Source: Propionispora vibrioides | Lineage (GTDB): Bacteria > Bacillota > Negativicutes > Propionisporales > Propionisporaceae | Length of the DNA stretch: 64,000 nucleotides | Direction of reading: 5' to 3' | Assembly (NCBI RefSeq): GCF_900110485.1 | Contig: NZ_FODY01000016.1 | Span: 1-64,000 of the forward strand | Part shown: one piece after another, positions 1 to 64,000 of the stretch | How the letters are laid out: every line of letters begins with the position of its first letter | Numbering within the stretch: position 1 is the first letter of the stretch | The notes under the pieces: model-generated | Databases searched by the model: none | What the model saw: only the letters and a program-made list of their open reading frames with translations | What the model was told of the DNA's origin: nothing | Translations under genes and position numbers: made by a program

Positions 1-2
1 AT

Positions 3-314
3 GAGGTCATGGCGCGAGCGGATGAGCGCTTAGCTCAAAACATGGCATTGTACAAGCAACGACAAAGGATCGTAGAACATCCATTTGGCACCATCAAGCG
101 TACTTTCGGCTATACTCACTTTTTACTACGGGGAATTGAAAATGTGAAAGGCGAAGCGGTTATGCATTGTTTAATGTATAACCTAAAACGCGTGATCAAT
201 TTGCTGGGAACCAATAAATTAATCGAAGCGATTAGAAAAAGAACGGTACTTTCCTATAGCCGGATTGCCGCTCTTTTTGTGGCAATCCCATTTAGGAGCT
301 TATCCGTGAGATAA
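3..314 (+). CDS. IS1182-type transposase, C-terminal part (cut by window start)
   Basis: The frame is open from base 3, so the gene begins before the window. The visible residues carry the C-terminal signature of IS1182/IS5-group DDE transposases: the IVEHPFGTIKR block with the last catalytic Glu, then a FLLRGIENVKGE segment and a MYNLKRVINLL helix. The stop is TAA at 312-314. The element abuts a toxin-gene remnant on the opposite strand, so it probably inserted into that gene. Whether the transposase is intact cannot be judged from this part. Confidence 0.8.
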   Translation, partial: EVMARADERLAQNMALYKQRQRIVEHPFGTIKRTFGYTHFLLRGIENVKGEAVMHCLMYNLKRVINLLGTNKLIEAIRKRTVLSYSRIAALFVAIPFRSLSVR

Positions 315-613
315 AAGAGGAGATTTTCGCACAGTCTGACGTCCCTGTCTGTCTCCATTTACCAGACTGTAACGCAATGATATTTTCCACAGAATTTATT
401 TCTTCCGCTGCCAAACCTGCTCTACTCGCATTCTGTTGTGCTTGTTCTACTATGTGGTGCCATTGATTACCCTCGCCAGGCGAACCAAGAAAACTCTTAA
501 ATTCTTTGAACGTTTTAAAGCCACCACCGCCAACAGAACCGACAACCATTTCCATGCAATCATTTCGAAGTTGTTTTTGACTTTCGATTTCTGCCGCTAA
601 TTTACTTGCATTC
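292..613 (-). pseudogene. Orphan polymorphic-toxin (CdiA-CT-like) fragment
   Basis: Minus-strand reading frame with a 5' part open to about 613, where it runs into a REP repeat, and a 3' end cut near 340 by the end of the IS element. The core GNQWHHIVEQ, followed by NASRAGL and INSVENIIALQSG, is a pattern common in the C-terminal nuclease-like toxin modules of Rhs, CdiA and related proteins. No start codon with a ribosome site and no delivery domain are present, so it is a displaced toxin tip. It lies downstream of the cdiBA genes, where orphan CdiA-CT modules usually sit. The last residues before the stop come from IS sequence. Confidence 0.6.
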
Positions 614-688
614 GGGACAGGGGGACGGTGGAATCGTCCTAATTCAAATCATTCCTGTGATAAGACAATACCACCGTCCCCCTGTCTC
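614..688. repeat. REP palindrome
   Basis: An 18-base GC-rich arm (614-631, core GGGACAGGGGGACGG) and its inverted copy (671-688) enclose about 40 bases and would form a long hairpin. Related arms lie at 724-740 and 1546-1564, on both sides of the RAYT transposase gene. Confidence 0.7.
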
Positions 689-723
689 TCCCTTAGTGGC
701 TTTATTAGTCCCATTTTTTGAAA

Positions 724-740
724 GACACAGGGACGGTGGT
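724..740. repeat. REP half-palindrome 3' of RAYT gene
   Basis: A single copy of the REP arm (core CAGGGACGGTGG) directly downstream of the RAYT stop codon at 747. Single REPs close to the transposase ends are usual for RAYT loci. Confidence 0.55.
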
Positions 741-746
741 GTTGTC

Positions 747-1490
747 TTATTTCACTCTTTCAATAATTCCTTTGCTAATCCCAGTGATTCGAGATATTTG
801 TCGGATAGAAATTCCCTCTTTGCGTAATTCTTTAATACATAAATCTCGACTAGTCTCTTCTATATCTTTTATATCCCAAGCGTTCATTCCGCAAATTTCT
901 TTTACCTTTTCCAGGGCTTCCCTATCCGTCATTCTGAAGCTTTTCTCTCCTATATCTAACACATTTACCTGCTTTTCTTCTTTATGCAATTCTATAAATT
1001 GTTCCTTCGTTATCATCCCTAAGATAAATGTGGCATTAATCAGAACACTTCTTTTCAGGTATTCTTCGTAACTACTCCATTTATACTCTGCTGCCGTTTT
1101 ACTTAGGCCTGCTTTTACTGGATTGTTATGTATATAGCTCAACACAGTTATTAAATAGCCTTCATCATCAATTGGCTCACTTTTGAATCGATCTTGAAAT
1201 AAATGGCCTATCCTCTTATATTTTTGATTGAAATAATACACATATCTTGAGCCTATTCTCTTGAATACTTGTTCTAAGCTTTCCTTTCCTTCTTTCATGA
1301 GAAGATGAATATGATTTCCTAAAAAGCAATACCCGTATAGTTCATACCCACATATTTCTTTGCATTGCTCTAAAATTTCTTTCATTTTTTGGTTATCTTC
1401 TTCATCTACTGCAATTAGTTGCCTATTAATTCCTCTAATCATTATATGATATATGTTACTCTCACTTTTAACTCTCGCACTCCGCACCAA
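747..1490 (-). CDS. REP-associated tyrosine transposase (RAYT, Y1_Tnp)
   Basis: A 247-residue single-domain Y1 transposase of the IS200/IS605 superfamily. It begins with the RAYT opening (NIYHIMIRGINRQ), has the metal-binding HUH motif as NHIHLLM near residue 100, followed by the FKRIGSRYVYYFNQKYKRIGH region that holds the nucleophilic Tyr, and the YIHNNPVKAG block. The C-terminal 60 residues look like a helix-turn-helix (GISIRQISRITGIS). The start is TTG (1490) or GTG (1487) behind an AGGTGAA ribosome site. REP arms flank it, as expected for the family that mobilises or maintains REPs. Confidence 0.9.
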   Translation of the reverse strand: MVRSARVKSESNIYHIMIRGINRQLIAVDEEDNQKMKEILEQCKEICGYELYGYCFLGNHIHLLMKEGKESLEQVFKRIGSRYVYYFNQKYKRIGHLFQDRFKSEPIDDEGYLITVLSYIHNNPVKAGLSKTAAEYKWSSYEEYLKRSVLINATFILGMITKEQFIELHKEEKQVNVLDIGEKSFRMTDREALEKVKEICGMNAWDIKDIEETSRDLCIKELRKEGISIRQISRITGISKGIIERVK

Positions 1491-1545
1491 ATCTATTCAC
1501 CTCTATTTTAGCTTAACACTTTATCTGCTTTTTGCCAAGACATTA

Positions 1546-1564
1546 CCACCGTCCCCCTGTCCTC
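1546..1564. repeat. REP half-palindrome 5' of RAYT gene
   Basis: Inverted copy of the REP arm (CCACCGTCCCCCTGTCC) upstream of the RAYT start. Between 1491 and 1892 I see no gene. The stretch holds this arm, the palindrome at 1781-1800 and a terminator. Confidence 0.6.
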
Positions 1565-1780
1565 ATCCTCATGCAACCATAATTGCATGTGCAATAGATG
1601 CTAAAATGCACCCTTTCCACAGTTGCTCTTTTGTCCACTTTAACTCATATAATTTATTATTCATTCTCTAACGCCTTCCTTATCAGATTTCTCTCTAAGC
1701 ATTAGATGATATATTCCTTCTCACTCTGCTTGTCTTAGCATTCTATCACCTCAAATTTACTATACCATTTCTTCATAATT

Positions 1781-1800
1781 GGGACAAGGAACCTGTCCCC
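1781..1800. repeat. Short REP-like palindrome
   Basis: GGGACA and TGTCCC arms around a short centre form a small palindrome similar to, but shorter than, the other REP copies. Confidence 0.45.
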
Positions 1801-1845
1801 TCGTACCTCAAAAAGGACCGTCTCCAAGAGTTACTTCTCTTCAAG

Positions 1846-1875
1846 AAAACAGGTCAGCCTATAGTCGGCTGACCC
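1846..1875 (-). terminator. Intrinsic terminator after candidate immunity gene
   Basis: On the minus strand, GGTCAGCC and GGCTGACC pair around a short loop and are followed by TGTTTTC. It lies 18 bases past the stop of the 198-residue gene and would end the cdi transcript. Confidence 0.6.
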
Positions 1876-1892
1876 TAAAAGTACGTACACAA

Positions 1893-2489
1893 TTACGGAT
1901 ATTCATTTGCATTTTTTAATTCTTCAATTCTTTTTTGAGCTTTTACTTGAAGTCGTTCATAGGCTTCTTTTTCTTCCTTAGTTAGTTCATCTACTGACGT
2001 TAATAATTTTAGCTCTTTTTGGCTATACCGACTCAAATCCTCATCAGTAACTCTTTTTCTTTCTCCTAACAAATTTTCATTCCTAATCAATTTGATCTGA
2101 AATGGCTCTGCATAAATAACAAAGAAACCTGTACTCCCATAGGAATAAAAGACATCATCTCTATAAGTGAAGAAAAATCCATCATACCCCTCATACGCGT
2201 AAACGTTATGGTCTATAACCCTTTTTACACGCCCTGTCAAATGCTTTTCTTTAAGTTCGGCTTGATCTTCGGGGCTACTATCGCATAATATCCATCTGGG
2301 GGATACATCCTTAATTACAACTATATACGTTCTAAGCTCCTTACCAAAAGTATACTGTACATTATCTATCCAAAAAGGAGCATGAGGAAGCCCACGATAA
2401 AAGAATACAACAACAGATACTATATGGTAACAAATAAACAAGGCAATTATACTTATAGACCATTTCTTCAACTTTGATTTATTTCTCAA
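1893..2489 (-). CDS. Candidate CDI immunity protein (membrane-anchored, unknown family)
   Basis: 198 residues of no family I recognise. A basic N-terminus is followed by one hydrophobic segment (about residues 10-32), then a polar domain rich in aromatic residues and a charged helical C-terminus (about 150-195). The TTG start lies 4 bases after the cdiA stop, behind a G-rich ribosome site that overlaps the cdiA end, so translation is probably coupled. Position directly after cdiA, AT-rich composition like the cdiA 3' end and small size fit an immunity protein. A membrane anchor hints that the toxin acts at or near the inner membrane. This role is inferred from context only. Confidence 0.55.
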   Translation of the reverse strand: MRNKSKLKKWSISIIALFICYHIVSVVVFFYRGLPHAPFWIDNVQYTFGKELRTYIVVIKDVSPRWILCDSSPEDQAELKEKHLTGRVKRVIDHNVYAYEGYDGFFFTYRDDVFYSYGSTGFFVIYAEPFQIKLIRNENLLGERKRVTDEDLSRYSQKELKLLTSVDELTKEEKEAYERLQVKAQKRIEELKNANEYP

Positions 2490-2493
2490 CTAT

Positions 2494-5400
2494 TCAGCCC
2501 CCCGCTATCATTCCTTGTATATCTGCCGTCCAGGTAAATGGTTGTAAAGCTCCTGTATTTTGATATGCCACAGCCCCATTGTTTATTAAAGTTAGCACTC
2601 CAGCCTTAAAGATTTCTTTGAGCCCTTGGTTTTTAACACTCTCTATTTTCTCCACATAATTATGGTATTCAAAATTATACGCATCCCCTGCCTGCCCATA
2701 AAAGCTAATATTATTATTTTCATCACGTGTAATTTGTATAGCAACTTTTAAATTACCATACGCAAGCTTTTGATCAAGACTTGGGGCATTCTTATTCTCA
2801 TCTTCCTGATTATAATCAATCGACGCGTATACATATTTAGTCTGCCCAGGGCTTAAGTCCGCTGCAGCCTTCTTTATCCCATTTTTAAGGATAGCAGAAT
2901 TAGTCAAGTCCGCCGAAACACTTTCTCCAAAACCAAAATGCATAGCTTCCCCATTACCGTATAATGCATGATTTAAAAGCATTGAGGCAATTTTAGTATC
3001 CATGGCATATTCAGTTCCATACGCTCCTGCAGCAGCAACGGCTTTATCATCCACATACAGCCAACTAGCTAAGTCTTGATACTCACGCATAAAATCTGTT
3101 GCTCCTGTTTTACTTTCTTCCAACTCAGCTTGCATTTTCTCATACATTTCAATTTGGGCATCTGAAAGTTGCCTTTTTTCTACAATCCCACTTAACTCGT
3201 TATTCTTCGTTCCGCTTGCACCAGTAGATGCACCAGATTGTCCATTTCCACCTATCGTTTTTGCTGCCGCAGTTCCCACTAAAACACTTGCCCATTGGTG
3301 AAGATCTGGCTCTGTGATTTTTGAAAGTTCTTTCTGTACTGCTTCATTTACTCCTGCTCCTGCTGCACCTGATGCAAAGCTATTTCCACCCAAATCAGAC
3401 ATAATTCCACCAACCAATGCGTGAAGAGCAGTCTTATTAGACCCTCCTGTATCCCAGGAATCTACTTTAGCTTGTAATGCGGCTAGTTGTTCTGGAGTAG
3501 AATTTGCATCTGCTTGGGCTTTATTTAATTCATTTTGAGCAGCTTCCTTAGCTCTATCAGAAATTTTATGAACTTCCTCATAAGCTAATTCTCCAAATAG
3601 CTTTGATAATTCTTGTTTTTCCTGGACACTCTTTTTATCAAAAATTTTACCTAGCGTATTAACTACATTCGTAGTATCACGATTTAGACTGGAAATATCT
3701 TGATTTGGGTTACTCCTAACATCCACTGTTCCTGATGCTATAGCCGATTTAGTCGTACTGTTTGCACTGCCTTTAGCTGGAACTCCAATATCAGGAGTCA
3801 ATCCTTGGTTTTTATAATTAGGATCATCTTTACTGTATTTTCTGGTATCCAGGTTCACCCCCACGCTGCTGGCGCTGTAATCGGCATGATTCTCAATATC
3901 CGAATAGGTCAACGTGTCGGTAGAGAGCTTATTCTTATCCGGTGTAGCCTCGCTGCTGATAACCGCACCCTTTAGGTCCGTATTCTGGCCAACCTGGATG
4001 TCGAAGCCGCCTTCGCCGGCGTAGATGCCGGTTTGCTCGGTGACGCTTTGGTACTCGGAGTTGATTTTTCCTTTGCTGGCCGAGCCGATGCCGCTTACGC
4101 CGCCGGCACCGAAGTTGATGGTGGCTCCTGCTGATTTGTTGGTTTCTTTGTAATTATCCTCATCCTGCAGACTTTCCAGATTCAGGTCGCCATCCGCTTT
4201 GACATTGACTGTTTTTCCCTTGACCTGCGCTCCTTTGAGATTGGTATCCTCACCCGATTCGATGGTCACTGTATCGGTGGCAGTAATCTGCGTGTTGGTA
4301 TGGGTTAACGTATTGCCATTTTCGTTGCCCTTGCTCTTATTTCCTCCCAGGAAGAAGCCGGGTGCCTGCCCTTGACTTAAGCTGACTCCGATGCTGGCCG
4401 ATTTACCGCTGTTGGTAGTTTCGCTCTGGGTCGTATTATCCGCCGCTATCAGGTTTACATCATTGGCGGCTTTCAGGTGAATATTTTTGCCATCCACAGT
4501 GGAGCCGATGATATTCAGGTCGCCGCCATCAATGACTTGTCCGTCTTTGTCCTTCACTCCCGTAGCAGTGATGTTGACATCGCCGCCGGCCGTTACCTGG
4601 CTCGGCGCGGCAGTCACTGCTTCGGCGTTGGTTTCACTTTGCTGCTTGGTCGTTCCCAGACTGACGCTGACCGACAGTCCGCCGCCCTTGGGATCGCTGC
4701 CGTCGGCGTTTTTCCCCTTGCTAAGGTTATCCACTGCTTTGACGGCTTTGTAGTCGTAGAGCGCTTTCAGACGGCTGTCTTCCACTTCCGTGGCCCGTTT
4801 AGCCGGCTGGTAGACTGCCTGGATATTGTCTATGGCCCGGCCGCCAAGGGATACACTCAGGCCGCTTTGCTTAAATTGATAGGTGTCATGTTCTTTGTCA
4901 ATGTTATCCGCCGCCTGGATAGTTACATTCTGACCGGTTATCGTCGTATCCTGGCCGCTGATGATATCCGAAGCCGTAACCGCTACATCTTTACCGGCCT
5001 CCAGCGTTACGTTGCCACCAGTCGAGCCGACCACACTGCCTGCCTGGCTGACACTGTCCAGTTCGTTGGTGCTTTTCTGGCTTTGCTTGCCGATGGTAAA
5101 GCCTATACCGCCACCGGAGAATAAGCCCGATTTTTTGACGGATTTTTCATAGTCGCTCCGGCTGATTTCTTCTGCTGCTTCAATGTTGATGTTTCCTGTG
5201 GTCGCTTTCAGTGTGACATCCTGGTCCGCCACGGCGCTGGAGCCTTGTACAGTCACATTCTCATTGGCGGTAACCGCCAATTCATGGCCGGACAGGCTGC
5301 TGCCTTTGACCTTATCCTGGCTTTGGTAGTCATAGATGTCGGTTTTAGTGGAGGATAGGAAGCCTGTTTTTTCCCGGTGTTCTTCATGCAGGCTTTCGTG

Positions 5401-8400
5401 ACGTTCGGTTTCGTTGGTGATAGTCACGTTCTGATCAGCAGTAAGGTTGATCTTGCCTGTTTCGCTGCTGATACCGGAACCCTTGACCACAATATTTTGA
5501 CCGTCCACGTTTATTCCCTTACCGGCGGCGATACTGCTGCCAGCTACCGTTTCATCGGTATTTTGCTGACGGTTGAAGTAGTAGCCGCCCCGCTGGCCGA
5601 CCGAGGCATCGGTCTGGGTCAGATCTTTTTCCGCCGTAATGTTGACGTCATGGGTGGCTGTCAGTTGGATGGTATCGCTTGCTGCGACACCGGAGCCTTT
5701 GATGTTGATATTCTGACCAGAGATAGTCACATTGGTCCCGCCCAGGCTGCTGCCTATGTGAGCCACATCGTTTTCCTCGGCACTGGACTTGGCATAGCTA
5801 ACAGCCACATGTTTTTCCTGCGACACGCTTTCGATATCAATATCCTTTTTGGCGGTCAGGATTAGCTCTTTGCCGGCACTAAGCTGGGCACCCCGGTTGG
5901 TAATGGAGTCTTCCGCCCGAAGGGTCAGATTATTGCCAGCCGTTATGCTCGCCGTATCAAGAATCTTTGTTTGTTCCAATTCGCGATAAGTATCGGTCCG
6001 GGTATTGGTCTGATTTACAATGGTATCGGCTTGCAAGGAAACATCGCTGCCACTGATGGTTCCACTGCTATTAGTAATGGCTTGTTTAGCGGTCAGCTTC
6101 AAATCATCTGCCGTTATCGTGCCATTTTCATTGGTGATGTTTTTCGCATTGACCGTTAGATTTTTATCCGCTTTGATGGTTCCCACATTTTTCAGGTCAT
6201 CCTTGGCAATGAGCTCCACATCGGTGCCAGTAATAATGGCTCCGCTGTTGGTAAGATCCCCTTCTTTAAGACCTGCCAGATAGACTTCGGGTACGAGAAC
6301 CTTTTCCCCATTGATTTCTTCTTCCACCAACCATACGATATCGCTGGTGAGCAAGGCCATTTGCTCCTTGGTCAGCGCCACGCCCACCGACAGGTTGTAG
6401 GTATCAGCGAAGACAGCGGCGTTTTCCATGAGCGCCTTATATTGTTCCAGTTCTGAACCATAATTGGTCAGCAGTTTTTTGCCGGTCATCTCCGTGATTT
6501 GCTCGGTGACCAATTGTTGCTCATAGTAACCGTCGCCTAAGCGCTTCATGACCTTTTCCGGATTAGTTTTGATCCGTTCCAGCAGATAGTCGCTGGACAG
6601 GAAGTTATGATAGTTGGCAAATTTCTCATTCGTCTCGATCAGATATTTTGCCGAGGGTTCCGTATGAATGGAGAAAATTTGCGTATTAATCGCCAGGCTC
6701 CCGATGCTGGGTTCCGTGTTCATCTCAGCAACCTGGGGATTGACCTGGGTGGTTGCTTTTCCTTTTTCTTTATTGGTCAATTGACTCAGCACGTTTGGCT
6801 CGATAGCTTTCTTGGCATCCCTTTGAATCACGTTTTTCCCCGCATCAAAGGTTTTATTGTCGATGGTATCGGCAACAACGGTTACTTTATTTACTCCACT
6901 CAATACGCCTAATCTGGCTGTGTCGGTATCCACTACCGTCTGAGCGTAGTACGGAATCACCGTGGTTCCGTAAACCCAATGACAATGCAAATGGTGCTTA
7001 CTGTGGTGTTTATATTTCCAGAAATGATTGTCGTTCCCCTTGTCTGTAGTGATGATGGTCCCCTGATATCCGTAGTTTTCCACACTCGGCCCTGTTATGG
7101 TTAAGTCATGGCCGGCGGTAATGGTACTGTAATGATTAACTACGGCGGCATCAATCGTAATGTCGTGGTCGGCGGCAATTTGAGCGGTGGCTGTTTCCTG
7201 CTGAATCGTGCCTGTTTTAATTTCCCGGGCGAAATTTCTATTGGCGCTGTAATGCCCGGCTATAGGAGGGATAGCATAGGAAATATTCTGGTTTTTTACA
7301 TTCCAGTCGGTATTAAAAATAGTTTTCTCGTTGACCAGTTTTTGAGCCTTAATACGAATATCCTTCTGGCTTTGGATACTGGAGGATTGGTTTAGTACGT
7401 TATCCTGCGCGTTAATTTCCATATCATCCGAACTATACAGCATAGCATTATCGGTATTATTCAGATTGGCAGCATTAAATTGGGCGAAACCGCCTGCCGC
7501 CATTACGGAGTTCTGATTATCAATGGTTTCTGTAGCATCCACTGTGAGGTTCTTGTCCGTAAAAATGGCAGAACCCGCCTGATTGGCCATATTACGGGCC
7601 TTCAGTCTGGTATTGCCGTCCACAGCAATTGTCGTATTCTTATTGCTCAGTTTCTCCGACAGGTTGATAGTTACGTCGCCGGCGCTCTTGAAATACACCG
7701 TGTCATTGCTTAAATTTTGGCCGGTTATCTGAACCGCCCCGCCACTCTTCACTGTCGAGTTAGCGTTGACTATATCGGCGGACGCCTGCCACTGCAGGTT
7801 CTTACCACTGGTTACCACCGATTTGTCGCCAATGGTAAGATTTTGCATAGTTGCCGTCAGTGCATCGCCACTTTCCAGCACCGAGGTTTGGTTTGTTACA
7901 TCTTTTTCTGCCGTCAGAGTCAGCTTCTCGCCACTGTGAATCAAAGCGTGGTCCCGGTTGACGATGTCTGCTGCCATGATCGTCAAATCACCGTCCGCTT
8001 TAACAGCAGCCGCCTGATTGGTAAATTCACCGGTACTCTGCAGCATAATATTCTGCTTGGCTTGAAGTACCGCCCCATCCTGGTTGCTAAAAGTTCCGGT
8101 TGTGACCTTTGCATCCGCCAGGCCGTTCAAGAGCGATCCCTGATTAACAACGCTATCTGTTGCAGTTACTTCCAGATTGCCTTTAGCCGACAGATAGGCT
8201 CCGTTTTGGTTAGACAGGGTTTCCACTTGCAGCGTACTGCTTCCGTCACTTTTCACTGTGGACTTGTCATTCTGGATAGCGTGGTCCACAGTTACGCCCA
8301 TATCACCACCGGCATAGAGCAAGGCATTACCGGTATTCTGCAGGGACTTGCCTGAAAGCTGCGCCTTACCACCTGCCGAAATGGTTGATGTGTGGTTTTC

Positions 8401-10905
8401 GATATCATTTTTTACAGCAACGGTAAGGTCATCACCACTGAAAATGGCAGCATTGTCCTGATTGCTAAAACTCTTAGCGTGCATAGCAAGGTTGCCGCCG
8501 CTTTGCACAGCAGAAGCCTGATTCAGGACGTCGCCAGCGGCCTCCAGCGTAAGGTCTTTACCTGTTACGACAGCCGCACCGGCGTTATTTCTTAGGTTGT
8601 CCGCCAAAATAACAGCTTGTCCGCCAGCCGTAACCTGTGAGCCTTGGTTTGACAGATCACCGTCAAGCGTAAGGTGAAGATCGCCGCCGCTGTGCAGCAC
8701 GGAACTGTCCGTATTGCTTAAGGCTTTAGCGGTGATGGTTGCCGTTTTTCCACTGTTCAGCATCGCCCGGTTGTTTTCCAGATTGTCCTTAAGTTGTACA
8801 TCGAGCGTACCGGCGGAATCAATAACGCCTTGAGCAGTATTGGCCAGGCGGTTTCCCGTTATGGCCGTATTGCCTGACATGATCATCTTTCCATTATTGG
8901 TTATATCACCGTTGGCGCTTAAGCTCAAATGATTAGCCCACAACTCTGAGGCTGTATTGGCAAAGGCATTGGTAATTACCGTAAGCTGTTCCGTAGCTGC
9001 CGCATTGAGACCGTCACCCTGAATCCATATGTTGCCGTTGGCAACCGGATAAAATTCCACATTACCATTCTGCCAGGTACTGATCAATCCGGTGGCCAGT
9101 GTGGCATTAGCCGTATTGATATAGCCAAGACCGTTAATCACCATACCGTTGGGATTGGCGATAACGATACTGGCCCGGTTGCCGGCTACTTCAATAAAGC
9201 CATTCAAGCTGCTGGACCGATTGCCGGTGACTTCATTTAAAATGACGCTGGCACCAGTTCCGGCCAGGCGGCTGTTATAGTCAATGTACCCGCCCAGTTG
9301 AGTGTAGGCATATTGTGTCGCATTGTTTAAGATCAGCCCGGAGGATTTAACATTAAAGTCGGTATATAGATTGCGTGACACACCACTGGCGGATGGTGTT
9401 GCGATCTGAACCAGATCAATACCGCTGGCCGTTCTATCGATCATTGGTTTATAAATATTAAGAGCTGCCGCATCCGCGGTAAGAGTCAGACCTTCTTCCT
9501 TGGCCACGGCCCGCGTGGCCGCCGTTCCCGGCTGCGCGGGGTTAATTACCGGCAGGTCCGGGATGTCCGGCAGCTCAGGTTGAATGGTATTGGGTATGAC
9601 TTCACTTACCGGCTGTTCCTCCGGCGGCTTAGGGTCGGTATTTCCCGGGTCCGGATTTTCCGGTTCCGGCTCCACCGGGTCGGGATCGGATTGATGTACT
9701 GTCGTATTCTGAGCCATCATCCGGTTAGGATCATAAGTTACCTTTTTGCCGGTCATAACAATATCCCGGCTTGCATTGATTGCTCCGCTTACATCAATAT
9801 TACCGGCAGCCGTCAAGGTTGCGTCGGCCGGAACGATACTGACCGCACCGCTGTTTCCGTCCTCGTCCTCCTCATCATCCTCATCACCGGCACTGATGAA
9901 GCCGCTGCTCGTAATCTGATCAGCAGAAATAGTAACATTTTTATTTGATGTAATTTGTCCATTATTTACAACAGAATCTTTCGAACTGATTGTCACGTCT
10001 TCCTTGGCATTAATATTTCCGTTGATTGTTATTTTTCCTTCATTGGTTAAAGAAAGCTCCTTATCGGCGGAAATCTCACCGTTAACCGAAACACCCAGCC
10101 CCTTCTCGGTACCAATCAACATGATTTTTCCGGCATACATGCCACCAACCGCCCCTACATCAAGGGCCACGCTCGGTGTGTCCGAAAGCGGAGCCGCGCT
10201 AAGCTCCGAAGTTGTCAAATCAGGATAATTTATCTTATTCGTACCTGTTACGACATGGATTTCATCGGCCCATACTTCGGCGTTGATTTTACTCGCTCTG
10301 GTTAAAATATCCAGTTTAGTAGCCGGATTGTCTTCACTCAACCCCTGCCCCTGGATGGCTACATCGCCGCGGTTTACATTAAAAGAGGCCAGATTTCCGC
10401 TATCATCAATATTCGGAGTTCCTGTTACCAGGCTGACCCGGCTGGTATTGATAAAACCGAAACCATCTCCCGTAATACCATTGGGATTGGCAATAATCAC
10501 AGCGGCCTGCGGCCCTGCTACTTCCAGCCTGCCGTTTAAATTGGTACGGTTGGAACCGGTCACTTCATTTACTATGATATTTGCCGCCGAGCCTTGTAAG
10601 TTGGCGTTGGCTTGTATAGTACCGGCAAGTACAGAGTTCGTTGACTGTAAGGCATTATTTAGCACAAGGCCGTTAACATTTACATTGAAGTCGGTGTATA
10701 AGTTGTGGGACAGCCCATTGGCGTTCGGCGCAGCAATGTCTACCACTGTCACCTGGTTTACTTCATTGATGATTGGCTTATGCGCGGCATCAGCCGAAGG
10801 GTCCGCCGTGGTATCGGCAAAAGCAGCCAGCGGCTGAGCCATAAAACTAATTACTATAAAAACAGAACTTATTTTCTTTATTGCCAGTCGTACTTTTTTC
10901 TTCAT
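2494..10905 (-). CDS. cdiA: CdiA-like filamentous hemagglutinin / TpsA exoprotein with two TPS domains
   Basis: A 2803-residue secreted exoprotein. It starts with a signal peptide (about 1-31) and a TPS/haemagglutination-activity domain (about 43-240; NEVTG and IIANPNGI motifs). An acidic patch (341-350) and a proline-rich linker (about 405-460) follow, then a second TPS domain (about 486-660; again NLYTDFNV, NEVTG, IVIANPNGM). Next are long FHA-type beta-helix repeats (GGDLxLxxxGDxxNQ pattern) to about residue 1400 and hemagglutinin repeats to about 2350. The C-terminal part has the CdiA pretoxin layout (LHALVGGIMSDLGGNSFASGAAGAGVNE, then LHQWASVLVG) and ends in a toxin tip of about 250 residues that I do not recognise. 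The gene follows cdiB by 12 bases. The 3' end below about 3840 is clearly more AT-rich than the rest, as expected for an exchanged toxin module. Confidence 0.88.
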   Translation of the reverse strand: MKKKVRLAIKKISSVFIVISFMAQPLAAFADTTADPSADAAHKPIINEVNQVTVVDIAAPNANGLSHNLYTDFNVNVNGLVLNNALQSTNSVLAGTIQANANLQGSAANIIVNEVTGSNRTNLNGRLEVAGPQAAVIIANPNGITGDGFGFINTSRVSLVTGTPNIDDSGNLASFNVNRGDVAIQGQGLSEDNPATKLDILTRASKINAEVWADEIHVVTGTNKINYPDLTTSELSAAPLSDTPSVALDVGAVGGMYAGKIMLIGTEKGLGVSVNGEISADKELSLTNEGKITINGNINAKEDVTISSKDSVVNNGQITSNKNVTISADQITSSGFISAGDEDDEEDEDGNSGAVSIVPADATLTAAGNIDVSGAINASRDIVMTGKKVTYDPNRMMAQNTTVHQSDPDPVEPEPENPDPGNTDPKPPEEQPVSEVIPNTIQPELPDIPDLPVINPAQPGTAATRAVAKEEGLTLTADAAALNIYKPMIDRTASGIDLVQIATPSASGVSRNLYTDFNVKSSGLILNNATQYAYTQLGGYIDYNSRLAGTGASVILNEVTGNRSSSLNGFIEVAGNRASIVIANPNGMVINGLGYINTANATLATGLISTWQNGNVEFYPVANGNIWIQGDGLNAAATEQLTVITNAFANTASELWANHLSLSANGDITNNGKMIMSGNTAITGNRLANTAQGVIDSAGTLDVQLKDNLENNRAMLNSGKTATITAKALSNTDSSVLHSGGDLHLTLDGDLSNQGSQVTAGGQAVILADNLRNNAGAAVVTGKDLTLEAAGDVLNQASAVQSGGNLAMHAKSFSNQDNAAIFSGDDLTVAVKNDIENHTSTISAGGKAQLSGKSLQNTGNALLYAGGDMGVTVDHAIQNDKSTVKSDGSSTLQVETLSNQNGAYLSAKGNLEVTATDSVVNQGSLLNGLADAKVTTGTFSNQDGAVLQAKQNIMLQSTGEFTNQAAAVKADGDLTIMAADIVNRDHALIHSGEKLTLTAEKDVTNQTSVLESGDALTATMQNLTIGDKSVVTSGKNLQWQASADIVNANSTVKSGGAVQITGQNLSNDTVYFKSAGDVTINLSEKLSNKNTTIAVDGNTRLKARNMANQAGSAIFTDKNLTVDATETIDNQNSVMAAGGFAQFNAANLNNTDNAMLYSSDDMEINAQDNVLNQSSSIQSQKDIRIKAQKLVNEKTIFNTDWNVKNQNISYAIPPIAGHYSANRNFAREIKTGTIQQETATAQIAADHDITIDAAVVNHYSTITAGHDLTITGPSVENYGYQGTIITTDKGNDNHFWKYKHHSKHHLHCHWVYGTTVIPYYAQTVVDTDTARLGVLSGVNKVTVVADTIDNKTFDAGKNVIQRDAKKAIEPNVLSQLTNKEKGKATTQVNPQVAEMNTEPSIGSLAINTQIFSIHTEPSAKYLIETNEKFANYHNFLSSDYLLERIKTNPEKVMKRLGDGYYEQQLVTEQITEMTGKKLLTNYGSELEQYKALMENAAVFADTYNLSVGVALTKEQMALLTSDIVWLVEEEINGEKVLVPEVYLAGLKEGDLTNSGAIITGTDVELIAKDDLKNVGTIKADKNLTVNAKNITNENGTITADDLKLTAKQAITNSSGTISGSDVSLQADTIVNQTNTRTDTYRELEQTKILDTASITAGNNLTLRAEDSITNRGAQLSAGKELILTAKKDIDIESVSQEKHVAVSYAKSSAEENDVAHIGSSLGGTNVTISGQNINIKGSGVAASDTIQLTATHDVNITAEKDLTQTDASVGQRGGYYFNRQQNTDETVAGSSIAAGKGINVDGQNIVVKGSGISSETGKINLTADQNVTITNETERHESLHEEHREKTGFLSSTKTDIYDYQSQDKVKGSSLSGHELAVTANENVTVQGSSAVADQDVTLKATTGNINIEAAEEISRSDYEKSVKKSGLFSGGGIGFTIGKQSQKSTNELDSVSQAGSVVGSTGGNVTLEAGKDVAVTASDIISGQDTTITGQNVTIQAADNIDKEHDTYQFKQSGLSVSLGGRAIDNIQAVYQPAKRATEVEDSRLKALYDYKAVKAVDNLSKGKNADGSDPKGGGLSVSVSLGTTKQQSETNAEAVTAAPSQVTAGGDVNITATGVKDKDGQVIDGGDLNIIGSTVDGKNIHLKAANDVNLIAADNTTQSETTNSGKSASIGVSLSQGQAPGFFLGGNKSKGNENGNTLTHTNTQITATDTVTIESGEDTNLKGAQVKGKTVNVKADGDLNLESLQDEDNYKETNKSAGATINFGAGGVSGIGSASKGKINSEYQSVTEQTGIYAGEGGFDIQVGQNTDLKGAVISSEATPDKNKLSTDTLTYSDIENHADYSASSVGVNLDTRKYSKDDPNYKNQGLTPDIGVPAKGSANSTTKSAIASGTVDVRSNPNQDISSLNRDTTNVVNTLGKIFDKKSVQEKQELSKLFGELAYEEVHKISDRAKEAAQNELNKAQADANSTPEQLAALQAKVDSWDTGGSNKTALHALVGGIMSDLGGNSFASGAAGAGVNEAVQKELSKITEPDLHQWASVLVGTAAAKTIGGNGQSGASTGASGTKNNELSGIVEKRQLSDAQIEMYEKMQAELEESKTGATDFMREYQDLASWLYVDDKAVAAAGAYGTEYAMDTKIASMLLNHALYGNGEAMHFGFGESVSADLTNSAILKNGIKKAAADLSPGQTKYVYASIDYNQEDENKNAPSLDQKLAYGNLKVAIQITRDENNNISFYGQAGDAYNFEYHNYVEKIESVKNQGLKEIFKAGVLTLINNGAVAYQNTGALQPFTWTADIQGMIAGG

Positions 10906-10917
10906 TTTTCCACCTCT

Positions 10918-12621
10918 TTATAGCTCCATTAGAACTTGAAAGCCGCAGGCCTGTTTGGCCGTTTGAAAGCCATCGGGCTTTTTCAGGGGCCAGCCGATAA
11001 AGGCATCATATTGAATCTTTTTCAGGCTGCCTCTGATACCGACCGCACTACCCCAGAGTTCCTTACCCAAAGCAGCTTCCGTCGAAGGTCCCTGAATTTT
11101 TCCGTAGTCAACGGCCAAATAGAGTTGATTGTTTTTATTGACCGGCAATCTAATTTCATTCTGAACAATCAATCCGTTTTCCGCCGACAAGGTCTGCTCC
11201 CCATCAAAGCCTCTAACCGTATACCGTCCGCCAATACTAAAAAATTCCGAACCGTATGTCAAATCGTCCGTTCTTTGCCCTCGAATATGTAAATTATACG
11301 AGCTTTTCAGATGCCCGATTTTTAGCGGACTGTCCATAGCAAAATCGGCTAGCAGCATATCATAGCGGGTTGTCGCTTGACCGGGCACATGATCGGTCAC
11401 ACCATCTCTCGCCCCAAGGCAGGGAATTCCTTTTTGATACCGCACAGCCGCATCCAGCACCGTGTTGCCGACATATTGCCGCTGGGTGACTCCCAGACGC
11501 AGCGCTGTCGTATCCTGCCGTTGCACTGTAACCTCCGTATCGTCAATAAAACTTCGTCTGCTTTTCTTGATCAGACCAACTTCCATATTGGTTTTTCTGG
11601 TCTGGTCGCGACTTAACAAATGCGTCACCGTAAACTGCAGGTTTCCCGTTTCTCCCGACTGCAAAAAAGGGACTACTGCGGTACGCACTGTTTGATGATA
11701 AGAATAGCGGCTCCCGCTAAACGTCAATGTGTCCTTACCGGAGGGTATCGAATAATAAAAGCTGCTGGCTCTTGTCCCCTTGATTTCGCCATCCCTGACA
11801 GCATCCTGATTTACGGAAATATTGATGATATCATTGACAGCAAACAGATTATCCAGTTCCAGGGATGCCGTCCTCTGCAGCTTACCGGTGTTGTCCGTAC
11901 CGGAGTCGTCAAGGGAGTTAATGAGCTTCCAGGGCTTTTTCCGGGTCACAGTCAGAACGATGTTACTCTGGCCGGCAATGGCCGCCGGTTCAATCTTAAT
12001 AGCCACATCCTGAGAGGGTACTCTTTTCATTTGTTCCAATCCCTGTTCCAAATCACGGATGTTCAATAAATCACCGGGACGGGCGGAGAAAGCGTTTTTC
12101 CAGGTCCCCGGTATTGTAGGATCGGAAAAACGGATTTCGCCAAGCGTCCCGGCGGCAAGATCAACAAGTAAGGTTCCTGTAGAGATATCCTGTTCCTTCA
12201 CATATACCCGGGTAGTGACATAGCCTTTATCGACAAGCGCTTCATTAATTTGTTTTGTCAACAAGTTAATTCCCTGAATACCAATTTTCTGATTTTGATA
12301 CTGCTGCAAATATCTTTGAGCCCAGAGAAATTTATCCGCATAGGCGCCTCTCAATTGAATTGTTTTAATATAGAAACTGGGAGCTTCTTGCGGCAAATCA
12401 ATCTTTTTCAACCCCGAGCTTTCTTTTCTTAGCCTTTCCATCGGTGCTTGTGTTCGCTTACGCTGTTCTTCGGTTGACTCTTTTGCCGCAATAGAATGTT
12501 CCTGTTTTTGCAAAAACTCCTCCTGCTGCCTTAACTCATCATCGCTAGGCTGAGCAAAAGCTGCCTGATGCATCAGAAAAAAAGAAAGCAACAGCAGCCC
12601 TATCTTACTATGTCGTTTCAT
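10918..12621 (-). CDS. cdiB: CdiB/TpsB outer-membrane transporter
   Basis: 567 residues. A signal peptide ending near AFAQ (about 24) is followed by a charged linker helix, a POTRA_2 domain (about 85-160; FYIKTIQLRG start, KGYVTTRVYV), a ShlB-type second POTRA and a 16-strand-type barrel. The barrel contains the conserved VRGF motif near residue 470 that marks the L6 loop of Omp85/TpsB proteins. It exports its partner, the exoprotein encoded 12 bases downstream. Length is normal for the family. Its presence shows that the host has an outer membrane. The start is supported by an AGGTGGATGA-type ribosome site. Confidence 0.92.
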   Translation of the reverse strand: MKRHSKIGLLLLSFFLMHQAAFAQPSDDELRQQEEFLQKQEHSIAAKESTEEQRKRTQAPMERLRKESSGLKKIDLPQEAPSFYIKTIQLRGAYADKFLWAQRYLQQYQNQKIGIQGINLLTKQINEALVDKGYVTTRVYVKEQDISTGTLLVDLAAGTLGEIRFSDPTIPGTWKNAFSARPGDLLNIRDLEQGLEQMKRVPSQDVAIKIEPAAIAGQSNIVLTVTRKKPWKLINSLDDSGTDNTGKLQRTASLELDNLFAVNDIINISVNQDAVRDGEIKGTRASSFYYSIPSGKDTLTFSGSRYSYHQTVRTAVVPFLQSGETGNLQFTVTHLLSRDQTRKTNMEVGLIKKSRRSFIDDTEVTVQRQDTTALRLGVTQRQYVGNTVLDAAVRYQKGIPCLGARDGVTDHVPGQATTRYDMLLADFAMDSPLKIGHLKSSYNLHIRGQRTDDLTYGSEFFSIGGRYTVRGFDGEQTLSAENGLIVQNEIRLPVNKNNQLYLAVDYGKIQGPSTEAALGKELWGSAVGIRGSLKKIQYDAFIGWPLKKPDGFQTAKQACGFQVLMEL

Positions 12622-12816
12622 TCATCCACCTCAAAAAAATACCATTTTTACATTTTCTCAAATAAAATTCCAAGATTTCTATATTTACCATTGGATTCCA
12701 ATTTCCTCTTAAATTACGCTCTTTTTCGTCCGACATAAAACCTGACATTTTTACAAAAACATTCATCATTTCACAATATCCAACCTTAATCTACAGAACA
12801 TTTATTATATACAACA

Positions 12817-12866
12817 AAAAAACGACTTATTTTCAAAAAAAAATTTTGAAAAAATAAGTCGTTTTT
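12817..12866 (-). terminator. Terminator downstream of clpB
   Basis: A 15-bp AT-rich stem (AACGACTTATTTT with its complement) flanked by A and T runs on both sides, so it can work in both directions. It closes clpB. The region 12622-12816 upstream of cdiB is AT-rich and holds no gene. Confidence 0.8.
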
Positions 12867-12905
12867 ATCTATTATTGTTGTTACCCTTACAGCTAAAACC
12901 AGCTA

Positions 12906-15485
12906 TTACCTGCCTTCAACTGTCAGCTTCCCGCCAATCACCGACAGGTGCACCGTTCCTTCTTCGGGAATCTGGCCGGTGACGATTTTTTTGCCCAGTT
13001 CGGTTTCCACTGTACGGCTGATCAGCCGTTTCAAGGGACGGGCGCCGAAGGCCGGGTCGTAGCCTTCCTGGGCGAGCAGCGCTTCGACGTCTTCGTTCCA
13101 CTCTAGGGTAAGGTTAAGCTGTTTTTGCAGCCGCTGCTTTAAATTCTGCAGCAGCAGGCCGGCAATGTTCCGCACTTCCTTCGGCGTTAACGCCTTAAAG
13201 ACGATAGTGTCGTCAATGCGGTTTAAGAATTCCGGGCGGAAATAGCTTTTCAGAATGGCAAAGACAGCTTCCTGTGCGGCAGTACCTTCTTTTTTCAGGA
13301 TTTCCGCCGACCCCAGATTGGAGGTCATAATAATGATAGTATTCTTAAAATCGACCGTCCGTCCCTTGCTGTCGGTCAAACGGCCGTCGTCCAGGATTTG
13401 CAGCAGCACGTTGAAGACATCAGGATGGGCCTTCTCGATTTCGTCCAGCAGCAGCACACTGTAGGGACGGCGGCGCACCGCCTCAGTCAACTGACCGCCC
13501 TCGTCGTAGCCGACATAGCCGGGCGGTGCACCGATCAACCGGGCCACGGCATGTTTTTCCATATACTCGCTCATGTCAATCCGGATCAGGCTGCGTTCGT
13601 CATCGAACAGCACCTCGGCCAGTGTCTTGGCCAGCTCGGTTTTCCCGACGCCGGTCGGTCCCAGGAAGATGAAAGAGCCAATCGGACGGTTCGGATCCTT
13701 GATGCCGGCTCTGGCCCGGATAATAGCCTCACTGACAGCCTGCACCGCCTGATCCTGGCCGACTACCCGCTGATGCAGGATGGTTTCCAGACCGGCCAGT
13801 TTCTCCCGTTCACCGGCCAGCATGCGGCTGACCGGAATGCCGGTCCAGCGGCTGACGATTTTGGCGATATCGTCTTCGTCCACCTCTTCTTTGAGCAGCA
13901 CCTGCTGAGTCCGTTTTTGTGCCAGCGCGGCTTCTTCCTGCTGCAGCTCCTTTTCCAGAGCCGGCAGCCGGCCGTATTTCAGCTCGGCCAACCGGTTTAA
14001 ATCATAGGCCCGTTCGGCATTTTCCATTTCTGTCCGCACGGCTTCCATTTGCTTTTTCAGTTCCCGCAGTTTGACAATGCCCTGCTTTTCCACATCCCAC
14101 TGACCGCGCAAGCTGTCGGCCTGAGCCCGCAGTTCCCGCAGCTCCGCCTCGATACCGGCCAGCCGGCTGTGAGCCGCCGCTTCCGTTTCCTTGCGCAGGG
14201 CCTGTTCCTCAATCTCCAGTTGCAGCACCCGGCGGGATACTTCATCCAATTCGGCCGGCATGGAATCAATTTCGGTGCGCAACCGGGCCGCCGCTTCATC
14301 GACCAGGTCGATAGCCTTATCGGGCAAAAACCGGTCGGCAATATACCGGTCCGACAGCGTCGCCGCCGCAATCAGGGCCGCGTCCTTAATCTTCACCCCA
14401 TGGTGGACCTCATAGCGTTCCTTTAAGCCCCGCAGAATGGAGATGGTATCTTCCACCGAAGGTTCGCCGACCAGGACCGGCTGGAAGCGCCGTTCCAGGG
14501 CCGTATCCTTTTCGATATGGGCGCGGTATTCATTCAGCGTCGTAGCCCCGATGCAGCGCAGTTCCCCTCTGGCCAGCATGGGCTTTAAAATATTGCCGGC
14601 ATCCATGGCGCCTTCGGCGGCACCGGCTCCCACCACGGTGTGCAGTTCGTCAATAAACAGGACAATGCGCCCTTCGGCCTGCAAAATTTCATCCAGTACG
14701 TTCTTCAGCCGTTCCTCAAATTCACCGCGGAATTTCGCCCCGGCCACCAGGGAACTCAAATCCAGCGAGTACAGGATTTTATCCTTTAGACTTTCCGGCA
14801 CGTCGCCGGCCACAATCCGCCGGGCCAGACCCTCGACAATGGCTGTTTTACCGACACCGGGCTCGCCAATGAGCACCGGGTTATTTTTGGTCCGCCGGGA
14901 GAGAATTTCCACCACCCGCCGGATCTGCTCATCGCGGCCGATCACCGGGTCCAGTTTGCCTTCCCGCGCCAGCGCCGTCAAATCGCGGCCGTATTTCTCC
15001 AGCGCCTTAAACGCTTCGTCCGGATTATCGCCGGTAATGCGCCGGCCCTGACGGTAAGCACTAACCAACTGCTGCAAACGGCTGCGGTGCAGTCCGAACT
15101 TCCGGCACAAATCCACCACATCGCTGTCGCCGTCATCAGCCAGCGCCATCAGCATATGTTCGGTGCTAATATATTCATCCTGCATATTGGCCGCAATTTC
15201 CTCAGCCAAAGCCAGTACGCGGAGCATAGCCGTATTCATCCTGAGCCCGCTTTCCTGACCACGGACGGCAGGCTGTTGTTTAAGCAAGGCTTCCGCCTGT
15301 TTTTGAAAAAGCTTTGTGTCCACCTGCGCTTCCTTAAGGAGGTGCGCGGTCATGCCGTCATCTTCTTTCAGCAAGGCCAGCAATAAATGTCTTGTTGTCA
15401 TTTCCTGGTGATAATACCGGGCGCAGAACTGTTGCGCGGCCGACAGAACCGCCATCGCCTTCTGCGTATATTTTTCCTGATTCAT
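12906..15485 (-). CDS. clpB: ATP-dependent disaggregase ClpB
   Basis: 859 residues, the usual ClpB length. Order of parts: double Clp-N repeat (1-145), AAA+ domain 1 with Walker [10 protein letters not shown] and Walker B VLFIDELH, long coiled-coil M domain (about 400-525) that separates ClpB from ClpA/ClpC, AAA+ domain 2 with GPTGVGKTE and [10 protein letters not shown], and a C-terminal D2-small domain. It rescues aggregated proteins with DnaK in the cytoplasm. The start ATG follows a GGGGGGA ribosome site. It is a single-gene unit between two terminators. Upstream lies an unusual triple TCAAA repeat (see 15575-15596). Confidence 0.97.
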
Positions 15486-15574
15486 GACAGATCCCCCCTC
15501 GCGTAACTCTGTTTGCTTACATATAGGTTACATTTATAATGTAGCAAAAAATTCCCAACTATACAAGGAAAATA

Positions 15575-15596
15575 TTTGACTTTTTGACCTTTTGAT
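15575..15596 (-). promoter_or_regulatory. Triple TCAAA repeat upstream of clpB (CtsR-like?)
   Basis: On the minus strand three heptad-like units (ATCAAAA, GGTCAAA, AGTCAAA) repeat with an 8-base period. The classical CtsR operator has two RGTCAAA heptads with a 10-base period. The place and core fit clp control, the spacing does not. Confidence 0.35.
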
Positions 15597-15602
15597 TCAA
15601 AT

Positions 15603-15645
15603 AAAAACAGAGGTATTAGGGCGCGTTCTCGCTCCGCTACCTCTG
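15603..15645 (-). terminator. Terminator after chemoreceptor gene
   Basis: CAGAGGTA and TACCTCTG arms around a GC-rich loop, followed on the minus strand by TTTTTAT. It lies just past the chemoreceptor stop. Confidence 0.75.
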
Positions 15646-15658
15646 CTCTCATAAAAAA

Positions 15659-17122
15659 TCAGGCTACACTTACATCGGCCCCCAGTACACCGATACGGCC
15701 CCCGGCGCCGCTGATCGGCACGGCGATGGTGACGCAGGGTTTGTGGGATATGGCCGACACATAGGCAGCCGACACATAGGTTTTCCCCTCCGCCGCTTCC
15801 TGGAACCATTCCCGCGACCCGGCGTTGGCAATGCCGGCCGGTGGCAGGGAAATAATGAACTCACCCTCCAGATTGTTACTCCAGATTGCTTCCAGGTTAG
15901 CATGGGTTTGTAAAAAGCCGGATAACACCGTTTTATGTACTGCCGGCTCCAGACTGAATAGCGACTGCTCCCTGGCAAGGGCAGTCAGCTGCTCCTTTAA
16001 ACGCTGAATCTGGTTTTGCATCTCCGGGCTGACAGTTACCAAAGTGATCTTCTGGGTGGTATCCACCAATGACTTGGCGACCTTGGCCAGCAAATTACCC
16101 ATGTTGCGTGTTTCCGCCAGATGGCGTTCCTGATCGGCAATGGAACCGACCACTTCATCAATATGGAGCGCCGCCTGTTCGCACATCTGGGCCATGTCAT
16201 TCAACGTATCCGAGGCGCCGTTGGTTGCGGCCAACTGTGATTGCCGGGCTGCACTGGCTTCCGACAGTTGATCTTCAATTTGGGAACTGGCCGCCAGGAT
16301 TTCCTTCAGGCTGCCATCAGCTTCCTGCATCGCCTTAACACCATTTTCCACCGACTTAGCCCCTTCCTCGACAGCGGCAGCGGCGGCAGCCACGCCTTCG
16401 TCAATTTGGGCTAACAGGCCATTGGCCGACGAAGCGGCTGTGGCGCTGGCTTCGGACAGCTTCTGTATTTCCTGGGCCACCACAGCGAAGCCCCGGCCGT
16501 GCTCGCCGGCCCGGGCCGCCTCAATGGCGGCGTTCAAGGACAGGAGATTGGTTTGCGTGGATATTCCCTGAATGGCGCCCAGGAAACTGTCAATCTCCCG
16601 CGCCATTTTGGTTAGATTCCGGATACAGGCTTCAATTCTGGTCGAGGACTGCTGAATGGCTGTCATCGCGTCCGCGGCCTCCAGCACTGCCTGACAACCT
16701 TGCTCGGCGATATGCCTGGTTTTAATGCTATCCTGATGAATACCGCCGGCCACCTGCGTAATGGTTTGCGCCGTCTGGACCACCTGATCGATTTCCTGTT
16801 TGGCCTGGGAGGCTCCGTTCAGGAGACTGGCGGCCAGCTTCTGCGTGCCGGCAGTCTCCTGATGAATCTTGCCGCCCAGCGTATCGGCATTGACAATGGC
16901 TTTGTTAACCTGTTTTACGGCGGCCATCACCTGGCTGGACGCCACCTGCGACTCCTGAGTAAAGCTGCGGATCATTTCCGCCATGGCCTGAATATGCCCG
17001 GCCAGCGGCTGCAGCTCCTTCGGATACTCCTCCGGCTTCAATTCACCTGCTATATTCCCGGCTGCATATTGACTCGTCTGTTCGGCCAATTGCTGTAACC
17101 CTTTGCTGCTAAACCACCGCAT
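15659..17122 (-). CDS. Soluble methyl-accepting chemotaxis protein with C-terminal Cache-like sensor
   Basis: 487 residues without a membrane segment. The first 100 residues are a short helical region. The MCP signalling domain spans about 110-350 and contains the hairpin tip ([22 protein letters not shown], residues about 185-206, then [16 protein letters not shown]), which binds CheA and CheW. The C-terminal 110 residues ([19 protein letters not shown], then VTIAVPI and GVLGADVS) resemble the membrane-distal part of a Cache/PAS-like ligand domain. This reversed order, signalling first and sensor last, occurs in a class of cytoplasmic Firmicutes receptors. The ligand is unknown. A GAGGCGG ribosome site precedes the ATG. 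Confidence 0.88.
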
Positions 17123-17145
17123 CGTCGCCGCCTCCTCAAAAAAAT

Positions 17146-17177
17146 AGAGCCACTTCTCCCCTTAGAGAAATGGCTCC
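17146..17177 (-). terminator. Terminator after metY copy 1
   Basis: GAGCCATTTCTC and GAGAAGTGGCTC pair and are followed on the minus strand by ATTTTTTT. It separates the sulfhydrylase gene from the chemoreceptor gene. Confidence 0.85.
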
Positions 17178-17248
17178 TTTGCCAAAATTTATATTCTAAA
17201 TTCTAGCGAAATGTTCTCTTTTTGTCAATGAAAAACCAAGAAACAATG

Positions 17249-18550
<1,302 letters not shown>

Positions 18551-18574
18551 CTATTCGCTATATTGTTGTGATAA

Positions 18575-18634
18575 TAAAAAAGCCAAGGAAAGCACTCGAG
18601 GTGTTTCCTTAGCCTTCAGTCTTTCTGATCAGCT
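18575..18634 (-). promoter_or_regulatory. UGR/AG attenuator, copy 1 (metY leader)
   Basis: Minus-strand RNA: AGC-UGA-UCAG-aaaga-CUGA-AG-GCU, then the terminator stem GGCUAAGGAAA with its complement and UUUUUU. The outer AGC/GCU helix shares its 3' strand with the terminator 5' strand, so the two folds exclude each other. It ends 40 bases before metY. I know no described family with this consensus. Confidence 0.8.
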
Positions 18635-18657
18635 TATTCACTATCTTCTTTTGTTAT

Positions 18658-18686
18658 AAAATACCATGAAGCCCTCAGCAAGTCAA
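18658..18686 (-). promoter_or_regulatory. Sigma-A promoter of metY copy 1
   Basis: TTGACT (18686-18681), 17-base spacer, TATTTT (18663-18658) on the minus strand. The transcript would start about 17 bases before attenuator copy 1. Confidence 0.65.
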
Positions 18687-18756
18687 GCCTTTTTTTACCA
18701 GTCTTTGCCCGGTCTCGGCCAGTCCCCGCCGCCTGTAATATTTTATCGGTTTATCG

Positions 18757-18963
18757 TTATATTCCGTCACCATAAATCCCTTCAACACCGGTAAACCGCT
18801 GTTTTTCGGTCCGGTCAAGCTGGGTGACCTTGCCGTCCTTGATCACAATGACCACCTGGCCAAATTTCAGTCCGTCCACAGCCTCTGCGATCCGTTTGCG
18901 CAAAGCCTGCGATTTAGCCTGATTGGCCGCCTCCTGTGAAACTGCTTCCTTTTTTGCAGGCAT
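18757..18963 (-). CDS. Small YezD-like (DUF2292) protein
   Basis: 68 residues. A charged N-terminal helix (1-30) precedes the DUF2292 core GQVVIVIKDGKVTQLDRTEKQR and a tail ending GIYGDGI, which is also the tail of the 138-residue paralogue at 47105-47521. Function of the family is unknown. Members often sit with sulfur-assimilation genes. It is the second gene after an S-box riboswitch, 57 bases behind another DUF2292 gene. A GCGAGG ribosome site supports the ATG. Confidence 0.8.
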   Translation of the reverse strand: MPAKKEAVSQEAANQAKSQALRKRIAEAVDGLKFGQVVIVIKDGKVTQLDRTEKQRFTGVEGIYGDGI

Positions 18964-19020
18964 AAATCCTCGCCGCCTCCCCCCGCTGCTAACTATATCT
19001 TTTCCATTGCCTTTATCGTA

Positions 19021-19194
19021 TCAGCATAATCTAATTTTCTCGACCCGCTCAATCTGGATAATACGGGAGTCCTGGACGATTAAGGTAACTGAACCGTGCA
19101 ATGTGCTATTAATAACCTTTTCAATTTGGTCCATAACCGCCTGGGGCACAACTTCCTGCTGCACCGCACTTACGTTCTTTTTTGTATTTGCCAT
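19021..19194 (-). CDS. Small YezD-like (DUF2292) protein, first gene of S-box operon
   Basis: 57 residues from the ATG at 19194, which has a GAGGTG ribosome site. A longer frame reaches 19254 but would begin inside the riboswitch terminator. The core is GSVTLIVQDSRIIQIERVEK, the single-domain DUF2292 pattern, without the GDGI tail. It directly follows the S-box and is therefore expected to be made when SAM is low. Confidence 0.8.
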   Translation of the reverse strand: MANTKKNVSAVQQEVVPQAVMDQIEKVINSTLHGSVTLIVQDSRIIQIERVEKIRLC

Positions 19195-19237
19195 GCTCAC
19201 ACCTCTATAAGCAGTTTGTATCGGCCGGGTTGAAACT

Positions 19238-19265
19238 AAGAAAACCCTTTCCAAGGAAAGGGTTT
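19238..19265 (-). terminator. S-box 1 expression-platform terminator
   Basis: AACCCTTTCC and GGAAAGGGTT pair and are followed by a T-rich run on the minus strand, placed between the S-box and the DUF2292 start. Confidence 0.8.
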
Positions 19266-19279
19266 GGGGTCATACTTTC

Positions 19280-19384
19280 CTCTCATCGCCAGGATTAATT
19301 ATCCTGCTGGAATTAGCACCACTGCATTGCTGCCGGTTGCCGGGTTTCTTCGGGCCAGTCCCTCGACCTCTCTGGATAAGAGCT
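19280..19384 (-). promoter_or_regulatory. SAM-I (S-box) riboswitch 1
   Basis: Minus-strand RNA with P1 CUCUUAUC/GAUGAGAG, the conserved AGAGGUCGAGGGACUGGCCC, then GAAGAAACCCGGCAACC and the GGUGCUAAUUCC P4 segment. These are the diagnostic S-box blocks. Downstream genes are two DUF2292 ORFs and possibly metY. Confidence 0.97.
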
Positions 19385-19404
19385 ACTTTATCAACTTATA
19401 TGAA

Positions 19405-19433
19405 ATAGTATCATAGGGTAATAACAGTGTCAA
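19405..19433 (-). promoter_or_regulatory. Sigma-A promoter of S-box 1 operon
   Basis: TTGACA (19433-19428), 17-base spacer, TACTAT (19410-19405) on the minus strand. Between this and the terminator at 19603 I see no gene. Confidence 0.7.
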
Positions 19434-19602
19434 TAACTATTTACCGCCAAGCAAGCAGACCAGTTTTCTGTCTCAGCGCACGCTGAGCTGCTTACAGGTA
19501 GTATATGTCCGGTAAGTTTGGATCATGCCATTCCCGGTAGCCGTTCTTAAATAAAGGGAAAAACAGAACCCTCTGCGAGAGCCGGCCACCGGTATAGAAA
19601 TA

Positions 19603-19642
19603 AGGCTGGAGTTTGCGCCATCGCAGTGCAAACTCCAGCCTT
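19603..19642 (-). terminator. Terminator after cysK copy 1
   Basis: A 13-bp stem (GGCTGGAGTTTGC with its complement) past the cysK stop, followed on the minus strand by TTATTTC. The tract is weak but the stem is long. Confidence 0.65.
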
Positions 19643-19670
19643 CGTCATGTCCGATCAGCCGAGCCTACTA

Positions 19671-20603
19671 TTATTCTTCAAATAAACTTGTCGACAGATA
19701 CCGTTCACCGGTATCCGGCAAGAGCACTACAATGGTCTTTCCTTTATTCTCCGGACGCAAGGCCAGTTGGGTTGCTGCATAGGCTGCCGCACCGCTGGAA
19801 ATACCGACAAGCAGGCCTTCGGTTCTGGCCAGTTCCCGGCCGGTGGCGAAAGCATCCTCATTGCTTACCGGAATAATTTCATCAATGACGTCTTTATTGA
19901 ACACGTCCGGCACGAACCCGGCGCCGATACCCTGGATTTTATGGGGACCCGGTTTGCCGCCCGACAAAACAGGCGAATCCTTCGGTTCAACCGCTACAAT
20001 TTTAATGTTAGGATTTTTTTGTTTCAAAACTTCGCCAACACCGGTAATGGTACCGCCCGTGCCTACGCCGCCGACAAAAATATCAACCTTGCCGTCGGTA
20101 TCGCGCCAAATTTCTTCAGCCGTAGTCTTGCGGTGAATAGCCGGATTGGCCGGATTTTTAAACTGCTGGGGAATAAAGGCCTTCGGGTTTTCCGCCACAA
20201 TTTCTTCGGCCTTTTTAATAGCCCCTTTCATGCCTTCCGCACCCGGCGTCAAAACAAGTTCGGCTCCCAACGCCTTAAGTAATTTTCTTCTTTCAATACT
20301 CATGGTTTCCGGCATGGTCAGCACCAATTTATAGCCCTTGGCTGCTGCGACAAAAGCCAGCCCTACACCGGTATTGCCGCTGGTGGGCTCAACAATCAAA
20401 GTATCTTTGTCAAGCAGGCCTTTTTCTTCCGCATCGGCGATCATGGCATAGCCGATCCGGTCTTTAACGCTGCCTAAAGGATTAAAATATTCCAATTTAG
20501 CAATAACAGCTGCCTCATACCCTTTGTTCTTACGATAGTTGCCAAATTCCAGTAGAGGAGTGTTACCTATTAATTCGGTCAAATTCTTAACAATACGTGA
20601 CAT
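19671..20603 (-). CDS. cysK: Cysteine synthase (O-acetylserine sulfhydrylase), copy 1
   Basis: 310 residues, standard CysK length. It joins sulfide to O-acetylserine with PLP. Visible are NTPLLEF near 14, the PLP lysine in GSVKDRIG (about 44), [12 protein letters not shown], the phosphate loop [10 protein letters not shown] and [11 protein letters not shown] near the C-terminus. It is a single-gene unit with its own promoter, attenuator copy 2 and terminator. A paralogue lies at 34437-35363 within the nitrogenase-like operon. Confidence 0.95.
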
Positions 20604-20754
20604 AGTAAATACCCCCGTTTATATTTTAAATTTACATGATAATGTATCAAGCCCAGGTTATAGTTATGCACGAACAAATACGACCTATACCAAATTTTCA
20701 GTTTGATCCGGCGTATAAACTGCTGTTGGTATGGTCAGGAAACGCCACATAAAC

Positions 20755-20815
20755 AAAAAAGGCCAAAGAAGCTGCAGCAAGCATCTCCTTTGGCCTTCAG
20801 TTTTTCTGATCAGCC
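20755..20815 (-). promoter_or_regulatory. UGR/AG attenuator, copy 2 (cysK leader)
   Basis: GGC-UGA-UCAG-aaaaa-CUGA-AG-GCC followed by the terminator stem GGCCAAAGGAGAUGC with its complement and UUUUUU. The outer helix is GGC/GCC instead of AGC/GCU, a compensated change. It lies 150 bases before cysK. Confidence 0.8.
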
Positions 20816-20842
20816 TACCATCCAAACCAACTTGTTACTTAC

Positions 20843-20871
20843 ATGATAGTACCAATGACAGGCAATGTCAA
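20843..20871 (-). promoter_or_regulatory. Sigma-A promoter of cysK copy 1
   Basis: TTGACA (20871-20866), 17-base spacer, TATCAT (20848-20843) on the minus strand, about 20 bases before attenuator copy 2. Confidence 0.75.
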
Positions 20872-20885
20872 GATTTTTTTGCCAT

Positions 20886-21053
20886 TAGGTAACCACTGAT
20901 TAATTCACCCTGCGCGTCCTGACGGATCTTTTTCCGCCTGGCTGCGGCAGCAAAACCTTGCAATAGGGGCCGCTATTCCTGCGGTTTTACTTCCTTGCCA
21001 GTCGAAAAAATCTCTCGCCAGCCCGACAGGTTCATTTAATCAGCGGTTACCTA
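20886..21053. mobile_element. 168-bp MITE-like element, copy A
   Basis: Terminal inverted repeats of 18 bp with one mismatch (20886-20903 and 21036-21053; core AGGTAACC). The interior is GC-rich with several palindromes and no ORF. A second copy of the same length lies at about 45791-45958, and a diverged relative near 52731-52910. It fills most of the gap between cysK and the gene at 21075. Confidence 0.7.
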
Positions 21054-21074
21054 GTGCTCCATTTCTTCCGGCCA

Positions 21075-22217
21075 TTATCCTTCATTATGCAACGCCTGCT
21101 GCAAATCCTCAATTAGATCTTCCACGTCCTCAATCCCTACGGAAAACCGCAAAAGACAATCGGAAACCCCCAGCCGGTCCCGAACCTCGGGCGGCACATC
21201 GGCGTGTGTCTGAACAGCCGGGAAGGTAATCAAAGATTCCACGCCGCCCAGACTTTCGGCGAACTGAATCAGCCGGACCCGGGACAGCACCTGTGGAACC
21301 AGCGAAGGACAGGCCACATCAAAAGAAAGCATGCCACCATAGCCAGAAGCCTGGGCATCCTGAATGGCTTTGCCCGGATGGTCTTCCAGGCCAGGATAAT
21401 AGACTTGTTTGACCTGTGGCTGGGTTTGCAGCCATTTAGCAATGGTAAGCGCATTGGCACTGTGTTTTTCCATACGCAAAGCCAGCGTTTTAATGCCCCG
21501 CAGCAGCAGCCAGCTATCCTGCGGTCCCAGAATGCTGCCGGTCGAGTTCTGGATGAACCGTATCCGTTCCCCCAGCTCCGCAGTGCGGGCAACGACGGCA
21601 CCACAAACGGTATCATTGTGGCCTGACAAATATTTTGTCCCACTGTGGATGACAAGGTCCGCGCCTAAAAGTAAGGGCTGTTGGAAATAGGGGGATAAGA
21701 AAGTATTATCCACAATCGTATGAATATCACGCTGCGCCGCCATACAGGCAATCGCTTTGATATCGGCAATTTTCATCAGCGGATTGGTCGGTGTTTCAAT
21801 TAAAATGGCCGCCGTATTTTTCTGAATTGACTCCTGGACTTCTGTCAGGTTGCTGCTGTCAATGAAGCTCACCGTAAAACCCAGATTGGCGAAAATCTGG
21901 TCCAACACGCGATAGGTACCGCCATAACAATCTTCGGTAACGATAAAATGACTGCCCGGTTTATATAACAATAATACCGCCGTCACAGCGGCCATGCCTG
22001 ATGCAAAGACATAGCCGGCAGCACCGCCTTCCAGATCTGTAATAGCCTTCTCAACCGCTTCCCTGGTTGGATTCTGGGAACGGGAATAATCATAGCCGGT
22101 GCTTTCCCCTAACGCCGGATGCCGAAAGGTGGCATTTTGATAAATTGGTGTGCTGATCGCACCGGTGCGCGGGTCGGACCCTACGCCGCAATGAACTATT
22201 TTTGTACTCAGTTTCAT
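21075..22217 (-). CDS. Cystathionine gamma-synthase / O-acetylhomoserine-thiolyase type enzyme (MetI/MetB-like)
   Basis: 380 residues from the ATG at 22217, which has a GGGGG ribosome site; an in-frame ATG at 22229 lacks one. PLP-dependent Cys/Met-metabolism family, short form. Marks are IVHCGVGSDPRTGAISTPIYQ, YDYSRSQNPTR, ASGMAAVTA, VDNTFLSPY and the PLP lysine in HSGTKYLSGHND. Short members include cystathionine gamma-synthase and beta-lyase. The S-box leader favours the synthase (Bacillus MetI-like) step of methionine synthesis. Substrate choice is not readable from motifs. Confidence 0.88.
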   Translation of the reverse strand: MKLSTKIVHCGVGSDPRTGAISTPIYQNATFRHPALGESTGYDYSRSQNPTREAVEKAITDLEGGAAGYVFASGMAAVTAVLLLYKPGSHFIVTEDCYGGTYRVLDQIFANLGFTVSFIDSSNLTEVQESIQKNTAAILIETPTNPLMKIADIKAIACMAAQRDIHTIVDNTFLSPYFQQPLLLGADLVIHSGTKYLSGHNDTVCGAVVARTAELGERIRFIQNSTGSILGPQDSWLLLRGIKTLALRMEKHSANALTIAKWLQTQPQVKQVYYPGLEDHPGKAIQDAQASGYGGMLSFDVACPSLVPQVLSRVRLIQFAESLGGVESLITFPAVQTHADVPPEVRDRLGVSDCLLRFSVGIEDVEDLIEDLQQALHNEG

Positions 22218-22390
22218 AATATCCCCCATTTAACTAAAATCGTAACTAAGACTGGTTTCAGGGCCGAGCCCCCGGTGCCCGGGCTGTTTGTTTGCCCTGT
22301 TGGGCAACCGGTAGAATTATACAGTATGCTGGCGGCCGGATTACGTTTTTTCCGGCTAAACAGACCTGTTTTTATTATCCCTTCCGGCAT

Positions 22391-22422
22391 AATAAAAACC
22401 CCTCTCCGCAGAAAGGGGTTTT
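22391..22422 (-). terminator. S-box 2 expression-platform terminator
   Basis: AAAACCCCTTTC and GAGAGGGGTTTTTATT on the minus strand, between S-box 2 and the downstream gene, 170 bases from its start. The bases between hold small hairpins and no gene. Confidence 0.8.
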
Positions 22423-22443
22423 ACTGTTATAAAATACCCTTCC

Positions 22444-22544
22444 CTCATCTTCCAGGAAATCATTCCTGCTGGAGTTAGCACCACTGCATTGCTGCCGGTT
22501 GCCGGGTGTCATCGGGCCAGTCCCTCGACCACTCTAAATAAGAG
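22444..22544 (-). promoter_or_regulatory. SAM-I (S-box) riboswitch 2
   Basis: Minus-strand RNA with GGUCGAGGGACUGGCCCGAUG, ACCCGGCAACC and GUGGUGCUAACUCC, and a P1 between CUCUUAU and AUGAGGG. It controls the cystathionine gamma-synthase-type gene. Confidence 0.97.
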
Positions 22545-22577
22545 AATTTAAAGTTATGTAGATGTATATTGTTTTTC

Positions 22578-22606
22578 ATTCTACCTCAGAAGCAAATCAC
22601 TGTCAA
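22578..22606 (-). promoter_or_regulatory. Sigma-A promoter of S-box 2 leader
   Basis: TTGACA (22606-22601), 17-base spacer, TAGAAT (22583-22578) on the minus strand, right behind the stop of the dehydrogenase gene. Confidence 0.7.
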
Positions 22607-22610
22607 GAGG

Positions 22611-23654
22611 TTATGCCTCCATTTCCCGCCCGGGTACCAGCACCACTTTTATGGCTTGTCCCTGTTTGATCACCGCATAAGCCTTATCCCATTCAGCGAG
22701 CGTAAATTGATGGGAAACCAGTTCCTGCGTTTTTATGGCTCCTTCATTAATCAATTGAAGGGATGGTTCCCAGTCAAACGGATTCTGGCTGCGGCTGCCA
22801 ATAATCCTCAGTTCCTTTTGAATGATCTTGTCAAAGTCGGCCGGCAGCTCAGCTGTGGGAAAAACTCCGGCCTGCACGTAAGTTCCCTGCTTGCGCAAAA
22901 GCTCCAGTCCCGTAGCCACCGAAGGCGGCGCCCCGGTGCACTCAAACACGATATCCGCGCCATAGCCTGCCGTCGCGCCGGCCACAAGCTGCCGCAGATC
23001 CTGCTGCTCAATATCCACGGCCTGCGTTATTCCTACCTCCCGCGCTTTTTCCAACCTGACCTTATCCTGCGGCAAACCGGCGATAATCACCTGAGCGCCA
23101 AACCGGCGGGCCATTTGCGCCGTCAGCAGGCCGATCGGGCCTGGCCCCAGCACCACCGCCACATCACCCGGCTGCACGCCGGCTTTGGTGGCAATATGAT
23201 GGGCGCAGGCCACCGCCTCAGTCATCGATGCAGCCAAAAAGCTAACCTTCTCCGGCAGCTTATGAACGCTTGCCGCCCGGATCACCAGATATTCGGCAAA
23301 CGCGCCGTCTACCTGGGTACCAATCCCCTGGCGCCGGCTGCACAGGTTATACTGTTTTGTTTGGCAATACCGGCATTCACCACAGGCTGCTGCTGTTGTT
23401 TCCGCCGTCACCCGGTCACCCACCTGAAAACCGGCAACTCCTGCGCCGAGAGCGCTGATTTCCCCGGAAAATTCGTGTCCCAGCGCTACCGGCACGGCTA
23501 CTTTGTATTTCCCCTCATAAGTATGTAAATCAGTGCCACAGATGGCGGCGTACGCCACCTTGATTTTTACCTGCCCCGGACCGGGCTCCGGTTCCTGTTT
23601 ATCCACTACCTGTAAATGGCCATAGCCGGTTTCCCGTTTTACCAATGCTCTCAC
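22611..23654 (-). CDS. Zinc-dependent medium-chain alcohol dehydrogenase
   Basis: 347 residues. The start is the GTG at 23654, 8 bases behind AAGGGAG; an upstream GTG at 23663 overlaps that site. Catalytic zinc ligands are in CGTDLHTYEG and GHEFSGE, the structural zinc cysteines in CGECRYCQTKQYNLC. The NAD(P) Rossmann loop reads GPGPIGLL. It belongs to the sorbitol/threonine dehydrogenase branch. The substrate is unknown. Attenuator copy 3 and a consensus promoter put it in the sulfur regulon, so it may oxidise an alcohol from organosulfur breakdown; that is inference. Confidence 0.88.
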   Translation of the reverse strand: MRALVKRETGYGHLQVVDKQEPEPGPGQVKIKVAYAAICGTDLHTYEGKYKVAVPVALGHEFSGEISALGAGVAGFQVGDRVTAETTAAACGECRYCQTKQYNLCSRRQGIGTQVDGAFAEYLVIRAASVHKLPEKVSFLAASMTEAVACAHHIATKAGVQPGDVAVVLGPGPIGLLTAQMARRFGAQVIIAGLPQDKVRLEKAREVGITQAVDIEQQDLRQLVAGATAGYGADIVFECTGAPPSVATGLELLRKQGTYVQAGVFPTAELPADFDKIIQKELRIIGSRSQNPFDWEPSLQLINEGAIKTQELVSHQFTLAEWDKAYAVIKQGQAIKVVLVPGREMEA

Positions 23655-23691
23655 CCATACCACTCCCTTAATCCGCTATGAATGTAAAAAT

Positions 23692-23750
23692 AAAAAAAGG
23701 CCAGGACAATCCCACTAGGATTATCGCAGCCTTCAGTAGCTCTGATCAGC
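23692..23750 (-). promoter_or_regulatory. UGR/AG attenuator, copy 3 (alcohol dehydrogenase leader)
   Basis: GC-UGA-UCAG-agcua-CUGA-AG-GC followed by a 15-bp terminator stem with one mismatch and two GU-type pairs, then UUUUUUU. It ends 38 bases before the GTG start. Confidence 0.78.
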
Positions 23751-23772
23751 AAACGCATTCTTTTTACTTACC

Positions 23773-23800
23773 ATTATAAAGTCTGAAGAGATTTTGTCAA
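23773..23800 (-). promoter_or_regulatory. Sigma-A promoter of the alcohol dehydrogenase gene
   Basis: Perfect TTGACA (23800-23795), 17-base class spacer, TATAAT (23778-23773) on the minus strand, about 16 bases before attenuator copy 3. Confidence 0.8.
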
Positions 23801-23866
23801 GAAAAACTCCTTGCTGGCACCGCCAGACTATGGGTGCGCAACTTGTTGCTCCAAACATTTTTATAA

Positions 23867-23895
23867 TTGACGATCCTGTAAAAATAGTATATGAT
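23867..23895 (+). promoter_or_regulatory. Sigma-A promoter of D1K1
   Basis: TTGACG (23867-23872), 17-base spacer, TATGAT (23890-23895) on the plus strand, back to back with the dehydrogenase promoter. Confidence 0.7.
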
Positions 23896-23933
23896 CAAAC
23901 CATACTTTAAAAGAAAATAATCCCTGCCTATAT

Positions 23934-23988
23934 GGTTAACCGTTCAATGGAAACCGGAGATCATACGCTGTGCGTATGGTCTTTTTTG
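23934..23988 (+). promoter_or_regulatory. UGR/AG attenuator, copy 16 (D1K1 leader, diverged helices)
   Basis: Only plus-strand copy. GGU-UAA-CCG, a 12-base loop, CGG-AG-AUC, then the terminator AUCAUACGC-ugu-GCGUAUGGU and CUUUUUU. Both helices differ entirely from the consensus yet pair, the UAA/AG internal loop is kept (UAA also occurs in copy 11), and the outer helix again overlaps the terminator. It lies 67 bases before the gene. Confidence 0.6.
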
Positions 23989-24054
23989 TTGTACAGGAAG
24001 CCGGATTCAAGAGCGGTTTTCTGCAGTAACACAAACATAAATGGAGGAATGAAG

Positions 24055-25503
24055 ATGAGTGTTAACTTAACAAGTCCGGCCGTCGAACTCCGGGAATCGC
24101 GTCTGCATACGATCACCGGCTACGAAGGCGATGCCGCCCGTTTAATCAGTTGCCGCGACCTGCCCAACCGGGAGAGAAGCTTTACCCAGTGCGGTTCCTG
24201 CGGCGCCGATCAGGTTATGAACCTGTTGAGTCAGATCCAGGATGCCGCTGTCGTTGAACATGGCCCTGCCGGCTGCGCCAGCGACATTCCCTTTCGCAAT
24301 GGTGTTTTCCGTATGGGAAACCGGCGCTTAGGCTATCACGTGCATAATATCAAATATATCAATACCAACCTGAATGAAAATGATACCATTTACGGCGGCG
24401 AGGCCAAACTGGATCAGGCGGTCCGGGAAGCGTACCGCCGCTTTCAGCCTAAAGCCATTTTTGTCACTACCACCTGCGCTTCGGCTATTATCGGCGATGA
24501 TGTTCCCGGTATTTGCGACGCCCTGGAGGAAGAGCTCGGCATCCCGGTCATTGCCACCTTATGCGAAGGCTTCCGCACCAACATCTGGGCCACCGGCTTC
24601 GATTCGGCCAATCATAGCATTCTGCGCAAAATTGTTAAACCGGCCAGACAGAAACAGGCCGATTTGATTAACGTCATTAGCTTCGAGCACCATTTTTTGT
24701 ATCAGAGTGTGTTTGAACAGCTGGGGTTACGCGCCAATCATATTGTGCCGTTATCCACGATTGAACAATTGGAACATATTTCCGAGGCCGCCGCTACTGT
24801 CCAATACTGTGAAACCTTAGGCAGCTATCTGGCGGCCGGCTTGGAGGAATATTTCGGAGTTCCCGAGGTCAAAGCCCCCGCCCCCTTTGGTCTGAAAGCT
24901 TCGGATGAACTGCTGCGGGAAATCGGCCGTCTTTTTAACAAAGAAGCAGCAGCGGAAAAAGTCATTGCCAACGAACGGGCCAACATTGCCCGGGATCTGG
25001 AACGGCTCAGAAACCGCCTGACCGGCAAAAAAGTTTATATCGCGGCCGGTGGTCCGCTCGCTTACAGCATTATTGCCCTGGTTAAGGACCTCGGTATGGA
25101 GGTCGTTGGCACTTCAGTATGGCACCATGATCAAACCTACGATAACGATGATGACCGGATCAACTTTCTCAATTTTGCCGTCAAAACATACGGAAATTTT
25201 CATGTAGGTGTTTGCAATAAACAAGCCTTTGAGGTAACCAATGCCATCAATAAGTACCAGCCCGATATTGCCATCACCCGCCATATTGAAACCGTATGGG
25301 CCGCCAAACTAGGAATTCCCTCCATCTTTGCCGGCAACCAACCGACAGAAATGCTGTATGACGGGTTGATCCGTTTCGGCCAGACCATTGATGATGCCAT
25401 TTCCAATCCGGCGTACATCAAAAACGTAGCCAAGCATAGTAAACTTCCCTATACCGATTGGTGGCTCAACCAAAATACCTACTCTTTCTTAAGGAGCGAA
25501 TGA
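24055..25503 (+). CDS. Nitrogenase-like component 1 alpha subunit, D1
   Basis: 482 residues from the ATG at 24055 (GGAGG seven bases before); a longer frame reaching 23932 would run through the leader terminator. NifD superfamily. P-cluster cysteines: C46 or C49 (TQCGSCG), C74 (HGPAGC) and C141 (TTTCASAIIGDD). By eye, the NifD Cys275 equivalent is kept (C252, VQYCETLGSY), while Gln191 is Trp178, His195 is Phe182, and no His stands at the His442 place. So it probably holds a P-cluster and a cofactor without a FeMo-co-type His ligand. The partner K1 starts one base after its stop. Closest paralogue in the window is D2. Likely a methylthio-alkane-reductase-type (MarD) enzyme; substrate unknown. 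Confidence 0.85.
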   Translation: MSVNLTSPAVELRESRLHTITGYEGDAARLISCRDLPNRERSFTQCGSCGADQVMNLLSQIQDAAVVEHGPAGCASDIPFRNGVFRMGNRRLGYHVHNIKYINTNLNENDTIYGGEAKLDQAVREAYRRFQPKAIFVTTTCASAIIGDDVPGICDALEEELGIPVIATLCEGFRTNIWATGFDSANHSILRKIVKPARQKQADLINVISFEHHFLYQSVFEQLGLRANHIVPLSTIEQLEHISEAAATVQYCETLGSYLAAGLEEYFGVPEVKAPAPFGLKASDELLREIGRLFNKEAAAEKVIANERANIARDLERLRNRLTGKKVYIAAGGPLAYSIIALVKDLGMEVVGTSVWHHDQTYDNDDDRINFLNFAVKTYGNFHVGVCNKQAFEVTNAINKYQPDIAITRHIETVWAAKLGIPSIFAGNQPTEMLYDGLIRFGQTIDDAISNPAYIKNVAKHSKLPYTDWWLNQNTYSFLRSE

Positions 25504-25504
25504 T

Positions 25505-26830
25505 ATGACTGGAATCTTACAAGGACCGCGCCACGGCTGTGCCTTAGGTGCATTTCAAAGCGTTGTCGCCATTGAGCGGGCCATTCCCATCCTGCATGCC
25601 GGCCCCGGCTGTGGCTCCAAGCTGCACCGCGGCTTATCCCGGGCCGGCGGTCAGCAGGGTACCGGCTACGCCGGGGCCGATGCCATGCCCTGCACCAATA
25701 TGATTGAAAAAGACGTTGTTTTTGGCGGTACCGATAAATTGCGGGACGTCATCTCCGGAACCTTACAGATTATGGACGGTGATTTTTTCGTTGTCCTGAC
25801 CGGCTGCACCGCCGACATTATCGGCGACGATGTCAGCAGCATTGTCAGCGAATTTACGCAGCAAAACATTCCCATCGTCCATGTTGAGACAGCAGGCTTT
25901 AAAGGAGACGGTTACAAAGGCCACGAGCTGCTGCTGGAGGCGATTATCAACCAGTACTTAAAACCGGTAGAGCAAACAGAACCCAGCCTGGTCAACGTAT
26001 TTGCCAGCGTACCGCGCCATGATCCCTTTTGGGAGGGCGATTTGCATGAGTTGAGGCAGCTCTTGGCGGGTATCGGTCTTAAAGCGAATATTTTGTTCGG
26101 CTACAACAGCGGCGGCCGCCAAGCGCTTGATGCCATCCCCGCTGCCCAGTTCAATCTGGTGGTTTCCCCCTACATCGGACTGAAAGCGGCCCAATTGCTG
26201 CAGGAAAAATTCGGCACCCCGTTTCTTCATTATCCGGTGCTGCCTGTGGGTGGCACGGAAACCTCCCGCTTTTTACGCACCGTAGCCGAATTTGCCGGAA
26301 CAGCATCGCCGGCAACGGAAGCGTTTATTAAAGAGCAGGAAGCTGAATTTTATCATTACATTATCCGGGCGGCCGATGTACTAACCGAGTACCAGCTTAA
26401 TCAGCCCAAACGGTTTTATAATATCAACGATACTTCCTATGCCCTGGCGTTCAGCAGATTCCTGGTAAATGAACTGGGCTATTTCCCGCTCCACCAGTTT
26501 GTAACCGAAGAGGTGCCGGAAGAATATCAGGAAACCATCAAACAATATTTTCAGGACCTGGCGCCGGGTATTTCCTCGGATATTACCATTACACAAGACA
26601 GTGGCGTCATTGAAGACCATATCCGTTCCACCCGCCATCTGACCACACCGCTGTTTCTCGCTTCCTGCTGGGAACTGGACGTAGCCAGAGATGCTAAAGG
26701 TATTCACCTTAGCGTCGGGCTGCCGGTTATCGACCGGTTAGTACTGCATCGCACCTATGCAGGGTACCGCGGCGGTTTGAACCTGGTCGAGGATATCTAT
26801 TCCCGCTTGCTGGGCAAGCACCGCGAATAA
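25505..26830 (+). CDS. Nitrogenase-like component 1 beta subunit, K1
   Basis: 441 residues, NifK superfamily, short N-terminus. The three P-cluster cysteines are C12 (PRHGCALG), C36 (HAGPGCG) and C101 (LTGCTADIIGDD), so with D1 the P-cluster site is complete. It would form the alpha2beta2 partner of D1 and accept electrons from the NifH-like protein encoded at 45973-46848. The start ATG overlaps the D1 end region and a GGAG ribosome site lies inside D1. A perfect terminator follows. D1K1 is separate from the main nitrogenase-like operons and has its own attenuated promoter. Confidence 0.85.
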   Translation: MTGILQGPRHGCALGAFQSVVAIERAIPILHAGPGCGSKLHRGLSRAGGQQGTGYAGADAMPCTNMIEKDVVFGGTDKLRDVISGTLQIMDGDFFVVLTGCTADIIGDDVSSIVSEFTQQNIPIVHVETAGFKGDGYKGHELLLEAIINQYLKPVEQTEPSLVNVFASVPRHDPFWEGDLHELRQLLAGIGLKANILFGYNSGGRQALDAIPAAQFNLVVSPYIGLKAAQLLQEKFGTPFLHYPVLPVGGTETSRFLRTVAEFAGTASPATEAFIKEQEAEFYHYIIRAADVLTEYQLNQPKRFYNINDTSYALAFSRFLVNELGYFPLHQFVTEEVPEEYQETIKQYFQDLAPGISSDITITQDSGVIEDHIRSTRHLTTPLFLASCWELDVARDAKGIHLSVGLPVIDRLVLHRTYAGYRGGLNLVEDIYSRLLGKHRE

Positions 26831-26848
26831 TTCCTAGAAATATAACCT

Positions 26849-26897
26849 AAAGCAGCGCCGTTAGTTTCCTTATCGGAAAACTAACGGCGCTGCTTTA
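26849..26897. terminator. Bidirectional terminator between K1 and the LarA-like gene
   Basis: A 19-bp near-perfect stem (AAAGCAGCGCCGTTAGTTTT with its complement). Beyond it, 26940-26998 holds a partial copy of an interspersed palindrome (ATCAGCGGTTCCC). Confidence 0.85.
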
Positions 26898-26998
26898 ATC
26901 TATCCTCATATTTTTATCAATCGCTTCCCCTGTTTCAATAGCCACTTGCTTGCCTTACGGCGAATTTTTATCATGGGTTGCCAAAAATCAGCGGTTCC

Positions 26999-28255
26999 CT
27001 AAAAAAGATTGCCTCCGGCGTCAAAAGCCAGCTCGGCTGGTTCCTCTTCCGCCGCAAAACGGCTGTCACCGCGCAGTTCTTCATACAAGGCGGCTGAAAC
27101 GTACAGTGTATCCAAGGCGGCGGTATTTTTTATGCGGGCCACTTTAAGACGCGGAACTGAAATTCCTCCGGCCCCTTGAATAGCCGCCTGTATCGCCAGC
27201 CGGTCATTGGCCAGCACCATCGGAATTTTAGCGGCGGCACGAAATCCTGACTGCAAGGCCTGTTGGTAGGTCTGTTCAAAGTTGAATTTGCCGAACGCCC
27301 GGGCGGTCGTATAATCGGCAAAGCCAAGACCCATTCCGTTGCCCCGGGAGGCCTCCCCAATATCCAGCACGGCAATGCTTCCCACCCGCCTGCCGGCTGC
27401 GTTTGGGTTGGTACCGACAATGCCGGTGTCCAGCCCGTTATCACTGACATGGCTGCCAATTTCATCTACCACCAGCACATCCAAACCGGACAGGTGCAGC
27501 CGGGGCATTAGCCGTTTGGCCGCCTGTTGCAACGCATCCTCCTGCTGGTGCAAATTGCGGCTGTGCAAAACTTTGATATAGGCCGGTTGGTTGTAGGCAT
27601 TTTCCACGACCGCCAGGCCAAACAGGAAATTAGCCTGTTGCAAAGCCATATGGCTGAATTCGTCAATATTTTGCCATCCACCACCATGGCCATAATGACG
27701 TCCGGCGACTGCGCCAAGCTGTTTTCCCAGCCCCATGGCAATGATTTTCATTAAACCGCCTTCCCGGCCGCCAAAAAGACAAGCATTGGGTCTTACCAGA
27801 TTAATGACAATAATGCCATCGGCTTCATACGCGTAGCGGTCCATGAAAACGGGAATGCCGCTTGGAGACTCCCCGATAAATACGCTTTCCTGCGTGGAAC
27901 GAACGGGAGCGCCTACGGTGTTTTCGTCAATTCCCAGACTGTGCAGTTTGCGTTTTTGCCCTTCCGCCGTTGCCGCTTCGTCACTACTCAGCGCCGACAC
28001 AATAAAAGGCTCAGCCCCTGCGGCACGCAACTGGCGGACCAGTATGCGGACAAGATCCGGTAATTGCCGGATTTCCCGCGTGCCGACAGCAATCGCAATC
28101 CGCTGTCCGATGGTCAGGCGGTTCAATACTTCCGATTGGCGGAGCTCTTGCAGTAATTCTTCTTCCCAACAAGCCAGCCGGGGCTGCTCAAAAATTTGTT
28201 TCACTTTATACAACCGTGGTATGGAAATGCCTGCTAACAGACGCTCGATACTCAT
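26999..28255 (-). CDS. LarA-like (DUF2088) nickel-pincer racemase-family protein
   Basis: 418 residues. It resembles the lactate racemase LarA superfamily: an N-terminal domain with RIAIAVGTREI, followed by the region VRPNACLFGGREGGLMKIIAMGLGKQLGA, a recurrent pattern in LarA-like proteins of unknown substrate. A glycine/histidine stretch (GRHYGHGGG) follows. LarA itself uses a nickel-pincer cofactor for racemisation or epimerisation of 2-hydroxy acids. Biosynthesis genes larBCE are not in this window. Attenuator copy 4 lies about 310 bases upstream, with a 158-bp inverted-repeat element between. Substrate cannot be assigned. Confidence 0.7.
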   Translation of the reverse strand: MSIERLLAGISIPRLYKVKQIFEQPRLACWEEELLQELRQSEVLNRLTIGQRIAIAVGTREIRQLPDLVRILVRQLRAAGAEPFIVSALSSDEAATAEGQKRKLHSLGIDENTVGAPVRSTQESVFIGESPSGIPVFMDRYAYEADGIIVINLVRPNACLFGGREGGLMKIIAMGLGKQLGAVAGRHYGHGGGWQNIDEFSHMALQQANFLFGLAVVENAYNQPAYIKVLHSRNLHQQEDALQQAAKRLMPRLHLSGLDVLVVDEIGSHVSDNGLDTGIVGTNPNAAGRRVGSIAVLDIGEASRGNGMGLGFADYTTARAFGKFNFEQTYQQALQSGFRAAAKIPMVLANDRLAIQAAIQGAGGISVPRLKVARIKNTAALDTLYVSAALYEELRGDSRFAAEEEPAELAFDAGGNLF

Positions 28256-28277
28256 GTTAATCCTTCTCCTTTGGTAC

Positions 28278-28439
28278 TAGTACCTTGTCAGCCTTAATCC
28301 AGTGAATACCGGTGGCCTATTTTCCGCATCGCTTCGTTGTCGTCCGTCAGCATACTAACGGTATGCCTCTTTCCTTCGCCTCACGCTGTGAAAGATAGCC
28401 TCGTCATTCTCCTACTGTTTTAAGACTGGCAAGGTACTA
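28278..28439. mobile_element. About 160-bp inverted-repeat (MITE-like) element
   Basis: Ends match over 18 bases with two mismatches (28280-28297 and 28420-28437; core GTACCTTG). No ORF inside. It sits in the 5' leader of the LarA-like gene. The rest of 28440-28563 shows nothing recognisable. Confidence 0.55.
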
Positions 28440-28563
28440 AACTCTTATCGGTCCCTGCCATATCCGGGCACCTGCTGTTTCGCCAAAGCTGCGGCTAAAA
28501 AACGGGCCGGGAGTCAACATCCGTTAGGCTGTCCTTGAGCACACACCTTTGTTTTCCAGACAA

Positions 28564-28628
28564 AGAAAAAAAGCTAACAGCATTCCTTAACAAGGAATGG
28601 CTATTAGCCTTCAGTTCTCTGATCAGCC
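28564..28628 (-). promoter_or_regulatory. UGR/AG attenuator, copy 4 (upstream of LarA-like gene)
   Basis: GGC-UGA-UCAG-agaa-CUGA-AG-GCU followed by the stem GGCUAAUAGCCAUUCC with its complement and UUUUUUU. No good promoter is seen between it and the nitroreductase stop (58 bases upstream), so it may act on read-through from that gene. Confidence 0.75.
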
Positions 28629-28686
28629 TATTCTATCTATGTAATACTTTGCCCGGTCTGACGGAATTTTCGGGAAAAATCCGTTT

Positions 28687-29208
28687 TTAGCGATAGCTTT
28701 CGTAAAACACAATATCTTCTAACGGCTTGCGCTGCGTCGCGTGTCGGTCCGGTGAAGCCGCTTCGCCGTCGGCGTAGCCAATGGCCAGAATATTGATCGG
28801 CTCCACATCTTTCGGCAGCTTAAATTCGTCGTGGATTATCACCGGGTCAAAATGGCCTACCCACAAGGTCCCCAGCCCCAGTTCGGTTGCCTCCAGCATA
28901 AGCTGGGTGGTAACTATGGAGGCATCAATATCCAGTGTGTTTTTCCCGTCGTACTTTCTAACCCAAGCCGCCGGTTTTTCCCCGCAGATAATAATCGCCA
29001 GGGGCGCACCAAAGATATTAGCCCCCTTTTTCAGTTTGGCCAAGCCCTCCTTTTCCCGGACGACCACCAGCCGCTGGGGCTGCTTATTGGCGGCGGTGGG
29101 CGCCACCCGGCCTGCTTCCAGTATTTTCGACAGTTTGTCTTCCTCCACCGGTTTTTCCTGATATTTGCGTACAGAATACCGTCTTTTGGCTAAATCCAGA
29201 AAGCTCAT
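28687..29208 (-). CDS. Nitroreductase-family FMN oxidoreductase
   Basis: 173 residues from the ATG at 29208 (AGGAAGG ribosome site); a TTG at 29214 is less likely. It has the nitroreductase pattern: RRYSVRKYQEKPV at the N-terminus binds FMN phosphate, PTAANKQPQRLVVV, and the ELGLGTLWVGHFDP segment near 115. Such proteins are FMN-dependent NAD(P)H oxidoreductases with varied substrates. Its leader carries the diverged attenuator copy 5. It may supply a reduction step or reduced flavin in sulfur salvage; this is inference. Confidence 0.85.
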   Translation of the reverse strand: MSFLDLAKRRYSVRKYQEKPVEEDKLSKILEAGRVAPTAANKQPQRLVVVREKEGLAKLKKGANIFGAPLAIIICGEKPAAWVRKYDGKNTLDIDASIVTTQLMLEATELGLGTLWVGHFDPVIIHDEFKLPKDVEPINILAIGYADGEAASPDRHATQRKPLEDIVFYESYR

Positions 29209-29282
29209 TAGCAACCATCCTTCCTTACCGACTGTATTGATTCAACCTTCGCGCGCTTTCACCGGTTGTATTGCCGGTTATG

Positions 29283-29353
29283 CAAAAAAGGACAGATTAA
29301 GATTCAAAAGAAAATTAACCTGACCTTTGGTCTGTTTACCAACCAGTCTGCCT
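29283..29353 (-). promoter_or_regulatory. UGR/AG attenuator, copy 5 (nitroreductase leader, diverged)
   Basis: GAC-UGG-UUGGU-aaacag-ACCAA-AG-GUC followed by a terminator stem GGUCAGGUUAA with its complement and UUUUUU. Outer and inner helices both differ from the consensus and both still pair; the UGR/AG internal loop is kept. Confidence 0.7.
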
Positions 29354-29367
29354 TTCTATTATATTAG

Positions 29368-29396
29368 ATTATACGGAAAACCATACGGAAAAACAA
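29368..29396 (-). promoter_or_regulatory. Probable promoter of nitroreductase leader
   Basis: TTGTTT (29396-29391), 17-base spacer, TATAAT (29373-29368) on the minus strand. A second TATAAT-like hexamer lies closer to the gene. Confidence 0.45.
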
Positions 29397-29442
29397 GCCA
29401 TAAATGGGATTTTTACTCCCGGTTTACATTCTGTGAGTATGT

Positions 29443-30998
<1,556 letters not shown>

Positions 30999-31046
30999 GG
31001 GAACTCCTCCTCTTACTAAAATTCACAATATATATTGCGCTATCGT

Positions 31047-31430
31047 CTACCAGTATTGTCCGAGGCCGGAAAACTGTGTTGTCCGGCGTTTGGCACGATA
31101 CAGCCTCTTTTTCTGTAGCCAGGCAATACGGTTAAGTACTTCCTCAATTTCTCCTTCGGCCACATAAGGTTCCATACCCCGGTAACCTAGCATGACGGCA
31201 GCTCCCGGACCGATCTGCTGTGCCAGTACCATATTACAATCGGCAATGCCTTCCACCAGATTAAGCAGCATTTCCTTGTGGTTGGCATATGCCGGTCTGT
31301 CCACATCACGAACGTCATCCAGGTAAAACCGGTCTTCCATGAGTCTGAAAATCCAGAACTTATCGGTAGTGGCAAAGTGCCGGTTAATATACCTGCCATC
31401 AACACTGGCCACCGCAACAAGAAAAGCCAC
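31047..31430 (-). CDS. NifX/NafY-like cofactor-binding protein
   Basis: 127 residues, starting at GTG (31430) behind GGAGGTG. The dinitrogenase-cofactor (NifX/NifB-C) domain is visible: VAVASVDGRYINRHFATTDKFWIF, then DCNMVLAQQIGPGAAVMLGYRGMEPYVAEGEIEEVLNRI. NifX and NafY carry NifB-co or FeMo-co between assembly proteins and component 1. Its presence suggests that the nitrogenase-like enzymes use a NifB-made cluster. The C-terminal tail (about 105-127) is short and basic. It is followed by the small basic ORF and metY. Confidence 0.82.
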   Translation of the reverse strand: MAFLVAVASVDGRYINRHFATTDKFWIFRLMEDRFYLDDVRDVDRPAYANHKEMLLNLVEGIADCNMVLAQQIGPGAAVMLGYRGMEPYVAEGEIEEVLNRIAWLQKKRLYRAKRRTTQFSGLGQYW

Positions 31431-31484
31431 CGTCTGTCACCTCCACAAAATGCTGCCAATCAGGCGTCCTGCACCGGAATTGAC

Positions 31485-32252
31485 TTAGTCAATACGCCAG
31501 ACAATCAGCCTTTTTTCCATAAAGACCAGTACCGTGTCAATGGCTAACCCAAGCAGGGCAATCACCACGGCGCCGGCAAAAATCCAATGAATATTAAAGT
31601 TTTCCTGACTGTACAGGATGAACCAACCCAGCCCCGAACTGGCCCCCATCATTTCCGCCGCAATCAACAGGAAAAATGAATAGCCGGCACTAAGCCTTAG
31701 GCCGGTAAAAATGGCCGGTGCCGCCGCCGGCAGCACAACCCGGAAAAAAATTTGCCGGCGCTTCAGGCCAAACGACAACGCGGCTTTAAGCAGAGCCGGC
31801 TCTACCTGGCGCACACCGTTCATGGTGTTAAACAAGACCGGCCAAAGGCAGATCCAGGCAATAATGGTAAGCTTCGTGGCTTCGCCAATACCTAAAAACA
31901 GGATAATGACATGGAACAAAATAAACGGATTGGCTTGGGCGGCAAGCGCAAATAACGGCTCCAGGACCAGCTCCAGCTTAGGAAACCAGCCACCCATCAC
32001 CAGCCCCAGGGGAATGGCAATAGCCGCAGCCAGCGCAAAACCGCCCAACGACCGTTCCAGGCTAATCGCAATGTGAGGGAGCAAACTGCCCGCCAGCAGC
32101 AAATCCCAAATGGTCGTCAAAATGCCGGATAGCGGCGGAATAAACATATTGTTAACCAGCCCCAGGCGGGCGCCGGCCTCCCAAGCGACTAAAAACAGGC
32201 AGACCGCCGCTTTATCCGTTAGCAGCCTTTTTGCGTGGCTTATCACTGTCAT
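31485..32252 (-). CDS. SsuC/TauC-type ABC permease P1
   Basis: 255 residues from the ATG at 32252 (AGGAGG, seven bases); the frame extends to 32357 but without a ribosome site. Six hydrophobic segments and the EAA loop ALLKAALSFGLKRRQIFFRVVLPAAAPAIFTGLR. Family members move sulfonates, taurine, nitrate or similar anions. It stands beside a second permease (32296-33378) and the ATPase (33393-34277). The two may form a heterodimeric pore. Confidence 0.87.
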   Translation of the reverse strand: MTVISHAKRLLTDKAAVCLFLVAWEAGARLGLVNNMFIPPLSGILTTIWDLLLAGSLLPHIAISLERSLGGFALAAAIAIPLGLVMGGWFPKLELVLEPLFALAAQANPFILFHVIILFLGIGEATKLTIIAWICLWPVLFNTMNGVRQVEPALLKAALSFGLKRRQIFFRVVLPAAAPAIFTGLRLSAGYSFFLLIAAEMMGASSGLGWFILYSQENFNIHWIFAGAVVIALLGLAIDTVLVFMEKRLIVWRID

Positions 32253-32295
32253 ACAGCACCTCCTAATTGGATTTTCCCTCTGACAGGAAGCCGTC

Positions 32296-33378
32296 TTACG
32301 GACTTTCGGGCTTGTCGTTCGCGGCATCCTTATCCCCACCTTCCTGTTCGGCGCCATGGCCCGGCATCGACATATGGTGGTTATGCCCTTCCGGCGGCGC
32401 AGCGTTTGCCGCCCCGTCGTCCGGGTGGGTATGATGATGGCTATGCTGTTCCGCGGTAAAACCTGAGGCGGCGGCTTGGCTGTTGATCCTGGCTACTTCC
32501 TGGCCGCCAAAAAACAAAATCCCGATCAGCACGCCTGTTATCAGCGGCAGGTAATAGGTATTCCCGGTAGCCGGAATCTGCCGTTCAGACCTCTGGTCCA
32601 ACAAAGCAGGCGGTGTTTGCCAAAAAAAGCTGTCCCGTTCCAATTGCAGAATGAATTGATTGATGCCAATGCCTAACAAAATAATAAAGCCACCGCCGGC
32701 ATACATCCGGGGAATTTGGTAGTTCATGGCCGAGTTATGCACCAGCCAGCCCATGCCGGCACTGGCTCCCAGCATTTCCGCCGCTACCAGCATAAACACC
32801 GCCATTTGCGTGCCGACCCGCAGTCCCGTGATAATGGTCGGAAAGGCAGCCGGCAATAACACGTCCCGGGCCATTCTGAACCGCGATACATGCAGGGAAC
32901 GGGCGGTCTTCACCAGCAAAAGGTCTACCGCGCGGATGCCTGTGATGGTATGAAATAAAATCGGCCACACTGTGACCAGCGAAATTATGGCCAGCTTTTG
33001 CGCTTCCCCAATGCCAAAAAACAGAATAAACACCGGTGCCAGGGAAAAAGGATTGACATGGCTGAGCAAACGGAACAGCGGATCAAGCTGCCGTGACAGG
33101 CCGGCAAACCAGCCTTCCAGAATAAAGGCCAGTGGTACTGCCACCGCTACCGCCAGCAGCAGGCCGGTCAGGACACGCCAGAGACTAACCACTAAATGGC
33201 TGTATAAACTGCCGTCCAGGCCGAGTTGCTTTACAGCCTGCAGCGTAGTGGACAGCGCCGGCAGGAACTGGGCATCGGCCCAGCCCAAACGGGGCGCGAT
33301 TTCCCAAAGGGCCAGCAGGGCCAAAACCCCCGACCAGCGGAGTAAAACATAGCGCAGCTTAGCTGTGGTCAAATGCAT
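32296..33378 (-). CDS. SsuC/TauC-type ABC permease P2 with His-rich tail
   Basis: 360 residues. Residues 1-265 are a normal SsuC-type permease with the EAA loop LLVKTARSLHVSRFRMARDVLLPAAFPTIITGLR. The extra 95 residues hold one more hydrophobic segment (YLPLITGVLIGILFF) and then a His/Asp-rich tail with HSHHHTHPD and GHNHHMSMPGH clusters, typical for metal binding. On the expected topology the tail would face outside or the periplasm. Such an extension is unusual for the family; it may tie transport to a metal, or be a metal buffer. GGAGGG precedes the ATG. Confidence 0.85.
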   Translation of the reverse strand: MHLTTAKLRYVLLRWSGVLALLALWEIAPRLGWADAQFLPALSTTLQAVKQLGLDGSLYSHLVVSLWRVLTGLLLAVAVAVPLAFILEGWFAGLSRQLDPLFRLLSHVNPFSLAPVFILFFGIGEAQKLAIISLVTVWPILFHTITGIRAVDLLLVKTARSLHVSRFRMARDVLLPAAFPTIITGLRVGTQMAVFMLVAAEMLGASAGMGWLVHNSAMNYQIPRMYAGGGFIILLGIGINQFILQLERDSFFWQTPPALLDQRSERQIPATGNTYYLPLITGVLIGILFFGGQEVARINSQAAASGFTAEQHSHHHTHPDDGAANAAPPEGHNHHMSMPGHGAEQEGGDKDAANDKPESP

Positions 33379-33392
33379 ACCATTCCCTCCGT

Positions 33393-34277
33393 TTATAAGG
33401 CTGCCGACGACGAAATGGCTTCGGCAATACTTTGCCCGGCAACCGGCCCGCCTGCTCCGGCAGACTCATCATTTTGCAGCAACTGCCAGATCTTATGGCG
33501 AATCCAGCCAAATTCGGCTGAAGAACGGATACCGTCACGGGGCCGGGGCAGATTAATATCCACAACCTCTTTGATCGTACCGGGATTGGCCGTCATAACC
33601 GCTACCCGGTCCCCTAAAAATACCGCTTCGTCAATGCCATGGGTAACAAAGATAATGGTTTTCTTGGTTTTTTCCCAGATTCGCAGCAGTTCCTCCTGCA
33701 GCGTCTCCCTGGTTTGGGCATCCACTGCCGCAAAAGGCTCATCCATTAACAGCACTTCCGGATCATACGCCAGCGCCCGGGCGATGGCCACCCGCTGCTT
33801 CATCCCGCCGGACAGTTCATGGGGGTACCGTTCCTCAAAATTCTTCAGGCCAACCAGTTCAATATATTTCTGGCTGATTTCCCGGCGCTCCTTAGGCGGC
33901 ACTTTTTTCACTTCCAGGCCAAACTCGACGTTTTTCCGGACCGTTCGCCAGGGAAACAGGGCATATCCCTGTAATACAATGCCCCGGTCCAGGTCCGGGC
34001 CGGTAATGAGGCGGCCGTCAATAAAAATCTCTCCCGAACTGGGTTTGGCCAAGCCTGCCACCATATCAAGGAATGTTGATTTACCGCAGCCGCTGGGTCC
34101 GACAATCACCAGGAATTCGCCCTGCTTAACTGTAAGGTCCAACTGCTTGATAGCCTCAAATTCACTAAGTCCGCCGTCCCCTTTTTGCTTAATGGTATAT
34201 ACCCGGCGGATATTGCGGGCTACAATCTTATCGTCGCCGGCCGACCCTTGACTCTGCGCTTGTATATTACCGGACAT
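33393..34277 (-). CDS. SsuB/TauB-type ABC ATPase
   Basis: 294 residues. Walker A GPSGCGKST, Q-loop VLQGYALFPWRTV, signature LSGGMKQR, Walker B VLLMDEPF and H-loop VTHGIDEA are all present. The C-terminal 40 residues are a family-typical extension. It is the only ATPase for four permeases in the island, so it may serve both permease pairs. The ATG follows TGAGGAGG. A strong hairpin (34325-34370) separates it from cysK copy 2. Confidence 0.92.
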   Translation of the reverse strand: MSGNIQAQSQGSAGDDKIVARNIRRVYTIKQKGDGGLSEFEAIKQLDLTVKQGEFLVIVGPSGCGKSTFLDMVAGLAKPSSGEIFIDGRLITGPDLDRGIVLQGYALFPWRTVRKNVEFGLEVKKVPPKERREISQKYIELVGLKNFEERYPHELSGGMKQRVAIARALAYDPEVLLMDEPFAAVDAQTRETLQEELLRIWEKTKKTIIFVTHGIDEAVFLGDRVAVMTANPGTIKEVVDINLPRPRDGIRSSAEFGWIRHKIWQLLQNDESAGAGGPVAGQSIAEAISSSAAL

Positions 34278-34324
34278 TTTCCTTCCTCCTCATGGCGCTG
34301 CTGCGCCTTTTTATTTACTTTAAG

Positions 34325-34370
34325 AAAACATAGAGGCCAAGCTCCATTCAGGAACTTGGCCTCTATGTTT
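34325..34370 (-). terminator. Intercistronic terminator after cysK copy 2
   Basis: A 16-bp perfect stem (AAACATAGAGGCCAAG with its complement) followed on the minus strand by TTTTC. It should lower expression of the transporter genes downstream. It lacks the UGR/AG motif. Confidence 0.7.
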
Positions 34371-34436
34371 CATAGTCGGACAAGTGTGCAGCCCTATGTT
34401 TATCCAAAATGCTCTCTTCAAAATGAGGGTTGTTTT

Positions 34437-35363
34437 TTAATCTTGAAATAACACCGTGCTAATATAACGCTCGCCTGTATCAGGCAAGATAGCCACAATT
34501 AATTGCCCGGCATGTTCCCGCCGTTTGGCCAGTTGCAGGGCGGCAAAAGCCGCTGCGCCCGAGGAAATGCCGACCAGTATGCCTTCCTGCCGGGCCAGGT
34601 CCCGTGCCGTTTCCACGGCTTCCTCATTTTTCACCTTATAAATCTCGTCAACAATATCCAGGTTCAGTACGCCCGGCACAAATCCCGCGCCAATCCCCTG
34701 TATTTTATGGGCACCCGGTTTACCGCCGGAAAGCACCGGCGAATCAAAAGGTTCTACGGCAATAACTTTCAGCGTAGGTTTGCGTTTTTTCAGCACTTCC
34801 CCGATACCGGTAATCGTTCCTCCTGTGCCCACACCGCCGATAATCACATCCACCCGGCCGTCGGTATCGGCCCAGATCTCTTCTGCCGTTGTTGCCCGGT
34901 GGATAGCCGGATTGGCCGCATTGTTAAACTGTTGGGGAATAAACGAGTTCGGTATTTGCGCCGCCAGTTCCTCAGCCTTGCGGACGGCGCCTTTCATACC
35001 CTCCGCTCCCGGGGTCAGCACCAGCTCTGCGCCATAGACCTTTAGCAGGCTGCGCCGCTCGGTGCTCATGGTTTCCGGCATAGTCAGGATCAGACGGTAG
35101 CCCCTGGCAGCGGCAATAAAGGCCAGGGCGATGCCGGTATTGCCGCTGGTCGGTTCGATAATAACGGTATCCTTACCGATTAGCCCTTGCTCCTCCGCGG
35201 CTTTCAGCATGCTAAGACCAATCCGGTCTTTCACGCTCCCGCCGGGATTAAACAATTCCAGTTTGGCAACTACTTCGGCACTTTCGGCTGTTACCACCTT
35301 GTTTAATTTAAGCAGCGGCGTACCGCCGATCAGATCGGTTACACTATTCGCTATTTTAGCCAT
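34437..35363 (-). CDS. cysK: Cysteine synthase, copy 2
   Basis: 308 residues from the ATG at 35363 (GAGGAG site); an upstream in-frame codon at 35378 has none. Same marks as copy 1: [16 protein letters not shown] with the PLP lysine, [33 protein letters not shown]. It is third in the K3-D3 operon, 23 bases after D3, which argues that sulfide or a thiol is a product handled next to the nitrogenase-like step. Confidence 0.94.
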
Positions 35364-35386
35364 ATTCCCACTCCTCATTTCTTTGT

Positions 35387-36892
35387 TCAGGCATTGCTTT
35401 CATCAATGTACGAAAAAGCATCCTTCTCATACCAGTCGTCCCGGTACGGCAGGCGGATATTTTGCCCCAGACTCCGGTTAAACGCCGGATTCCGGAGAAT
35501 TCTGGCCAACCGGCGGGCAAATTCAAATACGCCGGCATACCCCAAAAAGAGCTGGCTCTGGTGAAAAAGAGGAATAACGGGAATACCCTGTTTGGCGGCC
35601 CAGGCATTGGTGCCCACATGGCCGACATACACATCGGGTTTCAGCCTGTGTACCAGGTTTGCCATTTCAAAGGGCTGCCCGGTAGCGACATTAAAGGGAA
35701 TCTGCTGGATAGCCTCCTGTTCACCCAGCATTTCATCGCCGAATTGATCATAATGGTAGGCCCGCAGCCCAATGACTTCCAGCCCTAAATACTGGAGCAG
35801 TTCGGCATTGGCCACGACACGGATTTCCCCGCCGCCGACCAGCACCCGTTTGCCCTTGAACAACTCCCGGTAAGGGGCTAGGGCTTCTTCCAACTGCCTG
35901 ACCTCCTGATCAATAAACCGCGCTGCCTCTTTTTCCATACCAAAAAATTCGGCAATGTCCTGAATCCAGCGATTGGTGTATTTTACACCGATTGGAATGG
36001 TCCGGAGAATAAAGGGAATATGGTATTTCTCTTTCAGATGTTCAACAAAATAGTCGTCATGGGTCGCGCAAATACTTACATTTAAGGCCGCTTCAGTCGC
36101 TTTTTTAAAATCCTCCGGATGAGCATAACAGGGCAGGATGTTGAGATTCAAATCCAGCGCCTGCAGCAGCCGTACCAATTCATATTCGTCAATGCGGCTC
36201 ATGGAAGAAACATTTAATACGTTAACCGTGCGGCTGATGCGGTACTTTTCCAGAAATATTTCCTGTTCATCCCGCTCCAGCCGTTCATCGACCGGATCAG
36301 GTTCAATCAAATTGCGCAATATGCCGTGATAGACGGCGTCGTAGGCGCTGGCCATAATTTTCGTTTTAAAGCCTTCACAATGGACCGGCACAATTTTGGC
36401 CTTTACTTCCTTTTGCACCTGTTCCACCACACTGTCGACATCATCGCCGATAATGGCCGGCACACAACTATTTACAATGATAATGGCGCTGGGGCGGAAT
36501 TCCTGTTCAGCATGTAAAATAGCCTCACGCAAATTGTCTTCGCCACCGTTAATAACTTCGGCTTCTCTTAAATTGGTATTCACCCAGATCAGACCCCGGG
36601 CACTGCTATCGCGCAGTTGCTGAAACCCCTTGTTAATGCCCGCCTGCGCCAGACTGCCGCCACCGCAGCCCACCGGACCATGAACAATCACCACGGCATC
36701 GCGGATGGTATTTAAAATCGCCAGGCTTAAATTCAACTGACAGCCCTGAGTCTGGGCGAATTTCCGTTTGATCCCGTTGAGACAACCCTTTTGTGATTGA
36801 TCTACCAACCGGCCGCTCGGTCCACCGTAGGCATTGCAGGCCTTTAAGCGGTCCTCGCGCACCGGGGGCGCTTTTTCCTGTATATAATCCAT
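35387..36892 (-). CDS. Nitrogenase-like component 1 alpha subunit, D3
   Basis: 501 residues, NifD superfamily, the most diverged of the three D proteins. P-cluster cysteines C51 (TQGCQLN), C76 (HGPVGC), C143 ([11 protein letters not shown]). The Cys275 equivalent is C275 here as well ([10 protein letters not shown]). Gln191 is Met180, His195 is Tyr184 and no His lies at the His442 position, though a His (LFHQSQ) is three residues further. It carries a charged insertion (about 200-216) absent in D1. It follows K3, so the gene order is K-D, opposite to the other pairs. Catalytic or scaffold role is open. Confidence 0.83.
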
Positions 36893-36910
36893 TGATACCG
36901 GCTCCCTTCC

Positions 36911-38248
36911 TTATCGGTTGCTTACCAATATTCCCAGTACATCCTCGGTCAACCGCAAGGCCCCGCTATACCCGGCATAAGCCCGGTCCAGCACTACCCG
37001 GTTGGAGATGGGATAGGCCACACTTAAATGAGCGGCCCCCAGGGTATCGGCAAAATCTTTTTCCAGGCTGCTGCCAAAGACAAAAGCCGGACTAAACGAA
37101 TCAAAATATCGGTTGTTCCGGTTCCGGGGCCAGGCCTTGCTAAAATGCTTGCCCACACTGGCCGTATCGGTATCGAATATCACTTGCGGCTCAACCCCGC
37201 ATAACCCCTGAAAGCGCTTTCTTACCGACTCCTGTTCCGCCTCCTCCAGATCATCAGTGATTACCACCAGCTCCGGCAGCCAGCCCAGGTCATCGGCCAA
37301 AAATTTGGTTAACGCCGACGCATAATTGGCATCGGCTACGACTACGCTGTAGCGCTGAAAATCAAGATCGTTATACACATCGGCTAACCGCACCAGGTAA
37401 TCATAATAACGCTTCTTTTCTCCGGCAATAACCTTTTCCAGCTCGTGGCCTGGAATGTTCAACGCCCTGCCAACGGTACGCAAAAACTCCTCCGTGCCGG
37501 TTGGCCCGATGGGCAGCGGGGCAATCACATAGGGCACGCCATGCACTTCTTCAAATACTTTAGCCGGTTCCACGCCGGACACGTCGGATACAACAATATT
37601 CAAGCGGGCTGCCGCCGCAGATTTTAGGTTTTCCAGTGTTTCCCCTTCGCCAAAAAAGGTGTTGACCTGATAGCCCAGCTTCTGAATCAGCGCTTTCAAG
37701 ACCTGCAGGTTGCCTTTCCAGAATACGTCCTGCACCGGAACCAGGCCAAACAGGTTCACCGTCTTCTCTTCCTTCACCGGATTAGGGGTAACAAAATCAC
37801 GGAATAATTTGCTGAGAACAATATCATAGCCCTGATACGAGTTGCCCTTGAACCCGCCTGTCTCGGCTGCCAGTACCGGTTCTCCCGCCTGGCGGAACCG
37901 ATTAGCTACGGCAACGGCGTCATCACCGATAATATCCACCATACAGCCTGTTACAACAAAATATAAATCGCCGTCAACCACTTCCAGCGTGCTGGCGATC
38001 TGTTCTTCCAGACGCTCCTCACCGCCAAAGACAATATCCTTCTCGTAGATATTGGAGCTGGGCAGGGCCTGGCCGGCACAGTAGCTGCTGCCCAGATAAC
38101 CGGCGGCTCCGTTTAAGGCATTGGTGAAGTTGCCGCCGCAGCCGGCAGCGGCATGCAGGATGGATATGGTCCGCGGCAGGGCATTTAACGTGGCTACCGC
38201 ACCGCCCATAGTGCACAAATAACGCGGCCGGTCAATAAATTTGCTCAT
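36911..38248 (-). CDS. Nitrogenase-like component 1 beta subunit, K3
   Basis: 445 residues, NifK superfamily. Cysteines C12 (RYLCTMGG), C37 (HAAAGCGG), C102 (VTGCMVDIIGDD) complete a P-cluster site with D3. NifN usually lacks one of these, so a simple NifEN scaffold role is less likely. First gene of an operon that runs K3-D3-cysK-ATPase-two permeases-NifX-small ORF-metY. Two attenuators in tandem and one promoter precede it. GGGAGG ribosome site. Confidence 0.85.
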   Translation of the reverse strand: MSKFIDRPRYLCTMGGAVATLNALPRTISILHAAAGCGGNFTNALNGAAGYLGSSYCAGQALPSSNIYEKDIVFGGEERLEEQIASTLEVVDGDLYFVVTGCMVDIIGDDAVAVANRFRQAGEPVLAAETGGFKGNSYQGYDIVLSKLFRDFVTPNPVKEEKTVNLFGLVPVQDVFWKGNLQVLKALIQKLGYQVNTFFGEGETLENLKSAAAARLNIVVSDVSGVEPAKVFEEVHGVPYVIAPLPIGPTGTEEFLRTVGRALNIPGHELEKVIAGEKKRYYDYLVRLADVYNDLDFQRYSVVVADANYASALTKFLADDLGWLPELVVITDDLEEAEQESVRKRFQGLCGVEPQVIFDTDTASVGKHFSKAWPRNRNNRYFDSFSPAFVFGSSLEKDFADTLGAAHLSVAYPISNRVVLDRAYAGYSGALRLTEDVLGILVSNR

Positions 38249-38288
38249 ATACTTGCCTCCCTGTCAGATAAAAATAATAGTATTAAAA

Positions 38289-38355
38289 CAAAAAAGGCAA
38301 AGAGGATTCCGTAAAGGATTCTTCTTTGCCTTCAGTATGGATATACTGATCAGTC
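38289..38355 (-). promoter_or_regulatory. UGR/AG attenuator, copy 6 (proximal, K3D3 operon)
   Basis: UGA-UCAGUAU-aucc-AUACUGA-AG with a longer 7-bp inner stem; the outer helix here is weak (one GC, or a shifted UUUG/CAAA). The terminator stem GGCAAAGAAGAAUCC with its complement and UUUUUU follows. It ends 41 bases before K3. Confidence 0.72.
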
Positions 38356-38503
38356 AAATCTCATAGCCTGCGACTGGCTTATTCCAAGCGAGCCTGGTTA
38401 AGACCGCTGCCATGCCGTCATCACTTCGTTATTCACTTAATGAATATCGTGCACTCACTCAGAAATCTTGCCGCTATCGCGCAAAGCCCGGCACGGGAGT
38501 ATG

Positions 38504-38566
38504 AAAAAAGCTAAGGCATACCCTAGGGAGGGTACTAACCTTAGCCTTCAGTTATTCTGATCAGCA
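38504..38566 (-). promoter_or_regulatory. UGR/AG attenuator, copy 7 (distal, K3D3 operon)
   Basis: GC-UGA-UCAG-aauaa-CUGA-AG-GC followed by the stem GGCUAAGGUUAGUACCC with its complement (one bulge) and UUUUUUU. About 150 bases of unassigned sequence separate it from copy 6. Confidence 0.78.
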
Positions 38567-38592
38567 AATGCTCTCATTCATTATTTTCTTTA

Positions 38593-38620
38593 ATTATAAT
38601 GATCTGTATTTATTTGTCAA
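38593..38620 (-). promoter_or_regulatory. Sigma-A promoter of K3D3 operon
   Basis: TTGACA (38620-38615), 16-base spacer, TATAAT (38598-38593) on the minus strand. Only promoter seen for both tandem attenuators. Confidence 0.78.
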
Positions 38621-38700
38621 GCGAAAATATTGTCTGCCGGGACCGGACCGGCGGTCCACAGCCTGTCATAACAAACCGGTCTTGTCAGGAATGATAAAAA

Positions 38701-38755
38701 CGGGAAGCCGGCCCATGTACAATGCAAGACCTTTGCGGAGGGTAGCCGGCTTCCC
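38701..38755 (-). terminator. Terminator after D2K2 operon
   Basis: GGGAAGCCGGC and its complement enclose a 30-base loop; on the minus strand CGTTTTTATC follows. It ends the nifB-to-K2 unit before the next promoter. Confidence 0.75.
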
Positions 38756-38785
38756 AAATATAGGGGAAGCAACGTCAAAAACCGG

Positions 38786-40102
38786 TTACTGAAAATCTTC
38801 CAGTACCAAGGAATAGATATCCTCAACCAGCCGTAAGGCCCCTTCATAGCCTACATAGGAGCGGTTTAGCACCAGGCGGTTGGTAACCGGTGTGGCCAGG
38901 GAAAGCTGATAGCCGTTAATTTCCCGCGATAAAACACGGTCCCAGGCGCTGCCCAGAATGAGAGGCCGGCTGCGGAAGGTAAGCTTGCGGATATCTTCAT
39001 GAATTTCGCCACCGTCATTGCTGAAAACCACCTTCGCCTCAATGCCGTCCTCGAAGTTTTTAAATTCTGCCGTTATGCTGTCCTGGTATTCTTCGGCAAC
39101 GCCATCAGTGATATACTGGGTTTCCGGCAGCAAACCCAAATCATTGATTAAAAAGCGGGCTACGCCAAGCGCATAGAAACTATCGGCAATGGAAACAAAC
39201 CGCCGGGGCATCAACTGCGTTTCCAGCAGGGAATCGGCAGCCCGGTCAATGTAATAGTAATAATCCTGCTCCAGCTTGTTAATGATTTTTTCCACCCGTT
39301 TGCCCTCGATGCCGGCATAGGTTCCCACGGTGCGTAAAAAATTCGCCGTTTCGGTCGGTCCGATCGGCAGCACCGGATAATGCAGATAAGGCGTGCCAAA
39401 CTTCGCCTCCAGATGTTTTACATTTTTGAGGCCTACCCAGGGAGAAACCAGTAAATTAAACTGGGCTTTCGGTACCCGCCGCAAGGCCTCCAGCCCGTTG
39501 CCCGGACCGAAAATAATGTTGGGCGTCAGACCCAGCAGCGCTACCAGTTTTTCAATCTCCCGGAGGTTACCCACCCAGAAAGGGTCCTGGTAAGGCACAA
39601 CGGCCCAGATGTTCACCAACCTGGCCTCTTTTTCCGCGGCTGGCTGCAAATACTGTTCGATAATGGCATCCAGCACCAGCTCATGGCCAAACAAGTTACT
39701 GCCTTTAAAGCCGCCTGTTTCCACAGCCACAACCGGCTTGCCCTGTTCCTGAAACCGGCGGGCCACTTCGCTTACATCGTCACCGACAATATCGGAAGTA
39801 CAGCCGGTCAAAATAACAAACAGCCCGGCATCAATGACTTTAAGGGCATTGCTCACAATATCACGCAGCCGGTCGTCACCGCCAAAGATGACTTCCTTTT
39901 CCCCGATATTAGTGCATGGCACCGAGTGGCCGCCGACATAACCCGACCCCTGGCAGCCATTGGCCGAGCCCAAGGTCCGCCATAACTTCTGACCGCAGCC
40001 CGGTCCGGCATGCAAAATAGGCGCTGCCTTTTCAATAGCCAATACCGATTGATAGCCACCCAAGGCGCATACATGGCGTACCTGCTCTACAAATCGCGAC
40101 AT
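38786..40102 (-). CDS. Nitrogenase-like component 1 beta subunit, K2
   Basis: 438 residues, close to K1 throughout. Cysteines C12 (RHVCALGG), C36 (HAGPGCG) and C101 (LTGCTSDIVGDD) complete a P-cluster site with D2. Its ATG overlaps the D2 TAA by one base, with a GGTGGGA ribosome site in the D2 end, so the pair is translationally coupled. It is the last gene of the nifB operon. Confidence 0.86.
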   Translation of the reverse strand: MSRFVEQVRHVCALGGYQSVLAIEKAAPILHAGPGCGQKLWRTLGSANGCQGSGYVGGHSVPCTNIGEKEVIFGGDDRLRDIVSNALKVIDAGLFVILTGCTSDIVGDDVSEVARRFQEQGKPVVAVETGGFKGSNLFGHELVLDAIIEQYLQPAAEKEARLVNIWAVVPYQDPFWVGNLREIEKLVALLGLTPNIIFGPGNGLEALRRVPKAQFNLLVSPWVGLKNVKHLEAKFGTPYLHYPVLPIGPTETANFLRTVGTYAGIEGKRVEKIINKLEQDYYYYIDRAADSLLETQLMPRRFVSIADSFYALGVARFLINDLGLLPETQYITDGVAEEYQDSITAEFKNFEDGIEAKVVFSNDGGEIHEDIRKLTFRSRPLILGSAWDRVLSREINGYQLSLATPVTNRLVLNRSYVGYEGALRLVEDIYSLVLEDFQ

Positions 40103-41568
40103 TATCCCACCTCGTCCTGTAAAAAAGTAAAGCTATCCTGCTCCATCCACCAGTCGGTATAAGGAAGAGTGACCCTGGCTGACAGCTTTTTGACAAAATT
40201 ACGGTTTGTCAAAGCGTCCAGCACCCGAAAGCCAAAATCCACCAGTCCCTGATAGCCATAGGCGGTATATTCGTCACCAATCATAATCGACGGTATGCCC
40301 AGTTTGGTAGCCCAAACCGTCATGCCCGGATGGCGGCCGATATATAAATCAGGTTTTAGTTTATTAAGCAGATTCATCATTTCAAACACCTGCTGGTCGG
40401 CCACGCTAAAGGGGATATCCTCGGTTCCTTCCAGCAAATGCTGTACCGTTTCCGGTGACTGGCCGCTGTCATACTGCGGATCGTAATGCCAGGAGGCACC
40501 CCAGATAATCTCAACGCCCAGTTCCTGCAGCGTCCGGATGTAGTCATGGGCAAAACTGGGTCCCATACCGACAACCGCTTTTTTGCCTTTGAGTTTTCCC
40601 CGCAGTTCGGCCAGTTCACCGGCAATCCGGTCTTTTTCTTCCTTTATATAAGCTTCCACGGCCGCTTCCTTGCCGACAATCTTTCCCAATTCCCGGAGCC
40701 AGTTGTCCGTCCCCGTTATACCGTGCGGCTGCAATGCTTTCACATAAGGAACTCCATATTGCTGTTCCAGGGCATTGCCGAAGTATCCCCCCAGCGTGCC
40801 GCAAATACTAATGGTCGCCACCGATTCGGAGGTTCGCGCCAGTTCGTCTATCGAACTATAGGGCACCATAAATACCGGCTCCAGACCAAACCTGGCCAGC
40901 ATGGCCGTAATCTGTTGGCGGGCGCTGCCCCGAAAATTAATCAGGTTTACCTTATTGGTTTTCTTTTCCGGCGGTTTGACAATTCCCGTTAAGATGGCAT
41001 GGAAGGCCGCATCAAAACCGGAAGCCCAGATTTGTGATTTAAACCCTTCGCAGAAGACGGGCGTCAACGGCACCGGAATCTCGTCTCTTAATTCATCCAG
41101 CGCGCTGATAATGTCCTCGCCGATAATGCCTGATACGCAGGAAGTGGTAACAAAGATAGCCTTCGGCTGAAACCGCCGATAGGCTTCCCGCACCGCGTCC
41201 TTCAGTTTGGCAACCGCCCCGAAAACGGTATCTTCCTCCACCATATTGGTATTAAGAATATTGATATTCCGGTACTCCAGGCCTCTGACCTTGCGGCCCC
41301 ATTTATCCTGTTCATTGGCCCCGGCACTGTCACCGGCACAGCCGATTGGCGCGTGATTGACCACTGCCGCATCGACAATACCGGACAGATAATTTTGGGC
41401 GCAACCGGAGCTGCAGGCACTGGCCTGGCTGAAGCATCTGCCTTTATTTTGCAACGAACAGCCTGATACACGGGCTCCCAAATCCCGGATGGTGCCCTGG
41501 TAACCGGTAATGGAGCCCAGACGGTTCTCCCGGATGGCTACTTCGGGAAGCTCTAAATTAATCGCCAT
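40102..41568 (-). CDS. Nitrogenase-like component 1 alpha subunit, D2
   Basis: 488 residues from the ATG at 41568 (GGAGG); a frame to 41592 lacks a site. Paralogue of D1 (RENRLGSITGYQG matches RESRLHTITGYEG). P-cluster cysteines C52 or C56 in a Cys-rich stretch (residues 37-56), C77 (HAPIGC) and C144 (TTSCVSGIIGED). Cys275 equivalent C256 is kept; Gln191 is Trp181, His195 is Phe185, and the His442 place has no His. It shares the operon with nifB, two permeases and a binding protein, so transport of a sulfur substrate and its reductive cleavage are likely linked. Probable methylthio-alkane reductase-type subunit. Confidence 0.86.
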   Translation of the reverse strand: MAINLELPEVAIRENRLGSITGYQGTIRDLGARVSGCSLQNKGRCFSQASACSSGCAQNYLSGIVDAAVVNHAPIGCAGDSAGANEQDKWGRKVRGLEYRNINILNTNMVEEDTVFGAVAKLKDAVREAYRRFQPKAIFVTTSCVSGIIGEDIISALDELRDEIPVPLTPVFCEGFKSQIWASGFDAAFHAILTGIVKPPEKKTNKVNLINFRGSARQQITAMLARFGLEPVFMVPYSSIDELARTSESVATISICGTLGGYFGNALEQQYGVPYVKALQPHGITGTDNWLRELGKIVGKEAAVEAYIKEEKDRIAGELAELRGKLKGKKAVVGMGPSFAHDYIRTLQELGVEIIWGASWHYDPQYDSGQSPETVQHLLEGTEDIPFSVADQQVFEMMNLLNKLKPDLYIGRHPGMTVWATKLGIPSIMIGDEYTAYGYQGLVDFGFRVLDALTNRNFVKKLSARVTLPYTDWWMEQDSFTFLQDEVG

Positions 41569-41608
41569 AGCAATGGTACCTCCTCTATCCACTTCACACT
41601 AAATATAT

Positions 41609-41646
41609 TGTCATGACGGCCGCCACTGCCGGCGGCCGTCATGACA
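41609..41646. other. Intercistronic perfect palindrome
   Basis: A 17-bp GC-rich stem (TGTCATGACGGCCGCC with its complement) around a tiny loop, between the binding-protein gene and D2, without a T run. It may act as an mRNA stability or processing hairpin that sets unequal expression. Confidence 0.55.
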
Positions 41647-41678
41647 CCTTACGTCCCGGCAGGTTTACCTGCCAAACA

Positions 41679-42731
41679 TCAACTGTCAAACGAATGAATC
41701 ACCAAATCGGAAGCCTTTACCTTGCCTTGCGGGATAACCTTATTGGCTTCCAGGTCCTTGATCCAAGGTACAATTTCGTCTTCCACTATTTTGGTATCGG
41801 TAGCATAATAATGAGTGGCATTGACCGGCACATGAATCCAGTCCTCGGTCATTTTGCGAGCCTCTTCCGGATTGTCATTCGCCCATTTTTGAGCCTTGGC
41901 AATGGCTCTGGCGAATTTTTTAATGATTTCCGGATTTTTGTCAATAAAGTCAGTCGTAAAGTAGTAATACCCTACACCACCGCCTACGCCCAGACCGGCA
42001 TCCAGGCTGTCGGCTATTTTGACCATGCCGGCATCTTCCATGGATTTATAGTAAGGCGGATGCACCCCGGCCACACCGACCAGCCCCTGCTTCAATGCCT
42101 GTACGGCCTGCACGTCCGGCATGGATACCCACTCAATCTTGCTCCGGTCCAGCCCCTGTTTATCAGCTATTTGGCCGGCCAAGAAATCAGCGCAGATATT
42201 CTTGGTAATCGTCGAAAATTTAACGGTCCCTTCTTTGCTGTTTAGATCTTTAAAAGAATGGATATTGCCGTCTTTTTGCGGATTGACATACCAGAACATA
42301 TGGCGCAGTTTGGGGTCCTGGTCGGGAGTAGGATCAATCCCGGCCCGGACAACGCCTTTAATTTTCGCCCCGCCGGCTATCGCCACGGCCAGGGTATTGG
42401 GATGAGCCGATCCCACATCATTATTGCCATTAAGTACCGACGGAATTTGCTGGGCCGGCTGTGTATCGCCGGTATAGACAATCTTTAGCCCTTCTTCAGC
42501 AAAAAAGCCTTTTAAATCCGCCACCACCCAGGGAGTGGATTCGCAATTGGTTTTTGACCAGGTTTTAATGGGAAATAAATTATCTTTCGCATCGGTTGTT
42601 TGCGCACTTTTAGCCCCTTCGCCACCGCTGACCGGCTTATCGGCAAAATTGGCACCATAGGCGATACCGCCGATAATCGCCAGCCCGATAAGACCGGCTA
42701 TAATACTTTTAACTGTCTTTTTTTCCGCCAT
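41679..42731 (-). CDS. SsuA/TauA-like ABC substrate-binding protein
   Basis: 350 residues. N-terminal hydrophobic segment (about 9-27) without a lipobox Cys, so probably a membrane anchor. The rest is an NMT1/SsuA-type binding protein: FPIKTWSKTNCESTPWVVADLKGFFAEEGL, NDVGSAHPNTLAVAIAGGAKIKG and VHPPYYKSMEDAG. Such proteins bind sulfonates, taurine, nitrate or thiamine precursors. In this operon an organosulfur ligand is likely, but the pocket cannot be read by eye. It is the only SsuA-type binding protein in the island. Confidence 0.85.
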   Translation of the reverse strand: MAEKKTVKSIIAGLIGLAIIGGIAYGANFADKPVSGGEGAKSAQTTDAKDNLFPIKTWSKTNCESTPWVVADLKGFFAEEGLKIVYTGDTQPAQQIPSVLNGNNDVGSAHPNTLAVAIAGGAKIKGVVRAGIDPTPDQDPKLRHMFWYVNPQKDGNIHSFKDLNSKEGTVKFSTITKNICADFLAGQIADKQGLDRSKIEWVSMPDVQAVQALKQGLVGVAGVHPPYYKSMEDAGMVKIADSLDAGLGVGGGVGYYYFTTDFIDKNPEIIKKFARAIAKAQKWANDNPEEARKMTEDWIHVPVNATHYYATDTKIVEDEIVPWIKDLEANKVIPQGKVKASDLVIHSFDS

Positions 42732-42766
42732 ATTTCTTCATTCCTTTTTTTAAATTTGATAAATCC

Positions 42767-43600
42767 CTAATATTCCGGTGTATGTTCCTGCCAGCTAATC
42801 AGTTTACGCTCCAACTTGCCGAACAGGTAATTCAGGCTAAGCCCCAACCCGGATATGACCACAGTAGCGGCAAATAAAATAGGAATCTGATAATTGATCT
42901 GGGCATTCCAGACCAGCCAGCCCAAACCGCTGCTGGCGCCGATCATTTCCGCCGCAATCAGCATAAAGAAGGCTACGCCCGAACTCATTTTAAGGCCGTG
43001 AAAAATAGCGGGTGCCGCCGCCGGCAATATCACTTTATAAAACAGTTCCTTGCCCTTGACCCCCATAGACTGGGCCGATTTAATCAGCAAAGGATCAATT
43101 TCCTTAACACCGGTTATGGTATGCAGCAATACAGGCCAGACGCAAACCCAGACAATCATGGCCACTTTGGAAACCTCACCAATCCCGAATAGTAAGATAA
43201 ATACCGGAAAAAGGGAGAAAGGATTGACGGCATTTAACAGACGCAAAACCGGTGTGGCAATCCGTTCAAACAGCTTAAACCAGCCGCCCAGAAAAAAGCC
43301 CAGCGGAATACCGACAACTGCCGCAATGGCAAAGCCCCCCAGCGCCCTCCCCAGACTGGCACTGATATGCTTGAGCAACGTTCCGTCAAGCAGGAGTTCC
43401 CGCAAGGTTGCCAATACCACCGACGGCGGCGAAATAAAGGTCTGTTCCACCCAACCGACGCGGGGAGCGATTTCCCAAAGCAGCAGAAAAATAATAATGG
43501 AGCTATTCGTATACAGGCCGTCGCCAAACCACCTGGCGATACCTTGCACAGACAACAACCTTTTTCGGCCTGAAGATGTTTCCTTCCAGATCACTTCCAT
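42767..43600 (-). CDS. SsuC/TauC-type ABC permease P3
   Basis: 277 residues from the ATG at 43600 (AAGGAG, eight bases). Six hydrophobic segments and the EAA loop LLIKSAQSMGVKGKELFYKVILPAAAPAIFHGLK. It is paired with P4 (43650-44417) and the binding protein downstream. There is no ATPase in this operon; the one at 33393-34277 is the nearest candidate. Confidence 0.88.
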   Translation of the reverse strand: MEVIWKETSSGRKRLLSVQGIARWFGDGLYTNSSIIIFLLLWEIAPRVGWVEQTFISPPSVVLATLRELLLDGTLLKHISASLGRALGGFAIAAVVGIPLGFFLGGWFKLFERIATPVLRLLNAVNPFSLFPVFILLFGIGEVSKVAMIVWVCVWPVLLHTITGVKEIDPLLIKSAQSMGVKGKELFYKVILPAAAPAIFHGLKMSSGVAFFMLIAAEMIGASSGLGWLVWNAQINYQIPILFAATVVISGLGLSLNYLFGKLERKLISWQEHTPEY

Positions 43601-43649
43601 CACCACCACTCCTTTCTTTAACAAAATTCAACTAGCCCACCAAGCCCGG

Positions 43650-44417
43650 TTACTGTTTCCATTCGAGAAGATTTTCCTCCAGCCAGTAAATAAAATAGTT
43701 AATCGCCATTCCCAGTATAGCAATGATAATCGTCGCGGCAAACAGGCGGGGAATCACGAAATTCATTGATGAATTTTGCACGAGCCAGCCCAGTCCGGCG
43801 CTGGCGCCGATCATTTCCGCCGCAATCAGCATCAGAAAAGCATGGGAGGCTCCGGTACGGATACCGGTGAAGATGACCGGTGCCGCACCGGGCAGCAGCA
43901 CTCTGGTGAAAATGGTCAGCCGGCCAGCCCCCACCGAACGGGCGCTTTTAATATACAACGGATCAATCTGCTGCACCCCGGCAATCGTGGTAAACAGCAC
44001 CGGCCAGATGGTGGACCAGAAAATAATGCTGACTTTGGCAATCTCGCCAATTCCAAAAAAAAGAATAAAAATGGGAAACAAAGAGAACGCATTGATCTGT
44101 CCCAGCAGACGCAGCAAAGGCCTTACGTGACGGGACAGAGTGGGAAAAACACCGCCTAACACAAACCCTGCCGGGATAGCAAGGACAAGGGCCAGCAGCA
44201 GTCCCAGCAACGTTCGCTGCAAGCTCGCCGCCATATGAATAAACAGCTCCCCATTGGCCAACAGCTTGCCAATGGCCTGCAACACCGCGGAGAAAGGCGG
44301 AATGAACTGAGCATCAAGCACTCCCACCCGGGGAAGGACCTCCCACAATAGGAAAAAGAAAATCACCCCGGAAATATCAATTAGCCGTTCGCTTAGTTGA
44401 CGCAATACCTCTTTCAT
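43650..44417 (-). CDS. SsuC/TauC-type ABC permease P4
   Basis: 255 residues, same family as P1-P3, with EAA loop LYIKSARSVGAGRLTIFTRVLLPGAAPVIFTGIR. Its start lies inside the last 41 bases of nifB, with AGGAGG as ribosome site, so it is coupled to nifB translation. Confidence 0.88.
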   Translation of the reverse strand: MKEVLRQLSERLIDISGVIFFFLLWEVLPRVGVLDAQFIPPFSAVLQAIGKLLANGELFIHMAASLQRTLLGLLLALVLAIPAGFVLGGVFPTLSRHVRPLLRLLGQINAFSLFPIFILFFGIGEIAKVSIIFWSTIWPVLFTTIAGVQQIDPLYIKSARSVGAGRLTIFTRVLLPGAAPVIFTGIRTGASHAFLMLIAAEMIGASAGLGWLVQNSSMNFVIPRLFAATIIIAILGMAINYFIYWLEENLLEWKQ

Positions 44418-45687
44418 ACTCAGTTGCCTCCTGCTTAATTAACACTTCGACCGCATAACGCAGGCCGTTTTCCACACTGTCACAATATTCGATGGCGGTA
44501 ACGCCCCGGCAGCTTAGCTTATCCTTGGCATGGGGGCCGATACGCATGGTCAGCACCGCATCACAGTCCTGCAAGGCATCAATGGTTTGATCCCGCCTGT
44601 TTTCGCCCTCTTCGCAATCGGCCATACCGGAACAATACTTACTGGCCGAGCGCTGTTCCATAGGCTGAAACGTATATCCGTCACCCTGATAAATCGTAAA
44701 GCCTGTCGCATGTCCGAAGTGTTGATCCACCAGCTTGTTGTATTTGGAAGTAACGGCAATCCGGTATTGTTTTCTTACCGGATTGTATACTTTTTTCGTC
44801 TCACCCGTACGGTTTGCCATACGAAACTCCTGGGAACGGTCTTCGTGGAGCCTGCCGATGGCATCGGCCCGGCATTGCTGACAGTGACGCATTTGCGGCA
44901 AGTCAAGCTGGCAAAGATTTCTTAGTTCATTGACCTCTTTCATGCTGGTTTGCGGAAAATTCTCGAAATTACTGCCGGTTGCCGGAATTAGCGGCATAAT
45001 ATTGGTAACAAATACGCCCAGCTCCTTAACCTTTTTTACAACCTCGGGAATATGGTGATCGTTAATGCCTTTGATCATCACCATATTCACCTTTACCAGT
45101 ATGCCGTGCCCGGTTAAGTACCGGATACCTGCCAACTGGTTTTGTAACAAGATCTCGGCTGCTGCTTTTCCTTCATAGCGGCGGCCCTGATAGGTAATAA
45201 ACTGATATATCTTAGCGCCAATCTCGCTATCCAGCGCATTCAGCGTAACGGTAACATGATGAATCCCCAGCTCTACCATTTCGGCCGCATAGTCCGGCAG
45301 CCGCAGTCCGTTGGTGGACAGGCAGAAAACCACCTCAGGCGCGATGGCCTGTATCGCCTTAATTGTCTGTTTGGTCGCCTGCCAGTCGGCCAGCGCATCA
45401 CCCGGCCCGGCGATCCCCACAACACTCAGGTCTTCCACCTTTTCCCGGACCCAGACAAACTTTTCCCTGGCCAGTTCAGGAGTTAATACCTCGCTGGTAA
45501 CACCCGGCCGGCTTTCATTCACACAGTCGAATTTACGATTGCAGTAATTGCACTGGATGTTGCACCGGGGTGCCACCGGTAAATGAATACGCGCGTATTT
45601 GCTGTGCGCTTCGGCGGAATAGCAAGGATGCCTTTGAGTCTTTTCCCAAACTGACTGACTGATACTTCCCGGGCAAACGCAAGTCAT
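44377..45687 (-). CDS. nifB: Cofactor biosynthesis radical SAM protein NifB (with NifX domain)
   Basis: 436 residues. NifB marks are complete: HPCYSAEAH near 20-28, the radical SAM CxxxCxxC at 42-46-49 (PRCNIQCNYCNRKFDC), GIAGPGD, STNGLRLP, and MRHCQQCRADAIG which supplies K-cluster ligands. From about residue 325 a NifX-type domain follows (YRIAVTSKYNKLVDQHFGHA). NifB fuses two 4Fe-4S clusters with a SAM-derived carbide to NifB-co (8Fe-9S-C). It probably supplies the active-site cluster of the nitrogenase-like enzymes here. In mar loci the corresponding gene is called marB. The 3' end overlaps permease P4. Confidence 0.93.
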   Translation of the reverse strand: MTCVCPGSISQSVWEKTQRHPCYSAEAHSKYARIHLPVAPRCNIQCNYCNRKFDCVNESRPGVTSEVLTPELAREKFVWVREKVEDLSVVGIAGPGDALADWQATKQTIKAIQAIAPEVVFCLSTNGLRLPDYAAEMVELGIHHVTVTLNALDSEIGAKIYQFITYQGRRYEGKAAAEILLQNQLAGIRYLTGHGILVKVNMVMIKGINDHHIPEVVKKVKELGVFVTNIMPLIPATGSNFENFPQTSMKEVNELRNLCQLDLPQMRHCQQCRADAIGRLHEDRSQEFRMANRTGETKKVYNPVRKQYRIAVTSKYNKLVDQHFGHATGFTIYQGDGYTFQPMEQRSASKYCSGMADCEEGENRRDQTIDALQDCDAVLTMRIGPHAKDKLSCRGVTAIEYCDSVENGLRYAVEVLIKQEATEYERGIASTKRTAN

Positions 45688-45727
45688 ACTATCACCTCTT
45701 TCTCTCCCATCACCAACCGTATATTAA

Positions 45728-45783
45728 TAAAAAGGCTGCAGAAATCGTCTGTTTCTGCAGCCTTCAGTCGGGTCTGATCAGCT
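45728..45783 (-). promoter_or_regulatory. UGR/AG attenuator, copy 8 (nifB operon)
   Basis: AGC-UGA-UCAG-acccga-CUGA-AG-GCU followed by the stem GGCUGCAGAAAC with its complement and UUUUU. No promoter is evident upstream: a MITE copy abuts it. It may control read-through from nifH. Confidence 0.78.
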
Positions 45784-45790
45784 TGTTGCC

Positions 45791-45958
45791 TGGGGAACCA
45801 CTGCTTTATTCACACTGCACAGTCTGGCGGATCTTTTTCCGTCTGACTGCGTCAGCCAAACCTTGAAATAGGGACCGCTATTTCTGCGGTTTTACTTCCT
45901 TGCCAGCCGAAAGAAGCTCTCGCCAGGCCGGCTGTCTCATTAAACCAACGGTTCCCGG
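45791..45958. mobile_element. 168-bp MITE-like element, copy B
   Basis: Roughly 75-80 percent alike to copy A (20886-21053) by eye and of equal length. The ends again form an inverted repeat (GGGAACC and GGTTCCC) with compensated base changes. It lies between nifH and attenuator copy 8. Confidence 0.65.
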
Positions 45959-45972
45959 ACAACTCTTTTCTA

Positions 45973-46848
45973 TTAAATAGCCGCCGCCTTCCCCCGCACT
46001 TCACCTGTCTCCAGGGCCAGCAAATGATCAGCCCATTTGGCTGCCCACTCGCGCAGTTCCGAAGTGTCTAACGGTGACGGAACTTTCGATTCCGTAGTAT
46101 CAATGATTTTCTGGGCCAGTTTCCCATAAATCTTGGCCTGCTCGGAATTAGGCGCGGCTTCTACCGCCGTCTTACCCTGCAGCTCGGCCTGGGTTACTGT
46201 TACCGAACGGGGAATATACTCTACAACCCGCGTTTGGGTTCGATCAACAAAATCATCGACAATATCCTTGGCATAGGGCGCATTAATCGAATTGGCAATT
46301 AAACCACCCAGCAGGGCGCCGCCCGAATTGGAGTACTTTTTAATCCCCTTGAACAGATTGTTGGCGGCATACACGGCCATGAAATCGGCCGACGATACAG
46401 TAAACACGTGCTCGGCAATACCCTCGCGGATGGGAACGGCAAAGCCGCCGCATACTACGTCACCGAGAACATCATAGATAATCACGTCTAAGTCAAGTTC
46501 CTCATATACCTTCAGTTGTTTTAAAAGCTGTACGGCGGTAATGATACCGCGTCCGGCACAGCCCACTCCCGGCGCCGGGCCGCCGGCCTCCACGCAATAG
46601 ATGCCGTTAAACCCTTTAAAAATAACATCCTCCGCCTTTACCTGCGTTTTTTCCCGCAAAGTATCCAGCACAGTGGGGATGTACGTACCGCCCCGCAACG
46701 TATTGGTCGAATCAGCCTTCGGGTCGCAGCCGAACTGCATAACCTTTAGTCCCAGCTTGGACAATGCCGCGCTGATATTGGAAGTGGTGGTTGATTTACC
46801 AATTCCGCCTTTGCCATAAATAGCAATCTGCTTAATCTTTTTACTCAT
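45973..46848 (-). CDS. nifH: NifH-like nitrogenase reductase
   Basis: 291 residues. Walker [10 protein letters not shown] (12-20), the 4Fe-4S ligands C97 (GVGCAGRG) and C133 ([12 protein letters not shown]), and [10 protein letters not shown] are all present. It is the ATP-driven electron donor to component-1 proteins. It is the only NifH in the window and probably serves all three D-K pairs. In mar loci the gene is called marH. Its leader has attenuator copy 9 and a sigma-A promoter; nifB follows beyond a MITE and attenuator copy 8. Confidence 0.93.
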
Positions 46849-46933
46849 CTTTTATCCCCCTGTGTTTTTAAAATTTAGAACCCGGCTAATGCGCGGATTT
46901 TATGCCTATCAGAAGTTTTATTTCCGATAAACC

Positions 46934-46998
46934 AAAAAAGACCAGAAGAACATTTCCGCAGAAATGCCTCTGGCCTTTAGCTTGATAACTAATCAGCA
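46934..46998 (-). promoter_or_regulatory. UGR/AG attenuator, copy 9 (nifH leader)
   Basis: GC-UGA-UUAG-uuaucaag-CUAA-AG-GC followed by the stem GGCCAGAGGCAUUUC with its imperfect complement and UUUUUU. The inner stem UUAG/CUAA replaces UCAG/CUGA, a compensated change. Confidence 0.75.
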
Positions 46999-47028
46999 TA
47001 TGAATATTAAATAATAGCTCTTTTGTTT

Positions 47029-47056
47029 ATTATACTCAAAAGTTTTTAAAATGCAA
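47029..47056 (-). promoter_or_regulatory. Sigma-A promoter of nifH
   Basis: TTGCAT (47056-47051), 16-base spacer, TATAAT (47034-47029) on the minus strand. Confidence 0.65.
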
Positions 47057-47104
47057 GCATTTTTTTCAAAAAATAGTGTTTAGTGTAAAAAATGGGTAAT
47101 ACAG

Positions 47105-47521
47105 TTATATTCCATCACCATGGACTCCTTCCACCTCATGAACACGCCGTTTTTCAGTTTTTTCAATTTGTTCTACTTTGCCGTTGGCAAAACGAATAAC
47201 CAGTTGTCCATACTGGATTTTTTGCAGTTCGGTAACAATCTGTGCCTGCAGCGGATGAACGGATACGGGCTTGCCATACTTTACGTAGCCGGCTTCCCGG
47301 CTTTTATTGGTAATGATATATTTCTCTGTTTTTTCAATTTTGACAACATAGCCGTCCTGTATCGTCAAAATCAAATAGCCGTTTTCCGCGGAAAACAAAA
47401 AATGATTCACGATCTCCAGTACCTGATTCTGAAGCTGCCTGCCCAAGGTATTTTTTCCCGGGCTGCGCGCACTGCGCACTTCGGCTGTAATATTTTTTCT
47501 GGCAGTAGGATGATCTGACAT
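47105..47521 (-). CDS. Double YezD-like (DUF2292) protein
   Basis: 138 residues with two DUF2292 units. Unit 1 (about 40-75) reads GYLILTIQDGYVVKIEKTEK, unit 2 (about 95-130) reads GQLVIRFANGKVEQIEKTEKRR, followed by the GVHGDGI tail shared with the 68-residue paralogue at 18757-18963. The first 30 residues are basic and polar. Function is unknown. Two attenuator copies in its leader place it in the same regulon as nifH and nifB. The ATG has an AAGGAGGAG ribosome site. Confidence 0.82.
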   Translation of the reverse strand: MSDHPTARKNITAEVRSARSPGKNTLGRQLQNQVLEIVNHFLFSAENGYLILTIQDGYVVKIEKTEKYIITNKSREAGYVKYGKPVSVHPLQAQIVTELQKIQYGQLVIRFANGKVEQIEKTEKRRVHEVEGVHGDGI

Positions 47522-47544
47522 ATAACTCCTCCTTGATTAACATA

Positions 47545-47603
47545 CTTAGGGCTAAGGGCACAGATATTTCCCTCGCGCCTTCAGTTAAATTCCTGATCAG
47601 CCG
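47545..47603 (-). promoter_or_regulatory. UGR/AG attenuator, copy 10 (degenerate, DUF2292 leader)
   Basis: GGC-UGA-UCAG-gaauuuaa-CUGA-AG-GC is intact, but the following stem is imperfect and has no U run. It may be decayed or act in another way. Confidence 0.55.
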
Positions 47604-47633
47604 CGCCATTGACAAGCGTAGTCGATGAAAAAC

Positions 47634-47696
47634 AAAAAAGACCAAAAGATTTTCCCCTGGGAAAAAACTTTTAGCCTTCAGTTTTTCTGATTAGCT
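47634..47696 (-). promoter_or_regulatory. UGR/AG attenuator, copy 11 (DUF2292 leader)
   Basis: AGC-UAA-UCAG-aaaaa-CUGA-AG-GCU followed by the stem GGCUAAAAGUUUUUUCCC with its complement and UUUUUU. UAA replaces UGA in the internal loop. Confidence 0.78.
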
Positions 47697-47715
47697 TATT
47701 CTTTTATTGAGTTAA

Positions 47716-47744
47716 ATTATAGCAAGTTCCCTGCGCTACGTCAA
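47716..47744 (-). promoter_or_regulatory. Sigma-A promoter of the double DUF2292 gene
   Basis: TTGACG (47744-47739), 17-base spacer, TATAAT (47721-47716) on the minus strand, with the expected start about 12 bases before copy 11. Confidence 0.8.
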
Positions 47745-47886
47745 TACGGTTGTAATAAGATGCATTTACTTTTTTTACCTGCCTATATAAAAATTTATTA
47801 GTTCTTTGGCTTGAATGCTTGCGGGAAATATGCTACGATTCAACCACTATTATTTGCAAAGTATACCCCTTCGGATGGTGATAAAT

Positions 47887-49254
47887 ATGTTTGACCTGGT
47901 GCTTGCCAACGGCATTCTTATTGACCCGGAGAAGCTGATCCGTTTTACCGGCCATATCGGCATTAGCGGCGGAAAAATCACTGCGATCAGCAAAACCGAA
48001 CTTCCAGGTGTCCGGCAATTGGATATAACGGGCAAAATCGTCTGCCCCGGTTTTATTGATATTCACGGTCATGTGGAACTGGACGCCTACTGCGGCGAGT
48101 TGTCGCTGCGACAGGGAATTACCACAACGGTGGGCGGCAACTGCGGCTTTAGTCCTTTGGATATTAACGGCTTTTTCGCCAAACAGGAAAAAGACGGCTT
48201 TATTGTCAACCAAGCCGAACTAATCGGCCACTCCTTCAGCCTCCGGGATAAAGTGGGCATCAAAGATCCCATGCAGCCGGCCACGACAGAGCAACTGGCC
48301 AAAATGGAATATCTGGTGGAAGAAGCTTTTGAAGCGGGGGCCTGCGGCCTGTCACTGGGCCTGGCTTATGCACCGGGCAGCTCGGACGAGGAAGTGTCCC
48401 GCTTAAGCAGACTGGCCGCCCGCTACGGCCGGATCGTCGCCGTTGATACCCGGATGGCTACCGGGATTGATATGTATTCCCTGGTAGAAGCCGTCAATAT
48501 AGCCCGTCATACCGGCGCCCGGGTCCAAATCTCCCATCTGGTCTATCAATACGGCACCGGCATGATGGAAGAGGCGCTGGCGGTTATCAACCGGGCCCGC
48601 GCCGACGGCCTGGATGTCCGCTTCGACAGTGGGATGTACACCCAATGGGCCACCCATATCGGCGCCGCCCTGTTCCAGGAAGACTATATCCGGGACAACG
48701 GCTGGGACCTGCAGGATATCGTCGCCATCACCGGCCCGTATAACGGACAGCGGCTGACGCCAGCCTTGTATCACGAACTGCGCACCCAGGCGCCGCATAC
48801 GGCAGTGGTTGTGCTCACCGGCATCGAAGAGGAAATTTATCTGGCCCTGACCCACTCCTTTGCCATGCCGTCTACCGATACCGGCGCTTATGCCCCCGGC
48901 GAGGGACACCCGCAAATCGCCGGCAGTTTTCCTCGCTATTTTAAGAAGATGGTGGCCGAACGGTATGAGTTGACGCTCATGGAAGCAGTTCGCAAGGCTA
49001 CCCTGCTGCCGGCCGAAACGCTGGGACTTCATACCAAGGGCCGCCTGCGGGAAGATATGGACGCCGACCTTGTCGTTTTCGACATAAAAACCTTGATCGA
49101 CAAGGCCGATTTCGGTCTGCCCGACGTTCCGCCCGAAGGAATCGAATATGTCTTCCTCAACGGCAGGCTGGCCCTGGATCACGGGGTCATCCGGGATGCC
49201 AAGGCCGGTCAGGCTGCCCGCTGCATCAAACCGGTATACGACTATCAGATTTAA
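47887..49254 (+). CDS. N-acyl-D-amino-acid deacylase-type amidohydrolase
   Basis: 455 residues from the ATG at 47887 (GGTGAT before it); longer in-frame starts lack a site. D-aminoacylase branch of the amidohydrolase superfamily: PGFIDIHGHVELDAY with the metal-binding HGH, TTTVGGNCGFSP (Cys ligand typical of D-aminoacylases), VQISHLVYQYGTG and the C-terminal PAETLGLHTKGRLREDMDADLVVFD. It hydrolyses N-acyl-D-amino acids or related amides in the cytoplasm. Substrate is unknown. No attenuator is seen in front. Confidence 0.88.
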   Translation: MFDLVLANGILIDPEKLIRFTGHIGISGGKITAISKTELPGVRQLDITGKIVCPGFIDIHGHVELDAYCGELSLRQGITTTVGGNCGFSPLDINGFFAKQEKDGFIVNQAELIGHSFSLRDKVGIKDPMQPATTEQLAKMEYLVEEAFEAGACGLSLGLAYAPGSSDEEVSRLSRLAARYGRIVAVDTRMATGIDMYSLVEAVNIARHTGARVQISHLVYQYGTGMMEEALAVINRARADGLDVRFDSGMYTQWATHIGAALFQEDYIRDNGWDLQDIVAITGPYNGQRLTPALYHELRTQAPHTAVVVLTGIEEEIYLALTHSFAMPSTDTGAYAPGEGHPQIAGSFPRYFKKMVAERYELTLMEAVRKATLLPAETLGLHTKGRLREDMDADLVVFDIKTLIDKADFGLPDVPPEGIEYVFLNGRLALDHGVIRDAKAGQAARCIKPVYDYQI

Positions 49255-49265
49255 AACCGAAAAAC

Positions 49266-49315
49266 AAAGGCTTTTGCCAAGTCCCCGCGGACCTAGGCAA
49301 AAGCCTTTATTTTTA
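49266..49315. terminator. Bidirectional terminator between amidohydrolase and ECF gene
   Basis: AAAGGCTTTTGCC and its complement enclose an 18-base GC-rich loop; ATTTTT follows on the plus strand and TTTGTTTTT on the minus strand. Confidence 0.85.
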
Positions 49316-49858
49316 CTTGTTAGTGGAAAGCACAGTGCCTTGCTGCGCTGGTGCAGCCACATATTTTTGCAGTTTTTTCACCGCCGGCAGGGCGACAACC
49401 GCCGCCACACCGATCTGCACCAAATTACCGGGGACGGAGGTCAGCGGCGCCACCCAGTTGCCGTAAATAATTCCCTCGGCGCCGTAATAGCCAACCACTT
49501 TGATCAGGCAAGCGGCGATCAGCGCCAGAAAATAAGCCTTCATAGTCCGGTTCCGTTCGGCGATAGCGCCAACGGTATATCCCATCAGACCGACAATCAG
49601 CAGGGTAAAGGGAGCCCACAGAAACCAGCCGCCCACTACATCAAACAGAGCCATACCGATGCCACCGGCCAAAGCGCCGGTCCAACGGCCGTAAAGAATG
49701 GCGAAAATAAAAAGCGGCACATTTCCCAAATGAATCAGTCCGCCGTTGGCGGCAATGGGAAGACGAAGATTAACAAAGGATGTACAAATAAATACGAGAG
49801 CAATACCTAACGCGGCATAGGCCAGTTGTTTTGTCTGGCTGAACGCTTGTTGTTTCAT
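49313..49858 (-). CDS. ECF transporter S component (probably vitamin B6)
   Basis: 181 residues from the ATG at 49858 (AGGAAGG site). About six hydrophobic helices and the pattern of ECF S components: YAALGIALVFICTSFV with small residues in helix 1, then GGLIHLGNVPLFIFAILYGRWTGALAGGIGMALFDV. Such proteins bind a vitamin and dock on the shared EcfAAT module. It follows pdxK and a divergent MocR regulator, so pyridoxine or pyridoxal is the most likely ligand; specificity is inferred from neighbours only. Confidence 0.82.
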   Translation of the reverse strand: MKQQAFSQTKQLAYAALGIALVFICTSFVNLRLPIAANGGLIHLGNVPLFIFAILYGRWTGALAGGIGMALFDVVGGWFLWAPFTLLIVGLMGYTVGAIAERNRTMKAYFLALIAACLIKVVGYYGAEGIIYGNWVAPLTSVPGNLVQIGVAAVVALPAVKKLQKYVAAPAQQGTVLSTNK

Positions 49859-50000
49859 ACTTTTTCCTTCCTTTCCTATAGCCATGGCAGCCTGCCTGTA
49901 TAGGCTTACTAAACAGAAAAGGCTGTCACCAAAATAGCATAACGTCCTTTTGGCATTGCCCCAAAAGGACCAAAAAGGCTAGGCCTACCTCCAAAATACT

Positions 50001-50100
50001 TGAAAAATTTCCGGCTTACTAAAATCCGTAAACTCGCTTCGCTCAAACAACTACCCAAAGGGCACAGGCGGATTTCTTAACGTAAGCCAAAAATTTTTCA
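50001..50100. repeat. 100-bp inverted-repeat element
   Basis: Ends 50001-50019 and 50082-50100 are inverted copies over 19 bases (core GGCTTAC), with a second inner pair (AAATCCG/CGGATTT). No ORF. It lies in the pdxK-to-ECF spacer together with a small GTCCTTTTGG hairpin at 49946-49972. Confidence 0.55.
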
Positions 50101-50197
50101 TCCTGCGGAACGTATTTTTCCGGAAAGGCCGAACGGGGAACGAACAGGCTACCGAAACTTTTTTATTGAAACAGGCTCTTTTCTGCCGGTCGCTCCT

Positions 50198-51004
50198 TTA
50201 TTTCAGACGGTGAGCCGCGTGATAGGTCGGCCCGACATATTGATTGAGCGGGAACGAGTGCTCGATCGCCTTCGTGATAAAGGCTTTCGCCTGGCGTACG
50301 GCGGCAGGGACATCAAGGCCCTTGGCGAGGCCGGCGGTAATGGCCGATCCATAGGTGCAGCCGGCACCGTGCGTATAGGCCTGCTTAAATAGCGGTGATT
50401 CCAGCGTTTCAAAGCGGTTGCCGTCATACAGCACATCCACCGCCGTGTCCAAGCCGGACTTGGCGCCGCCTTTGATCAAAACATAACGGGGTCCCAGCTT
50501 GTGAATCGCCTCGGCAGCAGCCTTCATCTCCTCAATAGACTGGATATGTTTGATGCCGCTTAACTGGCCTGCTTCAAAAATATTAGGAGTAATAATGGCT
50601 GCCCGGGGAGCCAGCTCCTCACGGATGCTGACGGCCGCTTCCGGGTGCAACACCTCGTCAGTGCCCTTGCAGACAAGCACCGGATCAATGACTACATTTT
50701 TAACCGAATACTGGTCAATCTTGCGCGCTACCAGCGCGATGACCTCGCTGCTGGCCAGCATGCCTGTTTTCAGCGCATCCACGCCGATACCGGCCAGTAC
50801 GGTTTCCATTTGAGCTTCCAATACCTCCAGCGGCAAGGGATACACATCGTGAGCCCAGCCGTTATGGGGATTTTGTGCTACAATGACGGTGATCGCCGTC
50901 ATTCCGTATACGCCCAGTTCCTGCATGGTCTTCAAGTCGGCCTGCAAGCCGGCGCCGCCGCTTGTATCCGAACCGGCTACTGCCAGTGCTTTATAAATAG
51001 TCAT
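50198..51004 (-). CDS. pdxK: Pyridoxal/pyridoxine kinase (ThiD-fold)
   Basis: 268 residues from the ATG at 51004 (AGGAGG). ThiD/PdxK2 family ribokinase fold: ALAVAGSDTSGGAGLQADLKTM at the start, PNIFEAGQLSG, VLIKGGAKSG and the anion-hole motif THGAGCTYGSAITAGLA with the catalytic Asp place occupied by Cys in GAGCTYGS. This Cys form is common in the PdxK branch that also phosphorylates hydroxymethylpyrimidine. The divergent MocR/PdxR-type regulator supports a vitamin B6 salvage role, useful for the many PLP enzymes of this island. Confidence 0.85.
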   Translation of the reverse strand: MTIYKALAVAGSDTSGGAGLQADLKTMQELGVYGMTAITVIVAQNPHNGWAHDVYPLPLEVLEAQMETVLAGIGVDALKTGMLASSEVIALVARKIDQYSVKNVVIDPVLVCKGTDEVLHPEAAVSIREELAPRAAIITPNIFEAGQLSGIKHIQSIEEMKAAAEAIHKLGPRYVLIKGGAKSGLDTAVDVLYDGNRFETLESPLFKQAYTHGAGCTYGSAITAGLAKGLDVPAAVRQAKAFITKAIEHSFPLNQYVGPTYHAAHRLK

Positions 51005-51073
51005 AGAAATCAATGCCTCCTGTATTTAAAAAATAACATGTATAGTATAAAATATATTTGTTCCCTTTAAAAT

Positions 51074-51103
51074 ATACAGTTTTATATTTTTTAATAGGTA
51101 CAG
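51074..51103. promoter_or_regulatory. Candidate MocR/PdxR operator
   Basis: Two direct repeats (ATACAGTTTT at 51074 and GTACAGTTTT at 51098) spaced 24 bases apart, in the AT-rich 117-base region between pdxK and the regulator gene. Direct repeats are the usual binding sites of MocR/PdxR proteins. Confidence 0.4.
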
Positions 51104-51127
51104 TTTTTTTTATAAAGGAGTTTGACT

Positions 51128-52561
51128 ATGGATTTACTATTACTTGATCCTACCTTGCCCGAACCGCTGTACATCCAGCTATATCAGCAATTTCGGCGTC
51201 AAATTGAACAGGGGAGCCTTAGCGCCGGCGAGAAGCTGCCCTCCATCCGCAGTCTGGCCCGGCAACTCACCATCAGCAAAATCACGGTGGAAAAAGCCTA
51301 TCTGCAGCTTATGAGCGAAGGCTATATTGAAAATGGCAACCGCTCCCGCTATACTGTCAGTCCTTTTGAACCCAGCGTAGCACCACCGGTCGCCAAGAAT
51401 CCCCTGCCGGCCGCCCGGATCGTCAGTCCGCCGCCTGCACCGCCCATCCGCTATGACTTCGCCAGCGGTGAAATGGACGGCAACGGCTTTAACTTTCCCT
51501 TGTGGAAACGGTATATCAATAAAGTATTCGCCCGCCCTGACCAGTTAACCGGCTACGGCCATTACCAGGGAGAATTGGAGCTTAGACAGGAGCTGGCCCG
51601 TTATCTGCAAAGCTCCCGCGGCGTAGCAGCCCATCCGGAGCAAATTGTGATCGGCGCCGGTGTGCAAAATCTGCTCCATATGCTTTGCAGTCTTTTGAAA
51701 CCGGAGCATACCAGCATCGCTTTCGAGGAACCGGGCTTTAAAAACGGCCGGCGCATTTTCGCGGACAATTCCTTCACTATTATTCCCGTCGGCATGAACG
51801 CGGACGGCCTGAATATGCAGGAGCTGCAAACCAGCCAGACCCGGCTGGTTTACTTAAGTCCGTCCCACCAATTTCCCACCGGTTATATCATGCCTATCGG
51901 CCAACGCCACCGCCTCCTGGCCTGGGCTAAAACCGCCCAAGGGACGATTATTGAAGACGATTACGACAGCGAATTCCGCTATTTCGGCCGGCCCATTCCG
52001 GCACTGCAGGGACTGGACCGGGATGGCTCCGTTATCTATGTAGGCTCCCTGTCCAAACTTATTCCCCCCTCCATCCGTATCAGCTATATGGTACTGCCGC
52101 CGCGCCTGCTCTATCTGTATCAAAAGAACTCCGCCCTGTATAACCAATCGGCTTCCACCCTGGAACAGCTTGCTCTGGCTGCTTTTATGGCGGACGGGCA
52201 TTTTGAACGGCAAATCCGGCGACTGCGCAAGCTGTATCAGGAAAAGAGTCTGCTCTTTTATGAGACCATCCAGCGCTGCCTGGGTGACCGGGCCACAATT
52301 AATATGACCGATTCCGGTCTTCACACGATTTTGAACCTCCAGACGACCTTATCCACCGGAGAGTTGGTGACCCGCGCCCGCCAGCAAGGCTGCCGCGTAG
52401 TCCCGATTGAAGAATATTACTGGGAGAATCCGCCCGGCAAGCTGCCGCAAATCATTTTATATTTTTCCAAAATACCCAGGCAGGAAATTCAGCCAGCCAT
52501 TGAACTACTTAGATCTGCCTGGTTTGACAAAGTACTAGACATTCCGCCCCATATACAATAA
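51128..52561 (+). CDS. MocR/PdxR-family regulator (GntR HTH fused to aminotransferase)
   Basis: 477 residues if started at the ATG 51128 (AAGGAG); the frame also opens at 51122, giving 479. Residues 1-75 are a GntR-type winged helix (GSLSAGEKLPSIRSLARQLTISKITVEKAYLQL). Residues 110-470 are a fold-type I aminotransferase-like domain with EDDYDSEFRY and the PLP lysine in GSLSKLIPPSIRISYMV. Such proteins sense PLP and control vitamin B6 genes or GABA genes. It is divergent from pdxK, which makes a PdxR role likely. Confidence 0.88.
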   Translation: MDLLLLDPTLPEPLYIQLYQQFRRQIEQGSLSAGEKLPSIRSLARQLTISKITVEKAYLQLMSEGYIENGNRSRYTVSPFEPSVAPPVAKNPLPAARIVSPPPAPPIRYDFASGEMDGNGFNFPLWKRYINKVFARPDQLTGYGHYQGELELRQELARYLQSSRGVAAHPEQIVIGAGVQNLLHMLCSLLKPEHTSIAFEEPGFKNGRRIFADNSFTIIPVGMNADGLNMQELQTSQTRLVYLSPSHQFPTGYIMPIGQRHRLLAWAKTAQGTIIEDDYDSEFRYFGRPIPALQGLDRDGSVIYVGSLSKLIPPSIRISYMVLPPRLLYLYQKNSALYNQSASTLEQLALAAFMADGHFERQIRRLRKLYQEKSLLFYETIQRCLGDRATINMTDSGLHTILNLQTTLSTGELVTRARQQGCRVVPIEEYYWENPPGKLPQIILYFSKIPRQEIQPAIELLRSAWFDKVLDIPPHIQ

Positions 52562-52730
52562 GATGGTTCTAAGGATCGCTGGTTTTATCAACATTTACCA
52601 AGCGGCCACACTACCGGAACAAGCCGCGAGTCTGCGGCATACACTGTACCGAATGGCCTTTCTCTTATGATGTTTTTTCAGATACCCTTTCTATTCTTTA
52701 TAACATTAGAACTACGGCCGGAGTTTAAGG

Positions 52731-52912
52731 AACCGCTGAACGCGCAAGGCGATAAATCAGCAGTCCTTTAGGGTGTGTCTTCAAGCTATCCGAAACGTCC
52801 CCTGCGGCGCTTTTGTGCCATACTTCGTTAACATGTTTTGAGATAGGGGCCACTATTCCCGCAACATGTTGCCTCGTCTGGCGCCAAAATCACTCGCCAT
52901 GGATCATTCCGT
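52731..52912. repeat. Diverged relative of the 168-bp MITE
   Basis: The left end GGAACCGCTGA and the interior blocks (GATAGGGGCCACTATTCCCGC, then a CTCGCCA end) match the order of blocks in copies A and B. The right end is worn. The whole stretch 52562-52963 has no gene. Confidence 0.45.
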
Positions 52913-52963
52913 TAGTTTGAAAATACGCCCTTATGAAATTGAATAGTAGGATGTGAATCTGTA

Positions 52964-54184
52964 ATGAAAATTTTTGTGGCCAGACAGCCGATTTTTGATA
53001 AGAAGGAAAATGTTGTCGCCTACGAATTGCTGTTCCGTTCAGGAAATTCCCCCGTCTATGACGGTGAAGATGATGATACAGCAACAGCTTCCGTTATTTC
53101 CGGCGCCTTCCTGCTGCTGGGCATGGATAAAGCAACCGGAAAAAAACCGGCTTTTGTCAACTTTACCCGCAACAGCTTAAAAAAACTGGCCCGCCAGATT
53201 CCGCCCCATTCCATTGTTCTTGAGATATTAGAAACCGTTGAACCTGATGAAGAACTGCTCAGCCTGTGCAGACAACTTAAGCGCTGTGGCTATACACTTG
53301 CTTTAGACGACTTTATTTTTGACGAAAAATACTGCGACCTGCTTACCCTGGCAGACATCATCAAAGTAGATTTTATTCTGACCACCGGTAAAGAGCGAAG
53401 TGAAATCATCCGACGCGTCAACAACCCCAAGGTTAAGTTTCTGGCAGAAAAGGTGGAAACCAGAGCCGAGTTTGAAGAAGCCGTAGCCTTGGGCTATACT
53501 TACTTCCAGGGTTATTTTTTCAGCAAACCTGAGGTACTGTCCGGCGAGGACGTGCCCAGCTACAAAACACAGTATATGCGCATCTTACACGAACTGGGCC
53601 GTCCCGATATGGATTTTCAGCGGATGGAACAAATCATCAAGCACGACGTGGCCTTTTCCTTTAAGCTGTTAAAATATATCAATTCTTCCTACTTCGGCTT
53701 CAAGAAGACCGTCGACTCGGTCAGGCAGGCGCTCGTCCTGCTGGGAGCGCAGCAAATCCGTCAATGGCTCTTTTTGCTGATTTTGCGTGAACTGGGCAAG
53801 GACAGGCCGGAAGAAATCATGGTGTTATCCGTTATCCGGGCGAAATTCGGGGAAAACCTGGCCCGCAAAGCGAACCTGCCGCCCGATATGATCTCCCACG
53901 CTTTCACGATGGGCATGTTCTCCCTGCTGGACTGTTTTTTCCAGAGGCCACTGGACGAGGTTTTAGCCGAACTGCCAATTACTGAGGAAATCAAATTGGC
54001 TCTCGCCGGTTCCGATCATTCGCTGGGCATCATTTTTCGCCTTATTAGTGCTTATGAAAAAGGCGAATGGGAAGCGGTCTCTGCCTACGCAGCCCGCCTT
54101 CATATAAGCGAGTTGGAAATTCCCGACCTCTACCTGCAGACATTGCAATGGATTGAGACATATTTTGAGCAAACACGCTGGTAG
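52964..54184 (+). CDS. EAL-HDOD signalling protein
   Basis: 406 residues. N-terminal EAL domain (1-200) starting FVARQPIFDKKENVVAYELLFR, with the signature changed to LEILETV, but with LALDDFIFDE and the KVET lysine kept. The C-terminal HDOD domain (205-400) reads MEQIIKHDVAFSFKLLKYINSSYFG. Proteins of this layout (YuxH type) often do not cleave c-di-GMP and act as binding or scaffold proteins. The role here is unknown. Single-gene unit with a terminator. Confidence 0.9.
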   Translation: MKIFVARQPIFDKKENVVAYELLFRSGNSPVYDGEDDDTATASVISGAFLLLGMDKATGKKPAFVNFTRNSLKKLARQIPPHSIVLEILETVEPDEELLSLCRQLKRCGYTLALDDFIFDEKYCDLLTLADIIKVDFILTTGKERSEIIRRVNNPKVKFLAEKVETRAEFEEAVALGYTYFQGYFFSKPEVLSGEDVPSYKTQYMRILHELGRPDMDFQRMEQIIKHDVAFSFKLLKYINSSYFGFKKTVDSVRQALVLLGAQQIRQWLFLLILRELGKDRPEEIMVLSVIRAKFGENLARKANLPPDMISHAFTMGMFSLLDCFFQRPLDEVLAELPITEEIKLALAGSDHSLGIIFRLISAYEKGEWEAVSAYAARLHISELEIPDLYLQTLQWIETYFEQTRW

Positions 54185-54238
54185 CGGTTAGCCTGCTGCC
54201 AGCCTAATGCCACCAGCCCTTTTTCGTCCGCCTTATCG

Positions 54239-54286
54239 AAAAAGAGCCGCAATTTCCTTTCTGCTCGGAAACTGCGGCTCTTTTCT
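54239..54286. terminator. Bidirectional terminator between EAL-HDOD gene and metQ
   Basis: AAAAGAGCCGCA and its complement, T runs on both sides. Confidence 0.85.
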
Positions 54287-54325
54287 ATGTAAAAAAACAT
54301 CGTTGGAAAAGCTTATTTGGCTGGC

Positions 54326-55153
54326 TTAAAAAGCTGGAACTACAGCGACACCGTATTTATCCTGGATAAATTTCTTAACTTCCGGCGAAGTCAAAGCCTT
54401 ATCCAGCTTCTTAATTTCCTCGCGATTTTCTTCACCCTTTCTGACAACAACGACATTGGCATAAGGCGAATCAGCTTCTTCTCTAAACAAAGCACTCTTA
54501 GGATCAATTTTAGCCTCCAAAATCCAGTTAGTATTAATCACGGCGCCATCCACATCGGGCAGGCTCCGGGTCAACTGAGCGGCATCCACTTCAACAAAGT
54601 TCAGCTTTTTCGGGTTATCCACAATATCACGCGGTGTAGCCTTAAAATCCGGTATGTCTTCTTTCAATTTAATTAATCCGTTTTTCTGCAACAGGACTAA
54701 AGCCCGATATTCGTTAGAAGGATTATTAGGAATGGCGATTTGGGCTCCTTCTTTTAATTCACCGGTTGCTTTTACCTTTTGCGAATAAAATCCGATCGGC
54801 TCCACGTGCACTTTAGCCGTTACCGTAAATTGGTAGCCCTTTTCCTTACTTACCGAGTCCAGGTAAGGAACATGCTGAAAATAGTTGGCATCAATCTGCT
54901 TTTCCGCTAACGCCGGATTCAATTGTCCTTCATCATCCAGTACGACAACTTCCAAATCAACGCCATCTTTAGCTAAAGCCGGTTTGATAAAATTCAAAAT
55001 TTCAGCATGGGGTACCACCGCTGCCCCTACTTTAAGCACTTTTTTAGCCGGCTGGCTATTGGTTGCGGCACCTTCCTTATTGTTGCCGCAGCCGGCGACG
55101 GCTCCCATGGCCAAGACTAATAATGCCAAACCCAGAATAAGCTTCTTGTTCAT
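54326..55153 (-). CDS. metQ: Methionine ABC transporter binding lipoprotein MetQ
   Basis: 275 residues. Lipoprotein signal with lipobox VAGC (Cys about 22). NlpA/MetQ family: VLKVGAAVVPHAEILNFI, DANYFQHVPYLDS, IAIPNNPSNEYRALVLLQKNGLIKL and the C-terminal KALTSPEVKKFIQDKYGVAVVPAF. It captures D- or L-methionine for the MetI permease encoded 29 bases upstream. Control by tandem attenuators 12 and 13 fits a sulfur role. Confidence 0.93.
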   Translation of the reverse strand: MNKKLILGLALLVLAMGAVAGCGNNKEGAATNSQPAKKVLKVGAAVVPHAEILNFIKPALAKDGVDLEVVVLDDEGQLNPALAEKQIDANYFQHVPYLDSVSKEKGYQFTVTAKVHVEPIGFYSQKVKATGELKEGAQIAIPNNPSNEYRALVLLQKNGLIKLKEDIPDFKATPRDIVDNPKKLNFVEVDAAQLTRSLPDVDGAVINTNWILEAKIDPKSALFREEADSPYANVVVVRKGEENREEIKKLDKALTSPEVKKFIQDKYGVAVVPAF

Positions 55154-55182
55154 TTTTATCGACTCCTTTGTTATAGGTTAAC

Positions 55183-55845
55183 CTACCCCTGTCTTCGTTT
55201 GTCCAAAACCGTGGCAACACGGTTGCCGGCCCACTGCATACTCTGCACCAGAATAATCAATACGATGACCGTCATGATCATAATATCGTCCCGGTAACGC
55301 ATATACCCGAAACGTATGGCCAGGCTGCCCAGCCCGCCGGCGCCAATCGCCCCGGCGGTTGCCGTAAAACTGGTTATCGTAATGACGGCAATGGTAAATG
55401 CTCTAACTAAAGAGCTAAGCGATTCGGGAATTAACACTTTATAAATGATTTGCAGCGAAGACGCGCCCATGGCCAAGGCAGCTTCAATTTTCCCCCTATC
55501 CACCTCCTTCAAACAGCTTTCCACCAGCCTGGCAACAAAAGGGGCGGCTCCCATCGACAGAGGCACCACAGCGGCGGTCGCTCCCAGTGTAGTCCCCACC
55601 AGCCAGCGAGCCAATGGCAGGAGCAGCACAATCAAAATCAGATCGGGAAACGAACGAGTGGCATTAATCAAGGTATCCAGCGGTTTATGCACCGAAGGTG
55701 CCTCCATGATATGCCCTTTTGCCGTAACGACCAGGCATATTCCTAAAGGCAGGCCAAGCAACACGGCAAACAGCGTCGACATAACCACCATATACACCGT
55801 CTGTCCCAACCCGGCTGCCAATAACGGAAACAAGTCCTCTTCCAT
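55183..55845 (-). CDS. metI: Methionine ABC transporter permease MetI
   Basis: 220 residues from the ATG at 55845 (GGAGG six bases before). Five hydrophobic segments, MetI-specific ATRSFPDLILIVLLLPL and the EAA loop KIEAALAMGASSLQIIYKVLIPESLSSLVRAFTIAVI. The usual operon is metNIQ. No metN ATPase is in this window, so the ATPase must be encoded elsewhere or be shared. Confidence 0.93.
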   Translation of the reverse strand: MEEDLFPLLAAGLGQTVYMVVMSTLFAVLLGLPLGICLVVTAKGHIMEAPSVHKPLDTLINATRSFPDLILIVLLLPLARWLVGTTLGATAAVVPLSMGAAPFVARLVESCLKEVDRGKIEAALAMGASSLQIIYKVLIPESLSSLVRAFTIAVITITSFTATAGAIGAGGLGSLAIRFGYMRYRDDIMIMTVIVLIILVQSMQWAGNRVATVLDKRRQG

Positions 55846-55874
55846 AATCATCCTCCCTACTTTACTCACATGAA

Positions 55875-55940
55875 CAAAAAAGGCTAAACAGGTCCGTTAA
55901 ACGAACTTGTTTAGCCTTCTGTCTGTAAGACCGATCAGCT
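55875..55940 (-). promoter_or_regulatory. UGR/AG attenuator, copy 12 (proximal, metIQ)
   Basis: AGC-UGA-UCGGUCU-uac-AGACAGA-AG-GCU with a 7-bp inner stem holding one mismatch, then the stem GGCUAAACAAGUUCG with its imperfect complement and UUUUUU. Confidence 0.75.
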
Positions 55941-55995
55941 TCTGCTATGCTCTTTTTATAACGCCTTTGCCGTCAAAAGCTCCAGCACTGGGAAA

Positions 55996-56058
55996 TAAAA
56001 AAGGCTAAAGAATTTTCGTCTATGAAAACTCTTTAGCCTTCAGTGTGTCTGATCGGCC
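55996..56058 (-). promoter_or_regulatory. UGR/AG attenuator, copy 13 (distal, metIQ)
   Basis: GGC-CGA-UCAG-acaca-CUGA-AG-GCU followed by the stem GGCUAAAGAGUUUUC with its imperfect complement and UUUUUU. Confidence 0.78.
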
Positions 56059-56085
56059 TTGGGCTACCCGTTAGAATATAAAAAT

Positions 56086-56114
56086 ATAATACCAATCTTT
56101 ATATTTCTTGTCAA
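56086..56114 (-). promoter_or_regulatory. Sigma-A promoter of metIQ
   Basis: TTGACA (56114-56109), 17-base spacer, TATTAT (56091-56086) on the minus strand; it is the only promoter seen before copies 13 and 12. Confidence 0.75.
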
Positions 56115-56235
56115 CGCTTCCCAAGACCTTTTTTATTTACCTTACCGTTTTTGCCGGAAAGCAACTGTTCTCCTCCGGCAGGTTGTTATTTAGACTAACC
56201 CTTTGAATCGCTATGCCGCAAAAGTGCGAACCGCT

Positions 56236-57639
56236 TTAAAAATTGAAGAACAAGGTTGCCGTAGCCACCGTATTATACGAATCAAAGCCGGCGTAATTCT
56301 TGTCATAAGGCTTGTATTTTCCCACCGCCAGCCTCAGATCGGCTCCTTTAGCCAAAATATAATCGCTGCCTAGTTCATAACCCTTGATACCGTAGCCGGT
56401 TGCCGCTGCCGCACCACCGCCATTGGCGATAGTTGAGGAACCAACCCAGTTCAAAGTGGTAGGCGGCCCGTCAATAGCGTCTTTACCCAAGCTGACATAC
56501 CGCACGTTAGTCGACCAGGAACCGGGTTTGTTTACATCGGCAAACTTCCAGCGCAGATCAACCCAGTAACCATTTTTTTGAGCATCAGCGCTGGTTGTCG
56601 TTCCCTGATAATGGCTGCTGCCATAATTGTTATATGTATTTCTGACCCCTTCCGCCAACAGCCGGAAATCACCAAGCGTAGCATTGATGCCCAGCGCTAT
56701 ATCTTTATAAGGATATCCCGCGGTAGTACTTTGGTATGCCGTGGCCGTTGCGAAAACTTTCAGATTAAAGGCATATTTAAAGTCAGCTCCCCAGAACTTC
56801 TCGGTCTGGTTCCAAGCAGTCCCTGCCCCGCCGCTGACATTTTGCGCCCAGGCCGAGCGGGTCAGGCTGGCGTCACCGAGCAGCAATTTACTGGTCAGTT
56901 TGCCGGACGTATAGCCTGCCGTGAACCCATCAAAGGCGAAATCATACAGCAAGCCCTGGCCTAAAAACAAAGTTGACCGCCCAATGGTCCCGGTAAAAGC
57001 ATCCTTACTGTATTTAAACTCGGCCCGGTCAAAGAAAACCTGGCCGTTATTACTGCCTTGCTCGGCTCCGGCCGGCAGAGTGACCCCCGTCGCGCCGGCC
57101 GTTTGTCCGGTGGTATTTTGCACTCCGAAGCGGGTGCTTACCGACCAGTTTTGATCAAGCACGGCATCGCCGGTCAACCGCAGGCGCAATTGGCTTCTTG
57201 ACGCATCAGCGCCCTGGCCGTTGGACTTGCCATTGAGTCCGTAATTATGCTGATAGCGGATTCGGGAATCACCGCTGAACTTAACGCTGCCCACTTTTTG
57301 TTCCACCTTGCCTAAACGGGCGTCAATGCTGTCCAGTTCCTTAGAAAATTCAGCAACTAATTTAAGAATTTCCGATTTTTCTGCATCGTCCGCTTTATTA
57401 TAATTGTCAATCGCTTTAGCGGTTGCTACCGCAAACTCATAGCGACTCAGCGGTTTATCACCCCGGAAATAACCATCCTGATAGCCTTCAATTACCCCGG
57501 TACTGACTAATTTATTAATTGAATCATAAGCCCAGTGTTTTTCGTTGACATCCACAAAACTGCTGGCGGCAAAGCCCGTACCGGCTGTTGCTGCCAGAGC
57601 CAATGCCAGCAGCCATGTCAAAATTATCTTTTTCTTCAT
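56236..57639 (-). CDS. SLH-domain outer-membrane porin (OmpM type)
   Basis: 467 residues. Signal peptide ending AFAA (about 25), one SLH domain (27-75; DVNEKHWAYDSINKLVSTGVIEGYQDGYFRGDKPLSRYEFA), a short coiled coil (85-115; LDSIDARLGKVEQKVG), then a beta-barrel of alternating strands ending in the outer-membrane type TATLFFNF. In Negativicutes such proteins tie the outer membrane to the cell wall and form diffusion pores. It has two attenuators in a 290-base leader, so it seems to be made under the same sulfur control as the transporters. Confidence 0.92.
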   Translation of the reverse strand: MKKKIILTWLLALALAATAGTGFAASSFVDVNEKHWAYDSINKLVSTGVIEGYQDGYFRGDKPLSRYEFAVATAKAIDNYNKADDAEKSEILKLVAEFSKELDSIDARLGKVEQKVGSVKFSGDSRIRYQHNYGLNGKSNGQGADASRSQLRLRLTGDAVLDQNWSVSTRFGVQNTTGQTAGATGVTLPAGAEQGSNNGQVFFDRAEFKYSKDAFTGTIGRSTLFLGQGLLYDFAFDGFTAGYTSGKLTSKLLLGDASLTRSAWAQNVSGGAGTAWNQTEKFWGADFKYAFNLKVFATATAYQSTTAGYPYKDIALGINATLGDFRLLAEGVRNTYNNYGSSHYQGTTTSADAQKNGYWVDLRWKFADVNKPGSWSTNVRYVSLGKDAIDGPPTTLNWVGSSTIANGGGAAAATGYGIKGYELGSDYILAKGADLRLAVGKYKPYDKNYAGFDSYNTVATATLFFNF

Positions 57640-57930
57640 CCATGATCACTCCTCATAATAAATAAGACTTAATTTCAGGGAAAGCTTTAACACCCGCTGA
57701 AACGTAGTCAAAGCACATACGAGACGAACCTATTCTTATTCCTTTAGAGAAGCGGAAAGAAACAGGTCGTCAGGGAAACTATTAACTTTTACTTCTCATG
57801 CCGGTAGAAAATTTATAGCTTCTATTATTTTTCACAAAACGTTTACCCGGCGTTATATCTATAACAACCGCTATTGACGGTAGCCTGGAGGGCGCCTACT
57901 CCGGCTTTCGCCTGCAGTTGTACAGAACAA

Positions 57931-57995
57931 ATAAAAGGCTAATGAATTTCCGATAAAGGAAGTTCATTAGCCTTCATGACAATTTATGATCAGCC
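57931..57995 (-). promoter_or_regulatory. UGR/AG attenuator, copy 14 (proximal, porin)
   Basis: GGC-UGA-UCAU-aaauuguc-AUGA-AG-GCU followed by the stem GGCUAAUGAACUUCC with its complement and UUUUAUU. Inner stem UCAU/AUGA is a compensated change. Between it and the porin (57640-57930) I see no gene or motif. Confidence 0.75.
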
Positions 57996-58045
57996 TGTTA
58001 CTTAAAAAAATCGTATTTTGCTTGTCGGAACGGAGCGGTCATAAT

Positions 58046-58107
58046 AAACAAAAGGCCAATGTGTCCCTTAACGGGAACGCATTAGCCTTCACTTTTTTAT
58101 GACCAGC
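58046..58107 (-). promoter_or_regulatory. UGR/AG attenuator, copy 15 (distal, porin)
   Basis: GGC-UGG-UCAU-aaaaaa-GUGA-AG-GCU followed by the stem GGCUAAUGCGUUCCC with its complement and UUUUGUUU. Confidence 0.72.
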
Positions 58108-58135
58108 CTGTTTTTGCACTTATACATTTGAAATG

Positions 58136-58164
58136 AGTATAATATGGCGCGCCAGCCTTGTCAA
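58136..58164 (-). promoter_or_regulatory. Sigma-A promoter of the porin gene
   Basis: TTGACA (58164-58159), 17-base spacer, TATACT (58141-58136) on the minus strand, about 25 bases before copy 15. The AT-rich bases 58165-58385 must hold the promoter of the plus-strand kinase gene; none stands out. Confidence 0.75.
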
Positions 58165-58385
58165 TATATTTTTGTAAACTTTTCTTTTTATTTAGCTCCT
58201 AATATTACTCATTATCGTAAGCATCTATTTAACCTTCCATTTTTCCCCAAAACCTTACAATAATCAACTTTTTATAAGGTTTTACCACAAAACATATTAA
58301 ATATTTTATAATCCTTGTATAATAAATGTATAGTAATAAATTATTTTCAAAAAGCAGTCCACTTTCTACATAAAGAGGTACTATT

Positions 58386-60044
58386 ATGACCTTTTATGAG
58401 CTTTCTATCATCGCTACCGTTTCAGCTACTTTGGCCGTTACGTGTGTATATGTCTTTCTTTATTCACTTTATCGACAAAATTATATTGGTTTATGGGCTA
58501 TCTTCTGGCTAAACCACTTCCTTGTCCAGCTTTTTTATCGCACACCTTTTTCTCAAATGTCTACACTCCATTTTTCCGTCGGCCAAGCTTTAGGCGTTTA
58601 TAATTATGTTTTACTCTTATATGCTACAAGCAAATTTCTGGGTCGCAAGATAAGTAGTTATTGGTATTATACAGCTTTTTTTCTTTCTTTATTTACCGAT
58701 ATTGCATTCTATCTAGAATTCCCCAGTTCCGTTTTCTTATTGCCTTCCTGTCTGTTTGTGGCCTTTGTCAACTTTTGGCATGGATATACATTTACGCGTA
58801 ATCTCTCAAGCAAAAGCTGGGGGAAAAACATTGTCGGCTTTGCTTTCGCCGGGCTAGGCATCCATACTCTAGACATGCCTTTCTTAGTTGCAATCCCCTG
58901 GTTTGCCCCATGGGGATTTCTCATCAGCGGTTTATTGCGGTTCGTGATTTCGATTGGAACTCTAATTTTATACCTGGAAAAGACTTTCCAAACCTTGAGC
59001 GAAAAAGAAAAACAATATCGCCTATTGGCTGAAAATGCAATTGATGTAATTTATTTATACCGGATACATCCTGAACCTGCCTTTGAATATATTAGCCCCT
59101 CCATTGAACGATTAAGTGGCTTATCCTGCGATCACTATTACAAAAATCCAGATATATTTCTTTCTCTTATTCATCCCAATGATCAATTCTTGTGGAAAAA
59201 TCTATTGGATAATCCGATATCTCATGCTGAACATCCTCTAACAATGCGTTTTATTCGGCATGATCATAGTCTTATTTGGATAGAACAGACTACCGTTCCT
59301 ATTTTTAACGAAAAGGGAATCTGTATCAGCTTTGAAGGAATTATTCGCGATATCACCACCCGGAAAAAATTAGAACAGGACGTTTCTCGTTTGGACAGAT
59401 TAAATACCGTAGGCCAAATGGCAGCTAATGTAGCCCACGAAATCAGAAATCCCTTAACTACTGTTCACGGCTATTTGCAGATTTTCTTAAAAAAATCGAA
59501 CTTCTCAGATTATAAAGATGAGTTACAGTTACTAATCAGCGAATTAGAACGCTCCAATCTAATCATTAAGGAATACTTGTCCCTCTGTCAAAATAAGGCA
59601 CGTGATCTAAAGTTAGGGCAATTAAATCAGATCATCGAAGATTTACGGCCCCTACTCACGGCTAATGCTAATGCATCAAGCAAAGACATTCATTATGAAC
59701 TCACCCCACTGCCTGATATACATATTGATGAAAAAGAAATGCGGCAATTAGTTCTAAATTTAGTTCGCAATGCTTTAGAAGCTATGGAACCGGGAAAATC
59801 GGTTACGCTTCGCACATTGTTAACTGAACAAAATGAAGTGGTTCTGATAGTCCAAGATGAAGGCTCAGGTATTCCTTCTCATATATTAGAAAAAATCGGA
59901 ACACCCTTTCTCACTACCAAAGAGACCGGAACAGGAATCGGTCTTGCAGTTGTATACCGGATTGCCGATGATCATCAGGCAAATATCCAGATTGACACAG
60001 GCCCTGAAGGAACAACATTCCGGGTCATCTTTAAAGTTATATAA
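58386..60044 (+). CDS. Membrane PAS sensor histidine kinase
   Basis: 552 residues. About seven hydrophobic segments in residues 1-205, a PAS domain (about 220-330), a HisKA domain with the phosphorylated His in NVAHEIRNPLT and an HATPase domain (NLVRNALEAM, DEGSGIP, TGIGLAVVYRI). The layout is like that of Firmicutes sporulation-type kinases, which have no adjacent response regulator; none is present here. Signal unknown. Its AT-rich codon use differs from the GC-richer island to its left and is shared with the next gene. Confidence 0.88.
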   Translation: MTFYELSIIATVSATLAVTCVYVFLYSLYRQNYIGLWAIFWLNHFLVQLFYRTPFSQMSTLHFSVGQALGVYNYVLLLYATSKFLGRKISSYWYYTAFFLSLFTDIAFYLEFPSSVFLLPSCLFVAFVNFWHGYTFTRNLSSKSWGKNIVGFAFAGLGIHTLDMPFLVAIPWFAPWGFLISGLLRFVISIGTLILYLEKTFQTLSEKEKQYRLLAENAIDVIYLYRIHPEPAFEYISPSIERLSGLSCDHYYKNPDIFLSLIHPNDQFLWKNLLDNPISHAEHPLTMRFIRHDHSLIWIEQTTVPIFNEKGICISFEGIIRDITTRKKLEQDVSRLDRLNTVGQMAANVAHEIRNPLTTVHGYLQIFLKKSNFSDYKDELQLLISELERSNLIIKEYLSLCQNKARDLKLGQLNQIIEDLRPLLTANANASSKDIHYELTPLPDIHIDEKEMRQLVLNLVRNALEAMEPGKSVTLRTLLTEQNEVVLIVQDEGSGIPSHILEKIGTPFLTTKETGTGIGLAVVYRIADDHQANIQIDTGPEGTTFRVIFKVI

Positions 60045-60060
60045 AGTTATTCTCTTTTTA

Positions 60061-60091
60061 AAAAGGAGCCTTAAACAAGGCTTCTTTTTTT
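60061..60091 (+). terminator. Terminator after the histidine kinase
   Basis: AAAAGGAGCCTT and AAGGCTTCTTTTTTT around a four-base loop. Confidence 0.85.
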
Positions 60092-60213
60092 ATAATAAGA
60101 ATTTTCCCGATTCGAGCTCAGAATTACCAAAAGTCTCTTGAAAGGGGTGATGCCTATGCTTGCTTAAGGACAGGTCAGAACAAGTCAAAAAAATAGATTG
60201 GAGATGTGAGAAT

Positions 60214-61290
60214 ATGTCAATCAAAAGTCCATTAAAAACTGAATATTCAAACGAAGAACAAGATAATTTGCAAATTTACATTGCCCAGCATAACTGGGAA
60301 AGAAAAAAGATTTATCAATTACGATATCAAGTATTTGTTGAAGAATTGGATAAACCGTTACATTCTGCCAAACAGCAAGAAGCTCAACTAGTGGATGCTT
60401 TAGATAATAATAGCATCTTGCTATATGTTGAGGCTCATGGTCAAATCATTGCTACCGCACGACTTACTATGGCGCCATACAGCGACTATCCCGTAAATCT
60501 GTCAACTATCTTCCAAATGCAGAAATTCCACACAGCTTTTAACCATTCTAAGTTACTTGCTCTAGCAACGAAACTAGCCGTAAAGAAGGAGTATAGAAGT
60601 TCGCCTGCCCTATACCTACTTATCACTGAGATATACAAGATCCTAGCCGAAGAGGCTATTTTTATTTGTTTTGGCGGTTGCAATCCTCATCTCATCCCAT
60701 TGTATGAACGCATGGGATTCCGCCGGTTTGCTGCTAATTTTCGTGATGAAGGGTATGGATTATTAGTCCCCATTGTTATGTTTTTGAATGATCTGGACTA
60801 TTTGCGTTCCATCCGTTCCCCACTATATCGCCAAGCAAGAAAGATAAAAATGAGTTTCGATGCCTCTCAAATTTTCACAAAGCTATTTCCTGAAACCGCT
60901 AAAATCTTGAACAGTCGCATAACTACTTCACAACATTTATGGCTGTATATAACAGAACGTTTAGGAAAACCACTTACCAGCTTACCGCTATTCATGGCAC
61001 TATCTTACGAAGCAATTCTGAAACTACTGGCTAGCAGTGCGGTATTCACATGCAGGAGGGGAGATTATGTTCTTGAAAAGGACGTTCCCTGCCGTGATTT
61101 ATACTTATTGCTTACTGGAAGTATCGCACTTCAAACCCAAAAAGGATCACATCTGTTGGAAAGCGGTGAAGTTGTAAGTTGCTGGAGAGATCTTTTAACC
61201 GAGTCGGGATACGGCATCGCGCGTGAAAGATCTGAACTGCTTGTCATTCCTCGTCAAGTATGGGAAATGCGCGAAAACTTTACGTTATAG
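60214..61290 (+). CDS. GNAT/autoinducer-synthase-like acyltransferase fused to a cyclic-nucleotide-binding-like domain
   Basis: 358 residues from the ATG at 60214 (GGAG ten bases before); a frame from 60160 overlaps a tiny upstream ORF (60150-60167, MPMLA) with a strong AAAGGGGTG site. N-terminal half: NWERKKIYQLRYQVFVEELDKPLHS resembles the first strand-helix of LuxI/FeeM-type N-acyl synthases, and FGGCNPHLIPLYERMGFRRF is a GNAT acyl-CoA/ACP motif. C-terminal 90 residues have a CNB-type jelly roll (VLEKDVPCRDLYLLLTGSIAL). Such a fusion suggests acylation controlled by a small ligand. Product unknown. The B12-radical SAM gene follows after 43 bases. Confidence 0.7.
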   Translation: MSIKSPLKTEYSNEEQDNLQIYIAQHNWERKKIYQLRYQVFVEELDKPLHSAKQQEAQLVDALDNNSILLYVEAHGQIIATARLTMAPYSDYPVNLSTIFQMQKFHTAFNHSKLLALATKLAVKKEYRSSPALYLLITEIYKILAEEAIFICFGGCNPHLIPLYERMGFRRFAANFRDEGYGLLVPIVMFLNDLDYLRSIRSPLYRQARKIKMSFDASQIFTKLFPETAKILNSRITTSQHLWLYITERLGKPLTSLPLFMALSYEAILKLLASSAVFTCRRGDYVLEKDVPCRDLYLLLTGSIALQTQKGSHLLESGEVVSCWRDLLTESGYGIARERSELLVIPRQVWEMRENFTL

Positions 61291-61333
61291 TACCAAACAA
61301 AAAACAATCCATATAAAAAAGGAGAATCAATTC

Positions 61334-63091
61334 ATGAATAAACAAGCTAAAACCATTGATTTAATATTAGTCAACAGTTTTGCCCCCCGTCAGCGGATCG
61401 CTTCCGACGCGGCGTTAGAAAATGGACTGGCCGTCATTCGCACCTACTTAGAAGACCGTGACTTCGCCGTATATGTTGCCGATGAACAACGGGTTTCCGC
61501 CGTTGAGGACGGCGTCCCCACATGGCTGTCCGCCATGTTACGTTCCCTGGTCAAATTACAGGCAAAGCCGCTTATAAACCGGTATAAAATGCTGCTGCTC
61601 TTGTTCATGCTGCTGACCTGGCCGCTGCAATCCTTGGCCCTGGCCTGCCGTCAAAACTATATGGACAAGGTCATTGACCGTCTGATTGATCTGGCGGCTG
61701 CCGAGCAGGTACCCTTTATCGGCATTAAGGTCTGGGGCGGCGCTCCGTTTGCCTGGAGTAAACGCCTATCCATCAAGCTGCGGGCCAAACTGCCGGAAAC
61801 CACCGTTATTGCCGGCGGTCCCCACGTCAAGGTATACGGTGAAAACGTCCTGGCCCAGAATGAGTTTGATTTGGCCATTATGGGTCCTGGTGAGGAAGTT
61901 CTGGAAGAACTGCTGCGCCTTAGAAAATCTGTCACCAGCAAAGCCGAATTTATCCAACGTGTAAAAGATAAATTTGGCCCTTCCAAGCTTATCCGCACCG
62001 GCCATTACAGTGAAACAGGTGACTTTTACGCCCGCTCGTTTACCGTTCCACGCTATCGCCCGACAGACATGATCGACAAGGTTTGGTTTCACACGTTGGT
62101 GGACGGCCTAGGTTGCACCTGGAATAAATGCGCCTTCTGCTCCCATACCCGGCAAAACATCCATTATACGCCCAGGCCGCTGGAGGAAATCAAAGAAGAA
62201 ATTCTGGCTATGACCAGCCGCAGCATCGCCTTTTTTCGTTTCAGCAGTTCCGAGACGCCGTTGGGACACGGCCGGGCTATTGCTGAAATGATTCTGTCCA
62301 GCAACATTCACATCAACTATTCCATGTTTGCCCGTCCGGTCCATGTCACTGAGGAAACCTATCACAGCTACCGCCTGATGATTCGCGCCGGTCTGCGCGC
62401 CGTCTTTTTAGGTGGTGAAACCGGCCATGACGCCATCAATGACCAGATCATGAATAAAGGGGTCGTACGGAAGGATATCATCGACACCATTCATTGCATC
62501 AAGCTGGCGGCAGCGGCAGAAAAGCAATCCTGCCAGGTGGTGCTGTCCATGATTTATCCTTGCCCGCTCATTCCTGGCGTTACGCTGGAGGAAGTGTTTC
62601 AGGCCAATGTAAGCCTGCTCCAGGAAGCCAATCCCGATACGGTCATTGTCAACCCGCCGGGAGTATTTCCAGGGACCACCTGGTTTGAATCGCCGGAGAA
62701 ATACGGCTTTACGCTAAGTGAAACTCATGTATATGACTGGATGAACTATGAGTATTCCGTTTTGAAACCAATCGAGTTCTGGAAAACTCTCAACTACAGA
62801 TTACATGACATGGATATGAAAGAATTATTAAAGGAGTCGGGCCGTCTCAACCGTCAAATCACCGCCATGGGCATTCCCATCAATATTTCCGACGATTATT
62901 TGATGATGAGCCAGGCTATCGGCTACAGCTCGCAGCGTGATCTCTTCGACTTCAAAAAACAATCCTTCGTCGATATCCTAAGCGGGACCTCTCCCTATAT
63001 CCAGGACATTACCCGTCGAATGAACGCCCGCAGCGCCGACTTGGCAAAATCCAACCCAACGGACGACACATCTTCCACACCGAACGCATAG
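61334..63091 (+). CDS. B12-binding-domain radical SAM protein, unknown substrate
   Basis: 585 residues from the ATG at 61334 (AAAGGAG); the frame runs back to 61223 inside the previous gene. Residues 1-200 look like a cobalamin-binding domain (FIGIKVWGGAPFAWSKRL, VIAGGPHVKVYGENVL, LAIMGPGEEVLEELL), with a hydrophobic stretch at about 84-105. The radical SAM cluster motif is C261-x4-C266-x2-C269 (GLGCTWNKCAFCSH), one residue longer than the usual CxxxCxxC. Family members methylate or rearrange unreactive carbons. It may modify the product of the upstream acyltransferase; no substrate is evident. Its GC content is higher than that of the two genes before it. Confidence 0.85.
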   Translation: MNKQAKTIDLILVNSFAPRQRIASDAALENGLAVIRTYLEDRDFAVYVADEQRVSAVEDGVPTWLSAMLRSLVKLQAKPLINRYKMLLLLFMLLTWPLQSLALACRQNYMDKVIDRLIDLAAAEQVPFIGIKVWGGAPFAWSKRLSIKLRAKLPETTVIAGGPHVKVYGENVLAQNEFDLAIMGPGEEVLEELLRLRKSVTSKAEFIQRVKDKFGPSKLIRTGHYSETGDFYARSFTVPRYRPTDMIDKVWFHTLVDGLGCTWNKCAFCSHTRQNIHYTPRPLEEIKEEILAMTSRSIAFFRFSSSETPLGHGRAIAEMILSSNIHINYSMFARPVHVTEETYHSYRLMIRAGLRAVFLGGETGHDAINDQIMNKGVVRKDIIDTIHCIKLAAAAEKQSCQVVLSMIYPCPLIPGVTLEEVFQANVSLLQEANPDTVIVNPPGVFPGTTWFESPEKYGFTLSETHVYDWMNYEYSVLKPIEFWKTLNYRLHDMDMKELLKESGRLNRQITAMGIPINISDDYLMMSQAIGYSSQRDLFDFKKQSFVDILSGTSPYIQDITRRMNARSADLAKSNPTDDTSSTPNA

Positions 63092-63113
63092 TTACGAATC
63101 TGCTTTTAACTGC

Positions 63114-63162
63114 AAAAAAAGCACCCGTTCCGGACACTAAGTCCGGCAACGGGTGCTTTTCT
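63114..63162. terminator. Bidirectional terminator
   Basis: AAAAAGCACCCGTT and CCGGAC with their complements form a long stem with T runs on both sides. It ends both the radical SAM gene and the binding-protein gene. Confidence 0.9.
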
Positions 63163-63173
63163 GTTTAGAAAGG

Positions 63174-64000
63174 TTATTTCAACTTGCCGCCTTCAATCAC
63201 AATATCTTCCGGATTAATAGTGTCACCGTAGGCCGGTTTTAACGTCGCTTCATAGGCTTTATGAACATAGTTTTCCTTGCCCAGCGTTTCCAGTTCCTGA
63301 TTGATCCAGTCTAACAGTTCCTTGTTGCCCTTTTTAACGGCCGGAGCAATGGTATCCTGGCTGCCAAGCGTGGAAATTCCTACGGTATAACCGGAATTTT
63401 CCTTAGCCCAGGCAAATAAAAGAGTATTATCATGGGCCAAAGCGGCGCCGCGTTTATCTTTAAGCGCTTCAAAAGCTTCCGTGTTCTGATCGTATTTTAA
63501 GAGTTCAATATCGGGATAATTCTTGGCAAAATAGGTTTCAGCCGTAGTTCCTTTATTAACAATCAGCTTTTTACCCTTTAACTGATCAACCGAAGTAATC
63601 GGCTCACCGGACGGAGAGACCACACCCAGAGCTACTTTCATGTACGGGTTAGCAAAATCAACTTTTTCTTTTCTTTCGTCAGTTACCGTAAAATTAGCCA
63701 TAATAATATCTACTTTGTTCGCCTGCAGGAATTCCACCCGGCTGGCTGCTTCCACCAGGACAAATTCCACTTTGGATTCATCGCCCAGTAGATCTTTGGC
63801 AAAACGTTTGGCCAGAAACACATCAAAGCCTTGATTTTTGCCATTGGCGTCAACGAAACCGAACGGCGGTTTGTCACTAAATACACCAATGCGAATAGTG
63901 CCGCGCTGTTTGATTTCCTCTAGCGCACTCTTGGCTGGCTGATCGGCTTTTGGCGTTGCGTTAGAACCGCACCCGGCCAATACTCCGATCAATAATAATG
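63174..64000 (-). CDS. Cysteine-type amino-acid ABC transporter binding lipoprotein (5' end cut by window)
   Basis: At least 275 residues; the frame is open to the window edge, with the hydrophobic core of a signal peptide and the lipobox LAGC near the visible N-terminus. SBP_bac_3 family: RGTIRIGVFSDKPPFGFVD, GFDVFLAKRFAKDLLGD, ANFTVTDERKEKVDFANPYMKVALGV and LIVNKGTTAETYFAKNYP. The sequence closely resembles, from memory, the cysteine-binding protein CjaA of Campylobacter, so cysteine is a likely ligand. Permease and ATPase genes would lie beyond the window. Confidence 0.85.
   Translation of the reverse strand, partial: LLLIGVLAGCGSNATPKADQPAKSALEEIKQRGTIRIGVFSDKPPFGFVDANGKNQGFDVFLAKRFAKDLLGDESKVEFVLVEAASRVEFLQANKVDIIMANFTVTDERKEKVDFANPYMKVALGVVSPSGEPITSVDQLKGKKLIVNKGTTAETYFAKNYPDIELLKYDQNTEAFEALKDKRGAALAHDNTLLFAWAKENSGYTVGISTLGSQDTIAPAVKKGNKELLDWINQELETLGKENYVHKAYEATLKPAYGDTINPEDIVIEGGKLK

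Follow-up and report, generated by a model that had tools for sequence, protein, structure and literature searches.

Antitermination by BglG, SacY and LicT relies on the RAT: an RNA-binding protein stabilises this hairpin, which is 23-30 nt long and overlaps with a terminator (PMC4347634). ANTAR proteins such as EutV and NasR also support protein-dependent antitermination via a hairpin overlapping the terminator (PMC8934654), and their targets comprise two hairpins with 6-nt loops, in which A stands at position 1 and G at position 4. For sulfur genes, premature termination is known from the SAM-I riboswitch (S box), a metabolite aptamer of ~108 nt. Here we describe the leader of the nitrogenase-like D1K1 operon of Propionispora vibrioides, located in a 64,000-nt stretch of DNA that was analysed as a whole (the window), and the family of candidate antiterminator hairpins with a UGA/AG internal loop around it.

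The D1K1 hairpin overlaps its terminator as RAT hairpins and ANTAR targets do, and the family shares sulfur genes and premature termination with the SAM-I riboswitch. RAT hairpins also contain internal loops. However, the UGA/AG family has a conserved U(G/A)A/AG loop and is found at sulfur genes, not sugar genes, and the CAT-RBD partner of RAT (PF03123) is missing from 25 of the 39 genomes with at least three canonical elements (element-rich genomes). In contrast to ANTAR targets, one hairpin suffices, most leaders have a single hairpin, and the internal loop is conserved instead of the hairpin loop, which over 84 distinct contexts was 2-14 nt long, mostly 4-5 nt, without conserved sequence. 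The element of ~25-35 nt is also much unlike the SAM-I aptamer in size and has no RF00162 match. In its proposed action it resembles a protein-dependent antiterminator of the RAT type, yet it lacks a consistent CAT-RBD partner and the dual hexaloop of ANTAR targets. In an Rfam search of the window only two SAM riboswitches matched above the curated cut-off, and a permissive search of the D1K1 leader (E<=5) gave nothing beyond noise. Sulfur-gene leaders of the UGA/AG kind were not found in the passages searched of three structured-RNA surveys (PMC6429828, PMC8632094, PMC11109978) and of an attenuator survey (PMC2965389). Judged from open-licence papers, this RNA switch is apparently undescribed so far.

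The D1K1 leader and its competing folds

The leader and operon have the following features.

23867-23895 (+), sigma-70-type, promoter-like sequence of the D1K1 operon, TTGACG-17-TATGAT
23931-23965 (+), candidate antiterminator element, UAUGGU-UAA-CCG-(12 nt)-CGG-AG-AUCAUA
23931-23936 with 23960-23965 (+), outer helix of the element
23937-23939 (UAA) and 23958-23959 (AG) (+), internal loop of the element
23940-23942 with 23955-23957 (+), inner helix of the element, 3 bp
23943-23954 (+), hairpin loop of the element, UUCAAUGGAAAC, 12 nt
23956-23988 (+), intrinsic terminator with a 12-13 bp stem at 23956-23984, then a U tract
24055-25503 (+), D1, nitrogenase component 1-like protein (PF00148), start preceded by GGAGGA
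25505-26830 (+), K1, nitrogenase component 1-like protein (PF00148)

The 3' arm of the outer helix is part of the 5' arm of the terminator, which confirms the overlap originally proposed, and hence the folds of element and terminator are mutually exclusive. The original prediction described this leader as a copy with both helices replaced and the internal loop kept. Its element, promoter-like sequence and terminator overlap were all recovered, and the contrast between the canonical form of many minus-strand leaders (NGC-UGA-UCAG..CUGA-AG-GCN), which likewise overlaps terminators, and D1K1 (GGU-UAA-CCG..CGG-AG-AUC) is real, but the wording on bases and on promoter distance was overstated. With the loop as register, three of the six loop-adjacent pairs differ in both bases (C-G to U-A, U-A to C-G and A-U to G-C), so that it goes too far to say that none of the consensus helix bases is left. 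One further pair changes on one side only (G-C to G-U), the second inner pair C-G is unchanged, and the outermost G-C of D1K1 in this comparison is a common alternative in other copies. Similarly, the -10 element lies 41 nt from the loop in D1K1 versus 24, 27 and 30 nt in three minus-strand copies, distances that are similar and not the same. The loop itself is present as UAA/AG, although the usual loop of the family is UGA/AG and UAA is the minority form (9 of 84 contexts).

Predicted folds of this leader compete. In the minimum-energy fold of the full leader, GGUU pairs with AACC in a competing hairpin beside the terminator. The isolated 35-nt element (-7.2 kcal/mol) forms the outer helix as proposed, with a U.G pair within the loop and the inner part bulged. 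The leader of the closest orthologue (L063) has no GGUU/AACC and carries a 5-bp inner helix, CCGUU/AACGG, which favours the fold originally proposed.

We assessed the D1K1 copy against chance in three ways. A descriptor made of an outer helix, U(G/A)A, an inner helix, AG and an overlapping terminator, without any helix sequence specified, found nine sites in the window, including the D1K1 copy, and none in eight dinucleotide shuffles. For a pair-profile score, 34 other cores served as the training set, from which the D1K1 leader and the leaders of D1 orthologues were left out; the D1K1 leader obtained 17.5 bits, and none of 1000 shuffles of the leader scored as high (mean -0.86, sd 4.0, maximum 15.0). 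R1, an Infernal covariance model built from 22 other elements, placed its best match in the 122-nt leader at exactly 23931-23965, yet weakly (6.0 bits, E 0.11), and the D1K1 copy was not among R1 matches at E<=10 in a search of the whole window, probably because its inner helix is short (3 bp) and its hairpin loop long (12 nt). Accordingly, the prediction withstands its original check against shuffled sequence by the flexible score, and only weakly by the rigid model.

Pairing and loop in related leaders

Our cleanest test of pairing and loop used 51 leaders selected solely by the D homologue encoded downstream of them. The element was found in 18 of them, where 0.06 were expected from shuffles, and nine altered-loop controls on the same leaders gave 0, 0, 0, 0, 0, 2, 1, 0 and 0. 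Helix-swapped forms include GAU-UGA-CCG..CGG-AG-GUC, GGU-UGA-CCGG..CCGG-AG-ACC and others. Several stages are seen among the D1 orthologues. L063, whose protein is 90% identical, carries AUGAU-UGA-CCG..CGG-AG-GUCAU; L064, L065 and L067 carry GU-UGA-CCAG..CUGG-AG-AC; L066 and L069 carry UUAGC-UGA-UCA..UGA-AG-GCUAA; and L052 carries GGU-UGA-CCAA..UUGG-AG-GCC. The L053 leader (Clostridium acidisoli), read by eye as AGU-UGA-CUAG..CUAG-AG-ACU, was also matched by R1 with 33.1 bits.

Because these relatives were chosen by their proteins and keep pairing with swapped helices, the claim that the element works as RNA is supported. The accompanying claim, that the loop is the recognition site, stands as to constraint on the loop (0-2 matches in altered-loop controls versus 18 leaders), while its being bound is what we infer. 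D1K1 was also called the strongest single argument for both claims. This is overstated, since it is one of many helix-swapped copies and its covariance-model score alone is weak. Taken together, the comparative data are strong evidence for RNA pairing and a constrained loop, and on these comparative grounds the D1K1 copy, with its U(G/A)A/AG loop between two helices and overlapping a terminator, is a member of a large RNA family that has no Rfam entry. A single odd leader has thereby grown into evidence that an RNA regulatory element, apparently undescribed, is widespread.

Across the 84 contexts, the 5' side of the loop was UGA in 75 and UAA in 9, and the 3' side was AG in all 84, as demanded by the descriptor. 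The pairs adjacent to the loop almost always have a pyrimidine on the 5' side and a purine on the 3' side. When any loop was permitted in the window, UGA/AG was the commonest and UGG/AG the next, and CGA/AG occurred once in a clear leader. In an alignment of 22 sequences, eight of eight pairs changed on both sides while the loop scarcely varied, and covariation was 0.675, compared with 0.349 for shuffled and at most 0.243 for slid alignments; these sequences were picked by a descriptor that demands pairing, and hence this covariation describes the family rather than proves it. Of 65 elements compared with their terminators, 64 were the less stable fold (median -7.4 kcal/mol, versus -22.2 kcal/mol for the terminator). 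Termination should therefore be the default, and the hairpin needs help.

Genes near the elements and the DUF2292/YezD proteins

Elements and companion genes of the window, all on the minus strand, are listed below.

18610-18635 (-), UGA/AG element that follows the DUF2292 pair and precedes a PLP enzyme gene of Cys/Met metabolism
18758-18963 (-), DUF2292 protein, second of the pair
19027-19194 (-), DUF2292 protein, first of the pair
19280-19382 (-), SAM-I riboswitch directly upstream of the DUF2292 pair, 84.1 bits
19636-19661 (-), UGA/AG element after the PALP gene, inner helix UCG/CGA
20791-20816 (-), UGA/AG element before the cysteine synthase-like (PALP) gene
23727-23752 (-), UGA/AG element, leader of the divergent zinc dehydrogenase gene
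28605-28629 (-), UGA/AG element upstream of a LarA-like gene
29321-29349 (-), UGG/AG loop variant in the leader of a nitroreductase gene
38327-38356 (-), tandem element before a nitrogenase-like operon, second of two
38542-38567 (-), first element of the same tandem
45758-45784 (-), UGA/AG element before a NifB-like radical SAM gene
46971-46999 (-), UGA/AG element before a nifH-like gene, inner helix UUAGUU/AGCUAA
47105-47521 (-), DUF2292/YezD fusion of two domains, 138 aa, with two elements in its leader; candidate trans-acting factor
47574-47603 (-), second of the tandem elements in the leader of the DUF2292 fusion gene
47672-47697 (-), first element of the same leader, UAA/AG form
55912-55941 (-), second tandem element upstream of 55869 (-), before an NlpA-family lipoprotein gene
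56034-56059 (-), CGA/AG variant, first tandem element upstream of 55869 (-), before the same lipoprotein gene
57968-57996 (-), UGA/AG element upstream of an SLH-domain gene
58083-58109 (-), UGG/AG variant before the SLH-domain gene, tandem to 57968-57996

Three nitrogenase-like D/K gene pairs (24055-26830, 35387-38248 and 38786-41592) lie in one cluster with nifH- and nifB-like genes, and immediately to the left of this cluster is an open frame of 2803 codons (2494-10905, -).

In the genome as a whole, the canonical pattern had 13 matches and its reversed control none, and R1 matched 29 sites at E<=0.5, of which 19 reached E<=0.01; most of them lie on the contig of the window. Adjacent genes encode Cys/Met PLP enzymes and cysteine synthase-like, nifH-, nifB-, D/K-like, LarA-like and NlpA-family lipoprotein products; the neighbouring genes are of sulfur-metabolism and nitrogenase-like type. 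Among 300 genomes of the class, 88 had canonical matches, and the reversed pattern gave two. Matches in one family of the class, for example CTGATCAGCGTGGCCCAGGATTTTCTGAAGG in several genomes, appeared coding-like and were left out of the evidence, and for this reason co-occurrence was tested on genomes with at least three canonical matches.

The best candidate for a trans-acting factor is DUF2292/YezD, which may bind the element. The pair and the fusion are all the DUF2292 domains detected in this genome. DUF2292 occurs in 39 of 39 element-rich genomes versus 105 of 300 genomes overall, and, counted by family, in 15 of 15 families with element-rich genomes versus 25 of 35 families (p 0.001, with no correction for the tree). 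In many genomes DUF2292 genes lie ~30-280 nt before or after elements. Moreover, among 30 loci of distant Bacillota outside the class, fetched for DUF2292 alone, a strict element soon follows the DUF2292 gene in six, where 0.2 were expected and altered-loop controls gave 0-1; at the other 24, and at many loci within the class, there is no strict element nearby. Genes after these outside-class elements read by eye as sat (sulfate adenylyltransferase), cysK (cysteine synthase) and a sulfonate-type binding protein. A SAM riboswitch precedes DUF2292 in the window, at six other loci of the class and at two loci outside it, and its position ahead of the pair suggests that low SAM raises DUF2292 and thus sulfur scavenging.

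At Negativicutes loci (L119-L167), DUF2292 is nearly always encoded as two adjacent genes or as a two-domain fusion, and the second copy ends in G(D/E)GI; one DUF2292 domain was found at L052, L055 and L061. The fusion is predicted to fold as two helix-strand-strand units (mean pLDDT 74.6), and the net charge of DUF2292 is just slightly positive. A fold search with this model gave no usable match and no solved RNA-binding domain (best Foldseek E 0.11, best VIA Z 3.3), a result compatible with a new fold as well as with an old one. A PDB sequence search with DUF2292 had no match.

Proposed control and alternative explanations

We consider it probable that, as a whole, the leader terminates by default and is relieved at low sulfur by a trans factor that reads the loop, the likeliest being DUF2292/YezD. 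The D1K1 leader would be an antiterminator RNA with a hairpin interrupted by an internal loop of 3+2 bases, 5'-U(G/A)A / AG-3'. By default the more stable terminator would form and the D1K1 genes would be off. Upon sulfur shortage, probably of SAM, the factor would read the internal loop, ignore the helix sequence and keep the small hairpin closed, so that the terminator is blocked and read-through occurs at D1K1 and at some 20-30 other genomic sites. DUF2292/YezD, whether made as a pair of small proteins from adjacent genes or as one fusion of both domains, would itself be controlled by a SAM riboswitch and/or its own UGA/AG elements; hence low SAM would raise DUF2292 and open sulfur-scavenging operons. 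The grounds for this explanation are the sequence, the mutually exclusive folds, covariation, the conserved loop, regulon context and the positional linkage of DUF2292, from which we infer binding, direction of control, signal and the identity of the factor. Counting against it are the DUF2292 loci that lack a nearby strict element, the missing fold match to solved RNA-binding domains, the low positive charge of DUF2292, the weak covariance-model score of the D1K1 copy and the competing hairpin in its leader. Going further, we lean slightly toward DUF2292/YezD being a new RNA-binding antiterminator family, which would read the five-base UGA/AG loop regardless of helix sequence and, under SAM-riboswitch control, run sulfur scavenging throughout Bacillota by an RNA circuit of two tiers.

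The same RNA antiterminator could instead be bound at its loop by another protein, for example of ANTAR or CAT-RBD type, with DUF2292 a co-regulated protein of sulfur metabolism. We find no function for DUF2292/YezD (PF10055) in open-licence papers and no fold match to RNA-binding proteins, and ANTAR proteins are common, occurring irrespective of the element in 240 of the 300 genomes; however, they had no match in G021, a genome 87% complete with 11 canonical elements. CAT-RBD is present in just 14 of 39 element-rich genomes, the element is unlike the RNA targets of either protein type, and even outside the class the gene linked to the element is that for DUF2292. ANTAR and CAT-RBD proteins seem poor candidates, and a partner other than DUF2292 seems unlikely to us. 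Still less probable is a very small riboswitch, in which the UGA/AG hairpin would bind a metabolite and outcompete the terminator. Small aptamers embedded in terminators are known (HMP-PP class, as cited in PMC8632094), but conservation is confined here to five loop bases and the flanking pyrimidine-purine closing pairs, with the hairpin loop and most helix bases varying. Moreover, no Rfam family matches, and linkage to DUF2292 would be left unexplained.

Two readings without an RNA switch were rejected. The commonest form CTGATCAG and the D1K1 form GGTTAACC are perfect 8-bp palindromes, as would suit a DNA operator bound as duplex by a repressor or activator, but the helix-swapped CTGACCAG, CTGACTGG and GTTGACTAG are not palindromes and yet pair with the other strand of the hairpin, and the site is downstream of the promoter and overlaps a terminator; we regard an operator as very improbable. 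The least credible reading is a coding stretch with accidental pairing. It would start at the ATG at 23932, in frame with D1 (523-aa ORF), and 23932-25503 is indeed one open frame in the ORF listing. However, no Shine-Dalgarno sequence precedes 23932, whereas 24055 is preceded by GGAGGA, the orthologue L063 has a stop in that frame, and a terminator with a U tract lies between 23932 and the start of D1.

If loop-dependent antitermination by DUF2292/YezD is true, it would explain how anaerobic Bacillota activate their nitrogenase-like genes and others of sulfur salvage, and the known RNA-protein recognition pairs would gain a compact, helix-independent member. DUF2292/YezD, a small family including a Bacillus subtilis member, thereby gains a proposed role that is testable.

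In the D leader of Clostridium acidisoli (L053:2701-2960, +), the UGA/AG element and terminator are followed by a SAM-I riboswitch-like sequence, as seen by eye, and this arrangement reads as two putative sulfur signals in series. Elements of the window are often tandem (38327-38567, 47574-47697, 55912-56059 and 57968-58109, all minus strand), which perhaps allows tighter or graded control.
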